From assembly GCA_964034945.1 (NCBI GenBank), contig OZ035960.1, positions 70,745,085 through 70,809,084 of the forward strand: a stretch of DNA of 64,000 nucleotides, read 5' to 3'. The DNA is from Chrysopilus asiliformis (Eukaryota > Arthropoda > Insecta > Diptera > Rhagionidae). Within the stretch, counting starts at the first letter, position 1, and the number at the start of each line of letters is the position of its first letter. This document shows positions 1-64,000 of this stretch, in pieces. The position numbers were made by a program, and so were the translations under genes. The notes beneath the pieces were generated by a model. It saw only the letters and a list, made by a program, of their open reading frames with translations, was not told the origin of the DNA and did no database searches.

Positions 1-1
1 T

Positions 2-2449
2 CGACCGTTGTACCAATTTACGGTGATGCCGTTTTGATTATGCAATGCGCCGCAGCGAATGTGTCGATTGATGGACAAAGTTATGTCGGTTCTACCCAGC
101 GATCTACGAAGGTTCGTTTCCGTATATCTTGATGACTTACTTATCATCTCACCTGACTTTGAACTCCATTTACGTCTGCTATCGGAAGTTGGCAAGTGTT
201 TGCGTCAAGCGAACCTTACCATTAACTTGAAAAAAGCTTTTTCTGCAAAAAGGAACTAAAGTACCTCGGATTTATCGTTGGAGACGGATGTCTTAAGACC
301 GATGCGTCGAAGGTGGCAGCAGTGGCCGAATTTCCGGTGCCGAAAACGGTAGAACAGTTTCGCCGATTCCTCGGTATGACCGGATGGTACCGGAGATTCG
401 TGCCGAGTTACTCCAGTCTGGCAGCACCTATTACGGATTGCCTGAAGAAAAACATTTCTGGTTTTCAATGGACGGTTGACGCCCAGCTTTCTTTCGAGGA
501 GCTTAAGGAAGCTCTCATCTCTGCACCTGTTCTTGTCACACCTGACTTTTCCAAACCCTTAACGATCTCTTGCGATGCCAGTACCACAGAAGTTGGAGGA
601 GTTTTGAGCCAGGTCGGTGAGGATGGTGAAGAGCGGCCCATCGCGTATGTGTCACAGAAGCTAAATGCGGCACAGCGTAATTATAGTATCACCGAACTTG
701 AGTGTTACGCTGCTGTAATCTGCGTGAAAAGGTTTCGGCCATACGTTGAGGGATTGCCCTTCACCATCGTCACCGATCACGCCAGTCTTAAGTGGCTAAT
801 GGGCCAAAAAGATCTCAGTGGTAGGCTGGCTCGGTGGTCCTTGAAACTTCAGTCGTTCGACTTTAGTATTCAGCACAAGAAAGGAAGTCAAAATATAGTG
901 CCTGATGCCTTGTCGAGGACATATTCGGACGAGATCGCGGTCAGTTCGCTTTGTATTCCACTCGAAGTAGATTTGGATGCCTCCGATTTCCAGTCAGAGG
1001 AGTACAAAACACTCATCCATACAGTCGAGAAAGAGAAGGATGAACTGCCTGATGTGTGTGTCTCGGACGGATATGTCTACAAGCGTACACTTCCTCGTAC
1101 AGGAGATCCGGTGCTGGATGATGAAGCATGGAAGTTGTGGGTACCATCGAGTCTAGCCGAAGCTTTGATCTTGGCGGCTCATGACTCACCTGAGGCAGCA
1201 CACGGCGGTATTGGAAAGACTCTTTATAGACTCCGACAACGCTATTTTTGGCCTGGAATGGTGAGACAGGTTAAGGATTATGTGTTGGGCTGTGAGATCT
1301 GTAAACAGACAAAAGGTCCGAATATAACGCTTAGACCTCCGACGCAAACTCAAGTAAACATTGAACGTCCATGGCAGCTCGTATATGTAGAATTTATGGG
1401 GCCATACCCTAGATCAGCGGATAGTAATACGATGCTGTTTGTTATTTTAGATCACTTCAGTAAATTCGTCTTACTAAAACCGATTAGACGGGCGACGGCT
1501 AAAGCTGCAATTAAAATATTAAAAAACGACGTATTTTTGACTTATGGTGTTCCGGAAAACTTAGTATCTGATAACGGACCACAGTTTGTAGCGAATGAGT
1601 TCAAACAGTTTTTGAAAGTTATAGTGTGAAACATAGAACAACGGCATTGTACTCTCCCCAGGCTAATGCCTCCGAAATAGTCAACCGATCTATTCTTGCG
1701 GCGGTAAGAGCATATATCAACCAAGATCATAAGAAATGGGATATGCACTTACCCGAAATCGCTTGCTCTCTACGAACGTCTATACACTCCGCGACTGGAT
1801 TCACACCGTACAAAATAAACTTCGGTCAAAACATGGTACTTGATGGTAGATCTTACCCTATCCTGAAAAAACTTGGATCGCTCGGTACCGAAGATATAGA
1901 ACTTTCGAGTCCGGATAAACTCAAGCTAATCAGGGATAAGGTCCGTCAGCATTTAGAGGACGCACATAAACGTTATGCTTCCGGCTATAACTTAAGATCG
2001 CGCATTAGAACTTTTACGCCTGGTCAAATACTTTTCCGCAGGAACTTCATCTTAACTCTTTCAGACCCGGTGGTTACATTTGTACACATTAAAGTTTTTC
2101 CCAAATATAATAATTTCATAAGATTATTTCGTATTTGAGACCGGTTGCGAACGTTTGTACCATTACAAGCTATCGAAAACAGTAATAGATCTTGGATTTT
2201 TTTTTCAATATTTTCTTACTCTTTTTTACCCACTTTATCAACACAAATTTTATCACAACCAATTTTTAAAAAAAAAATAATTCAGGTCTGAAAGGGTTAA
2301 GTAATGCAGCTAAGCATTTTAATGCAAAGCTTGCAGAAAAGTTCGTGAAGTGTAAAGTAGTAAAGGTCCTTGGAAATTCTGTTTATCAAGTCGAAGATGT
2401 AAACGGCAAGTTTTCTGGAAAGGTACACGCTAAAGATCTGCGAGTTTAA
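2..2449 (+). pseudogene. pol: Ty3/gypsy pol relic 1: RT C-terminus, RNase H, integrase
   Basis: This is the 3' part of a gypsy-class polyprotein. In order it has the RT palm with YLDD (125-136), an RNase H domain (CDAS, TELE and TDH acidic sites, about 550-800), an HHCC zinc finger (about 1180-1310), the integrase core with SDNG (about 1568-1580) and PQA..E (about 1660-1680), and a C-terminal tail to the stop at 2447-2449. It is dead. There is a TGA at 35-37 in the conserved palm, a frameshift at about 238-240, one missing base in an A run at about 1615, and a MITE at 2056-2296. The first integrase acidic residue is Glu (1390-1392) where the family has Asp. Skipping the MITE and one TTAA keeps the frame open to 2447. 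Gag and protease lie outside the window. The domain calls are read directly; the family assignment is from motif knowledge. Confidence 0.93.
2056..2296. mobile_element. piggyBac-type MITE 1 (241 bp, TTAA target)
   Basis: The element is flanked by TTAA at 2052-2055 and 2297-2300. Its ends are inverted: left ctctttcagacc, right ggtctgaaaggg. It has no coding capacity. It interrupts the gypsy pol tail in frame, and removing 2056-2299 restores continuous coding, so the boundaries are exact. A TTAA duplication with C-rich short TIRs is typical of piggyBac-group MITEs; Kolobok-group elements also use TTAA. Confidence 0.88.
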
Positions 2450-3559
2450 ACGGTTTTGTTGTTTATTTTCATGTTTTTTTTTCACTTTGACCTTTGGGTA
2501 TCTCTAAGAAGGAATCCCGGGGGCTTCACCCCTTAATCATAGGTAGTTGATCCGCTTAAACCTAGCTGCGGTAGGCCATCTCTTTTCGCGACCTGCGTAG
2601 GCAGTTTCAGGTGCTGACAATGATCGCACCTTCTCCCAATTTCTTTACCCTTCCCCCTTATCAGCTAATTGACATTCAAACAGACTGATGGATGGATGAC
2701 CAGAAGCCTGTTTGGATGTCGCATATGGTGCCACATTGTACAGGGGCTCTCGTGTCAGTAGTTGGTAAGGTTGTAAGTCACCATATGTATGTTAAAACCA
2801 AATATTCCTAAATTGGTGGAATATTCTTGGACTTCGTCATCTTTCATTAACCGGATTTGACATTCACCGGATTTGACATTCACCGAATTTGACATTGACT
2901 TGATTTGACATAAACCTGCTGCAAATTTGAAACTTCAGCAAAAATCTCAGTTTCTTTTTTTTCTTGAAACTTCTGCCCGGCTAGTGTTTAGAACATGAGA
3001 CTCAGTTTTCACAGGGTCGTGGTCAAGCCACACGTTGGACTGGAAAACCACGGGTCCGTTTTTTCAGCACCTTCAGTTACCTTGACAGGAAACTGAAGTT
3101 CCTGATGGTGTAGCGAACCGTGATTTCGATGAGCAGCGTGTGAGAAAAAAAGGTTGAAAATCCCTGCCTGAACACGCGCTTCGAAATTTCGACTTAAATA
3201 ACAAAATTCTATAACTGCCCATCAACAAGAAAATTTTTCCTCAACAAAGAAAAATCCTTGTTGGAATAAGGGCTTAAACTTTATCAAGGCTATTGACAAA
3301 ATCTCGAACAAAATTTGTTTTAGCATCACAAAATTCAATAAAAACCTTTCATTGAATTTCGGCTGCACGTGTTTAAAATTCCATATTGATCTATTGTTGC
3401 TACTTGCTGCAAAAATTCAATAGATAATTCATCTATTGAATCCTTGTTGCGCATGCATAACTGTCCGAATTCGATTATCGATCGCTGTTGCTGGAGGATC
3501 GGGAGTTGCTGTTTTACTTTGATTACGTCCAGTTGGACATTTTATTTAAAAATTTTCTT
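2450..3559 (+). other. Non-coding DNA downstream of gypsy relic 1, possibly 3'UTR/LTR
   Basis: No coding segment is recognisable. By position it should hold the gypsy 3' untranslated region and perhaps a degraded LTR, but no second LTR copy is in the window to prove it. A four-copy 16-bp repeat lies at 2851-2914. Confidence 0.4.
2851..2914 (+). repeat. 16-bp tandem repeat, 4 copies
   Basis: Four consecutive 16-mers share gatttgacat. Copies 1 and 2 are identical (ccggatttgacattca); copies 3 and 4 have diverged. Confidence 0.85.
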
Positions 3560-4274
3560 TAAAATTTCGTCGGACGGATATTATTTTTTTGGATAATTTA
3601 GAATTAGTATCTTTTTTTTTGTTTTCGAAAGTGAAAAAAAATCGAATTTTTTTTATCATTAAAAAGAAAAGGAAAAGTGAGGAAAAACACACAGAAACAA
3701 ATCGAAAGGAAAATATTAGATACACAAGAAATACAATAGTTATTTAATTACTAATAAGGAAAAAATTGGTTAAAATGAAGTGCTTTTTTTTAAATATAAT
3801 TGTGTAAAGTTAATTCTATTAAAACAAATTTTTTTACGAAAGACTATTAATTAATCACAAAATATCACAGTTTGGAATTTACAGTTCTTTTTTTTAAATC
3901 AAAGAAACGCTTAACATAAATTGGCAAAACGACCAACAAAATAAATAACAGATAAGGAAAATATATATTAGTGACTAAAAATTTTTTTTAAATAAAAGTT
4001 GAATAAATAACAAGATCGACGAAAAATACATAAAACATAAAACAGCAAAAACATTTTAAAATCCGGCAATATCATTTCATGAAACACGCATACACATCAA
4101 TCAGTTATCATTTTAATTTTATTTATCATTTTCATCAGTCATTTACCAGAAACATTTAATTTTTTTTAAATCAATTTAACGACATTTAAATTCATTTCTA
4201 TATACATTTTTACATACATTAATACTAATTTCACCAAAAGAAAAGAAACGTGAAAAAAAAGTTGAATTAAATAA
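3560..4274. other. AT-rich non-coding repeat, left half of a split element
   Basis: Very AT-rich with long A and T runs and no ORF. It resembles 15956-17300 in its order of words (attttaaaatc.g.ca, tttcat...acacaca, tcatttac). I infer that both are parts or diverged copies of one retroelement UTR separated by the nested insertions at 4275-15951. Confidence 0.4.
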
Positions 4275-4859
4275 AAACATAAAAAAAGCTATAATTGCCA
4301 ATCTGGCAATCATTGGAGACCCGTATGGTGATATTCGTATCAAAATTCGAACAGTTGTACCAAAATTCCAATTTGAAGTCAAACTTTCCAATAAGATTTT
4401 TTAAAATTTATTCCAATCGGATTTTGATGTATAGGAGTTTTATGTAGAATCATATCCTAAATAACTTTTGTTCTTGGACTTTTTTGATAAGATGCACCGT
4501 TTTTGAGATATTCACAAAAAACTTTTTCGTTCGTATGGGGGGTACCCCCCTAATGGTCCATTTTTGCCCATTAACGAACTTAGCCTCGCATTTTACGAAA
4601 AACGGATCTGCGCAAAATTTCAAGTCTGTAGCTCAATCCATGCGCCCACAATCCGCGCCACAGACAGACAGACAGACGGACGGACAGACAGACAGACGGA
4701 CAGACAGACAGACGGACGGACATGCAAAATTCATTTTTTTTTTTATCATTCTAAACACACTGGTGTAATTCATTTTTGTGTGTGATGACGGGATCTTGGC
4801 GTTACAAACGGTAAGGCAAAGTTAATATACCCTTTGGTTTCACCATTCGGGTATAAAAA
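4275..4859 (+). mobile_element. Family T element, full copy 1
   Basis: A non-autonomous repeat of about 585 bp found seven times in the window. The 5' end carries the hairpin ttgccaatctggcaa. The middle has an ACAG/ACGG microsatellite (about 4662-4720). The 3' end carries a tataccc...gggtata hairpin (4826-4855) followed by A residues. It has no TIR and no coding potential. Hairpin ends with no visible target duplication suggest a Helitron-like element, which is inference. Confidence 0.75.
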
Positions 4860-5474
4860 CACAATAAAAACCAAATATCACAAATTTTATCACAGTTCAA
4901 AAATCATCACTGTTCAAAAATTATCACAGTTCAAAAATTATCATAAAATATCACAGACAAAAAAAACGCGATTAAAATTTAGTTGCTTAAGAGGCTATCC
5001 TAGAGAATCGCTGTTTTGAAGCATCTTTCATACACTTGATTGAGAAAAGTATAAAAGATAGCGCAATGGAGTTTCCGCTATTTTGTTATTTAAGTTTAAA
5101 CTAAAATTTGCGTGTTTCACTTTTTTTATTTTCAACCCCATTATTTATAAATTTCATTACAAAGTTAGATAATTTCGTAATTTTTACCATCTTTGGTACA
5201 CTAGATCGTAATATCCGTGCAAGATGGAATAACAAAATGTTCTACAAAAATGGACAGCATAATATTTTTAAAACTTTGCCTGTTTAGAATTTAAAAAAAA
5301 AACTGGGTGAAAACTAAGTAATAGTAGTTTTATTGAAAGTCAAAATGCCACTTTTTTAACTGCCATTTTCATATCAATTTATTTTATGTATGGCGTGAAA
5401 TTCATGCAATAGGTAAAATGTTCATTAATCTATCAATTGATATTAAAAAAAAAATAAAAAAAAAATTTTAAAAA

Positions 5475-5690
5475 AAAAGCTTTTATTAAAAAAGAATGCA
5501 CTAAAAAGAAAAAAATAATTTTCTGGACGTTGTGTATCACAAATATAAAAGCTTTTTAAAAGCGAGATAAATTTTTATTTTATTGTTTTATGCTTTATCT
5601 CGCTTTTTAAAAGCTTTTATATTTGTGATACACAACGTCCAGAAAATTATTTTTTTCTTTTTAGTGCATTCTTTTTTAATAAAAGCTTTT
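5475..5690. repeat. Long perfect palindrome (97-bp arms) of the Helentron
   Basis: Arms 5475-5571 and 5594-5690 are inverted copies with a 22-bp loop. Each arm contains gcactaaaaag/ctttttagtgc. A nearly identical palindrome begins the gene-less copy at 41611-41825. On the gene's strand it lies near the 3' end, where Helitrons carry a terminal hairpin. Confidence 0.93.
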
Positions 5691-6039
5691 TTTTTAAATT
5701 TTATTTTTATTTTTTTTATTTTGTTCTTTTTAGTCTTCGAATATATATCCTTACATTTGAGATGTCCTTACAGGCTTTTTAACTTGAGAATCGTATTCAG
5801 CGACCCCAAAAACACCCTTGAGGAAAAGTATAATGACGTTATCCTTTCAGGTCCGTCTCTTATCCTTACAATGACGAAGTTGGGGAAAATGTTAAATACT
5901 AAATTTTTCAAAAAAAAAGTTGTTTTATCTTTTTAAAAATTTTCTATGTAATAATAATTTTTATATAAAAAAAATTTAAAACCTAATTATACAATGACAA
6001 AAAGCCGCCTACCGATATTTTGTATTTAGCTTGTATGTA

Positions 6040-6973
6040 AAGGGTGGTTAAATTTTAAGGGCCGATGTTGAATGTGAACCACACCTAAACGTCAAGTTTT
6101 TTTCTGCATTTCATTTGACATTTCTCAATTTCAGACTAACTCAATTTGAACCATGGAAAGATACACAATCGAGCAACGCGTTAAAGTTATTCAGGCTTAT
6201 TATGAAAATGGGCGTTCAAATCAAAATGCATATCGTGCCGATGATGCCGCCAGCCCATAAACCGCACCAAACAGTCACTCTTTGTGGGTGCATTGGTTTT
6301 TCGACAATCACTCTTGGATTATCATTCGCCCAAATGCGGCTGTTCTGCTTATTGACGAATCCACTGAGGTGAAAATGTGCCTCATCACTGAAGATGATTT
6401 TCTTCGAAAATTGATCATCCACTGTTGCCATTTCTTGCCACCATTCTGACCATTGACGACGCTTGAAATGGTCAAGAGGCTTTAGTTCTTGAGTCAATTG
6501 CACCTTGTAAGCGTGTAAATGCAAGTCTTTATGCATAATGTTCATCAACGACGAGCGTGGGAGGTGCAATTGTTGGGCACGACGACGAGTTGAGGTGGAC
6601 GGCTCTTCAGCCACACTATCGCGAACAGCAGCAATATTTTCTGCAGTACGAGCTGTACGAGCATGTACTGGTGTTTTCACATCTCCTACAGACCCGGTTT
6701 GCTCAAATTTTTGCACGATTTTTCCGATTGTACGCACATTTGGACGATTAAATTGACCGAAAAAATCACGAAGTGCACGATATGCATTTTGATTTGAACG
6801 CCCATTTTCATAATAAGCCTGAATAACTTTAACGCGTTGCTCGATTGTGTATCTTTCCATGGTTCAAATTGAGTTAGTCTGAAATTGAGAAATGTCAAAT
6901 GTAATACAGAAAAAAACTTGACGTTTAGGTGTGGTTCACATTCAACATCGGCCCTTAAAATTTAACCACCCTT
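6040..6973 (-). mobile_element. Fold-back mariner with 199-bp inverted arms
   Basis: The ends aagggtggttaaa... are inverted and flanked by TA (6038-6039, 6974-6975), as in IS630-Tc1-mariner elements. The inverted arms are unusually long, 6040-6238 and 6775-6973. The left arm is a copy of the transposase 5' end (start codon region and about 30 codons), not a natural 3' end. The element is therefore a rearranged derivative in which the 5' end was copied in inverted orientation over the 3' half. Confidence 0.88.
6239..6860 (-). pseudogene. Truncated mariner transposase, N-terminal two thirds
   Basis: The ATG at 6858-6860 begins MERYTIEQRV. Residues 1-50 and about 91-113 form the paired helix-turn-helix DNA-binding region, and the first catalytic Asp is in the IIFSDEAHF motif (Asp159). 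The frame is open to about residue 206 (VTVWCGLWAGG), then runs into the inverted arm and stops at 6216. The second and third catalytic acidic residues and the C-terminus are absent, so it cannot catalyse transposition. The length is about 210 residues against about 345 for full-length relatives. No internal stops are seen in the retained part, which suggests a fairly recent rearrangement. Confidence 0.9.
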
Positions 6974-7073
6974 TATATTTACATTTGTACAGCGCTTGTC
7001 GTTGTATCCAATTATAACAAGAGCACTATGGGATTCATATTCAGCATTGGGCGAAGTCGTTCAATCCTAAATC

Positions 7074-8729
7074 CTATATGTTTATTGGGCGGTAAAATCT
7101 CATACGCTCCATTTCAGCTAATACATCATTGTTGCAAGGCTTAGTTCCGGTTAACTTGGAGCAGTCCAACTCATCAATTTGCAGACCATTGAGGGATCTA
7201 ACTCTACTAAGTGCTACATATGCCTGACCATCTGCGAAGAGCTTAGAGCCTAAATATACTACACCGTGGTCTATAGTGCTACCTTGCATTTTATGCACTG
7301 TTGAGGCCCAGGACAATATCAGCGGAAGCATTCTTCTTTCTGCAGTACCGTAGCTGTATTTTGCTGGGAATTGTACCGATGTTGGTTGTATTAGGTGGAT
7401 TCCGTCTCTACCAAAATCTACTCTAACTGAGGGGATGTCTGCATCATACAATTGTGCCCTGCGATAGTGCGGCCAGACGATTTCCGTTATATTTCCTATT
7501 GCACCGTTGACCAATCCTTTAGCGACATCGATGTTAGATCTCAGCATCACTTTGGCTCCCACAAATATCTCCAACTCTTTTGGCAAGCCTCCAGTTTTGT
7601 TAATATCAGCTGATAATAGACTGTTTAAGTCCACATTTCCGATGTTTCGTGTTGTATCTCCCAGTTTGTCCTGTGCTATAATTTTAAATATTTCGGTATT
7701 TTGTTCTCTGTAGTGTTGTAGGACTGCTTTGTTATGGTCATCTACTTGTTGATTTGTTGGGTAGATGCGCAGGGCCTTCTCTAATGAAAATTCGCCAGTT
7801 GCTTCATTGTTTACTTTGCCAAGTAACACCGCTAGATGCTCAGAACGAAGTTGTCCAACTCGTAGCGAATTAAGAATATCTGCAAATGTGGTGTCTTTGT
7901 GTTGCCTCATATTCTGCTTTAATTCAATCAATGTGAATAGTCTCCACAAGTTCGTTGCGGGAGCTAATCGAGCTGGTTGGTTGAACACTTGATTTCCTCT
8001 AACTGGCGGTAATTGCAACAAGTCACCAAAGAGGAGCACGTTGGTTCCTCCGAAAAGTTCTTCGCTATTTTTTACTTGTTTCAGACGTGAGTCTATCATG
8101 CATAACATCTCGTAGGGGACCATGGAGATCTCATCTATGAAGAGGAACTCAATGTTTTTCCATTGCATGCGCATCGTTCTGAGGAAGTTACCAGTCAGAT
8201 GTGGCATGTTGACAAGTCTACCATCTTTCTGAACTGGCAACTTTAGCAGACTGTGCAATGTAGTTCCGCCTACTATTCGCGCTGCTACTCCAGTAAGGGC
8301 TCCAACTTTAACCGCTTGCTTTCCATAACATCGGTTGACTTGGTTCTTGAGAACGTTGAACACGAATGTCTTGCCGGTACCTGCTCCACCTGTGATGAAC
8401 AGTCTCTGTCGATGGTAACTTCCGTTGATTTGTTCTTGTATGCTGCGAGTTACATTGATAAATATTTCTCGTTGGCCTAGATTCATCGCTTGTTGTGCGG
8501 TCTGGAATTGTTCATCACTCATTGCCTGATCCGGAAGTTCTTCTTCTAATTCCTGTTCCGTATCAATTGGTAGTACCTGGTCTGCATGTGCCTGGTTAAA
8601 TGCATTCTCCAGTTGCCTATCTCGCTCTCTGAATTGCTCCATGAGCTTACTAATTTCTTTCAGGCGTTCCTCACGTGCAAGAAAGGCTTCTCTTGCTGTG
8701 CCGAAGTCTTCTAGGAGCTCATCTTCTAA
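7074..8729 (-). pseudogene. Helentron polyprotein, PIF1-type helicase part
   Basis: This is the C-terminal part of the Rep-helicase protein, an SF1 (PIF1/RecD-like) 5'-3' DNA helicase used in rolling-circle transposition. Counting from the Met at 8642, Walker A GGAGTGKT is at residues 85-92, Walker B FIDE at 168-171, motif III GDLLQLPPV at 206-214, and the late motifs STVHKMQGSTID and YVALSRVRS near the end. It ends at 7074. The stretch 8643-8729 is in the same frame and codes an acidic/helical linker, so the true start is not 8642. The protein continues from the Rep part and is separated from it only by the TGA at 8730-8732. The helicase itself is intact over more than 500 residues. Confidence 0.94.
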
Positions 8730-10020
8730 TCAATATGGCATGTATTGTACAAGGAGACTATAGTAGTAGTTCTCAGGATCTGCAGAAGCAACAAAGTGTG
8801 GTACTCGTATAACTGCTGGTACATTTCTGATAGTCATTTTTGAATTATCTGTAAGCTGATTTAATTTCCTTCGTTGGTGTTGTTCAGGTTCGGAAGCATC
8901 TTCGTCCTCGTTCTCATATTGTTTGTAGTATGGTCCGAAGAGCATTGCAAACTCAGTCAAGCTCATGTTATGGAAATCATAATCTTCATGTTCCAGTGGA
9001 CGTTTCTCATATCTCTCGAAGATGTTGCTACAGTATCCAGTAGCTCTATTTAACTCATCAAATCTCAGTACTCTGTAACGTTGATCTGGCTTGCGAGTAT
9101 TGAGAAATACAGTTTTTCTTGAGCTATTACGCATATTGATGTGGCTGAGTCTATAGGCGCATTCACAAGCTGAGACTTCTCGTTCCTTTAGTATTCCCAT
9201 ACAGATTTTGAAAAGTTTTTTTGAAAGGTCTGACTCTTCCCGCTGTATGAGACGAATCGCTTGTGCTATGCTGGCGTTAAGTTCAGTAGGCTCTGACTTT
9301 GACATGTATTTGGCGATGTAGAATGCTATAGCCTCGTTCGATCCACATGGTTGGATATCCATATTACCTTTCCATAGCTTCAAGAGTTGTGGGTTGTAGT
9401 TGTTAACCCATCCAGCTTCTTTTCGACGTTTCAACAGGCATATTCGTCCTCCACTTCTTATGAAGTCATCTGATGAATGAGCGACGATTCGGGTCTCAGA
9501 ACATTCTTGACGGGGGAAGCTAAATCTGCAGGTTGATGTCCCAGTCTTGTAACATGTATGTGTATGGTGATGAATCTGGCATTTTTTTACAATCTCCCGT
9601 AATTGTGTATCTTCTGGTGGCATCTCACACGAACACACTTTGTCAAGTTGTTGGATGCCCTCCACAGTGTCAAAGGATCTGTGATCCTTAATCCATGTTA
9701 ACATGTGAAGATGTGGACTACCGCGATTTTGAAATTCTATTCTCCACCAGTAATCCTCCACTTGTCCTCCGAACACTTCATGATTGTTGTGGATAAACTT
9801 AATAAGGGCGTTGACTCTAATCATAAAATGGCGGCTTACAACGACCGGATATTGCTCAATTAGGGATTGCGTAGCTTGCACATCAAGTTCAGCGGGGTCA
9901 TCATGAGGTCTTCCATCAGCTATAAGGAGAGCTTTTCTCATATCCAGCCAGTTGAGATCGTTACAGTTGAAGGTGGTCCATGTAGGTGGACCCAGACATC
10001 TTATTTGTGCTATTAACTCG
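8730..10020 (-). pseudogene. Helentron polyprotein, HUH Rep nuclease part
   Basis: This is the rolling-circle replication initiator domain. Upstream of the Met at 9941 the same frame encodes the conserved RCLGPPTW...DLNW block, so coding begins near 10020. Counting from 9941, a GSPHLHML metal-binding HUH motif lies at about residues 74-81 (His77, His79), a Cys/His-rich segment at about 121-140, and the tyrosine motif FYIAKYMSK has Tyr208 and Tyr212 (about 9306-9320) as candidate nicking tyrosines. The frame ends in TGA at 8730-8732 and in-frame helicase sequence follows directly, so this is a nonsense mutation. It joins the N-terminal part through a frameshift at about 10022-10030. Confidence 0.93.
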
Positions 10021-10021
10021 T

Positions 10022-12505
10022 TCAGAGCCAGTATGCTGATGATCCTCGCAAATTCTTCATATAGAGGTGGACGTCTTCGATCCTTCCTTCTTGCCCTTCA
10101 ATCTTCTTACCGCATGCTGCAATTGTGGATTTAGCTCTGTGATATTCAAACATGGATAACGCATAGAATAGATAGTCATTGCGTTCGAATCTTGTATCGC
10201 TACCCAATATTCTATATTGGAAGTAGTCAAGCGGTGATATATTTACAGATCTGTTTTCCTTCAAGCCATTTCTACCATAGGGGAAAAGGTAGAACCATGC
10301 AAACTCTTCAGCTTTCAATTCGTGTGCCTCATTCACGATATTATCCTTTGTCTTGCGGATGATTGCGTTGACATTCTCCGATACCTGCAACTCGTCATCC
10401 ACATCTGGCTGGTTACAATCTATGGCAGCCATCACTGATGTTTGTGTTGGTATTGACTCCATTTGTTTTTGTACGGGAGCAGTTGGTGTTGCCTCTTGTT
10501 GTGGTATCGCCTCCCTGTCCAATTCCAAGTGTTGTCCTGTTGTGGTTATGTCAGTCTTCAGTTGCAGATCAATGTAATCCAAGGTGTACTGAACATTGCG
10601 TGAACGCGTAGCTCGCTTACAAACTCTATGAAGCTCTTCGATGTTGTCGGATTCTATGATACATGCCTTTCCATTTGCTGCACTGGCGCCTTTTGGTCCG
10701 CATGAATGTGAATCGGTGAAGTAGTATTTGTTATCGTAATACAGTACTCCAAATGACTTTGATTCTGCTATTAGTATTCCTGCATTATGATTGGCAAATA
10801 GGACCCGCAAAGCTTCTCGTAGTGTGGTGCCAATGGTATGATTCTCAGAATCTTGTAGACTTCCATAGAGTGCTGGGTCTTCATTATAATCCATGGTGAA
10901 TGTGTTGTGGAACATACTGAAGTCTCTCTTGATGACATCGAAGTTACGTACGGCAAAGTATCCACTATGAGGAATAGGATAGGCATTAGGATTGTTGTTT
11001 GATGCTGATTGTATGGCAGCGTACATTTCATCACCCTGGATCATGTTCCTATCCAAGATATCCCGATTCCATAATCGTGGCGGAAGTATGATTGCTCGTA
11101 CGATGTTCGATAATGCAATTACACAGCACTGCGCTCCAGCCCATCCCGATGTGAAGAAACTGTGTTGTGCTTGGTGCCATGAAGCGCGTATAATTCTGGA
11201 TATATCTCCAATTGACTTGTATGCGCTTTCTTGCTGTAGCGTATTGATTGCTTCATCTTCTGGTGGTGTATCAACAACTCGTATCAAATCTTGCTCATTA
11301 ATTTGTACGTCTTGGTCGACAATGACATCTCGGTATAATGGGTTGTTAGCGATTAGCCACCGTAGCGCATACAGCAGTTTTGGCCTGCATATTGAGAACT
11401 CTCTTGTGATGTTTAGGTTCTCAAGATATTCGGTTATAACAACCATCCCAGAATTCTGTGTTGATCTTGGTAACATATTTGGTAGCTTCTCACTAACTTC
11501 GAAGATGTCCTGGGCAAATAGTACTGCTTGTCCACGGAAACCATATTGTCCAAATCGTCCGTGATACTTCACTACTTTGACAAATGGTGTTATTCTTGCC
11601 AATAATCGCTGTTCGGCTTGTGATAATACTTGAATTACTTCAGGTATATCTCCTGGTTGCATGTTGTTCCAATATGCTTTTGACGGATGTGTAGTTTTCT
11701 TGCTGGTTAGGTGAGTCTTGCAGCGGTGGCACACGAGCAAACTTTGTTTGAGTGACAACTCAGGTGGCAAGTATATCATGGCAGTGACACTCGGTCTACA
11801 TGTAGCGACTTGATTGGGATAGCATCGCTTGGTGCAAACTTCACAAAAGCGATCGCAGAATGTATAGATGGCTGTTTGAAATGCCACAATTCCGGCATTC
11901 AATTGTTGATGTCGTAAGCGAGATTGTTCCTGTCGTGCTGCATGTTGCTCTGGTGTTTCTTTGGCTCTAGCTTGTGATGTATGCTGTCTGTCGGCTTGTA
12001 GTCGTGCTGCATTTTGCTCTGGTGTTTCTTTGGCTCTAGCTTGTGATGTATGCTGTCTGTCGGCTTGTAGTCGTGCTGCATGTTGCTCTGGTGTTTCTTT
12101 GGCTCTAGCTTGTGATGTATGCTGTCTGTCGGCTTGTAGTCGTGCTGCATTTTGCTCTGGTGTTTCTTTGGCTCTAGCTTGTGATGTATGCTGTCTGTCG
12201 GCTTGTAGTCGTGCTGCATTTTGCTCTAGTGTTTCTTTGGCTCTAGCTTGTGATGTGTGCTGTCTGACGGCTTGTAGTCGTGCTGCATGTTGCTCTGATG
12301 TTTCTGAGGCTCTAACATCAAATTTATGTTTCCTGTTTTGTTCAACGCGAGTTTGTCGGTGTTGCCTTGATTCTCGCCGCTGTTTGTCTTGGCGTGAACG
12401 CTTAGCATCTTCATCTTCGGCTGCCCGCTTTTCCTGAAATTTACGACGAGCCTTCTCCAACCGTCGTTTTCTTTGCGTTACAGTTTCTCCCTTTGCACTT
12501 TGCAT
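10022..12505 (-). pseudogene. Helentron polyprotein, N-terminal part with cysteine-peptidase-like domain
   Basis: The ATG is at 12505 and the ORF has 827 codons. Residues 1-65 are Lys/Arg-rich, probably for nuclear entry or DNA contact. Residues 66-190 are a 22-residue repeat (about six copies, RAKETPEQNAARLQADRQ core). Cys-rich clusters lie at 217-230 and 259-266. Residues about 440-640 carry a conserved ASWHQ...GWAGAQC (Cys460) and YYFTDSH (Asp598, His600), the pattern of papain-fold deubiquitinase-like peptidases that ride in some Helitron-class proteins. Residues about 720-800 (FAWFYLFPYG...) match the Helitron N-terminal domain preceding Rep. The frame is lost at about 10022, where coding shifts into the Rep frame. 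The peptidase call is from motif pattern only. Confidence 0.85.
11936..12330 (-). repeat. Coding minisatellite, 66-bp unit, about 6 copies
   Basis: A 66-bp unit repeats in register with the reading frame, giving a 22-residue charged helical repeat in the Helentron protein. The inner copies are nearly identical (alternating QNAARL and QHAARL); the outermost ones are more diverged. Confidence 0.93.
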
Positions 12506-12830
12506 TATTTAAATTTATTACTAAATTACTAAATAACTTTCTCACTCAATTGAGGGGAAAAGAACAGTTAGTTGTGTTTAGTGAGAGCCACGAAGAGAAA
12601 ACCTAACGAGGTTGTTTTAGTGAGAGCCACGACGAGAAAACCTAATGATGTTTTAATGGGATTACAAACGCACTCAGATGGCAGAACTTTTGTGTTAGTC
12701 ATAATGACTGTGTGTGTTAATGACTGTGCGTTAATGACTGTTAATGAATGTGTGACTGTGTGTGATAAATCAAAGTCACAATATTCTTTTGGTTTTAGGA
12801 TACAGGGTATAAAAAAATATTAATGACAGA
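12506..12830 (-). other. Helentron leader upstream of the Rep-helicase ORF
   Basis: Non-coding. It holds two approximately 40-bp direct repeats (12571-12610, 12611-12650) sharing tagtgagagccacga, and a run of gtgtgt/atgactg words at 12700-12770. It lies between the start codon and satellite A, where promoter elements would be expected; none is identifiable with certainty. Confidence 0.55.
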
Positions 12831-14033
12831 TTGGGATTCAGCGACCCCAAAAACCCACAGAATAGATTTTTTTCCGGAAAATTTGGAGAAAGGGATAATC
12901 ACGTTATCCTTACAGGACCTTCCGTTATCCTTACAGACTTTTTAATGACAGATTCGGATTCAGTGACCTCAAAAACCCCCAGAATAGATTTTTTTCCAGA
13001 AAATTTGGAGAAAATGATAATCACGTTATTCTTACAGGACCTTCCGTTATCCTTACTGACTTTTTAATGACAGATTCGGATTCAGCGACCTCAAAAACCC
13101 CCAGAATAGATTTTTCTCCGGAAAATTTGGAGAAAAGGATAATCACGTTATCCTTACAGGACCTTCCGTTATCCTTACTGACTTTTTAATGACAGATTCG
13201 GATTCAGCGACTCCAAAAACCCCCAGAATAGATTTTTTTCCAGAAAATTTGGAGAAAAGGATAATCACGTTATCCTTACAGGACCTTCCGTTATCCTTAC
13301 TGACTTTTTAATGACAGATTCGGATTCAGCGACCCCAAAAACCCCCAGAATGGATTTTTTTCCGGAAAATTTGGAGAAAAGGATAATCACGTTATCCTTA
13401 CAGGACCTTCCGTTATCCTTACAGACTTTTCAATGACAGATTCGGATTCAGCGACCCCAAAAACCCACAGAATAGATTTTTTTCCGGAAAATTTGGAGAA
13501 AGGGATAATCACGTTATCCTTACAGGACCTTCCGTTATCCTTACAGACTTTTTAATGACAGATTCGGATTCAGTGACCTCAAAAACCCCCAGAATAGATT
13601 TTTTTCCAGAAAATTTGGAGAAAATGATAATCACGTTATTCTTACAGGACCTTCCGTTATCCTTACTGACTTTTTAATGACAGATTCGGATTCAGCGACC
13701 TCAAAAACCCCCAGAATAGATTTTTCTCCGGAAAATTTGGAGAAAAGGATAATCACGTTATCCTTACAGGACCTTCCGTTATCCTTACTGACTTTTTAAT
13801 GACAGATTCGGATTCAGCGACTCCAAAAACCCCCAGAATAGATTTTTTTCCAGAAAATTTGGAGAAAAGGATAATCACGTTATCCTTACAGGACCTTCCG
13901 TTATCCTTACTGACTTTTTAATGACAGATTCGGATTCAGCGACCCCAAAAACCCCCAGAATGGATTTTTTTCCGGAAAATTTGGAGAAAAGGATAATCAC
14001 GTTATCCTTACAGGACCTTCCGTTATCCTTACA
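12831..14033 (+). repeat. Satellite A, 122-bp unit, about 10 copies in a 5-unit higher-order repeat
   Basis: Monomers start at aatgacagattcgg and recur every 122 bp (12944, 13066, 13188, ...). Diagnostic variants (cccacag, cctcaaa plus tttccag, tttctcc, gactcc, aatggat) appear in the same order in monomers 1-5 and 6-10, so the array is a doubled block of about 610 bp. It shares ccttacaggaccttccgtta with the 44.9 kb satellite. Confidence 0.95.
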
Positions 14034-14195
14034 AGGACGAAGTAGTGAAAATATTGTATTGTCATCGGACCTATATAAGTGTGCAAAATTTCAAGTCAAT
14101 CGGACAAGTGGAAGTGGGTCAAAATTGGGTTGCAAGATTTGATCTGACAAACAGACAGACAGACAGACACGAAGGCAAGCTAAATAAAAGCTTTT
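14034..14195 (+). repeat. Helentron 5' tail (gene-strand orientation) with (CAGA)n microsatellite
   Basis: Unique sequence (aaggacgaagtagtgaaaat...) is followed by (cagaca)n at about 14150-14170 and gcaagctaaataaaagctttta. The same tail ends the gene-less copy at 42640-42815. Confidence 0.8.
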
Positions 14196-14420
14196 AAAAA
14201 ATTCAATATAAGTGGGTGAAATATATAGAAATAATTGAATAAAAGAGTAAAGAAAATCGATGAAGGCCAACATTTTAGTCTATGGTTTGGGTCAAAGATA
14301 TTGACTAGTTCTCTCAAGTTTCGACCGTGTCGCTAGTTGTATCTGTGGTAAATGATCAATGAACTTTTTGGACGCACACACCCTTAGTATAATATGTATG
14401 TGGCTCGGTTCGCCGAATGA

Positions 14421-15680
14421 AATGTCGGCAAACTTTCGGGATTTGTCGATTATTTAGCCGTTCATTTAGAATTTGATATAAACAATATTCCGAACCATAT
14501 CTTTGGCGATCATGCAAATTGTGCATCTTACTTTTACGAGGGGCAATCTTCAAAAAGCGTAAATATGGTGCCAAATCTATTGAAAGACGGAATATTTTAT
14601 CACCTAGAAAATATGCACCGTCGTCTAGCACAACACTCCAAAAGTCTGATTCACGATGTTGATTCGAATATCGTGGAACAATTTCATGCTATTATCGCCA
14701 AATTAGTTGGAGGTAAAAGAATTAACTTTTCTCGCGGTCGATCATATAATGACAGATGTAAACTTGCAGTTCTTCGGCATAACACAAAACGCAGTATTTC
14801 CAGATATTATACTGATATCCTGAAGAAGCGACCTTCAGGTCTTCAATATAAATTTGAAAAAAAGCGTGCATTAATAAAACGCAGAAAACACATTAAAAGA
14901 TTCAGGATATTGACTAAAACTGACAAAAATTATGGTGAAAATTGTGAAAAGCCCGATATGTGTGAACAGATTTTCAATGATATGAAAGAAAAATTTGTAT
15001 CAAAACTAAAAACTGATTAGCTAAATCGTGTTACCATTGAAGAGAATACGAAAGATCAAAGTAATTGTCGAAAATGGCACGAATTAAGGCAACATTTAAT
15101 AACAGCTTCTAATTTCGGTAAGGTATGTCGCAGTAGAAAAATGGAAAATTGCGTTATTCATTTATTATATCAAAATAAATTCACTAATAAGGCGATTGAA
15201 TTCGGTAAAACACACGAAAATTACGCAATAACCCTATTAGAGCGAACAATGTCGAAACATATTGAAAAATGTGGTCTTTTTATTGACCTAAAACATTATT
15301 TTATGGCAGCCTCTCCAGATGGTTTAATTGGGAATGATACCGTCGTAGAAATTAAATGTATGTATTCTTTAAGAGATTGCAATATTTTAGATGCGATTGA
15401 GGGAAAAGAAGTACCATGCATTGAACCAAAAGGATTAAAAACTATTCATCCATATTATTACCAAATACAAAGTCAAATGCATATAACTTAACGGCATTTT
15501 GGCATTTTCGCAATTTGGACGGGTAATAATCATCCGATGTATACAGAACTTATTAATTACGACTCTGATTTTTGCCAACAAATGTGCTCTAAATTACAAT
15601 TATTTTATGAGAACTGCTTATTGCCTGAATTAATAGACCCACGTTATACGAGAAAAATGCCCATAAGAAAAACTTTCTAA
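14421..15680 (+). pseudogene. YqaJ-type nuclease transposon protein
   Basis: One frame runs 14421-15680 with two internal stops, TAG at 15018-15020 and TAA at 15489-15491. The N-terminal part has the FGDHANC motif and a VEQFH...KLVGGKRINFSRGRSY block, both typical of insect transposon proteins that precede a YqaJ domain. The nuclease part begins at WHELR (about 15080) and has ASPDG (Asp at 15318-15320) followed by EIKC (Glu 15348-15350, Lys 15354-15356), the D...ExK metal site of the restriction-like fold. The catalytic residues survive although the frame is broken. The 5' end is missing: a TGA precedes 14421 in frame. It lies next to the right end of the 4991-15947 element and probably belongs to it. 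Confidence 0.85.
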
Positions 15681-15955
15681 CTTTTGATTAGTCACACTTA
15701 TTACTTCGACCATAACCACATTTTAAAATTTAATAGAATAGAATACTATAATTTATTAACATGAATTTGTGAAAACAGGCAACAATGGATAAATTTTCAA
15801 TGTACAAATGAAGAAATTAGGCACCATAAGCGTTTCATGGCACACATTTAACAAGAGAAGCTTTCGATCAAGCTTTTGTATCGGTTAATCGAAAATGAAA
15901 TGGCGCCACTACCTAACTCTGAGCTTTTTTTTCCTTAGGATAGCCTCTTAAAAAA

Positions 15956-17300
15956 GCATAAAATAAAACAGACTAAATAAATAAATAAGAAAATAAGTAA
16001 AAATAAAAAGAAATGAAATCATTCTAGAAATAAAAATCTTACATAATATCATAGTTAAGTGAACTTTCTTTTTTTTTTTTGATTAAAATTATTAACCAAA
16101 AATAAATGAATACTACGAAAACAATAGCTAAAATTTGATAAAAGTGAAACAAGGAAGACAAAACCATTTTTTCTGGTTTTTTTCGTTAAATAAATAATTA
16201 AGTGGACGACAAATATATAACATAATCCAATAAAATAACATTAAACATCAAAACGGGAAACAAGTTTAAAATCTGACAGTAAAATTTCATCATACACACA
16301 CATTTCATCACACACCCATCAACACACACACACACACTCGTCAGCTTTCATCCAGTTCATAATTCAAACAGCATTTTAATTTATCCATCATTTTCATCAT
16401 TCATTTACAACATTCATCCGTCATTTTCATCATTCATTTACAACATTCATCCGTCATTTTCATCATTCATTTACAACATTCATCCGACATTTTAATTCAA
16501 CATTTCATACATCCCTGCGCACAAACATTATAATTCCGTCAGTAAGTACATTAAATATTATGTTCACTAACATGCAACAAAATTTCTACACAATTTCGTC
16601 AACATAAAACACGCAACATCTATTTGGCGTCAGACCCGAATACATTCGTCAACATTCAAAATTTATTCATGCGGACGGCATACAACGCATAAACATAAAT
16701 TCGACGCATACATTCGATTCATGCGGACGGTATGCAACGTTGTAACATAAATAACAAATACAGTAAACTCATGCGTACGGCATACAACGCATAAACATAA
16801 ATTCGACACATACATTCGATTCATGCGAACGGCATGCAATTCACCAACACATTAACAATACATGCAACTTTATCTTACAATATTTTCTCATGCAACATTC
16901 ATTCCAACATTTTACTTTCGTGCAACATGTATACAAAACCATAAAATCAACATACAAATTATTCATGCGGATGGCATGTAATTCACCAACATAACAACAA
17001 CTACAATCAACATTATAACACTACAATCAACATGCAATAATTACTAAAATTTAAAAATCTACGAACTAAAAGATAAATAAATGAAAAAATTGACAATTTA
17101 CTAACAATAAGATTTAAGTCTAAAAATTTTATTTGTAAATATCACAGATTACTAACACATTTTCCAATTACATTTAGTTTTCAGAATATCTCTTGTAAAT
17201 TCGAATAAATTTTGTTTAGTTAGGTTTAGAACGGCCAATCTTAGTTTAGATAGAAAAAACAAAAGGATTAAATTGTGTATCTAAGATTTTTTTTTCTTAT
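15956..17300. other. AT-rich non-coding repeat, right half of a split element
   Basis: No ORF. Contains (CA)n near 16320-16340, a 33-34 bp tandem (three or more copies) at 16384-16497, and three approximately 65-bp units built on catgcggacggcatacaacg at 16669-16850. Related to 3560-4274. The function is unknown and it may be a retroelement UTR. Confidence 0.5.
16384..16497. repeat. 33-34 bp tandem repeat, three or more copies
   Basis: Copies of cattttcatcattcattta, each followed by caacattcatccgt. Confidence 0.9.
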
Positions 17301-17934
17301 TAATAGAGTATTTTCAAATTTAAAACATTCAGTTTTCCATTTTCCGTTTTTTTTTCTTGTTTCAATTTACATATTTTCAGTTTTGTGTTCTGGTTGAACA
17401 TTAACGCATTATGAGAAAGTCGATATTATATGATTCAGGTTTCCCATAAAATTCATATAATGATTTGGTAAGCTTTGGTTAGAGGAAGATAGGGTGAAAG
17501 CACCGAACGAGGACAAGCAAGACAACGATGGGTTGAGTTGCAATCTTTGATTTTGTTTTTGTCGCGCATAAAGAGATGAGGCTTCTCTTTCAACACGGTT
17601 TAGGTAACATTCCTAAAAGGGGTGAGCCTTCTGTCATCTTCTTCTATAAATTTTATTCTTTCTCTTCTTTTTCTTTTTGTAGCATAACTCTCTTCTTTTG
17701 TTACCCCTCCGGCGGTTACCTCGAGTGATGAGGGGCCTAAGAACCCCTCTTCTCCAGTTGCTCGGCCGCCCCCATATTTGCATACCACCTTATTGTGTGG
17801 AATCTGAAAGAGTAACACCCCCACGACCCGCCTCTCCGAGCTAGCCCAGGTATGCAGTTACTCTACGCGGATTCCGCACCGTACAGTATGCAGGTCGTGA
17901 GCGAGGCGTCACGGCTGCACCATGCTGTACAGTG
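17301..17934. other. Unassigned DNA between AT-rich repeat and Helitron relic
   Basis: A 74-codon minus-strand frame (17824-17600) starting MGVLLFQIP and rich in Gly, Lys and Arg is present. It could be the end of a gypsy pol or chance; I do not recognise it. Nothing else can be supported. Confidence 0.3.
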
Positions 17935-18390
17935 TTAACCACAATACGTTGTTGTTGGTGGTCGTTCGGTTTGCTGTGCTGGATTTTCTTCGGTGAAATA
18001 TACGCGTTGACCATTCTCCAAGTGAACCGCCAAATGAACAACAGTCGGATGGCGTTCGTGTGTCGGAAAGGAAAAAATTCTCCAAATCGCCTCATTGCAA
18101 CTCACGTAACGTCGCAATTTATAGCACGTCGCTTCATCCTTCGTATCTGGACGCTCAATACCAAAAACCGCCATATCGATTCCTTTGTTGACGTACTTGC
18201 AAACGTATTTGATGGACCTCACCGAATTGCAGTATTCAACATTGATATGCGTTTTGAAAACTTTCGAGAGAAGAGGGCAATATGGAACAATCCACGTGTT
18301 GTCCACCAAGACATTTTTCCCTTTCAATTTCATTGTTACTGTTCTGCCATTGTCATCTGCGGATCGCCGCCGATATAATGGATATTCCAT
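17935..18390 (-). pseudogene. Canonical Helitron Rep fragment (tyrosine motif region)
   Basis: The open frame begins MEYPLYRRRS and includes THINVEYCNSVRSIKYVCKY and VNKG, the block around the two catalytic tyrosines of Helitron Rep. It ends at PAQQTERPP, where the family continues to the helicase. The sequence is clearly different from the Helentron Rep at 8730-10020 (FYIAKYMSK), so two rolling-circle lineages are present. Only about 150 of roughly 1500 residues remain. It abuts the gypsy relic at 18395 and may have been inserted in or rearranged with it. Confidence 0.9.
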
Positions 18391-18394
18391 AGTT

Positions 18395-19212
18395 TACCGC
18401 AACAGCTTGAGGGGGGTCATGGGATTTTGAGATTAGTGACTGTCTGGGTCCTACCGGGAACCGTAATTTTCATGTCGCATCGTCGGGTATAGGGTTTCTG
18501 CTAGAGAAATTCGTAACTTTGTACACCAATCCTTCAGATTTCATCACGTCTGGCAATTTTTCCGTAAGGATAACATGATTATGCTTCCTTTATTCTTCAA
18601 TGTTTTGTTCAGTTGTAAATAATAAATTCACTTGAGTTCAAGTCTAAACAGTCCATGATGGTATCCGAAGTGACTTGTGATATGGATTCGACAAAGCATC
18701 CGGTACTATATTTAAGAACCCTTTACGATACTCTATCTCAAAATTGAAACACTGCAGTTTGAGGCCAAGCGCCCCGTCAAATCATGTTGCTTCATCAGCC
18801 ACATCACGCCACCATGATCTGTTATTATCTTAAATGGCTTTCCCTCGACATAGGCCCTAAACTTTTTGATTTGCAAAATCGCTGCTAAGCATTCTAACTT
18901 GGTCTCTGAGTTGTTTATCTGTACCGCATTTAACTTTTGTGAAACAAAATCTATTGGCTCTTCATTCCCTTCCCCGTCCTTCTGGCACAATACTCCACCA
19001 ATCCCGACTTATATTGGATAATGAAAGGTTTTCCAAAGTCTGGGTGGCAAAGAACCGAAGCGGACGTTAATGCACGCTTTAATTTCTCAAAAGCCAATCG
19101 TGTGTCTTCCGTGAATACTTATTTTTTTTTGATTTTTTAAATGTCTCTGTAATGAGCCATTGTTTCCAGAAAGCGTCCTTGAGATCTTGTATATGTAAAG
19201 TGTATCTTGCTA
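18395..19212 (-). pseudogene. pol: Gypsy pol relic 2, downstream part (late RT, RNase H, linker)
   Basis: Reading 19212 downward: a block with DLKDAFW (RT motif B region), then the RT/RNase H connection (LAFEKLKRALTSASVLCHPDFG), RNase H (FVSQKLNAVQ, TKLECLAA, ITDHGGVMWLM), and VPDALS near 18690, then a degraded linker to about 18395. It has several frameshifts (about 18755 and 19000) and stops. The continuation of the same gene in the upstream direction is at 40423-41090; the two parts are separated by the 21.2 kb insertion. Confidence 0.85.
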
Positions 19213-19258
19213 ACGCCCCACTATGTGGTCAAAGTGCCATTCGGCGGCCAAAAATACA
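19213..19258 (+). repeat. Left TIR of the 21 kb element
   Basis: Pairs with 40378-40422 in inverted orientation. There are about seven mismatches over 45 bp, mostly in the outer ten bases. Confidence 0.88.
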
Positions 19259-19843
19259 AATTTTGAGTCCTGCCTTTGAAGGATTTCGGTTATGTCATTG
19301 CGTTGAGAATTCTTAGGAACCTAGAAATCCAAAAGGACACTCTCCTGGGACAAGTAATTTCCGAACGCCATGGGGTCAAAGTTGGTAAAATTTCTGGTTT
19401 TTTCGAATTTTCAACAAATTTTTTGAAATTTATTAAGTCACTTAGTACAGAAAGATCGATTTTATCATCAACCTGAGGACATATTTAGGCAATTATAATA
19501 AAAATTAAAAATTTGTAGTACATTTTTTTTCTTAAAATTGTTAGCCCGGAATACTGGGCATTCTAAAAATATTATTTTTTTCGCGAAATTTTGTATATAT
19601 ATGGCTCTGCAAAATCTGATCCGGCTTGATCCGGTCAGGTGTAAGTTGGAAATGATGGCCAAGGTCAATACCTTTCAAAATATCCATATTTCATCTGCTA
19701 CTACCTGTAACTCTGGTCACCGTAAACAAAAGTCTGATTTTTTACATATTAGTTTTTAAAAAATGTCTTACTTTGTCACAACTATGGACAAAGATATTTC
19801 GTCTAATACGCTAGGAAATTGTTTTAATTACTTTTAGTATACA
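19259..19843. other. Left interior of the 21 kb element
   Basis: AT-rich, no convincing coding frame. It does not match the right interior beyond the TIR. Nothing more can be said. Confidence 0.4.
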
Positions 19844-22302
19844 GTACCAGGAAGACCGAGCCATGCTCGGCGACCTCAAAATCCTACTTTTGCTGATTTT
19901 TGGGGAAAAACTAAGTTCACATTATCTTTACAGAGCCTTTCCAGAGTTTTTTAAATTCCCGACCTAGAAAGCTAGAACTAAAACTAACGCGCGATAACAA
20001 AATTTCATAGAAATCGGTTGAGTGGTTATTGAGTAATCGCTGTCACCGATTTTTGAAACGTTGTTTTGAGATATTAGGTGAGGATTATCGAGGGGAGGCA
20101 AAAGCCCGGTTTGTAGTGAAAAAATCGAAAGCCCTTAGCCCCCTTAGTGATACTGTAAAGTTTCATTAAGATCGGTGCACCCAATTCGAAGATACCGGGC
20201 GAGGGGTATCGAGGAGAGGGAAAAGTCAGGTTTGTAGTGGAAAAATCGAAAGCCCCTAGCCCCCTTAGTAATACTGTAAAGTTTCATTAAGATCGGACCA
20301 CCCAATTCGAAGATACCAGGCGAGGGGTATCGAGGGGAGGGAAAAGTCAGGTTTGTAGTGGGAAAATCGAAAGCCCTTAGCCCCCTTAGTGATACTGTAA
20401 AGTTTCATTAAGATCGGACCACCCAATTCGAAGATACCAGGCGAGGGGTATCGAGGGGAGGGAAAAGTCAGGTTTGTAGTGGAAAAATCGGAAGCCATTA
20501 GCCTCCTTAGTGATACTGTAAAGTTTCATTAAGATCGGTCCACCCAATTCGAAGATACCAGGCGAGGGGTATCGAGGAGAGGGAAAAGTCAGGTTTGTAG
20601 TGGAAAAATCGAAAGCCCCTAGCCCCCTTAGTAATACTGTAAAGTTTCATTAAGATCGGACCACCCAATTCGAAGATACCAGGCGAGGGATATCGAGGGG
20701 AGGGAAAAGTCAGGTTTGTAGTGAAAAAATCGGAAGCCCTCAGCCCCCTTAGTAATACTGTAAAGTTTCATTAAGATCGGACCGCCCAATTCGAAGATAC
20801 CAGGCGAGGGGTATCGAGGAGAGGGAAAAGTCAGGTTTGTAGTGAAAAAATCGGAAGCCCTCAGCCCCCTCAGTAATACTGTAAAGTTTCATTAAAATCG
20901 GACCACCCAATTCGAAGATACCAGGCGAGGGGTATCGAGGGGAGGGAAAAGTCAGGTTTGTAGTGGTAAAATCGGAAGCCATTAGCCCCCTTAGTGATAC
21001 TGTAAAGTTTCATTAAGATCGGACCACCCAATTCGAAGATACCAGGCAAGGGGTATCGAGGGGAGCGAAAAGTCAGGTTTGTAGTTGGAAAATCGAAAGC
21101 CCTTAGCTCCTTTAGTAATACTGTAAAGTTTCATTAAGATCGGTCCACCCAATTCGAAGATACCAGGCGAGGGGTATCGACGGGAGCGAAAAGTCAGGTT
21201 TGTAGTGGGAAAATCGAAAGCCCTAGCCCCCTTAGTAATACTGTAAAGTTTCATTAAGATCGGACCACCCAATTCGAAGATACCAGGCGAGGGGTATCGA
21301 GGGGAGGGAAAAGTCAGGTTTGTAGTGGGAAAATCGAAAGCCCCTAGCCCCCTTAGTGAAACTGTAAAGCTTCATTAAGATCGGTCCACCCAATTCGAAG
21401 ATACCAGGCGAGGGGTATCGAGGGGAGGGAAAAGTCAGGTTTGTAGTGGGAAAATCGAAAGCCCTAGCCCCCTTAGTAATACTGTAAAGTTTCATTAAGA
21501 TCGGACCACCCAATTCGAAGATACCAGGCGAGGGGTATCGAGGGGAGGGAAAAGTCAGGTTTGTAGTGGAAAAATCGAAAGCCCCTAGCCCCCTTAGTGA
21601 AACTGTAAAGTTTCATTAAGATCGGACCACCCAATTCGAAGATATCAGGCGAGGGGTATCGAGGAGAGGGAAAAGTCTGGTTTGTAGTGGAAAAATCGAA
21701 GGCCCCTAGCCCCCTTAGTAATACTGTAAAGTTTCATTAAGATCGGTCCACCCAATTCGAAGATACCAGGCGAGGGGTATCGAGGGGAGGGAAAAGTCAG
21801 GTTTGTAGTGGGAAAATCGAAAGCCCTTAGCCCCTTTAGTAATACTGTAAAGTTTCATTAAGATCGGACCACCCAATTCGAAGATACCAGGCGAGGGGTA
21901 TCGAGGGGAGGGAAAAGTCAGGTTTGTAGTGGTGAAATCGAAGGCCCCTAGCCCCCTTAGTAATACTGTAAAGTTTCATTAAGATCGGTCCACCCAATTC
22001 GAAGATACCAGGCGAGGGGTATCGAGGGGAGGGAAAAGTCAGGTTTGTAGTGGAAAAATCGAAAGCCCTTAGCCCCTTTAGTAATACTGTAAAGTTTCAT
22101 TAAAATCGGACCACCCAATTCAAAGATAACAAGCGAGGGGTATCGAAGGGGAATTTTCTCAGGGGTGAGACCTATCTAGATCGATTTCTTGTCCCCGAAA
22201 ATCCCTAACCACCAAGTTTCGTGAAAATCGTTAGGCGGGTTTTCGAGATCGTTTATGCAGACAGACAGACAGACAAACATTCCTCGTATTATATTATAGT
22301 AC

Positions 22303-23162
22303 CAGGAAAACCGAGCCATGCTCGGCCACCTCAAAGTTGTCCTTTTGCTGAAATTTTGGAGAGGTGAAACCTATCGATCTACATAGGTCTCTGTTAGAAA
22401 AAAGCACGCAATATGTTAGAACAACACACACGGTGAGACGATACCTTTCTTACATAATTAAACTTAATATGACGAATATATTTGGGTATAATGTTGATTT
22501 TTTTTATATAAAAACATCAGGTTTGTAGTGGAAAAGTCAGGTTTGTAGTGGAAAAATCGAAAGCCATTAGCCCCCTTAGTGATACTGTAAAGTTTCATTA
22601 AGATCGGTCCACCCAATTCGAAGATACCAGGCGAGGGGTATCGAGGAGAGGGAAAAGCCAGGTTTGTAGTGGAAAAATCGAAAGCCCCTAGCCCCCTTAG
22701 TAATACTGTAAAGTTTCATTAAGATCGGACCACCCAATTCGAAGATACCAGGCAAGGGGTATCGAAGGGAGGGAAAAGTCAGTTTTGTAGTGGAAAAATC
22801 GAAAGCCATTAGCCCCCTTAGTGATACTGTAAAGTTTCATTAAGATCGGTCCACCCAATTCGAAGATACCAGGCGAGGGGTATCGAGGGGAGGGAAAAGT
22901 CAGGTTTGTAGTGGAAAAATCGAAAGCCCTTAGCCCCTTTAGTAATACTGTAAAGTTTCATTAAAATCGGACCACCCAATTCAAAGATAACAGGCGAGGG
23001 GTATCGAAGGGGAATTTTCTCAGGGGTGAGACCTATCTAGATCGATTTCTTGTCCCCGAAAATCCCTAACCACCAAGTTTCGTGAAAATCGTTAGGCGGG
23101 TTTTCGAGATCGTTTATGCAGACAGACAGACAGACAAACATTCCTCGTATTATATTATAGTA
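22303..23162 (+). repeat. 860-bp complete element unit embedded in satellite B
   Basis: Runs from one head (taccaggaaaaccgagccat) to the base before the next head at 23163, holding the AT-rich 5' part with gttagaacaacacacacggt, a few monomers and the tail. The same head recurs at 23163 and 28313 with nearly identical sequence, so these are duplicated blocks, not independent insertions. Confidence 0.85.
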
Positions 23163-25896
23163 CCAGGAAAACCGAGCCATGCTCGGCCACCTCAAAGTTG
23201 TCCTTTTGCTGAAATTTTGGAGAGGTGAAACCTATCGATCTACATAGGTCTCTGTTAGAAAAAAGCACGCAATATGTTAGAACAACACACACGGTGAGAC
23301 GATACCTTTCTTACATAATTAAACTTAATATGACGAATATATTTGGGTATAATGTTGATTTTTTTTATATAAAAACATCAGGTTTGTAGTGGAAAAGTCA
23401 GGTTTGTAGTGGAAAAATCGAAAGCCATTAGCCCCCTTAGTGATACTGTAAAGTTTCATTAAGATCGGTCCACCCAATTCGAAGATACCAGGCGAGGGGT
23501 ATCGAGGAGAGGGAAAAGTCAGGTTTGTAGTGGAAAAATCGAAAGCCCCTAGCCCCCTTAGTAATACTGTAAAGTTTCATTAAGATCGGACCACCCAATT
23601 CGAAGATACCAGGCGAGGGGTATCGAGGAGAGGGAAAAGTCAGGTTTGTAGTGGAAAAATCGAAAGCCCCTAGCCCCCTTAGTAATACTGTAAAGTTTCA
23701 TTAACATCGGACCACCCAATTCGAAGATACCAGGCGAGGGATATCGAGGGGAGGGAAAAGTCAGGTTTGTAGTGAAAAAATCGGAAGCCCTCAGCCCCCT
23801 TAGTAATACTGTAAAGTTTCATTAAGATCGGACCACCCAATTCGAAGATACCAGGCGAGGGGTATCGAGGGGAGGGAAAAGTCAGGTTTGTAGTGAAAAA
23901 ATCGGAAGCCCTCAGCCCCCTCAGTAATACTGAAAAGTTTCATTAAAATCGGACCACCCAATTCGAATATACCAGGCGAGGGGTATCGAGGGGAGGGAAA
24001 AGTCAGGTTTGTAGTGGAAAAATCGGAAGCCATTAGCCCCCTTAGTAATACTGTAAAGTTTCATTAAGATCGGACCACCGAATTCGAAGATACCAGGCAA
24101 GGGGTATCGAGGGGAGCGAAAAGTCAGGTTTGTAGTGGAAAAATCGAAAGCCCTTAGCCCCCTTAGTCATACTGTAAAGTTTCATTAAGATCGGTCCACC
24201 CAATTCGAAGATACCAGGCGAGGGGTATCGAGGGGAGGGAAAAGTCAGGTTTGTAGTGGAAAATCGAAAGCCTCTAGCCCCCTTAGTAATACTGTAAAGT
24301 TTCATTAAGATCGGACCACCCAATTCGAAGATACCAGGCGAGGGGTATCGAGGGGAGCGAAAAGTCAGGTTTGTAGTGAAAAAATCGGAAGCCCTCAGCC
24401 CCCTTAGTAATACTGTAAAGTTTCATTAAGATCGGACCACCCAATTCGAAGATACCAGGCGAGGGGTATCGAGGGGAGGGAAAAGTCAGGTTTGTAGTGA
24501 AAAAATCGGAAGCCCTCAGCCCCCTCAGTAATACTGAAAAGTTTCATTAAAATCGGACCACCCAATTCGAATATACCAGGCGAGGGGTATCGAGGGGAGG
24601 GAAAAGTCAGGTTTGTAGTGGAAAAATCGGAAGCCATTAGCCCCCTTAGTAATACTGTAAAGTTTCATTAAGATCGGACCACCGAATTCGAAGATACCAG
24701 GCAAGGGGTATCGAGGGGAGCGAAAAGTCAGGTTTGTAGTGGAAAAATCGAAAGCCCTTAGCCCCCTTAGTCATACTGTAAAGTTTCATTAAGATCGGTC
24801 CACCCAATTCGAAGATACCAGGCGAGGGGTATCGAGGGGAGGGAAAAGTCAGGTTTGTAGTGGAAAATCGAAAGCCTCTAGCCCCCTTAGTAATACTGTA
24901 AAGTTTCATTAAGATCGGACCACCCAATTCGAAGATACCAGGCGAGGGGTATCGAGGGGAGCGAAAAGTCAGGTTTGTAGTGGAAAATCTAAAGCCCTTA
25001 GCCCGCTTAGTGATACTGTAAAGTTTCATTAAGATCGGACCACCCAATTCGAAGATATCAGGCGAGGGGTATCGAGGAGAGGGAAAAGTCAGGTTTGTAG
25101 TGGAAAAATCGAAGGCCCCTAGCCCCCTTAGTAATACTGTAAAGGTTCATTAAAATCGGACCACCCAATTCGAATATACCAGGCGAGGGGTATCGAGGGG
25201 AGGGAAAAGTCAGGTTTGTAGTGAAAAAATCGGAAGCCATTAGCCCCCTTAGTAATACTGTAAAGTTTCATTAAGATCGGACCACCGAATTCGAAGATAC
25301 CAGGCAAGGGGTATCGAGGGGAGCGAAAAGTCAGGTTTGTAGTGGAAAAATCGAAAGCCCTTAGCCCCCTTAGTGATACTGTAAAGTTTCATTAAGATCG
25401 GTCCACCCAATTCGAAGATACCAGGCGAGGGGTATCGAGGGGAGGGAAAAGTCAGGTTTGTAGTGATAAATCGGAAGCCATTAGCCCCCTTAGTGATACT
25501 GTAAAGTTTCATTAAGATCGGTCCACCCAATTCGAAGATACCAGGCGAGGGGTATCGAGGGGAGCGAAAAGTCAGGTTTGTAGTGGGAAAATCGAAAGGC
25601 CTTAGCTCCTTTAGTAATACATGCTTATTCACAAAAGCTATTATTGCTTGTTAATACCCATAACAATTGTTTAAATAGAAATCGGTATTCACATTTCACT
25701 TTGCTTGCTATGAACTTTCGATAATATTGTTAAGCTAAAAATTGTCAAATAAAACCGTATTCAGAGTGCACTATTGCTTGTTAGAAATGGTTAAAAGTGT
25801 TGTTACGATAACAAAAATAAATTTTAGTTGTTTGGGAAGAAATATATTTTATTTTTCAAGCAAAAAAAGTGATTTTAGTAAAACACATTTAAATGC

Positions 25897-26341
25897 AACA
25901 CGCTTAAATGCAAAACTCGAGTAATTGTACGCCATATTTGTGCCTAGAGGATTTTAAAGCATTTTATACGGATAAATTAAACACGCTTAATTGCAATACT
26001 TGCTTAAATGCAACCATTTTCATATCCCAAAAGTATAAATTACATGAAATTTTACACGCTTAAATGCACATGTGCAAAAATAAAATGTAATCACACCAAA
26101 AAAAAGTGATTTTTGTTATTTTTATGTGATAAAATGAATTCTTAATTAGATTCTTTGTTTTTGTGTAGCCTAATTGAATTTAAATGTTTATTCCAGGAAT
26201 ATTAAAGTTGCATGTTTATCTTTGGCTCGCATAATTGCACATTAATGTATATTTCTCCGTGCTTACGTGCTACGTATAAATGCAAAACACGGATAAATGC
26301 ACATGAAATTCTGCGAAGTTCGATCTGCATTTAAGCGTGTT
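25897..26341. mobile_element. Small TIR element with aacacgcttaaatgca ends
   Basis: Inverted 16-bp ends at 25897-25912 and 26326-26341. The motif cgcttaaatgca or a close variant recurs inside several times, which suggests subterminal repeats. Non-coding. Confidence 0.6.
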
Positions 26342-26364
26342 CTACTGAGTTGTTTTTTTAAAGA

Positions 26365-26661
26365 CATATCGTCGGTGATAGTGCAATACCGCGTATGAGC
26401 AGTTTGTAAATACCGCGTATCTACATTTTGAATGTTTTACGGGGGGAAGAAAAAGTTTGATATTTCTAACCCTTTAAAGAGATTTTCTCATCTAAGATTT
26501 TTTGGGACCTCATTATATGATTGTCATAATGAGGTCCCAAAAAATCTTTTTAAAGGGTTAGAAATATCAAACTTTTTCTTCCCCCGTAAAACATTCAAAA
26601 TGTAGATACCCGGTATTTACAAACTGCTCATACGCGGTATTGCACTATCACCGACGATATG
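26365..26661. mobile_element. Fold-back element with approximately 140-bp arms
   Basis: Near-perfect palindrome from catatcgtcggtgatagtg (26365) to its complement ending at 26661, centred near 26513. The left arm has about 12 extra bases close to the centre. Non-coding. Confidence 0.85.
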
Positions 26662-29600
26662 TTGGATTACCACGTGAATTACCAAGTCAACTTCTTCGCG
26701 ATACCAGCGATCCGTTTTCCATAGAAGAAAACAGTTTTAAAAAATATTTATCGTCTCCCCGCAATGCAATACAACAATCCGCGAATGCAATACAACAATC
26801 CCCGAATGCAATACAACAATCCCTGAATGCAATACAACTGCAACTATTAAAATAATTCACAAAACTGTTGCCATAACAACACAACGAACATTTTTAACGA
26901 AACTTTTTAACAAGCAAAATTGTGATTACCATTTTCGTTATGGATTGCTATGAAATTTATTGTTACTTAACAATATTGTTAACTAACAATAAATTTGTGA
27001 ATAAGCATGTACTGTAAAGTTTCATTAAGATCGGTCCACCCAATTCGAAGATACCAGGCGAGGGGTATCGAGGGGAGGGAAAAGTCAGGTTTGTAGTGGG
27101 AAAATCGAAAGCCCTAGCCCCCTTAGTAATACTGTAAAGTTTCATTAAGATCGGACCACCCAATTCGAAGATACCAGGCGAGGGGTATCGAGGGGAGCGA
27201 AAAGTCAGGTTTGTAGTGGAAAATCTAAAGCCCTTAGCCCGCTTAGTGATACTGTAAAGTTTCATTAAGATCGGACCACCCAATTCGAAGATATCAGGCG
27301 AGGGGTATCGAGGAGAGGGAAAAGTCAGGTTTGTAGTGGAAAAATCGAAGGCCCCTAGCCCCCTTAGTAATACTGTGAAGTTTCATTAAGATCGGACCAC
27401 CCAATTCGAAGATACCAGGCGAGGGGTATCGAGGGGAGGGAAAAGTCAGGTTTGTAGTGGGAAAATCGAAAGCCATTAGCCCCCTTAGTGATACTGTAAA
27501 GTTTCATTAAGATCGGTCCACCCAATTCGAAGATACCAGGCGAGGGGTATCGAAGGGAGGGAAAAGTCAGTTTTGTAGTGGAAAAATCGAAAGCCATTAG
27601 CCCCCTTGGTGATACTGTAAAGTTTCATTAAGATCGGTCCACCCAATTCGAAGATACCAGGCGAGGGGTATCGAGGAGAGGGAAAAGTCAGGTTTGTAGT
27701 GGAAAAATCGAAAGCCCCTAGCCCCCTTAGTAATACTGTAAAGTTTCATTAAGATCGGACCACCCAATTCGAAGATACCAGGCGAGGGGTATCGAGGAGA
27801 GGGAAAAGTCAGGTTTGTAGTGGAAAAATCGAAAGCCCCTAGCCCCTTTAGTAATACTGTAAAGTTTCATTAAGATCGGTCCACCCAATTCGAAGATACC
27901 AGGCGAGGGGTATCGAGGGGAGGGAAAAGTCAGGTTTGTAGTGGTAAATCGGAAGCCATTAGCCCCCTTAGTGATACTGTAAAGTTTCATTAAGATCGGA
28001 CCACCCAATTCGAAGATACCAGGCGAGGGATATCGAGGGGAGGGAAAAGTCAGGTTTGTAGTGAAAAAATCGGAAGCCCTCAGCCCCCTCAGTAATACTG
28101 TAAAGTTTTATTAAAATCGGACCACCCAATTCAAAGATAACAGGCGAGGGGTATCGAAGGGGAATTTTCTCAGGGGTGAGACCTATCTAGATCGATTTCT
28201 TGTCCCCGAAAATCCCTAACCACCAAGTTTCGTGAAAATCGTTAGGCGGGTTTTCGAGATCGTTTATGCAGACAGACAGACAGACAAACATTCCTCGTAT
28301 TATATTATAGTACCAGGAAAACCGAGCCATGCTCGGCCACCTCAAAGTTGTCCTTTTGCTGAAATTTTGGAGAGGTGAAACCTATCGATCTACATAGGTC
28401 TCTGTTAGAAAAAAGCACGCAATATGTTAGAACAACACACACGGTGAGACGATACCTTTCTTACATAATTAAACTTAATATGACGAATATATTTGGGTAT
28501 AATGTTGATTTTTTTTATATAAAAACATCAGGTTTGTAGTGGAAAAGTCAGGTTTGTAGTGGAAAAATCGAAAGCCATTAGCCCCCTTAGTGATACTGTA
28601 AAGTTTCATTAAGATCGGTCCACCCAATTCGAAGATACCAGGCGAGGGGTATCGAGGAGAGGGAAAAGTCAGGTTTGTAGTGGAAAAATCGAAAGCCCCT
28701 AGCCCCCTTAGTAATACTGTAAAGTTTCATTAAGATCGGACCACCCAATTCGAAGATACCAGGCGAGGGGTATCGAAGGGAGGGAAAAGTCAGTTTTGTA
28801 GTGGAAAAATCGAAAGCCATTAGCCCCCTTAGTGATACTGTAAAGTTTCATTAAGATCGGTCCACCCAATTCGAAGATACCAGGCGAGGGGTATCGAGGA
28901 GAGGGAAAAGTCAGGTTTGTAGTGGACAAATCGAAAGCCCCTAGCCCCCTTAGTAATACTGTAAAGTTTCATTAAGATCGGTCCACCCAATTCGAAGATA
29001 CCAGGCGAGGGGTATCGAGGAGAGGGAAAAGTCAGGTTTGTAGTGGGAAAATCGAAAGCCCCTAGCCCCTTTAGTAATACTGTAAAGTTTCATTAAGATC
29101 GGTCCACCCAATTCGAAGATACCAGGCGAGGGGTATCGAGGAGAGGGAAAAGTCAGGTTTGTAGTGGAAAAATCGAAAGCCCCTAGCCCCCTTAGTAATA
29201 CTGTAAAGTTTCATTAACATCGGACCACCCAATTCGAAGATACCAGGCGAGGGATATCGAGGGGAGGGAAAAGTCAGGTTTGTAGTGAAAAAATCGGAAG
29301 CCCTCAGCCCCCTTAGTAATACTGTAAAGTTTCATTAAGATCGGACCACCCAATTCGAAGATACCAGGCGAGGGGTATCGAGGGGAGGGAAAAGTCAGGT
29401 TTGTAGTGAAAAAATCGGAAGCCCTCAGCCCCCTCAGTAATACTGAAAAGTTTCATTAAAATCGGACCACCCAATTCGAATATACCAGGCGAGGGGTATC
29501 GAGGGGAGGGAAAAGTCAGGTTTGTAGTGGAAAAATCGGAAGCCATTAGCCCCCTTAGTAATACTGTAAAGTTTCATTAAGATCGGACCACCGAGTTCGA

Positions 29601-32600
29601 AGATACCAGGCAAGGGGTATCGAGGGGAGCGAAAAGTCAGGTTTGTAGTTGGAAAATCGAAAGCCCTTAGCCCCCTTAGTCATACTGTAAAGTTTCATTA
29701 AGATCGGTCCACCCAATTCGAAGATACCAGGCGAGGGGTATCGAGGGGAGGGAAAAGTCAGGTTTGTAGTGGGAAAATCGAAAGCCTCTAGCCCCCTTAG
29801 TAATACTGTAAAGTTTCATTAAGATCGGACCACCCAATTCGAAGATACCAGGCGAGGGGTATCGAGGGGAGCGAAAAGTCAGGTTTGTAGTGGGAAAATC
29901 GAAAGCCCTTAGCTCCTTTAGTAATACTGTAAAGTTTCATTAAGATCGGTCCACCCAATTCGAAGATACCAGGCGAGGGGTATCGAGGGGAGGGAAAAGT
30001 CAGGTTTGTAGTGGGAAAATCGAAAGCCCTAGCCCCCTTAGTAATACTGTAAAGTTTCATTAAGATCGGACCACCCAATTCGAAGATACCAGGCGAGGGG
30101 TATCGAGGGGAGGGAAAAGTCAGGTTTGTAGTGGAAAAATCGAAAGCCCTTAGCCCCTTTAGTAATACTGTAAAGTTTCATTAAGATCGGACCACCCAAT
30201 TCGAAGATACCAGGCGAGGGGTATCGAGGGGAGCGAAAAGTCAGGTTTGTAGTGGAAAATCTAAAGCCCTTAGCCCGCTTAGTGATACTGTAAAGTTTCA
30301 TTAAGATCGGACCACCCAATTCGAAGATATCAGGCGAGGGGTATCGAGGAGAGGGAAAAGTCAGGTTTGTAGTGGAAAAATCGAAGGCCCCTAGCCCCCT
30401 TAGTAATACTGTAAAGTTTCATTAAGATCGGTCCACCCAATTCGAAGATACCAGGCGAGGGGTATCGAGGGGAGGGAAAAGTCAGGTTTGTAGTGAAAAA
30501 ATCGAAAGCCCTTAGCCCCTTTAGTAATACTGTAAAGTTTCATTAAGATCGGACCACCCAATTCGAAGATACCAGGCGAGGGGTATCGAGGAGAGGGAAA
30601 AGTCAGGTTTGTAGTGGGAAAATCGAAAGCCCCTAGCCCCTTTAGTAATACTGTAAAGTTTCATTAAGATCGGACCACCCAATTCGAAGATACCAGGCGA
30701 GGGGTATCGAGGGGAGGGAAAAGTCAGGTTTGTAGTGGAAAATCTAAAGCCCTTAGCCCCCTTAGTGATACTGTAAAGTTTCATTAAGATCGGTCCACCC
30801 AATTCGAAGATACCAGGCGAGGGGTATCGAGGAGAGGGAAAAGTCAGGTTTGTAGTGGAAAAATCGGAAGCCCCTAGCCCCCTTAGTAATACTGTAAAGT
30901 TTCATTAAGATCGGACCACCCAATTCGAAGATACCAGGCGAGGGATATCGAGGGGAGGGAAAAGTCAGGTTTGTATTGAAAAAATCGGAAGCCCTCAGCC
31001 CCCTTAGTAATACTGTAAAGTTTCATTAAGATCGGACCACCCAATTCGAAGATACCAGGCGAGGGGTATCGAGGGGAGGGAAAAGTCAGGTTTGTAGTGA
31101 AAAAATCGGAAGCCCTCAGCCCCCTCAGTAATACTGAAAAGTTTCATTAAAATCGGACCACCGAATTCGAAGATACCAGGCAAGGGGTATCGAGGGGAGC
31201 GAAAAGTCAGGTTTGTAGTGGAAAAATCGAAAGCCATTAGCCCCCTTAGTGATACTGTAAAGTTTCATTAAGATCGGTCCACCCAATTCGAAGATACCAG
31301 GCGAGGGGTATCGAGGAGAGGGAAAAGTCAGGTTTGTAGTGGGAAAATCGAAAGCCCCTAGCCCCCTTAGTAATACTGTAAAGTTTCATTAAGATCGGAC
31401 CACCCAATTCGAAGATACCAGGCGAGGGATATCGAGGGGAGGGAAAAGTCAGGTTTGTATTGAAAAAATCGGAAGCCCTCAGCCCCCTTAGTAATACTGT
31501 AAAGTTTCATTAAGATCGGGCCACCCAATTCGAAGATACCAGGCGAGGGGTATCGAGGGGAGGGAAAAGTCAGGTTTGTAGTGAAAAAATCGGAAGCCCT
31601 CAGCCCCCTCAGTAATACTGAAAAGTTTCATTAAAATCGGACCACCCAATTCGAAGATACCAGGCGAGGGGTATCGAGGGGAGGGAAAAGTCAGGTTTGT
31701 AGTGGAAAAATCGGAAGCCATTAGCCCCCTTAGTAATACTGTAAAGTTTCATTAAGATCGGACCACCGAATTCGAAGATACCAGGCAAGGGGTATCGAGG
31801 GGAGCGAAAAGTCAGGTTTGTAGTGGAAAAATCGAAAGCCCTTAAGCCCCCTTAGTGATACTGTAAAGTTTCATTAAGATCGGTCCACCCAATTCGAAGA
31901 TACCAGGCGAGGGGTATCGAGGAGAGGGAAAAGTCAGGTTTGTAGTGGAAAAATCGAAAGCCCCTAGCCCCCTTAGTAATACTGTAAAGTTTCATTAAGA
32001 TCGGACCACCCAATTCGAAGATACCAGGCGAGGGGTATCGAAGGGAGGGAAAAGTCAGTTTTGTAGTGGGAAAATCGAAAGCCATTAGCCCCCTTAGTGA
32101 TACTGTAAAGTTTCATTAAGATCGGACCACCCAATTCGAAGATACCAGGCGAGGGGTATCGAAGGGAGGGAAAAGTCAGTTTTGTAGTGGAAAAATCGAA
32201 AGCCATTAGCCCCCTTAGTGATACTGTAAAGTTTCATTAAGATCGGTCCACCCAATTCGAAGATACCAGGCGAGGGGTATCGAGGAGAGGGAAAAGTCAG
32301 GTTTGTAGTGGACAAATCGAAAGCCCCTAGCCCCCTTAGTAATACTGTAAAGTTTCATTAAGATCGGACCACCCAATTCGAAGATACCAGGCGAGGGGTA
32401 TCGAGGAGAGGGAAAAGTCAGGTTTGTAGTGGGAAAATCGAAAGCCCCTAGCCCCTTTAGTAATACTGTAAAGTTTCATTAAGATCGGACCACCCAATTC
32501 GAAGATACCAGGCGAGGGGTATCGAGGGGAGGGAAAAGTCAGGTTTGTAGTGGAAAATCTAAAGCCCTTAGCCCCCTTAGTGATACTGTAAAGTTTCATT

Positions 32601-35600
32601 AAGATCGGTCCACCCAATTCGAAGATACCAGGCGAGGGGTATCGAGGAGAGGGAAAAGTCAGGTTTGTAGTGAAAAAATCGAAAGCCCTTAGCCCCCTTA
32701 GTGATACTGTAAAGTTTCATTAAGATCGGTCCACCCAATTCGAAGATACCAGGCGAGAGGTATCGAGGAGAGGGAAAAGTCAGGTTTGTAGTGGAAAAAT
32801 CGAAAGCCCCTAGCCCCCTTAGTAATACTGTAAAGTTTCATTAAGATCGGACCACCCAATTCGAAGATACCAGGCGAGGGGTATCGAGGGGAGGGAAAAG
32901 TCAGGTTTGTAGTGGAAAAATCGGAAGCCATTAGCCCCCTTAGTAATACTGTAAAGTTTCATTAAGATCGGACCACCGAATTCGAAGATACCAGGCAAGG
33001 GGTATCGAGGGGAGCGAAAAGTCAGGTTTGTAGTGGAAAAATCGAAAGCCCTTAGCCCCCTTAGTGATACTGTAAAGTTTCATTAAGATCGGTCCACCCA
33101 ATTCGAAGATACCAGGCGAGGGGTATCGAGGAGAGGGAAAAGTCAGGTTTGTAGTGGAAAAATCGAAAGCCCCTAGCCCCCTTAGTAATACTGTAAAGTT
33201 TCATTAAGATCGGACCACCCAATTCGAAGATACCAGGCGAGGGGTATCGAAGGGAGGGAAAAGTCAGTTTTGTAGTGGAAAAATCGAAAGCCATTAGCCC
33301 CCTTAGTGATACTGTAAAGTTTCATTAAGATCGGACCACCCAATTCGAAGATACCAGGCGAGGGGTATCGAGGAGAGGGAAAAGTCAGGTTTGTAGTGGG
33401 AAAATCGAAAGCCCCTAGCCCCTTTAGTAATACTGTAAAGTTTCATTAAGATCGGACCACCCAATTCGAAGATACCAGGCGAGGGGTATCGAGGGGAGGG
33501 AAAAGTCAGGTTTGTAGTGGAAAATCTAAAGCCCTTAGCCCCCTTAGTGATACTGTAAAGTTTCATTAAGATCGGTCCACCCAATTCGAAGATACCAGGC
33601 GAGAGGTATCGAGGGGAGCGAAAAGTCAGGTTTGTAGTGAAAAAATCGAAAGCCATTAGCCCCCTTAGTGATACTGTAAAGTTTCATTAAGATCGGTCCA
33701 CCCAATTCGAAGATACCAGGCGAGGGGTATCGAGGAGAGGGAAAAGTCAGGTTTGTAGTGGACAAATCGAAAGCCCCTAGCCCCCTTAGTAATACTGTAA
33801 AGTTTCATTAAGATCGGACCACCCAATTCGAAGATACCAGGCGAGGGATATCGAGGGGAGGGAAAAGTCAGGTTTGTATTGAAAAAATCGGAAGCCCTCA
33901 GCCCCCTTAGTAATACTGTAAAGTTTCATTAAGATCGGGCCACCCAATTCGAAGTTACCAGGCGAGGGGTATCGAGGGGAGGGAAAAGTCAGGTTTGTAG
34001 TGAAAAAATCGGAAGCCCTCAGCCCCCTCAGTAATACTGAAAAGTTTCATTAAAATCGGACCACCCAATTCGAAGATACCAGGCGAGGGGTATCGAGGGG
34101 AGGGAAAAGTCAGGTTTGTAGTGGAAAAATCGGAAGCCATTAGCCCCCTTAGTAATACTGTAAAGTTTCATTAAGATCGGACCACCGAATTCGAAGATAC
34201 CAGGCAAGGGGTATCGAGGGGAGCGAAAAGTCAGGTTTGTAGTGGTAAAATCGAAAGCCCTTAGCCCCCTTAGTGATACTGTAAAGTTTCATTAAGATCG
34301 GACCACCCAATTCGAAGATACCAGGCGAGGGGTATCGAGGAGAGGGAAAAGTCAGTTTTGTAGTGGAAAAATCGAAAGCCCCTAGCCCCCTTAGTAATAC
34401 TGTAAAGTTTCATTAAGATCGGACCACCCAATTCGAAGATACCAGGCGAGGGGTATCGAAGGGAGGGAAAAGTCAGTTTTGTAGTGGAAAAATCGAAAGC
34501 CATTAGCCCCCTTAGTGATACTGTAAAGTTTCATTAAGATCGGACCACCCAATTCGAAGATACCAGGCGAGGGGTATCGAAGGGAGGGAAAAGTCAGTTT
34601 TGTAGTGGAAAAATCGAAAGCCATTAGCCCCCTTAGTGATACTGTAAAGTTTCATTAAGATCGGTCCACCCAATTCGAAGATACCAGGCGAGGGGTATCG
34701 AGGAGAGGGAAAAGTCAGGTTTGTAGTGGACAAATCGAAAGCCCCTAGCCCCCTTAGTAATACTGTAAAGTTTCATTAAGATCGGACCACCCAATTCGAA
34801 GATACCAGGCGAGGGGTATCGAGGAGAGGGAAAAGTCAGGTTTGTAGTGGGAAAATCGAAAGCCCCTAGCCCCTTTAGTAATACTGTAAAGTTTCATTAA
34901 GATCGGACCACCCAATTCGAAGATACCAGGCGAGGGGTATCGAGGGGAGGGAAAAGTCAGGTTTGTAGTGGAAAATCTAAAGCCCTTAGCCCCCTTAGTG
35001 ATACTGTAAAGTTTCATTAAGATCGGTCCACCCAATTCGAAGATACCAGGCGAGGGGTATCGAGGAGAGGGAAAAGTCAGGTTTGTAGTGAAAAAATCGA
35101 AAGCCCTTAGCCCCCTTAGTGATACTGTAAAGTTTCATTAAGATCGGTCCACCCAATTCGAAGATACCAGGCGAGAGGTATCGAGGAGAGGGAAAAGTCA
35201 GGTTTGTAGTGGAAAAATCGAAAGCCCCTAGCCCCCTTAGTAATACTGTAAAGTTTCATTAAGATCGGACCACCCAATTCGAAGATACCAGGCGAGGGGT
35301 ATCGAGGGGAGGGAAAAGTCAGGTTTGTAGTGGAAAAATCGGAAGCCATTAGCCCCCTTAGTAATACTGTAAAGTTTCATTAAGATCGGACCACCGAATT
35401 CGAAGATACCAGGCAAGGGGTATCGAGGGGAGCGAAAAGTCAGGTTTGTAGTGGAAAAATCGAAAGCCCTTAGCCCCCTTAGTGATACTGTAAAGTTTCA
35501 TTAAGATCGGTCCACCCAATTCGAAGATACCAGGCGAGGGGTATCGAGGAGAGGGAAAAGTCAGGTTTGTAGTGGAAAAATCGAAAGCCCCTAGCCCCCT

Positions 35601-37497
35601 TAGTAATACTGTAAAGTTTCATTAAGATCGGACCACCCAATTCGAAGATACCAGGCGAGGGGTATCGAAGGGAGGGAAAAGTCAGTTTTGTAGTGGAAAA
35701 ATCGAAAGCCATTAGCCCCCTTAGTGATACTGTAAAGTTTCATTAAGATCGGTCCACCCAATTCGAAGATACCAGGCGAGGGGTATCGAGGAGAGGGAAA
35801 AGTCAGGTTTGTAGTGGACAAATCGAAAGCCCCTAGCCCCCTTAGTAATACTGTAAAGTTTCATTAAGATCGGACCACCCAATTCGAAGATACCAGGCGA
35901 GGGGTATCGAGGAGAGGGAAAAGTCAGGTTTGTAGTGGGAAAATCGAAAGCCCCTAGCCCCTTTAGTAATACTGTAAAGTTTCATTAAGATCGGACCACC
36001 CAATTCGAAGATACCAGGCGAGGGGTATCGAGGGGAGGGAAAAGTCAGGTTTGTAGTGGAAAATCTAAAGCCCTTAGCCCCCTTAGTGATACTGTAAAGT
36101 TTCATTAAGATCGGTCCACCCAATTCGAAGATACCAGGCGAGAGGTATCGAGGAGAGGGAAAAGTCAGGTTTGTAGTGGACAAATCGAAAGCCCCTAGCC
36201 CCCTTAGTAATACTGTAAAGTTTCATTAAGATCGGACCACCCAATTCGAAGATACCAGGCGAGGGGTATCGAGGAGAGGGAAAAGTCAGGTTTGTAGTGA
36301 AAAAATCGAAAGCCCTTAGCCCCTTTAGTAATACTGTAAAGTTTCATTAAGATCGGTCCACCCAATTCGAAGATACCAGGCGAGGGGTATCGAGGAGAGG
36401 GAAAAGTCAGGTTTGTAGTGGTAAAATCGAAAGCCCCTAGCCCCCTTAGTAATACTGTAAAGTTTCATTAAGATCGGACCACCCAATTCGAAGATACCAG
36501 GCGAGGGATATCGAGGGGAGGGAAAAGTCAGGTTTGTAGTGAAAAAATCGGAAGCCCTCAGCCCCCTTAGTAATACTGTAAAGTTTCATTAAGATCGGAC
36601 CGCCCAATTCGAAGATACCAGGCGAGGGGTATCGAGGGGAGGGAAAAGTCAGGTTTGTAGTGAAAAAATCGGAAGCCCTCAGCCCCCTCAGTAATACTGT
36701 AAAGTTTCATTAAAATCGGACCACCCAATTCGAAGATACCAGGCGAGGGGTATCGAGGGGAGGGAAAAGTCAGGTTTGTAGTGGAAAAATCGGAAGCCAT
36801 TAGCCCCCTTAGTGATACTGTAAAGTTTCATTAAGATCGGACCACCCAATTCGAAGATACCAGGCGAGGGGTATCGAGGGGAGGGAAAAGTCAGGTTTGT
36901 AGTGGTAAATCGGAAGCCATTAGCCCCCTTAGTGATACTGTAAAGTTTCATTAAGATCGGACCACCCAATTCGAAGATACCAGGCGAGGGGTATCGAGGG
37001 GAGGGAAAAGTCAGGTTTGTAGTGGTAAATCGGAAGCCATTAGCCCCCTTAGTGATACTGTAAAGTTTCATTAAGATCGGACCACCCAATTCGAAGATAC
37101 CAGGCGAGGGATATCGAGGGGAGGGAAAAGTCAGGTTTGTAGTGAAAAAATCGGAAGCCCTCAGCCCCCTCAGTAATACTGTAAAGTTTTATTAAAATCG
37201 GACCACCCAATTCGAAGATAACAGGCGAGGGATATCGAAGGGGAATTTTCTCAGGGGTGAGACCTATCTAGATCGATTTCTTGTCCCCGAAAATCTCTAA
37301 CCACCAAGTTTCGTGAAAATCGTTAGGCGGGTTTTCGAGATCGTTTGTGCAGACAGACAGACAGACAAACATTCCTCGTATTATATTATAGGATATAGTA
37401 TACATAAAAGCGGAATATTTTCCGTACCAGCATACAGTGAAACCATTAAATGTCATCCATCTTGACAGTAAAACCGTTTAAAACTGATAATCTTATC

Positions 37498-38018
37498 CTA
37501 TAATATAATACGAGAAATGACTGCACGACGATCTCGAAAACCGGCCAAACGGTTTTCACGAAACTTGGTGGTAAGGGATTTTCGGGGACAAGGAATCGAT
37601 CTAGATAGGTCTCACCTCTGAGAAAATTCCCCTCGATACCCCTCGCCTGGTATCTTCGCATTGGGTGGTCCGATCTTAATGCAACTTTACAGTATTACTA
37701 CGCGGACTAAGGGCTTTCGATTTTTCCACTACAAACCTAACTTTCTCCTCCCTTCGGGGTATCGTGTCTTCGAATTACGTGAAGGTATCTTAATGAAAAT
37801 TCGCAATATTGCTAGGGAGTAAGGGTTCGCGATATGTATTCTAAAAATATCACGTTTTAGATATCTATCGGCAGCGATAAATAGTAATTACAAAACAATC
37901 AAGTTCCCTGAACCTCGTTATACGAATCATGTTGCAATTATAATCGGATTCAACTACTCAGAGACAGAGGCAGAAGGAGGATTTTGAGATCGCCGAGCAT
38001 GGCTCGGTCTTCCTGGTA
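37498..38018 (-). mobile_element. Inverted, nearly complete copy of the satellite B element
   Basis: It reads on the minus strand from head (taccaggaagaccgagccat, ending 38018) through one or two diverged monomers to the tail (ctataatataatacgag at 37498). It carries many substitutions and a gtgtcttcgaattacgtga segment absent from array monomers. It faces the main array across an approximately 100-bp spacer (37393-37497). Confidence 0.88.
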
Positions 38019-38175
38019 CTATGAATAATTAGAGCAATAAGAAATCAATATTTTAGATATACATATGTATATATTTTACAACAGAATATTAAGAAATTTA
38101 CATTAATTCGACGATTGAAAGTTATATTATCGGTGCTTTCAAGCAAGCAAGCAATAAATCCAGATAAATTCAAAT

Positions 38176-39544
38176 CAGTGTTGTGCCGCGTAGTCTACGT
38201 GATGTAGACTACACCATTGTCTACGCGTAGACTATTACTGTAGACAATGGTCTATTCTCTACGCGTAGACAATGTAGACAATCAATAAAATAAAGGATAG
38301 CTGATTTAGTTTTAAAATCTCATTTTCTTCAATTAATTTTAACATAATAAAGCACAATTTCCAGGAAGCAATCGCCAAATGCTGTAATGGAGAACTTCGG
38401 AGCAAACTTCTTTTCATGCAATCTAAGCAGCTTTTTTTAATGAAATCACATTGGATTCTAAAATCTTTTTGGAAGCTGGTAAAGCAGGTGACGGTGAGCC
38501 AGCTTCCATACCAGAAACAGGCTCCTGATGGGTTTTCAGGGCAAACATGTCCGACCTGTTGGGAGGAAATTTGGATGTGAAAACATCCCCAAAAATAATA
38601 TAATTTTGTTGTTTTTGCAGACCTTATAAGCCGAGAAATTCCAATAGGATTCAATGCTAAAAGGTCGAGTATAAACCATGAATCAGAAATGGTTCAATGG
38701 TTAAACACTAAATAGTTTATTCGCTCTGGCTTGATGAAGCTATGTTGCCTTAAACCTTATAATTCGCACAAGGTTTGTGGCATCGGAGTATAAATACTCA
38801 AATCGAGTTTTACTCCACCAAAATCCTGTAAGCCTGCGTGGAAGCTGGCAAAGCAGGCTCTGATGACGGTGAGCCAGCTTTCCATACCAGAAACAGGCTC
38901 CTGATGGGTTTTCAGGGCATACATGTCCGACCTGTTGGGGGGAAATTTGGATGTGAAAACATCCACAAAAATAATATAATATTTTGTTATATTACTTTTT
39001 GTTTTTGCAGACCTAAAGCCAAGAAATTCCAATAGGATTATTCATTGCTAGAAGGTCAAGAAAACCATGAATCAGAAATGGTTCAATGGTTAAACACATA
39101 AAATCTTTTTGCTTTACACATTTTTCAATATAACGAACCGTTTGTTTAAAAAACTGATTCATTTGTATGGGATGGCTTTGCTCATTTAAGAATATCTGTT
39201 TAATTTGTACGAAAAACACGTTTGTTTCTAGTCTTTAGCTTAATTCCGTTGAGAGTTGTCGTATTTACAGATAGACGGACATCTATACGGAAGTAATTCA
39301 AATCAAATAATATATGTTTAAATCAAATAATATATTGACCTATCAAAGGTCAGTCGATTTCGGCTTTGACAATATGACTCACTAATGACTTTGTTTTGAC
39401 AGATGTGAGAAAGTCTACATTGTCTACGCAAAGTCGACATTGTCTACGCCAATGTCTACATTGTCTACCCCAAATCGATTGTCTACGCTATTGTCTACAC
39501 TAAAGTGTAGACAATTAAAGTCTACGCGTAGAGGAACAACACTG
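38176..39544. mobile_element. hAT-type non-autonomous element, 1369 bp, 8-bp TSD
   Basis: The 8-bp duplication attcaaat flanks it at 38168-38175 and 39545-39552. Ends are inverted (cagtgttgt / acaacactg), the usual hAT end pattern. Both subterminal regions carry many tctacgcgtagac/tgtagacaat words, likely transposase binding sites. The centre contains an approximately 240-260 bp direct duplication (about 38470-38713 and 38839-39098). No transposase frame is present. Confidence 0.93.
38470..39098. repeat. Direct duplication (two approximately 240-260 bp copies) inside the hAT element
   Basis: Both copies share ccataccagaaacaggctcc, tttggatgtgaaaacatcc and a tttttgcagacc segment, then gaaatggttcaatggttaaa. 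They differ by scattered substitutions and small indels. The tttttgcag resembles a 3' splice site, so a captured gene fragment is possible but unproven. Confidence 0.75.
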
Positions 39545-39651
39545 ATTCAAATCATATGCCAAGTCCACAGCTGATTTCTATAATAGACATTACAATTGAA
39601 GAAATATGTCTGCAACAATGCATAAAGTGCTTTTCCATGGCAAGCTGATAA

Positions 39652-39934
39652 TTGAAAAAAGCATTTTACCATTTTAAAAGGGGAGCTTTCAAAAGAAGCT
39701 CAGGATTCGAAAAATAAAGACTACAGACATTTTAGACTAACCAACACTAGAAAAAACGCTAGAATCAACCAAAATGAAGATTTGATGAATATATTACTTC
39801 TATCGTCAGATCCATTTTTGGCTTCTCTGCGTTCTAAATGGACAAATGCAAAAGATGAATTGGATGACGAGGAAGATCAAGAAATCCTACAATTGTTAAA
39901 ATTCGACGTAGATGAAGACATTATTAGAATGTAA
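39652..39934 (+). pseudogene. Unidentified coding remnant, possible transposase C-terminus
   Basis: An open frame of about 93 codons without a start Met ends at TAA 39932-39934. It has amphipathic and acidic character: a segment with NARINQNEDLMNILLLSSDPF, then a tail rich in Asp and Glu. It lies about 440 bp from the right TIR of the 21 kb element, where a transposase 3' exon would be expected. I do not recognise the family. The codon pattern and absence of stops across a 280-bp AT-rich stretch suggest real ancestry. Confidence 0.5.
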
Positions 39935-40377
39935 TTTTTCCTCAACTTAATGTAATTTCAGCCATGTATATTTGTATCAAATTGTATTAAAAGAATCGTA
40001 TTAAAAAAAAGTTGTCTTTAAAAATGCTATATTTTTTTATAACATTTAAAAAACAACTTTAAAACAAAACCAAAAAAATATTACAAGAACAAATATTATA
40101 GTTTTGATTATTTCATCATATAGGGTATTAAAGTTGCTCCTATTCGATTTTGATGTACTGACGACATATGTAAAATGGCATTCTAAATATTTTCGTCATT
40201 AATGATTTTTTCTGTACGACCAACCGTTCTCGAGATTTTGGTAATTTTTGATTTCAAATGCAGATGGGTGGGGAGGGGAGAGGAGGAGGTGATCAGATTG
40301 TTAGGAAATGAAGCTTGGATATTTATCTAGCCAACAAAAAAAACCCCATTCAAAAATATTGATCCGTTCAAAAGTTA
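39935..40377. other. Non-coding right interior of the 21 kb element
   Basis: AT-rich with a gggtggggaggggagagg tract near 40265-40285. No coding feature is seen. Confidence 0.45.
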
Positions 40378-40422
40378 TGTATTTTTGGCCGCCGAAAGGC
40401 ACTTTGGCCCCATAGTGCGCCC
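40378..40422 (-). repeat. Right TIR of the 21 kb element
   Basis: On the minus strand it begins gggcgcactatggggccaaa. It lies directly next to the upstream half of the split gypsy RT. Confidence 0.88.
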
Positions 40423-41090
40423 TAGCAATCCTTCGATGTGTGGGATCGGCTAAGCGGCCTTTCGAATGACTGTATTCAGCTTCCTGGAGTCCAGGCACAG
40501 TCTGTTCTTCCTCCGCTTTTTCACCGGGACGTCTGGGGAACTCCAATAGCTGTCACTGTCCTCGATGACGTCTAACTTTAACATACGATCTAGTTTTTCA
40601 CTAATTAATGCCTGTACCGTTGTAGAGACAGGAAAAAATCGCTGTTAGATAGGTACCGAATCACCTACGTCAATTGTGTGTTCCTCTAAAGTAGTCTTTC
40701 CCAATCCCAGAATTGCGGATGTTGAAAATTTCGCAATCACACTTTGAAGTTTCTGAGATTGAGTGTCTGTCAATACGTGCATATTTTGGTCACATTTATC
40801 TACATTTAATTCAGAAAGGCTATTTACTTGGTATTTCCGGTAAGTATTTCTGGACAAATATCAAAACTTCGGCAGACATTTATCCTTAGACAAAGGGGAA
40901 GTGATAGATTTGTGAATATGAATAAAATAATTTCTCTTTGTTTATTCTTATAGGACATGGTTATCAATGTTTTGACGTGGATACGTCTTGGATTTTGGTT
41001 ATGGGGGTACAAATTAGAAAATTGGCTTGCTCCCATGATAACAAATTTGCAATCGATGATACTCGTTAATTTGTGGTGACATCCGAACTG
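40423..41090 (-). pseudogene. pol: Gypsy pol relic 2, upstream part (RT N-terminus)
   Basis: From 40857 downward the frame carries the LGKTTLEEHTIDVGD block, then a VQALISEKLDRML helix, WSSP, the CLDSRKLN motif and PIPHIEGLL at the 21 kb insertion point. In-frame stops occur at 40645-40647 (TAA) and 40450-40452 (TAG). 40860-41090 encodes further degraded sequence (IMGASQFSN) that may be the protease-RT linker. The downstream continuation is at 19212-18395. Confidence 0.85.
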
Positions 41091-41159
41091 AGACTGTGTT
41101 ATAAGATGAGGCCTACATTAAAGCATTGTTTAGGGTATTTTGTTATGTTAAACTATGTT

Positions 41160-41545
41160 CAATTATTTTTTTAAAGATCAAAATCAAAATGTTTACTGCC
41201 GCTGCTATGCTGTGTTTGCTGCTTGTAGTACAGATTTCACATTTATACTCTTTTATGCTCCTCCTTTGTGTGTATTGAATCTGATGTATTGAATGTCATG
41301 TTATTTCGTTCTTTTCGCTCTTGACGGCAAAAGCGTTTGCTGTGGTTTCCGACTCTCGTTCTTGGGAACGAAAATGATTTCTATTTAAGTTTTCGCTTCT
41401 TGTTCAAAGCGGTTTGTGGGTCTCGCATAAAAATGAATGAAAGCCTCGAGCGATGTCTGTTGGGTATGATGCACACACATATATTAGTATTTATGGTGTG
41501 TTCGACGGGCTAATCGGTCCAAATTTAGCTTTACAAGGTGTAAAC
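41160..41545 (-). other. Fragment of the LINE-end unit
   Basis: Matches the about 340-bp segment at 59650-59990 (repeated at 61390 and 63310) with moderate divergence: actgccgctg.tatgctg, aaagcggtttgtgggtctcg. Its right part (tgtgttcgacgggctaatcg) matches 56060-56105 in inverse orientation. It is therefore a stray 3' piece of the same LINE family. Confidence 0.75.
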
Positions 41546-41580
41546 ACTCAGTTCACCCAAATTCCACCTTAAAAACAAAA

Positions 41581-42815
41581 AAATACTTAAAAAAAAAATT
41601 TTTTTTTAAAAAAGCTTTTATTAAAAAAGAATGCACTAAAAAGAAAAAAATAATTTTCTGGACGCTGTGTATCACAAATATAAAAGCTTTTTAAAAGCGA
41701 GATAAATATTTATTTTATTGTTTTATGCTTTATCTCGCTTTTTAAAAGCTTTTATATTTGTGATACACAGCGTCCAGAAAATTATTTTTTTCTTTTTAGT
41801 GCATTCTTCTTTAATAAAAGCTTTTTTTTTAAAATTTTATTTTTATTTTTTTTATTTTGTTCTTTTTAGTCTTCGAATATATATCCTTACATTTGAGATG
41901 TCCTTACAGGCTTTTTAACTTGAGAATCGTATTCAGCGACCCCAAAAACCCACAGAATAGATTTTTTTCCGGAAAATTTGGAGAAAGGGATAATCACGTT
42001 ATCCTTACAGGACCTTCCGTTATCCTTACAGACTTTTTAATGGCAGATTCGGATTTAGCGACGTCAAAAACCCCCAGAATAGATTTTTTTCCGGAAAATT
42101 TGGAGAAAAGGATAATCACGTTATCCTTACAGGACCTTCCGTTATCCTTACAGACTTTTTAATGACAGATTCGGATTCAGCGACCTCAAAAACCCCCAGA
42201 ATAGATTTTTTTCCGGAAAATTTGGAGAAAAGGATAATCACGTTATCCTTACAGGACCTTCCGTTATCCTTACTGACTTTTTAATGACAGATTCGGATTC
42301 AGCGACCCCAAAAACCCCCAGAATAGATTTTTTTCCGGAAAATTTGGAGAAAAGGATAATCACGTTATCCTTACAGGACCTTCCGTTATCCTTACTGACT
42401 TTTTAATGACAGATTCGGATTCAGCGACCCCAAAAACCCCCAGAATAGATTTTTTTCCGGAAAATTTGGAGAAAAGGATAATCACGTTATCCTTACAGGA
42501 CATTCCGTTATCCTTACAGACTTTTTAATGACAGATTCGGATTCAGCGACCTCAAGAACCCTCAGAATAGATTCTTTTCCGGAAAATTTGGAGAAAAGGA
42601 TAATCACGTTATCCTTACAGGACCTTCCGTTATCCTTACAAGGACGAAGTAGTGAAAATATTGTATTGTCATCAAACTTATATAAGTCTGCAAAATTTCA
42701 AGTCAATCGGACAAGTGGAAGTGGGTCAAAATTGGGTTGCAAGATTTGATCTGACAGACAAACAGACAAACAGACAGACAGACACGAAGGCAAGCTAAAT
42801 AAAAGCTTTTAAAAA
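41581..42815 (-). mobile_element. Non-autonomous Helentron derivative (gene-less partner of 5475-14195)
   Basis: The same palindrome (41611-41825), the same connector (cttcgaatatatatccttac), about six satellite A monomers (about 41935-42640), the same tail with (cagaca)n and gcaagctaaataaaagctttta. The Rep-helicase gene and leader are absent. The ends coincide with those of the gene-bearing element, so this is very likely mobilised by its protein. Confidence 0.9.
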
Positions 42816-44043
42816 TATACTACTTGAAAATAATTACCCGGAAAAACTAATTAACAAATTACAACTAGAAGCAACAACGATAAAACCCCACTTACACCAA
42901 TTGATAGAAGTAATGACACCTATATCTATAGGAGCATAACTTATGTCAAAGGTGTTACAGAAAGAATAACTAAAACATTAAAAGAACACACAGAAAATAC
43001 AATGTTAGCATACAGAAACAAAACAACATTACGCGATGTATATAGTAAATTAAAAGACCCTATTTGGAAAACCAAACAACATTTGGAAAAAAGAATTGGT
43101 AACCACATAAACGACTTAACCTTCTTCCGTCCCTCGGGTCTAATTTGACCCAAACAGAAATTAGTTTGCTTGTACCTTTAAAAATATTTATATTACGAAC
43201 CTGAAATTTTTTGACTTTGCCTTATTTATTGTAAACTAGCAGTATGCAAAAATTTGGCAACTTCCGATTACCCGTTACACTGCTACAAAAATAGTCACAC
43301 TAAAGACCTTCGGGTCTAAAATGACCCAAGGCAGTTATTCGTATAAGAAATGTTTAATTTAGTCATATTATATTATATTAGTTAGTGTTTGTAAACTATA
43401 TCTAGAATACGGATCTAAAATCTTTGACCGAACGGGGTGATTTCTCGGGTATAAGAAACCGATTTTGTTGGATGTCAATTGGGAAAAACTCAACTGCCAT
43501 ATTTCTCAATTTTTGTATGAAGTTTTTTGACCGCTATTTTCGGGGAGAGTTCATTAGAACAATATATAAGTCTTTTGGGTTATACATATGTTGTTGTATG
43601 TTGTAAAAATTTCAAAAAACATAAAAAAACTCGTTTTTTGATTTTTGTATACACTAAACCTTTATGGGTCAAAATAGACCCGAGGAACTTTAGTGTGATT
43701 TTTTTTGAGGGACGGATGAAGGTTAAAGAGAACAAGAGAAAAGAAAATACCCGATGACATACCACACACAGCCTTAGTTGAACATTACAAAACACATGGA
43801 CATGAACCAGATTTTGAAAAGACAGAAATTTTAGCGACACAGAGTAATTACAGCAAAAGACTCACTGTCGAAGCCCTACACATATATAGTGAAGACACTT
43901 ACAATATAAAACGAGACACAGATCACATCTCTGCTGTATATTGCGCTCTCTTAAACGACAAAATAGAAAATAAAAACAAAAGGAAAAGAATTCTCTCTGA
44001 CGATGACGAACACAACGATGACAACAAACGAATACGATACTGA
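42816..44043 (+). pseudogene. Penelope-like element C-terminus (RT end and GIY-YIG endonuclease remnant)
   Basis: Fragments in order: KLINKLQLEATTIK (about 42835-42890), a frameshift near 42890, then SITYVKGVTERITKTLKEHT...NKTTLRDVYSKLKDP, a Penelope RT C-terminal block. After a deletion that removes the GIY-YIG core it continues KTKQHLEKRIGNHIND, the end of the YIG region. A MITE (43120-43722) then interrupts, and coding resumes with TALVEHYKTHGHEPDFEKTE...NYSKRLTVEALHI, an acidic/basic tail, and the stop at 44041-44043. The frame runs through the MITE junction when one TTAA is kept. The element is inactive. Confidence 0.88.
43120..43722. mobile_element. piggyBac-type MITE 2 (603 bp, TTAA target)
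   Basis: TTAA at 43116-43119 and 43723-43726. Inverted ends ccttcttccgtccctcgggt and ...gagggacggatgaagg. Internal gggtctaaaatgaccc-type words recur in both orientations. Inserted in the Penelope-like gene, whose frame is continuous if the element is skipped. Not related in sequence to MITE 1. Confidence 0.9.
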
Positions 44044-44174
44044 GACTGAGTGAACACTACTAAGAAAGAAAAACTGTTATTGTGCTCACTGCTATTTAAG
44101 CAATCAGCTGTTTTCAAAAATATATTTTTTTAGTTCAATTAGCCATATTGTGACGTCGTGTTTAATTTATTACT

Positions 44175-44298
44175 AGGGGCTGCGCCCCGAACCGCTTCGC
44201 GGTTCATCCCCCTTCCACAGGTCGGCCTTCGGCCTCCCTGCCCCCATCGGCCTGCGGCCTCCACATCTACTCGGCCTTCGGCCTCGCCCCCCGCTCTC
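44175..44298. other. GC-rich hairpin cluster
   Basis: Consecutive small palindromes ggggctgcgcccc, gaaccgcttcgcggttc and several ggccttcggcc units stand in otherwise AT-rich DNA; another ctcggccttcggcctcgag lies near 44374-44392. No coding frame. Possibly the hairpin end of a Helitron-like element; ctgcgcccc also appears at 50500-50509 next to another insertion. Confidence 0.6.
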
Positions 44299-44404
44299 TA
44301 ATTGTTGGAATTTGATGTATGGAGATGTTACGTAAAATTCTTTAAATATATTTCAGCTGTCGCCTTCCTCTTTACTCGGCCTTCGGCCTCGAGTCAAATG
44401 CATA

Positions 44405-45555
44405 TAGTTAACCCAAAAAAAAACACTTTAAAAAACAAGTTTTATAACCTTATACACTTTCAAAATGCACTAAAAAGTAAAAAACAAGTTTAAAGTTTCA
44501 CAAAAAATGTTTTTATAAATTGCGTGTTGTTGTGAAAGTATAAAGTGTGTGACGTTGCATTTGCTCTTGAATCTGTAATAGCGGTTTCATACTGTGCAAC
44601 GCAGCACACTTTATACTTTCACAACAACACGCAATTTATAAAAACATTTTTTGTGAAACTTTAAACTTGTTTTTTACTTTTTAGTGCATTTTGAAAGTGT
44701 ATAAGGTTATAAAACTTGTTTTTTAAAGTGTTTTTTTTATTTTATACTTTTTAGTCTTGAATTAGCCTACCAAAAACCTCCAGAAAAGATCTTTCGCGGG
44801 AAATTTGAGCAAAAGGAAACTCACGTTATCTTTGCAGGACATTCCGTTATCCTTACAGAATTTTAAATGTCAGAATCGAATTCAGCGACCCCAAAATTCG
44901 TGATCAGCGACCCCGAAAACCCCCTGATGCCAGTTTTTCCCGGGAAAAATGGGAAAAAGGATATTTGCGTCATCCTTACAGGACCTTCCGTTTTGAATTT
45001 TGAAAATCTAACACCGAATTCGTGATCAGCGACCCCGAACACCCCCTGATGCCAGTTTTTCCCGGGAAAAATGGGAAAAAGGATATTTGCGTTATCCTTA
45101 CAGGACCTTCCGTTTTGAATTTTGAAAATCTAACACCGAATTCGTGATCAGCGACCCCGAAAACCCCCTGGTGCCAGTTTTTCCCGGGAAAAATGGGAAA
45201 AAGGATATTTGCGTTATCCTTACAGGACCTTCCGTTTTGAATTTTGAAAATCTAACACCGAATTCGTGATCAGCGTCCCCGAAAACCCCCTAATACCATT
45301 TTTTCCCGGAAAAAATGGGAAAAAGGATATTTGCGTTATCCTTACAGGGCCTTCCATTATCCTTACAATGATGGAGTAGTAAAAATATTGAACTGTCACC
45401 GGAAGTACGCAAGGTGACAAAATTTCATCTTCCTAGGTTGCATAGTTTCGGAGAATAAGGTTCCAAAGATTCCAGAGATAGACACATAGGTAGCCAGCCA
45501 GGTAGGTAGGTAGGTCGCGACAATCCAACTTAATAGAAAGTGTATAAAAAGGGAA
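44405..45555 (-). mobile_element. Palindrome-headed non-autonomous element with satellite D
   Basis: Palindrome arms at about 44419-44549 and 44607-44736, then ctttttagtctt, a core with 122-bp monomers (tcagcgacccc at 44904, 45026 and 45148; about four to five copies), a unique tail, (ggta)n near 45500 and the end motif gaaagtgtata, which also lies inside the palindrome arm. Same plan as the Helentron derivative at 41.6 kb but with different sequence. Confidence 0.85.
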
Positions 45556-45761
45556 ATTTTTTTAGACATTTTTCTTTGTGACCCAACGGTGTATTACAAA
45601 ATCGTACTGTTTACTTACAATATATTCAATAACGGTAAAAGGTGGTTATCCACACGGGGAAAGACAATATTGTGGGAAATGTCATTCTTTTTAATTCATG
45701 TCATACATTGAAACACCAAATCCCTTTAGAATTGCAGAAGATAGCAAGGAGGGCTATACAT

Positions 45762-46258
45762 AATGTTGGTATCTATACTGTTTTTCGCAGTATTATATTG
45801 CTTTTCAGACTCCAATACTGCATTACTGCTTTTTTCCCGAAAATACTGTATATACTCAGAAAACTTTAATTCTTTAACGTTTCGAAATTCAAATTTATTA
45901 ATAGCAATGCAAAACGTCAGTGGCAACACAAAACAGTGGCAGCACATGGCAAGTGCAAATACACTCAAACGACGAACAGCGAAGTATTGAAGGCTACATG
46001 TCATATAGATTCGCTTCTTCTTTTCACCATCGATTACTGTCTTGTCATTATTCATCCTTCTTCAAAACGCGTTACTTTGATTTTGCTTTCCATTGTTAAT
46101 TTAAAAGAATAAAAATGTCGAAATTAAGAGCAAAGACACAAATTTTCATTGAATAAAGTACTGCGAAAAATACTGTTTTTTTCAAATCGATTTACTGCTT
46201 TTTTAAATTTTTAGGTGAAATATACTGTTTTTTGTCCGAAAAAAGATACCATCGTTAG
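45762..46258. mobile_element. Small DNA transposon (497 bp) with 8-bp TSD
   Basis: Duplicated ctatacat at 45754-45761 and 46259-46266. Ends aatgttggtatc and gataccatcgttag are imperfect inverted repeats. Internal tactgttttt/cgcagta motifs repeat near both ends. The 8-bp duplication is compatible with hAT or P-like families; no coding region. Confidence 0.82.
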
Positions 46259-46279
46259 CTATACATAAAAAGGAGGGGT

Positions 46280-46550
46280 AGATATTAGTGAGCAAAAATT
46301 TTCCCTGCGGGCTGACCTCTCTCATGGTTGCTATTAAACTGGATCCGACACCCTTGAGTAAGAGATATCAGAAGAAACGGGGATTGACATCAAAAAGAAT
46401 CAGATCCCTTATTCTGTCAATAACTGTACCTGTGTGCCAAGTTTGATCAAAATCGGCCGCGCCGTTTTTGCGTGATGCCGGAACAAACATTCAGTCAAAC
46501 AGACAGAAAGACCGACCGACATACAGACAGACGGACAAACATAAATTTTA
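46280..46550 (+). repeat. Tail of a further Helitron-like repeat with (CAGA)n
   Basis: Contains tttgatcaaaatcggccgcg followed by cagacagaaagaccgaccga-type microsatellite. It matches the general tail plan (atcgg.c... then CAGA repeat) but none of the other families in sequence. Confidence 0.5.
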
Positions 46551-46551
46551 A

Positions 46552-46805
46552 GCATAACAAAACCTATAATTGCCAGTCTGGCAATTATTAGAAACTCGTA
46601 TAATGATATTCCTATCAAAATTGGGACAGTTGTATCAAAATTCCAGTTTGAAGTCAAACATTCCAATAAGATTTTTTAAAATTTGTTCCAATAGGATTTT
46701 GATGTTTGGGAGTATTATTTAGAATCATATCCTAAATAACTTTTGTTCTTGCACTTATTTGATAATATGAACAGTTTTTGAGATATTCGCAAAAAACATT
46801 TTCTA
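46552..46805 (+). mobile_element. Family T, 5' partial copy
   Basis: Starts agcataacaaaacctataat with the ttgccagtctggcaa hairpin and runs to the gagatattcgcaaaaaacat region, where it is replaced by the inverted repeat beginning about 46817. Confidence 0.8.
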
Positions 46806-47113
46806 AAGTTTTTTTTGCACAAAAAACTTCCAGAAATAACTTTTAGAAAATAAACGTGTTCGCTTCAAGACTTTCGGTTTTGCATTTTAAAACTCTAATA
46901 CCCAATTAGTTTTTCCAGCCTCCTCATGGGCAAGCTAACTTCAGTCATAAAATATTATCATCACCGACAATGGTGAAAATCTGATCAAAATCGTTTTCGG
47001 TTTATAATTAGTGTCTCTATTTTTGTTTTAAACAGTTTTCACATACAAAAAAAAACACAAAAATCACAAAGAAAAAAATTTGTTTTAACTAAATGAAAAA
47101 ATAAATAAATTAA

Positions 47114-47505
47114 AAACATAACAAAAGCTATAATTGCCAATCTGGCAATCATTGGAGACCCGTATGGTGATATTCGTAACCAAAATTCCACTTTGAAGTC
47201 AAACTTTCCAATAAGATTTTTTAAAATTTATTCCAATCGGATTTTGATGTATGGGAGTTTTATGTAGAATCATATCCTAAATAACTTTTGTTGTTGGACT
47301 TTTTTGATAAGATGCTCCGTTTTTGAGATATTCGCAAAAAACATTTTCGTTCGTAAGGGGGGTACCCCCCCTAATGGTTCATTTTTGCCCATTAACGAAC
47401 TTAGCCTCGCATTTTACGAAAAACGGATCTGCGCAAAATTTCAAGTCTGTAGCTCAATCCGTGCGCCCGCAATCCGCGCCACAGACAGACAGACAGACGG
47501 ACAGG

Positions 47506-47539
<34 letters not shown>

Positions 47540-47683
47540 GACGGACATGCAAAATTCAATTTTTTTTTATCATTCTAAACACACTGGTGTAATTCATTTT
47601 TGTGTGCGATGACGGGATCTTGGCGTTACAAACGGTAAGGCAAAGTTAATATACCCTTTGGGTTCACCATACGGGTATAAAAA
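47114..47683 (+). mobile_element. Family T, full copy 2
   Basis: Same structure as 4275-4859: ttgccaatctggcaa hairpin, (cagacaga)n at about 47480-47540, 3' tataccc...gggtata hairpin. Inserted within an A-run of the inverted-repeat arm with no target duplication visible beyond that run. Confidence 0.88.
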
Positions 47684-47707
47684 CAAAACCTTGGCACCAG
47701 CAACCCT

Positions 47708-47976
47708 GGCTTCGAGGTACCCCCCTAATAGTCCATTTTTGCCCTTTAACGAACTTAACCTTGCATTTTACGAAAAACGGATCTGCTCAAAATTTCAAGT
47801 CTCTAGCTCAATCCGTGCGCCCGCAATCCGCGCCACAGACGGACATGCAAAAATCAATTTTGTTTATCATTCTAAACACACTGGTGTAATACATTTTTAT
47901 GTGTGATGACGGGGTCTTGGCGTTACAAACGGTAAGGCAAAGTTAATAGACCCTTTGGTTTCACCATACGGGCATA
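47708..47976 (+). mobile_element. Family T, 3' partial copy
   Basis: Begins at gaggtacccccctaatagtc and keeps the 3' half, including a shortened microsatellite and the terminal hairpin (tagaccc...gggcata, mutated). Confidence 0.8.
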
Positions 47977-48094
47977 AAAATGTAATTTTTGGCATCAGTA
48001 TTATACGACCAAATACATCAATGTATGTCAATATTTTTGAGAAAATCCAAAATTACAAAAATTGTCCCCTTACAGTTTTTATTATATAGATGGG

Positions 48095-48215
48095 AAAAAA
48101 GTAAAGTGGACACATCTACCGATAGAGAGCTTTCCTTTAAAAAAAGAATAATCAAAATCGATTCTAAGCTGGAGCTGTGTCGAAAGAAATACATACAAAA
48201 TCGCTTTGCCTTTTA
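48095..48215. repeat. Dispersed repeat shared with 54300-54430
   Basis: Both contain agctttc.tttaaaaaaagaat.atcaaaatcg and gtcgaaagaaat.catacaaaatcgctttgcctttt. Non-coding; probably the tail of another small element. Confidence 0.7.
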
Positions 48216-48627
48216 AATATATAGATGAGTCTTCGATCTTAACAACACGGATCGCAGCTGGGCGTTTAATGAAGGGGTAAAATACCCATGCTCGAAGCCA
48301 TTGTTGCTGGTGCCAAGGTTTTGTTTTTTTAATTTATTTTTTTTCTTCATTTAGTTAAAACAAATTTTTATCTTTGTGATTTTTGTGTTTTTTTTTTGTA
48401 TGTGAAAACTGTTTAAAACAAAAATAGAGACACTAATTATAAACCGAAAACGATTTTGATCAGATTTTCACCATTGTCGGTGATGATAATATTTTATGAC
48501 TGAAGTTAGCTTGCCCATGAGGAGGCTGGAAAAACTAATTGGGTATTAGAGTTTTAAAATGCAAAACCGAAAGTCTTGAAGCGAACACGTTTATTTTCTA
48601 AAAGTTATTTCTGGAAGTTTTTTGTGC

Positions 48628-48916
48628 AATCTAACACCGGATTCGGGATCAGCGACCCCAAAAACCCCCGAGTGATACTTTTCAGCCTCCTATAGACAGG
48701 ATTCATGGCGAAAATCACGGTTTAAAAATACCCAAACCCCCTTTACCCCCCGTTCACCCCCTTAGCGCTAAAATTTCGAAAAATCTCGATGGTGGGACAT
48801 ATTCTGAAAGTTCAAGTCTCTATCTTCAGGGGTTTGGGCTGGGCGTCAGGTTAAACGATTTTATATATAGAGCAGATGGTTTTCACTTTTTCCAACAAAG
48901 ACTCAATTTCAACAAA
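48628..48916. other. Non-coding core after inverted repeat
   Basis: One degraded unit of the tcagcgaccccaaaaaccccc type, then C-rich tracts (acccccttt, cgttcaccccc) and atttt/tatatatag. No array and no ORF. Confidence 0.5.
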
Positions 48917-48985
48917 AAAAAAAATATTTTGCCACCGCTCAGAATTGAACCCGTACCTGGCGCGATGTAGTTTACACTTATTCAG
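48917..48985 (-). repeat. tRNA-like SINE head, copy 1
   Basis: The minus strand has gggttcaattctgagcggtg, a pol III B-box-like T-arm, preceded by cgcgccaggta and an acceptor-like stretch. A canonical cloverleaf is not preserved, so this is a SINE or tRNA-derived relic, not a tRNA gene. Confidence 0.5.
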
Positions 48986-49480
48986 TAGTAAGAATATAAA
49001 TTTTAAAGATAAATGAAGTAATAAAAAACAGGCAGTCATTGGGGACTGCCAGCAGAAGTGAAAACAATAATATATGTAAGGTAATTTTGTCGTGTATTTA
49101 TACCTATATATTTTTCAACCTGAAATTTTGAAAATATATGCTAATAAGCAGTAAATTTTAAATAAAAGTCAATATGCATATTAAGGTTTGAATTCCTGAG
49201 CAGCACATGATTTTCTTATACAAAAAAACTTTTTAAAAAAAAAGTAAAAAATACCGACTTAAAAATGCACTAAAAAGGAAAAAATAATTTTTTTTTTGGA
49301 AGTTGGTGCCAAAATAGAAACAAACAATTTGCTCTCTTTTATTGTACAATATATAAAATTAAAAAATTTCTAATAAATAAAATTATTATTTATTGAATTG
49401 TACCAAAAGTTTTTGTTTTCTAATAAGTCACAGAGATGAGATTCAAACCAATTTTTTTTTACAGCCTACCTACATAATAT

Positions 49481-50016
49481 AAACATAACAAAAGCTATAT
49501 TTGCCAATCTGGCAATTATTGAAAACCCGTTTGGTGATTTAAGTGAACAGTTGTACCAAAATTACACTTTGAAGTCAAAGTTTCCAATGAGATTTTTTAA
49601 AATTTGTTCCAATCGGATTTTGATGTATGGAAGTTTTATGTAGAATCATATCCTAAATAACTTTTGTTCTTGCACTTTTTTGATAAGATGCACCGTTTTT
49701 GAGGTATTCGCAAAAAACGATTTCGTTCGTATGGGGGGTACCCCCCTAATGGACCGTTTTCGCCCATTAACGAACTTAGCCTCGCATTTTACGAAAAACG
49801 GATCTGCGCAAAATTTCAAGGCTCTAGCTCAATCCGTGCGTCCGCAATCGAGTTCACAGACAGACGGACGGACGGACATGCGGAAATCAAAATCTTTTGT
49901 CATTCCTAACACACTGGTGTAATTCATTTTTGTGTGTGATGACGGGATCTTGGCGTTACAGACGGTAAGGCAAAGTTAGTATACCCTTTGGTATTCCATA
50001 CCATACGGGTATAAAA
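49481..50016 (+). mobile_element. Family T, full copy 3
   Basis: Head aaacataacaaaagctat with the hairpin ttgccaatctggcaa; shortened microsatellite (cagacggacggacgg); 3' hairpin at 49980-50012. Lies in the loop of the palindrome. Confidence 0.85.
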
Positions 50017-50474
50017 ATTTCAGCGGTATTGTTCCTTACTTGGCACGTTGCCCTTAACCCACGTCAACATTAACAAATATTCTTTTGTTTTTGGGTAAGC
50101 TCCGTTAAAATTAAAAAAATATTCTTTTGTCAGATGTCGTCACGAAAGATAAAATATTTTCATTTGGATAGCAGTAATAGAATTGGTGATAGCTGTAAAA
50201 GTAACACTCAAGAAATATGAATAGAAGTCCTCTTTAAGTTTCTATTTTGGCCCCAACTTCCAAAAAAATTATTTTTTCCTTTTTAGTGCACTTTTAGATT
50301 GTACAATAAAAGAGAGCAAATTGTTTGTTTCTATTTTGGCACCAACTTCCAAAAAAAAAATTATTTTTTCCTTTTTAGTGCATTTTTAAGTCGGTATTTT
50401 TTACTTTTTTTTTAAAAAGTTTTTTATTTTATAATTTTTAGTGACTTTTGGTATTATACATATTATATAGATAT

Positions 50475-50938
50475 ATTTAATGTTAGGAAATGGGTAGAGC
50501 TGCGCCCCACGTGCGAAAACGGCGTTACGAATCGATAGCCTTCAACCCCCTTAGTGACACTGGAAAGTTTCATTAAGATCGGACCAGCCAATTCGAAGAT
50601 ACCAGGCGAGGGGTATCGAGGGGAGGGAAAAGTCAGGTTTTGTAGTGGAAAATCAAACCCCTTAGCCTTCTTAGTAATACTGTAAAGCTTCATTAAGATC
50701 GGACCACCGAATTCGAAGATACCAGGCGAGGAGTGTCGAAGGGGAATTTTCTCAGAGGGGATACCTATCTAGATCGTATTTTTGTCCCCGAAAATCCCTA
50801 ACACCCAAGTTTCATGAAAATCGTTAGGCCTGTTTTCGAGATCCATTGTGCAGACAGACAGACTGACAGACAGAAGGACGACAGTCCTAGTATTATATTA
50901 TAGGATATACCTATTTAATGTTAGGAAATGGGTAGAGC
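50475..50938 (+). mobile_element. Satellite B element copy flanked by a 25-26 bp direct repeat
   Basis: Two monomer-like units and the full tail (cagacaga..., tattatattatag) are flanked by identical atttaatgttaggaaatggg (tagagc follows) at about 50475-50500 and 50913-50938. The element core between the repeats is about 410 bp and lacks the usual head. Confidence 0.82.
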
Positions 50939-51069
50939 AAAACTTTGATCGTTCCAAACAGCGAATTTTTAGGGATGGCAACAGTAAGTTGTAAACTAAA
51001 TTTTAGAGGTCGACAGCAAAAATTTTGGTCACCAACATTTTTTAGATCGACAGAAACCTTTCGTTAACC

Positions 51070-53300
51070 TTACAGACTTCTAAACATTAGAAATTTGAGG
51101 GTTGAAGGATTCGCTGCCCCCCAAAATATACGCATAAAAATTTTCAGACCGATCGGACCATCCGATTAGGGGACAGGGGAGGGGTTAAGAAGCGAAAGGG
51201 GTAGGGGAAAATAGATAAGGGGAAAACACTAGCCGTCCCCCAAAATGTGAGCATACAAATTTTCAGATCGATCGGACCATCCGATTGGGAGTTGATAGGG
51301 GAGGGGTTAAGAAGCGAAAGGGGTAGGGGAAAATAGATAAGGGGAAAACACTAGCCGTCCCCCAAAATGTGAGCATACAAATTTTCAGATCGATCGGACC
51401 ATCCGATTGGGAGTTGATAGGGGAGGGGTTAAGAAGCGAAAGGGGTAGGGGAAAATAGATAAGGGGAAAACACTAGCCGTCCCCCAAAATGTGAGCATAC
51501 AAATTTTCAGATCGATCGGACCATCCGATTGGGAGTTGATAGGGGAGGGGTTAAGAAGCGAAAGGGGTAGGGGAAAATAGATAAGGGGAAAACACTAGCC
51601 GTCCCCCAAAATGTGAGCATACAAATTTTCAGATCGATCGGACCATCCGATTGGGAGTTGATAGGGGAGGGGTTAAGAAGCGAAAGGGGTAGGGGAAAAT
51701 AGATAAGGGGAAAACACTAGCCGTCCCCCAAAATGTGAGCATACAAATTTTCAGATCGATCGGACCATCCGATTGGGAGTTGATAGGGGAGGGGTTAAGA
51801 AGCGAGGGGTTAAGAAGCGAAAGGGGTAGGGGAAAATAGATAAGGGGAAAACACTAGCCGTCCCCCAAAATGTGAGCATACAAATTTTCAGATCGATCGG
51901 ACCATCCGATTGGGAGTTGATAGGGGAGGGGTTAAGAAGCAAAAGGGGTAGGGGAAAATAGATAAGGGGAAAACACTAGCCGTCCCCCAAAATGTGAGCA
52001 TACAAATTTTCAGACCGATCGGACCATCCGATTGGGAGTTGACAGGGGAGGGGTTAAGAAGCGAAAGGGGTAGGGGAAAATACATAAGGGGAAAACACTA
52101 ACCGTCCCCCAAAATGTACGCATACAAATTTTCAGACCGATCGGACCATCCGATTGGGAGTTGACAGGGGAGGGGTTAAGAAGCGAAAGGGGTAGGGGAA
52201 AATAGATAAGGGGAAAACACTAGCCGTCCCCCAAAATGTGAGCATACAAATTTTCAGATCGATCGGACCATCCGATTGGGAGTTGATAGGGGAGGGGTTA
52301 AGAAGCGAGGGGTTAAGAAGCGAAAGGGGTAGGGGAAAATAGATAAGGGGAAAACACTAGCCGTCCCCCAAAATGTGAGCATACAAATTTTCAGATCGAT
52401 CGGACCATCCGATTGGGAGTTGACAGGGGAGGGGTTAAGAAGCGAGGGGTTAAGAAGCGAAAGGGGTAGGGGAAAATAGATAAGGGGAAAACACTAGCCG
52501 TCCCCCAAAATGTGAGCATACAAATTTTCAGATCGATCGGACCATCCGATTGGGAGTTGATAGGGGAGGGGTTAAGAAGCGAAAGGGGTAGGGGAAAATA
52601 GATAAGGGGAAAACACTAGCCGTCCCCCAAAATGTGAGCATACAAATTTTCAGATCGATCGGACCATCCGATTGGGAGTTGATAGGGGAGGGGTTAAGAA
52701 GCGAAAGGGGTAGGGGAAAATACATAAGGGGAAAACACTAGCCGTCCCCCAAAATGTGAGCATACAAATTTTCAGATCGATCGGACCATCCGATTGGGAG
52801 TTGATAGGGGAGGGGTTAAGAAGCGAAAGGGGTAGGGGAAAATACATAAGGGGAAAACACTAGCCGTCCCCCAAAATGTGAGCATACAAATTTTCAGATC
52901 GATCGGACCATCCGATTGGGAGTTGACAGGGGAGGGGTTAAGAAGCGAAAGGGGTAGGGGAAAATAGATAAGGGGAAAACACTAGCCGTCCCCCAAAAAG
53001 GTACGCATACAAATTTTCAGACCGATCGGACCATCCGATTGGGAGTTGACAGGGGAGGGGTTAAGAAGCGAAAGGGGTAGGGGAAAATAGATAAGGGGAA
53101 AACACTAGCCGTCCCCCAAAAAGGTACGCATACAAATTTTCAGACCGATCGGACCATCCGATTGGGAGTTGACAGGGGAGGGGTTAAGAAGCGAAAGGGG
53201 TAGGGGAAAATAGATAAGGGGAAAACACTAGCCGTCCCCCAAAATGTACGCATACAAATTTTCAGATCGATCGGACCATCCGATTGGGAGTTGACAGGGG
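51070..53300 (+). repeat. Satellite C, 122-bp unit, about 18 copies
   Basis: Repeats of agccgtcccccaaaatgtga... with period 122 (51231, 51353, 51475). Contains gatcgatcggaccatccgat, similar in sense to satellite B's gatcggaccacccaattcg. Some monomers carry an 18-bp internal duplication (gaagcgaggggttaagaagc), adding length. Confidence 0.95.
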
Positions 53301-53431
53301 AGGGGAAGGCCGGGAAACGTCGGAGAGAGGGGAAATTAAAATGGGACCAACTAGGGAGTGAACTCTGTCATCCACCAACGTTTCAACAAAATCCATGCAA
53401 CGGCACCCAAGTACTGCGTGAACATACAGAT

Positions 53432-53437
53432 ATAAAA

Positions 53438-53476
<39 letters not shown>
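53432..53476 (+). repeat. (AAAT)n microsatellite
   Basis: About ten aaat units precede the ggaagtcggtt tail of the satellite C element. Confidence 0.95.
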
Positions 53477-53544
53477 AGTTGGACCAAAACGAATTGATAA
53501 CCTCCTCCTTTTTTGGAAGTCGGTTAAAAAATGGCTAGAGATAT

Positions 53545-53825
53545 TTAATTTTTTCTGTATAAGAATGCCACGTGCTGTTCAGAAATTTTCTGTGTAATTT
53601 TATTTTGCTGTATTTTTTCCAAAAAAAAAAAAAACAAATCGATTTTTTGTTGTATAACAAAGTTACGTGCTGTTCAGAAATTTTCTGTCTCAATTTATTT
53701 TGCTGTATGATATTTTCCAAAAAAAAATCGTTTTTTTGTTGTGTAAGAAAGTCATGTGCTATTCAGAAATTTCCTCGCTAATTTTATTTTGCTCTGTACT
53801 GTCTTCCAAAAAGAAATCGATTTTT
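53545..53825 (+). repeat. Approximately 92-bp tandem repeat, three copies
   Basis: Three units share gtgctgttcagaaattttct, tttattttgct and tttccaaaaa...tcgattttt. Divergence is moderate. It is not the 122-bp class. Confidence 0.85.
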
Positions 53826-53989
53826 TCTTTATAAAAAAACAAATGAAAGCAAATCAGCATTCTTAAGTTGTTAAATTAGCATGTCGGTGACGCGAACTCA
53901 TGAGATTTTACCCATCCAAAAATCGCCCAACGCGCCTAAAGAAGTATAATTTATTTATTTTTAAGGTAAAAAAAATTTAAAAAAACATT

Positions 53990-54060
53990 TTGTCACCACT
54001 CGGAATCGAACCCGCACATTTGGCGCATTGTAGTCTAACACTTATTCAGGAGTAAACTTA
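53990..54060 (-). repeat. tRNA-like SINE head, copy 2
   Basis: The minus strand carries gggttcgattccgagtggtg, containing the consensus B box ggttcgattcc, then acaaaatg. Upstream tagactacaatgcgcca resembles a degraded anticodon arm. It shares gaataagtgt with copy 1. Confidence 0.6.
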
Positions 54061-54127
54061 AAGATAAATTAAGTAATAAAATATTAATAAAAGTAAAAAA
54101 ATCAAAAAAAAAAATTGAAAAAAAAAG

Positions 54128-54215
54128 AATTTTGTCACCGATGAGAATTGAACCCGGTGCTGGCGCATGGTAGTCCAACTTCTAACTCACTGCACTGATC
54201 AGACAGTATGGAATG
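54128..54215 (-). repeat. tRNA-like SINE head, copy 3
   Basis: The minus strand reads cagtgagttagaagttggac, ctaccatgcgccagcacc, gggttcaattctcatcggtg. Spacing of the A-box-like and B-box-like parts is about right for a tRNA. No intact acceptor stem. Confidence 0.6.
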
Positions 54216-54575
54216 TCGTGTTAACATTGAAGACTTAGTTAGCGGCATATTGATAATTTTGAAAAGCATATCACTAATAAAGTATTATTAAGAATTGAAA
54301 AAAAAGTAAAACGGACATATCTACAGCTATAGAGCTTTCATTTAAAAAAAGAATCATCAAAATCGGTTCAATAGGAACTGCAGGAGCTCTGTCGAAAGAA
54401 ATCCATACAAAATCGCTTTGCCTTTTTAACCGACTTCCAAAAAGGAAAAGGTTCTCAATTCCACCTGAATATTTTTTTTTAATGTATGTTCACGCCTAAC
54501 TTTTTACTGGGTGGACCGATTTTGGTCATCCCAAAGAGAAAGTTGTAGAGAAAGTTCCTGGTTGGACCCCGGTTC
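54216..54575. other. Non-coding, ends of small elements
   Basis: Holds the 48095-48215-type repeat (about 54300-54430), then aaccgacttccaaaaaggaa, the inverted form of the tail at 53505-53530, and gactgggtggaccgatttt-like sequence, which suggests an opposite-strand copy of the satellite C element's tail. Confidence 0.55.
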
Positions 54576-54882
54576 GTTCATGGGCAAAAATGGACCATTA
54601 GGGGAGGTATCCCCCATACAAACGAAAACGTTTTTTTCCGAATATCTCAAAAACGGTGCATCTTATCAAAAAAGTGCAAGAACAAAAGTTATTTGGGATA
54701 TGATTCTACATAAAACTCCCATACATCAAAATCCGATTGGAATAAATTTTAAAAAATCTTATTGGAAAGTTCGACTTCAAAGTGTAATTTTGGTACAAAT
54801 GCTCAAATTAAGATACCAATATCACCATACAGGTTTTCAATAATTGCCAGACTGGCAATTATAGCTTTTGTTATGTTTTTAT
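54576..54882 (-). mobile_element. Family T, 5' partial copy, minus strand
   Basis: The minus strand begins aaaaacataacaaaagctat with ttgccagtctggcaa and runs to the gggcaaaaatggacc region; the microsatellite and 3' hairpin are missing. Confidence 0.82.
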
Positions 54883-55111
54883 GTTGTGTTCAGTACAACA
54901 CAAGGAATTATTTCCCCCGTGTTAACCTACCCCTTCAAACCCCTCCCTGCTTGGGATATCGAGTAAAATTCTTTGTATTGTGTTCAGTACAAAATCTGGA
55001 AGATTCTTTTATATATTTCTCATCTGCGGACGTATCCCCTCAAACCCTTTGTAATTTTACCTATATTAAAAATTGAAACTAAAAACGTTCGAAATAAAAA
55101 AAATTTTTCTA

Positions 55112-55700
55112 AAAAAAATAAAACCGACTTTAAAAAAAAACTGAAAAGAGAAAAAAGCACTAAAAAGAAAAAAATAATTTCAAACTATGTCCATTAATAG
55201 CGTATTTAAAATTCGGCTTTTTTGGAGTGGCGTTAAATTTGCAACTAAAATAAATTACATACTTTCTAACCCTTAAGGCTAATCGTTTACATATGTACTT
55301 TCTAACCCTTAAGGCTAACTAAGAACTAAGATCGACTCCAAAAATTTTGTTGTCAAACAGATTAACTATAGACACGGCTCTTAGAAGCACCAAAACTAAG
55401 TTCTTTTATGTCCCAAATTGGATTCCCTATTTTTAAGCAATCGCTATAAAAAAGCCCACTGTCTCATATGTTACTATTTTTTGTAGAAATCTATCCTATT
55501 TTTGTCTCCATGTACAAACTGATTTTGTGCGAAACTTGACAATAGAAATTTTACAATGATTTTATTTAGTGTAAATTTAACGCCACTCCAAAAAAGCCGA
55601 ATTTTAAATACGCTATTAATGGACATAGTTTGAAATTATTTTTTTCTTTTTAGTGCTTTTTTCTCTTTTCAGTTTTTTTTAAAGTCGGTTTTATTTTTTT
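55112..55700. repeat. Long palindrome (about 128-bp arms, 332-bp loop)
   Basis: Left arm about 55112-55240 and right arm about 55573-55700, including gcactaaaaag/ctttttagtgc and aaccgactttaaa. The loop carries a duplicated tctaacccttaaggctaa. No satellite follows it directly; it may be a palindrome-headed element that has lost its core. Confidence 0.85.
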
Positions 55701-55719
55701 TAGAAATTTTTTTTTAAAT

Positions 55720-56045
55720 ATATAGATAATTGTTTATTTATTTTCATTATCTTGGATTTATTTTTGTTTTAAGTTTACAACGTGCTTAATGTTTTTATTT
55801 TTATTTTTGCTGACCTACGAACATAAGCGTTCAATTCTTTTTACACTGAAAATAACATAAACACGACATGCAATTGTTCCAATAAATAATTTGTAAGTAC
55901 CATTAGATCAAAGTAACAACAGACATTATAGTTTTCACATTTTGATAATTTTTATTGTATTTAGATATAAGGCTCCTGAAGATGGTCACCATCGTGACCG
56001 AAACGTTGAGCAGTGTTGAAATAAAAACAACAAAAGAGAAAAAAA
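55720..56045 (+). other. AT-rich segment with a Penelope-like motif
   Basis: cctgaagatggtcaccatcg followed by tgaccgaaacgttgag (about 55976-56011) contains a ggtcac..gtgacc stem. Such ctgaagatg...cgaaacg stretches are commonly seen in Penelope-like elements; here no coding follows. Otherwise nothing is recognisable. Confidence 0.4.
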
Positions 56046-56890
56046 ATGATGCTTTTTATTTAACACCTTGTAAAGCTAAATTTGGACCGATTAGCCCGTC
56101 GAACACACCATAAATACATAAAATACGGTCGATTTACATAAAAATATATAAGTATGTATTTCATTAGTAAGAGAGCGATATTTCGCTCCCAGCATTAAAT
56201 TTCTGTTCAGGGTTGTGACTTTTGATTTTCGAAATCGTAATAAATCGGCCGAAAAATAGTAGTAGAATCGATGAAATAGTAGTAAATTTATGTAAAACCT
56301 TCGTCATTATATATAAACTAATTTGAACGAAAGATCAGAAATGGGAGCGTTTTGAACACTGTATGTATGATATTTATTTCATACTTCTTTTATCATAAAC
56401 CAATTATGTATAAATACAATTATTATAGCCGCATGGTGAAACCGAATATCTCAAAAACGGTGCATCTTATCAAAAAAGTGCAAGAACAAAAGTTATTTAG
56501 AATATGATTCTACATAAAACTCCCATACTTCAAAATCCGATTGGAATAAATTTAAAAAAATCTTATTGAAAAGTTTGACTTCAAAGTGGAATTTTGATAC
56601 AACTGTTCGCCGTTCACTTAAATCACCATACCATATAGCTTTTGTTATGTTTTAAAAAAAAATTTGCTTCCTTAATTTCCTTTTCACTAAAATTTCTTAC
56701 TTAAATATTTATTGGCGATCGTTGTAGGCGGATCCACGTCTTCTGGCCGTCTCTACGAGCCAGACACCTGCTTTTTCTGACAATCCTTTGCTCTACTCCA
56801 TCTGCAGTTTAAACTTCGGCATAGAAATTTTGGAAAGAAATACAGCGTGATTGTAAGAATTGTAGCCCTCCTTGTCCTAAACAACTGATT

Positions 56891-57486
56891 TTAAAACAGT
56901 CTTTGGCTCTTTCTTCTGGCATGATGGCAGCTAGATCTCAAGTGCTTGATAGCTTCATTCCACCAGTAGACCGGGGTTCTACTATTGTTGACTCTTCTCC
57001 TCGGCATAAAAGCATCGCATGCCTTAATCATGTGTTTGACTGTTTGTTGTGCTTCGCTATCTGCGTCGCCTGGTAATGTGGCTAGTTCTTTCATCATCTC
57101 GCAGAACACTTCTTTATCAAAAGCCTTGGTTACCCATCCATTTTGTACCAATTTTGTTTGGGATACTTTAGCCCTCTTATTTGATTCTATCTCATACAAT
57201 ACTGCTTGGTGGTCGCTGTGGGTATACTGTTCATCAACGCGCCAATTCAGACCTCTTGAGAGCTCTTTGCTCACAAAGGTGATATCGATCACCGAATGGC
57301 ACCCATTTTTTCGGAAAGTACTTTTACTTCCCCTATTTTATATGGCTCAGAAATAATTGCGACATCGATCTCCATTTCCTTTATGGATTGCCCTAGTAGG
57401 TCTTGGACTGTTTCGCAATGGTTTAGATTTATCTGAATGACCTTCATTATTGAATCGAGCTTTTGGCTTTCCGGTATGCTGGGCAT
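56891..57486 (-). pseudogene. LINE ORF2 fragment (APE endonuclease, middle deleted)
   Basis: The first Met in good context is near 57446 (MKVIQINLNHCETVQDLL, the N-terminal strand of R1-clade APE endonucleases). VAIISEPYK follows; then the protein jumps at about 57290 to VIDITFVS and THSDHQAVLYEI, the C-terminal APE motif, so the centre with several catalytic residues is missing and the frame shifts. Coding stops at 56891, well before RT. R1-clade membership is suggested by the N-terminal motif. Confidence 0.85.
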
Positions 57487-57589
57487 ACTCTACTTCCTGT
57501 CGTATGGCGTTCAGATGGACCATTTGCGCTAGTGCAAAGCATGCACTTAGGTTTTTGCTATATGCCCTTTTTCGCCGCATCTTCGGCAT

Positions 57590-58367
57590 AAATCTGACCT
57601 GTCAGTGTTATTACAACTTTTAGCCAGGTGTCCAAATTCTAGACACCGGTAGCATCTTTTAGGTCCGACAATCTCTTTGAGTCTACATATTGTCCAACCA
57701 ACTTTGACTTTCCCTGCCTTCAGTAATTGGTTAGCTAAATAGATGGTTGCTCGTATTACTGCTGTTTGGGTTCCACCGAAAGCTTTCCCTATGCTTTTTA
57801 CTGCGAAATCCAGCGAATCTTCAACGATAAATTGGTCCTTTAGGGCTTGGCAAATTTCTTCCTTGGTTGTAATTTCGTCCAGATCCTTGCACTCTATCGT
57901 TATTTCTTGTTGTAGAGATTTAACTCTAGCGTCGCTCTTTCGACCAGCGTCTGATAGTTTCCGCTTTTCGAGTTTGCCCTTTTGTTAAGTTCGATCAGCA
58001 TTCCGCCACTATGAGTCCTTCTGATACGTGCGACATTCTCCCCGAACTCCTTCAACTTTGGGTCGTTTTTCACCTTACGGAGGATATCGGCATAGGATAC
58101 CTCTCCTCGTTTTTCGATTAGAATGGCGTTTGGTTTAGTTCTTCTCGGCTTTATTACATGACCTTTCTGGTCTATTTGCCGGCCTTTTTTGTTAGCAGTG
58201 ATTGCTTTGTCGCCATGCTTTCGAGTATATTCGTCCTGTAGCTCAGTTGCAATACTTTTATTTGAAATTTTTTCCACTGGCTTTTCTATTGGACCGTCAC
58301 GTTTTGACTTCTTTAGATCTGGGGAGCGATTTTCTGCCTTCTCCATGTTATCTCTCCTTCTTTTCAC
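57590..58367 (-). pseudogene. LINE ORF1 (Gag-like, CCHC zinc knuckles)
   Basis: Starts MKRRRDNMEKAENR, Lys-rich N-terminus, then YADILRKVKNDPKL and RIRRTHSGGMLIEL (the conserved mid domain of I/R1-type Gag). A frameshift at about 57950 moves coding to a frame with ECKDLDEITTKEEI, RATIYLANQLL, VGWTICRLKE and two CCHC knuckles, CYRCLEFGHLAKSC and CRRCGEKGHIAKT (about 57565-57662). A third CxxC...H...C lies beyond another frameshift near 57565. It would bind the element's RNA. The gene is broken. Confidence 0.9.
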
Positions 58368-58379
58368 TGAGTCTTTTCT

Positions 58380-59500
58380 AGTCTGTCAGTCTGTCAGTCT
58401 GTCAGTCTGTCAGTCTGTCAGTCTGTCAGTCTGTCAGTCTGTCAGTCTGTCAGTCTGTCAGTCTGTCAGTCTGTCAGTCTGTCAGTCTGTCAGTCTGTCA
58501 GTCTGTCAGTCTGTCAGTCTGTCAGTCTGTCAGTCTGTCAGTCTGTCAGTCTGTCAGTCTGTCAGTCTGTCAGTCTGTCAGTCTGTCAGTCTGTCAGTCT
58601 GTCAGTCTGTCAGTCTGTCAGTCTGTCAGTCTGTCAGTCTGTCAGTCTGTCAGTCTGTCAGTCTGTCAGTCTGTCAGTCTGTCAGTCTGTCAGTCTGTCA
58701 GTCTGTCAGTCTGTCAGTCTGTCAGTCTGTCAGTCTGTCAGTCTGTCAGTCTGTCAGTCTGTCAGTCTGTCAGTCTGTCAGTCTGTCAGTCTGTCAGTCT
58801 GTCAGTCTGTCAGTCTGTCAGTCTGTCAGTCTGTCAGTCTGTCAGTCTGTCAGTCTGTCAGTCTGTCAGTCTGTCAGTCTGTCAGTCTGTCAGTCTGTCA
58901 GTCTGTCAGTCTGTCAGTCTGTCAGTCTGTCAGTCTGTCAGTCTGTCAGTCTGTCAGTCTGTCAGTCTGTCAGTCTGTCAGTCTGTCAGTCTGTCAATCT
59001 GTCAGTCTGTCAGTCTGTCAGTCTGTCAGTCTGTCAGTCTGTCAGTCTGTCAGTCTGTCAGTCTGTCAGTCTGTCAGTCTGTCAGTCTGTCAGTCTGTCA
59101 GTCTGTCAGTCTGTCAGTCTGTCAGTCTGTCAGTCTGTCAGTCTGTCAGTCTGTCAGTCTGTCAGTCTGTCAGTCTGTCAGTCTGTCAGTCTGTCAGTCT
59201 GTCAGTCTGTCAGTCTGTCAGTCTGTCAGTCTGTCAGTCTGTCAGTCTGTCAGTCTGTCAGTCTGTCAGTCTGTCAGTCTGTCAGTCTGTCAGTCTGTCA
59301 GTCTGTCAGTCTGTCAGTCTGTCAGTCTGTCAGTCTGTCAGTCTGTCAGTCTGTCAGTCTGTCAGTCTGTCAGTCTGTCAGTCTGTCAGTCTGTCAGTCT
59401 GTCAGTCTGTCAGTCTGTCAGTCTGTCAGTCTGTCAGTCTGTCAGTCTGTCAGTCTGTCAGTCTGTCAGTCTGTCAGTCTGTCAGCTGTCAGTCTGTCAG
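58380..59500. repeat. (CAGTCTGT)n array 1, about 140 units
   Basis: 8-bp unit, almost perfect over 1.1 kb. One variant (gtctgtcaatctgtc near 58996) and a short unit (gtcagctgtcag) just before the right border. Borders LINE ORF1 on the left and the 970-bp unit on the right. Confidence 0.98.
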
Positions 59501-60471
59501 TCTACGACAAAAACTACGATTTTACCTTCGGTTGAGGTAGATTGTAGGTTTCGTCTTAAAAAAATTGGTATGGAGAACTGTCAAAAAACTACGATTTTAT
59601 TTACGATTCTACAAGTTTATGATCAACTACGGTAAAGAGTGAACAGCCCTATTGTTTTAAAAATCAAAATCTAAATTTTCACTGCCGCTGTTATGCTGGG
59701 TTTGATGCTTGGAGTACAAATTCCACATTTATACGCTGTTTATGCTTTCGTTGTGTGCATTTCTTTATGCTTTCTCTTTCGTTCTCTAAAGAGAGAAATT
59801 TTGAGCTCCGCGGTACTGTTCGTAAGAGTCGGAAGGATCGATGCACATTTTTCTTTCTCCTTCCCAAGTTAAGAACAAATTTTTTTCTATTTAAGATTTC
59901 GCTTCTTGTTTAAAGCGGTTTGTGGGTCTCGCATAAAAACTTATGATGGCTGTTGGTTGGGTCTTATACACACACATAAGTATGTATTTCATAAGTAAGA
60001 GAGCGATATTTCGCTCCCAGCATTAAAGGTTTGTTTTCAAAGAATGTGAAAACAAATGTAAAAACAAAAGTCAAATGTGAAGATTTTAAGAGCAATAAAA
60101 ACCATAATTTCGTTCTTGTTCTTTGGGAAGTTCACTGAAATGCTGAATTTTTATTTTCCATTGATTTCAATTCTTCCTTGGGAGCAGAACGAAAGACTAG
60201 AAATGGGAGCGTTTTGAAAACTGTATGTATGATATTCATTTCATACTTTTCTTATCATAAACCAATTATAAATAAAATTTTTTTTAAATAAAAATGTGTT
60301 TCCTTAATTTCCTTTTCACTAAAATTTCTTACTTAAATATCTAATGGCGATCGTTGTAGGCGGATCCACGTCTTCTAGCCGTCTCTGCGAGACAGACACC
60401 TTCTTTTTTGTTTTTATTTTTATGTTCTTTTTTTTTAAGTTTTATCAATTATACTCTATATGATACTAGCA
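59501..60471 (-). repeat. 970-bp LINE-end unit, copy 1
   Basis: From tctacgacaaaaactacgat through the segment also at 41160-41545, gagcgatatttcgctc, to gcgatcgttgtaggcggatc, homologous to the LINE 3' part at 56150-56790. Orientation places the LINE C-terminus at the right and its 3' end at the left. Ends in ctatatgatactagc next to array 2. Confidence 0.9.
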
Positions 60472-61235
60472 GTCAGTCTGTCAGTCTGTCAGTCTGTCAG
60501 TCTGTCAGTCTGTCAGTCTGTCAGTCTGTCAGTCTGTCAGTCTGTCAGTCTGTCAGTCTGTCAGTCTGTCAGTCTGTCAGTCTGTCAGTCTGTCAGTCTG
60601 TCAGTCTGTCAGTCTGTCAGTCTGTCAGTCTGTCAGTCTGTCAGTCTGTCAGTCTGTCAGTCTGTCAGTCTGTCAGTCTGTCAGTCTGTCAGTCTGTCAG
60701 TCTGTCAGTCTGTCAGTCTGTCAGTCTGTCAGTCTGTCAGTCTGTCAGTCTGTCAGTCTGTCAGTCTGTCAGTCTGTCAGTCTGTCAGTCTGTCAGTCTG
60801 TCAGTCTGTCAGTCTGTCAGTCTGTCAGTCTGTCAGTCTGTCAGTCTGTCAGTCTGTCAGTCTGTCAGTCTGTCAGTCTGTCAGTCTGTCAGTCTGTCAG
60901 TCTGTCAGTCTGTCAGTCTGTCAGTCTGTCAGTCTGTCAGTCTGTCAGTCTGTCAGTCTGTCAGTCTGTCAGTCTGTCAGTCTGTCAGTCTGTCAGTCTG
61001 TCAGTCTGTCAGTCTGTCAGTCTGTCAGTCTGTCAGTCTGTCAGTCTGTCAGTCTGTCAGTCTGTCAGTCTGTCAGTCTGTCAGTCTGTCAGTCTGTCAG
61101 TCTGTCAGTCTGTCAGTCTGTCAGTCTGTCAGTCTGTCAGTCTGTCAGTCTGTCAGTCTGTCAGTCTGTCAGTCTGTCAGTCTGTCAGTCTGTCAGTCTG
61201 TCAGTCTGTCAGTCTGTCAGCTGTCAGTCTGTCAG
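60472..61235. repeat. (CAGTCTGT)n array 2, about 95 units
   Basis: Perfect 8-bp repeats apart from the same short unit (gtcagctgtcag) before its right border as in arrays 1 and 3. Confidence 0.98.
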
Positions 61236-62205
61236 TCTACGACAAAAACTACGATTTTACCTTCGGTTGAGGTAGATTGTAGGTTTCGTCTTAAAAAAAT
61301 TGGTATGGAGAACTGTCAAAAAACTACGATTTTATTTACGATTCTACAAGTTTATGATCAACTACGGTAAAGAGTGAACAGCCCTATTGTTTTAAAAATC
61401 AAAATCTAAATTTTCACTGCCGCTGTTATGCTGGGTTTGATGCTTGGAGTACAAATTCCACATTTATACGCTGTTTATGCTTTCGTTGTGTGCATTTCTT
61501 TATGCTTTCTCTTTCGTTCTCTAAAGAGAGAAATTTTGAGCTCCGCGGTACTGTTCGTAAGAGTCGGAAGGATCGATGCACATTTTTCTTTCTCCTTCCC
61601 AAGTTAAGAACAAATTTTTTTCTATTTAAGATTTCGCTTCTTGTTTAAAGCGGTTTGTGGGTCTCGCATAAAAACTTATGATGGCTGTTGGTTGGGTCTT
61701 ATACACACACATAAGTATGTATTTCATAAGTAAGAGAGCGATATTTCGCTCCCAGCATTAAAGGTTTGTTTTCAAAGAATGTGAAAACAAATGTAAAAAC
61801 AAAAGTCAAATGTGAAGATTTTAAGAGCAATAAAAACCATAATTTCGTTCTTGTTCTTTGGGGAGTTCACTGAAATGCTGAATTTTTATTTTCCATTGAT
61901 TTCAATTCTTCCTTGGGAGCAGAACGAAAGACTAGAAATGGGAGCGTTTTGAAAACTGTATGTATGATATTCATTTCATACTTTTCTTATCATAAACCAA
62001 TTATAAATAAAATTTTTTTTAAATAAAAATGTGTTTCCTTAATTTCCTTTTCACTAAAATTTCTTACTTAAATATCTAATGGCGATCGTTGTAGGCGGAT
62101 CCACGTCTTCTAGCCGTCTCTGCGAGACAGACACCTTCTTTTTTGTTTTTATTTTTATGTTCTTTTTTTTAAGTTTTATCAATTATACTCTATATGATAC
62201 TAGCA
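61236..62205 (-). repeat. 970-bp LINE-end unit, copy 2
   Basis: Nearly identical to copy 1; differences are single bases (for example tttgggaagttc versus tttggggagttc near 61860) and one fewer T in a T run. Confidence 0.93.
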
Positions 62206-63161
62206 GTCAGTCTGTCAGTCTGTCAGTCTGTCAGTCTGTCAGTCTGTCAGTCTGTCAGTCTGTCAGTCTGTCAGTCTGTCAGTCTGTCAGTCTGTCAGTC
62301 TGTCAGTCTGTCAGTCTGTCAGTCTGTCAGTCTGTCAGTCTGTCAGTCTGTCAGTCTGTCAGTCTGTCAGTCTGTCAGTCTGTCAGTCTGTCAGTCTGTC
62401 AGTCTGTCAGTCTGTCAGTCTGTCAGTCTGTCAGTCTGTCAGTCTGTCAGTCTGTCAGTCTGTCAGTCTGTCAGTCTGTCAGTCTGTCAGTCTGTCAGTC
62501 TGTCAGTCTGTCAGTCTGTCAGTCTGTCAGTCTGTCAGTCTGTCAGTCTGTCAGTCTGTCAGTCTGTCAGTCTGTCAGTCTGTCAGTCTGTCAGTCTGTC
62601 AGTCTGTCAGTCTGTCAGTCTGTCAGTCTGTCAGTCTGTCAGTCTGTCAGTCTGTCAGTCTGTCAGTCTGTCAGTCTGTCAGTCTGTCAGTCTGTCAGTC
62701 TGTCAGTCTGTCAGTCTGTCAGTCTGTCAGTCTGTCAGTCTGTCAGTCTGTCAGTCTGTCAGTCTGTCAGTCTGTCAGTCTGTCAGTCTGTCAGTCTGTC
62801 AGTCTGTCAGTCTGTCAGTCTGTCAGTCTGTCAGTCTGTCAGTCTGTCAGTCTGTCAGTCTGTCAGTCTGTCAGTCTGTCAGTCTGTCAGTCTGTCAGTC
62901 TGTCAGTCTGTCAGTCTGTCAGTCTGTCAGTCTGTCAGTCTGTCAGTCTGTCAGTCTGTCAGTCTGTCAGTCTGTCAGTCTGTCAGTCTGTCAGTCTGTC
63001 AGTCTGTCAGTCTGTCAGTCTGTCAGTCTGTCAGTCTGTCAGTCTGTCAGTCTGTCAGTCTGTCAGTCTGTCAGTCTGTCAGTCTGTCAGTCTGTCAGTC
63101 TGTCAGTCTGTCAGTCTGTCAGTCTGTCAGTCTGTCAGTCTGTCAGCTGTCAGTCTGTCAG
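62206..63161. repeat. (CAGTCTGT)n array 3, about 119 units
   Basis: As arrays 1 and 2, same border structure. Confidence 0.98.
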
Positions 63162-64000
63162 TCTACGACAAAAACTACGATTTTACCTTCGGTTGAGGTA
63201 GATTGTAGGTTTCGTCTTAAAAAAATTGGTATGGAGAACTGTCAAAAAACTACGATTTTATTTACGATTCTACAAGTTTATGATCAACTACGGTAAAGAG
63301 TGAACAGCCCTATTGTTTTAAAAATCAAAATCTAAATTTTCACTGCCGCTGTTATGCTGGGTTTGATGCTTGGAGTACAAATTCCACATTTATACGCTGT
63401 TTATGCTTTCGTTGTGTGCATTTCTTTATGCTTTCTCTTTCGTTCTCTAAAGAGAGAAATTTTGAGCTCCGCGGTACTGTTCGTAAGAGTCGGAAGGATC
63501 GATGCACATTTTTCTTTCTCCTTCCCAAGTTAAGAACAAATTTTTTTCTATTTAAGATTTCGCTTCTTGTTTAAAGCGGTTTGTGGGTCTCGCATAAAAA
63601 CTTATGATGGCTGTTGGTTGGGTCTTATACACACACATAAGTATGTATTTCATAAGTAAGAGAGCGATATTTCGCTCCCAGCATTAAAGGTTTGTTTTTT
63701 TGTTTTCAAAGAATGTGAAAACAAATGTAAAAACAAAAGTCAAATGTGAAGATTTTAAGAGCAATAAAAACCATAATTTCGTTCTTGTTCTTTGGGGAGT
63801 TCACTGAAATGCTGAATTTTTATTTTCCATTGATTTCAATTCTTCCTTGGGAGCAGAACGAAAGACTAGAAATGGGAGCGTTTTGAAAACTGTATGTATG
63901 ATATTCATTTCATACTTTTCTTATCATAAACCAATTATAAATAAAATTTTTTTTAAATAAAAATGTGTTTCCTTAATTTCCTTTTCACTAAAATTTCTTA
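63162..64000 (-). repeat. 970-bp LINE-end unit, copy 3 (cut by window end)
   Basis: Matches copies 1 and 2; carries an extra tttttttg in gtttgtttttttgttttcaa near 63690. It runs off the window, so the tandem probably continues. Confidence 0.93.

Follow-up and report, generated by a model that had tools for sequence, protein, structure and literature searches.

The locus described here lies in a 64,000-nucleotide window, the whole stretch of Chrysopilus asiliformis DNA that was analyzed, and is a nest of transposons in which several ordinary elements sit one within another. The 21.2-kb unit at its center, which has the appearance of a 'satellite transposon', is a composite. The features of the nest, and of related sequences farther along the window, are as follows.

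17900..19213, minus strand: gypsy pol, downstream part (starting at DLKDAFW and including RNase H; outer boundary approximate)
19214..19218: left target duplication, CGCCC, 5 bp (by comparison of the flanks)
19219..19266, plus strand: left TIR, beginning CACTATG (by alignment)
19844..37395, plus strand: element B1, the satellite-bearing insert
20069..37238, plus strand: 121-bp monomer array
22148..22529, plus strand: first of three B tail-to-head junctions within the array
23009..23390, plus strand: second of these junctions, with the same sequence as the first
25620..27009: inverted-repeat element in the array, inserted at TA
28159..28540, plus strand: third of these junctions, with the same sequence as the first
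37494..38019, minus strand: element B2, a short inverted copy of B
38176..39544: hAT-type element within the Transib transposase remnant
39546..39677, plus strand: transposase remnant
39656..39934, plus strand: transposase C-terminal remnant
40368..40417, minus strand: right TIR, beginning CACTATG (by alignment)
40418..40422: right target duplication, CGCCC, 5 bp (by comparison of the flanks)
40423..40900, minus strand: gypsy pol, upstream part (RT as far as HIEGLL; outer boundary approximate)
~50501..50911, plus strand: element B3, a headless B copy outside the Transib element
51118..53305, plus strand: array of 122-bp units with homology to the B monomer, outside the Transib element

A Transib-type element inside a gypsy pol gene

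The outermost host is an old gypsy retrotransposon. As the initial annotation had proposed, its RT domain is split, with minus-strand pol pieces breaking at both junctions such that the right-hand piece ends in HIEGLL and the left-hand piece resumes with LARYTLHIQDLKDAFWK. The upstream piece matches retroviral RT chains in the PDB (best E 5.1e-5, with Ty3 at only 0.049), and the downstream fragment continues into an RNase H piece that has a Pfam match. The downstream RT piece of 44 residues has no PDB match at E 10, and Pfam returned no family for either of the two RT pieces.

The inserted unit spans 19219-40417 (21,199 bp, with boundaries drawn from this single locus) and is of the Transib type, a family related to the enzyme responsible for antibody-gene shuffling. 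Three features support this assignment. First, the inverted repeats previously reported at both ends are present, and each starts with an RSS-like CAC heptamer, CACTATG. The two TIRs agree at 88% of 50 columns by BLAST; a second alignment gives 45 of 50, and 37 of the first 40 positions agree without gaps. Their score was equalled by one of 20,000 random pairs of 60-mers taken from outside 20000-37300 and 58300-63200. Second, the unit is flanked on either side by the GC-rich 5-bp duplication CGCCC, for which the yardstick is that random 5-mer pairs matched in 355 of 200,000 draws. Third, homology to the Transib/RAG1-core transposase is evident through HzTransib (PDB 6pqn), for the C-terminal part only and in broken form. 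One stretch (39546-39677) corresponds to residues 367-410 (E 1.7e-5), with one internal in-frame stop and a change of frame at its end, and an open stretch (39656-39934) corresponds to residues 410-483 of 497 (E 5.5e-12), the two matches abutting at residue 410.

With the C-terminal transposase piece, a protein search found no relative at E 1e-3 (two candidates), Pfam gave no family, and a scan of viral_contigs gave 15 pattern matches of which none was confirmed; a viral_contigs scan for the TIR pattern gave no matches. The surviving transposase, a broken C-terminus of approximately 117 HzTransib residues, is split by the insert at 38176-39544, which we take to be of the hAT type from two traits of that family, namely an 8-bp target duplication (ATTCAAAT, at 38168-38175 and 39545-39552) and a CAG-starting TIR (here beginning CAGTGTTGT). 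One frame of this insert, of 91 residues, had no PDB hit at E 10. Likewise, the 39-residue piece 5' of the hAT-type insertion yielded no HzTransib residues before 367 (PDB, no hit at E 10), and no transposase match appeared in the left arm, searched in its three forward frames only (PDB, E 1).

These characters agree with what is described for relatives. A passage in PMC8289069 reports 5-bp GC-biased duplications for ProtoRAG, a preference that Transib and RAG share, and also gives CACTATG as the heptamer of ProtoRAG TR1 and notes that Transib TIRs, for example those of Hztransib, resemble the RSS heptamer. Like HzTransib and Drosophila transib1-4, the present element has a CAC-starting TIR of about 40-50 bp, a 5-bp GC-rich duplication and a homologous transposase C-terminus. 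Unlike them, it is broken and swollen by nested elements, which bring a visible backbone of approximately 1.74 kb to a total of 21.2 kb.

The 121-bp satellite and element B

Rather than being Transib sequence, the satellite belongs to a separate element, B, that is nested in the Transib element. The copy that bears the array, B1, has its own head and tail and is flanked by a 9-bp direct repeat (TAGTATACA, at 19835-19843 and 37396-37404), which by itself is moderate evidence because random 30-bp flanks shared a word of at least 9 in 28 of 4,000 draws. B2 carries approximately 190 bp of monomer sequence, and its two ends have no more than a 5-bp word in common, and B3 carries approximately 210 bp between 27-bp direct repeats (50474-50500 and 50912-50938), so each short copy holds fewer than two monomers. 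B heads lie at 19844 and 38019, tails end at 37395, 37494 and ~50907, and three tail-to-head junctions are internal to the array; head and tail are conserved at these separate places. A scan of viral_contigs for the B-tail pattern gave no matches.

The array contains 121 monomer anchors and, after its interruptions are subtracted, measures 14,631 bp, so that the satellite proper comes to about 14.6 kb rather than the 17 kb or so first estimated. The interruptions are the three tail-to-head junctions and the one element inserted at TA (TA at 25618-25619 and 27010-27011). The junctions are 100% identical to each other over 392 bp; the monomers average about 94.5% pairwise identity. Two stretches of 1,264 bp match exactly at a spacing of 2,418 bp (20 monomers), and the match reaches 1,676 bp if 8 mismatches are allowed. 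Exact blocks, the longest of them this 1,264-bp one, point to recent block duplication. The description of the array as a higher-order satellite did not survive analysis of monomer identity by lag, in which means of 0.942-0.951 at 23 of the 24 lags were interrupted only by 0.962 at lag 20 (116/120 intervals), the lag at which one block duplication of 1,676 bp lies. We accordingly rejected a regular higher-order repeat. The array may also be affected by assembly error.

A related array of 18 copies begins at 51118, adjoining a short B, and aligns with the B monomer at 146 of 229 identical columns. Another 122-bp family in the window (units at 13000 and 45000) showed no relation above shuffles to either the 121-bp monomer or the 51118 array, with 53 to 254 of 300 shuffles scoring equally high across eight comparisons.

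The anatomy of B bears on what kind of element it might be. HINEs have a microsatellite near the 5' end and a palindrome near the 3' end. In B, a (GTCT)n run marks one end of B1 and B3, and roughly 12 nt in from the opposite terminus B1, B2 and the three junctions share a palindrome whose arms are 6 bp long. Both features therefore occur together in B1, the palindrome alone in B2 and the microsatellite alone in the headless B3. The tail-to-head junctions are free of filler, as would suit rolling-circle concatemers. These observations make it conceivable, though slightly less than an even bet, that B belongs among the rolling-circle Helentron-associated elements (HINE/DINE-1 type) and that its multimer arose by rolling-circle replication, as opposed to B being a target-primed retroposon, for which target duplications of variable length, a constant 3' end and 5' truncation would be expected. 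HINEs reportedly insert at T-rich targets without duplicating them, whereas two of the three B copies at hand end in direct repeats (9 bp in B1 and 27 bp in B3, against the 5-bp shared word of B2). Moreover, B3 is truncated at its head, as retroposons are, the (ACAG)n run is absent from B2, and no subterminal inverted repeat was found at the B ends, where alignments were short and weak (scores of 22 for B2 and 15 for B1, without shuffled control). The Cg_HINE elements of the Pacific oyster carry satellite-like arrays, the longest of 29.3 monomers (PMC7492417), and B resembles them in its small size and dispersed copies, in the microsatellite and the palindrome that lie near opposite ends, and in the tandem repeats at its center. 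It differs in its approximately 121 monomers and in the direct repeats that end B1 and B3, and, being likened by anatomy, is a candidate member.

Probable order of insertion and growth of the array

Nested target duplications show which element sits inside which, and it follows from this nesting that Transib landed in gypsy and itself served as host to B. We consider it very probable that a Transib element entered gypsy pol, that B entered Transib, and that B then grew in tandem. The cut-and-paste element inserted into the pol gene and duplicated CGCCC, as the anatomy shows. B is dispersed, and its short copies contain less than two of the 121-bp units each. Within Transib it exists as a multimer of head-to-tail units, in which unequal exchange or replication-based block duplication would have raised the number of monomers to about 121. 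Part of this duplication would be very recent, to judge from the exact blocks, and growth of the array probably came mostly after the Transib insertion. Of the two scenarios initially offered, a single transposition event holds to the extent that a TIR-bearing DNA transposon did enter gypsy, on which TIRs, 5-bp duplication and transposase remnants agree, but the satellite is not that transposon's own bulk. The other, in which a smaller element expanded once inserted, comes close to the reading preferred here, with the satellite assigned to a separate dispersed element.

It is also possible, though improbable, that the array was already in Transib and that the whole 21-kb unit jumped into gypsy. 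The entire array is enclosed by the TIRs and the CGCCC duplication, and nothing in the window dates the arrival of B before or after the Transib jump. However, B has its own 9-bp flanking repeat in Transib and its own copies elsewhere, and so would not depend on Transib for its movement. The identical junctions and the exact repeats, up to 1,264 bp long, make part of the present length recent, the visible transposase is broken, and fly transib1-4 measure 2,167-2,883 bp in the sizes given in PMC10299278. The proposal that a DNA transposon serves as vehicle of a higher-order satellite is not borne out; the satellite resides in B, and the B family occurs elsewhere in the window without Transib. 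We regard as a little less probable still that Transib is a cargo transposon with B aboard, its genome copies seeding 121-bp arrays wherever they land; if true, a RAG-family cut-and-paste element would disperse a growing satellite. Judged by title and the start of the abstract, no Transib carrying satellite DNA is described among the matches listed in open-licence PMC.

Finally, the initial annotation implied a Tc1/mariner-like element with a TA duplication, which we reject as highly improbable. A TA does lie outside either end, and removal of the insert between single TAs leaves the gypsy frame open, but the direct repeat CGCCC, which is not part of the inverted repeat, separates each TA from its TIR, and the transposase remnant is that of Transib. 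The duplicated target is CGCCC, and both TAs lie outside its copies. Furthermore, the claim that the two pol pieces join through exactly one TA leaves only 24 nt between GLL and DLKD, 12 nt short of the 36 nt (12 residues) found in 8 of 9 aligned relatives, the ninth (P0004) stopping short of the motif. A CGCCC empty site gives 32 nt, which is nearer in length and out of frame, and therefore the gypsy copy was or became damaged.

Satellite growth inside a mobile element

The birth of satellites inside mobile elements is already known. In the review PMC9659126, DINE-TR1 and Tetris of Drosophila virilis are non-autonomous elements whose repeats gave satellite arrays, and the present case is similar by description in that the repeats of a mobile non-autonomous element are the source of a satellite; it differs from that description in that the array here takes the form of a multimer lodged within a different transposon. 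TE dimers have been proposed as satellite seeds (McGurk and Barbash, as summarized in PMC12628747), and head-to-tail element junctions within a tandem array are found here as well. Unlike in that summary, the junction itself is present threefold, unchanged, in one array.

The locus offers a snapshot of satellite growth inside a mobile element, in which one window holds short B copies of fewer than two monomers, a B multimer of approximately 121, and a related 18-copy array beside a short B. It also serves as a warning that long TIR-bounded units with internal satellite can pass for 'satellite transposons' even though they are nests.

A Transib-type element within a gypsy pol gene

The element inserted into the gypsy pol gene at 19219-40417 (21,199 bp end to end) is of the Transib type, an assignment that we base on the combination of the start of its terminal inverted repeats (TIRs), a 5-bp GC-rich duplication and a transposase. 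First, the inverted repeats of the initial annotation are genuine: by BLAST, 19219-19266 aligns with the reverse complement of 40368-40417 at 88% over 50 columns (ungapped, the first 40 bases agree at 37). Of 20,000 random 60-mer pairs, drawn with the satellite and 8-bp arrays excluded, just 1 aligned equally well. Both TIRs start with CACTATG. Second, CGCCC directly abuts both TIRs (19214-19218 and 40418-40422), and random 5-mers of the window were identical in 355 of 200,000 draws. The target duplication was previously misread; the TA copies invoked for it lie beyond these 5 bp. Passages of PMC8289069 describe ProtoRAG as ending in CACTATG with GC-biased 5-bp duplications, a bias common to Transib and RAG.

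Third, the sequence at 39656-39934 is open and matches HzTransib, the 497-residue Transib chain of PDB 6pqn, over residues 410-483 (E 5.5e-12). The preceding stretch, in a different frame and interrupted by one internal stop, has its match at residues 367-410 (E 1.7e-5); the runner-up chains in these two PDB searches had E values of 1.5 and 2. Neither the piece just before the hAT-type insert nor any of the left arm's three forward frames gave a transposase match, and residues before 367 were not found there. After removal of this insert and of B1 and B2, two copies of the nested satellite-bearing element B, the visible backbone is ~1.74 kb, and thus this Transib copy is a deletion derivative or damaged. 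For D. melanogaster transib1-4, the body of a table in PMC10299278, seen apart from its column heads, lists 2,167-2,883 and, in an adjacent column, 40-45, which we take as element and TIR length.

Features within the Transib element
22148-22529, 23009-23390 and 28159-28540: tail-to-head junctions of B that interrupt the array, identical over 392 bp
25620-27009: inverted-repeat element of 1,390 bp in the array, at TA
38176-39544: hAT-type element of 1,369 bp with an 8-bp duplication (ATTCAAAT), splitting the transposase remnant

The split gypsy gene described earlier is also sound, with minus-strand pieces that break at the two junctions. The piece at the right junction ends ...PIPHIEGLL and the left-junction piece starts LARYTLHIQDLKDAFWK. 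For the upstream piece, the matches are retroviral RT chains (best E 5.1e-5), with Ty3 a weak one (0.049); the downstream RT piece gave zero matches in PDB and Pfam, and the fragment that holds it runs on into RNase H. Of 15 candidates, nine proved to be relatives, and every one of these was aligned; eight span the site, with a GLL-to-DLKD interval of twelve residues (36 nt). The proposed single-TA junction does keep the frame open, but its 24 nt are short against these relatives, whereas the CGCCC model gives 32 nt, nearer in length and out of frame. The gypsy copy is damaged under either model, so the frame argument is not decisive; the target site is settled by the 5-bp duplication and the transposase. 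A better preserved gypsy pol fragment, with RNase H and integrase in its first frame, lies at 226-2138 (+).

Element B and its satellite

The satellite array starts and ends within B. The head of B1 (19844-37395) reads GTACCAGG followed by a CCGAGC...GCTCGG palindrome, its tail has an (ACAG)n run and ...TTATATTATAGGATA, and the nine-base direct repeat TAGTATACA flanks it at 19835-19843 and 37396-37404. Head and tail recur in B2 (37494-38019), a short copy in inverted orientation that this Transib also contains; it has ~190 bp of monomer and no clear duplication. Outside Transib, B3 (~50501-50911) carries the tail and ~210 bp of monomer between perfect 27-bp direct repeats. Beside it lies an array (51118-53305) whose 122-bp unit is homologous to the B monomer, with 146 of 229 columns identical (none of 300 shuffles scored as high). 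The satellite family therefore belongs to B and occurs without Transib, and its earlier placement in the inserted DNA transposon named the wrong element.

With a microsatellite at one end and a palindrome near the other, B resembles HINE/DINE-1 (Helentron-associated) elements, which, in the parts of PMC7492417 and PMC4067079 that describe them, are said to produce no target duplication, and which in oyster carry satellite-like arrays (PMC7492417). B differs in the direct repeats at B1 and B3, and a search of B for subterminal inverted repeats found none. On the basis of only three copies, target-primed retroposition would be a closer fit to the 9-bp and 27-bp repeats and to the copy that lacks a head.

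Other repeats in the window

A second 122-bp tandem repeat forms arrays at 12820-14032, 41901-42640 and 44895-45355. Its units at 13000 and 45000 are no more similar to the 121-bp B monomer than shuffles, so the common unit length is unexplained. A long palindrome (~41570-41870) adjoins the 41901 array and recurs at ~5445-5740 beside a diverged stretch of this repeat. The 8-bp unit AGTCTGTC and its rotations fill 58380-59503, 60472-61238 and 62206-63164 (140.6, 96 and 120 copies; 99% pure), each array being followed by related sequence.

A dispersed repeat at 4255-4864, 47096-47688, 49476-50017 and 54572-54882 (-), two copies of which are 92% identical, is similar in layout to DINE-1: close to one of its ends it carries an (ACAG)n run together with a short palindrome (ATTGCCAATCTGGCAAT). 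Helitron-like long reading frames occupy 7074-12508 (-), one with a confirmed PIF1 helicase domain and another containing a 69-bp minisatellite (11932-12314). At 6035-6978 is an element whose 204-bp inverted repeats (98.5% identical) flank a transposase-like 215-aa frame that contains a DUF4817 helix-turn-helix domain.

Growth of the array

The array contains 121 monomer anchors, spaced by 121 (97), 120 (18), 122 (1), 498 (3) and 1513 (1) bp. Tandem Repeats Finder reports 141 copies with the interruptions counted in; true satellite amounts to ~14.6 kb. Monomer pairs are ~94.5% identical whatever their distance among the 116 monomers measured, which form no repeating multimer. One 1,264-bp block has an exact second copy 2,418 bp away, and the match reaches 1,676 bp if 8 mismatches are admitted.

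The simplest growth mechanism, all steps of which we infer, would be a head-to-tail multimer of B lengthened by block duplications, some of them recent, through unequal exchange or replication slippage. For the tail-to-head start, the candidate routes are rolling-circle replication, template jumping and double insertion, of which a review (PMC12628747) lists the first and last among others. Alternatively, Transib might have been the vehicle of the satellite, with B aboard when it jumped, and nothing in the window dates the arrival of B before or after that event. This is not the simplest reading, given that B also occurs away from Transib and that some of the array length is recent.

The nesting of transposons and the birth of satellites within mobile elements are already known. 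The value of this locus is as a clear example in which the short and long states of one repeat stand side by side.
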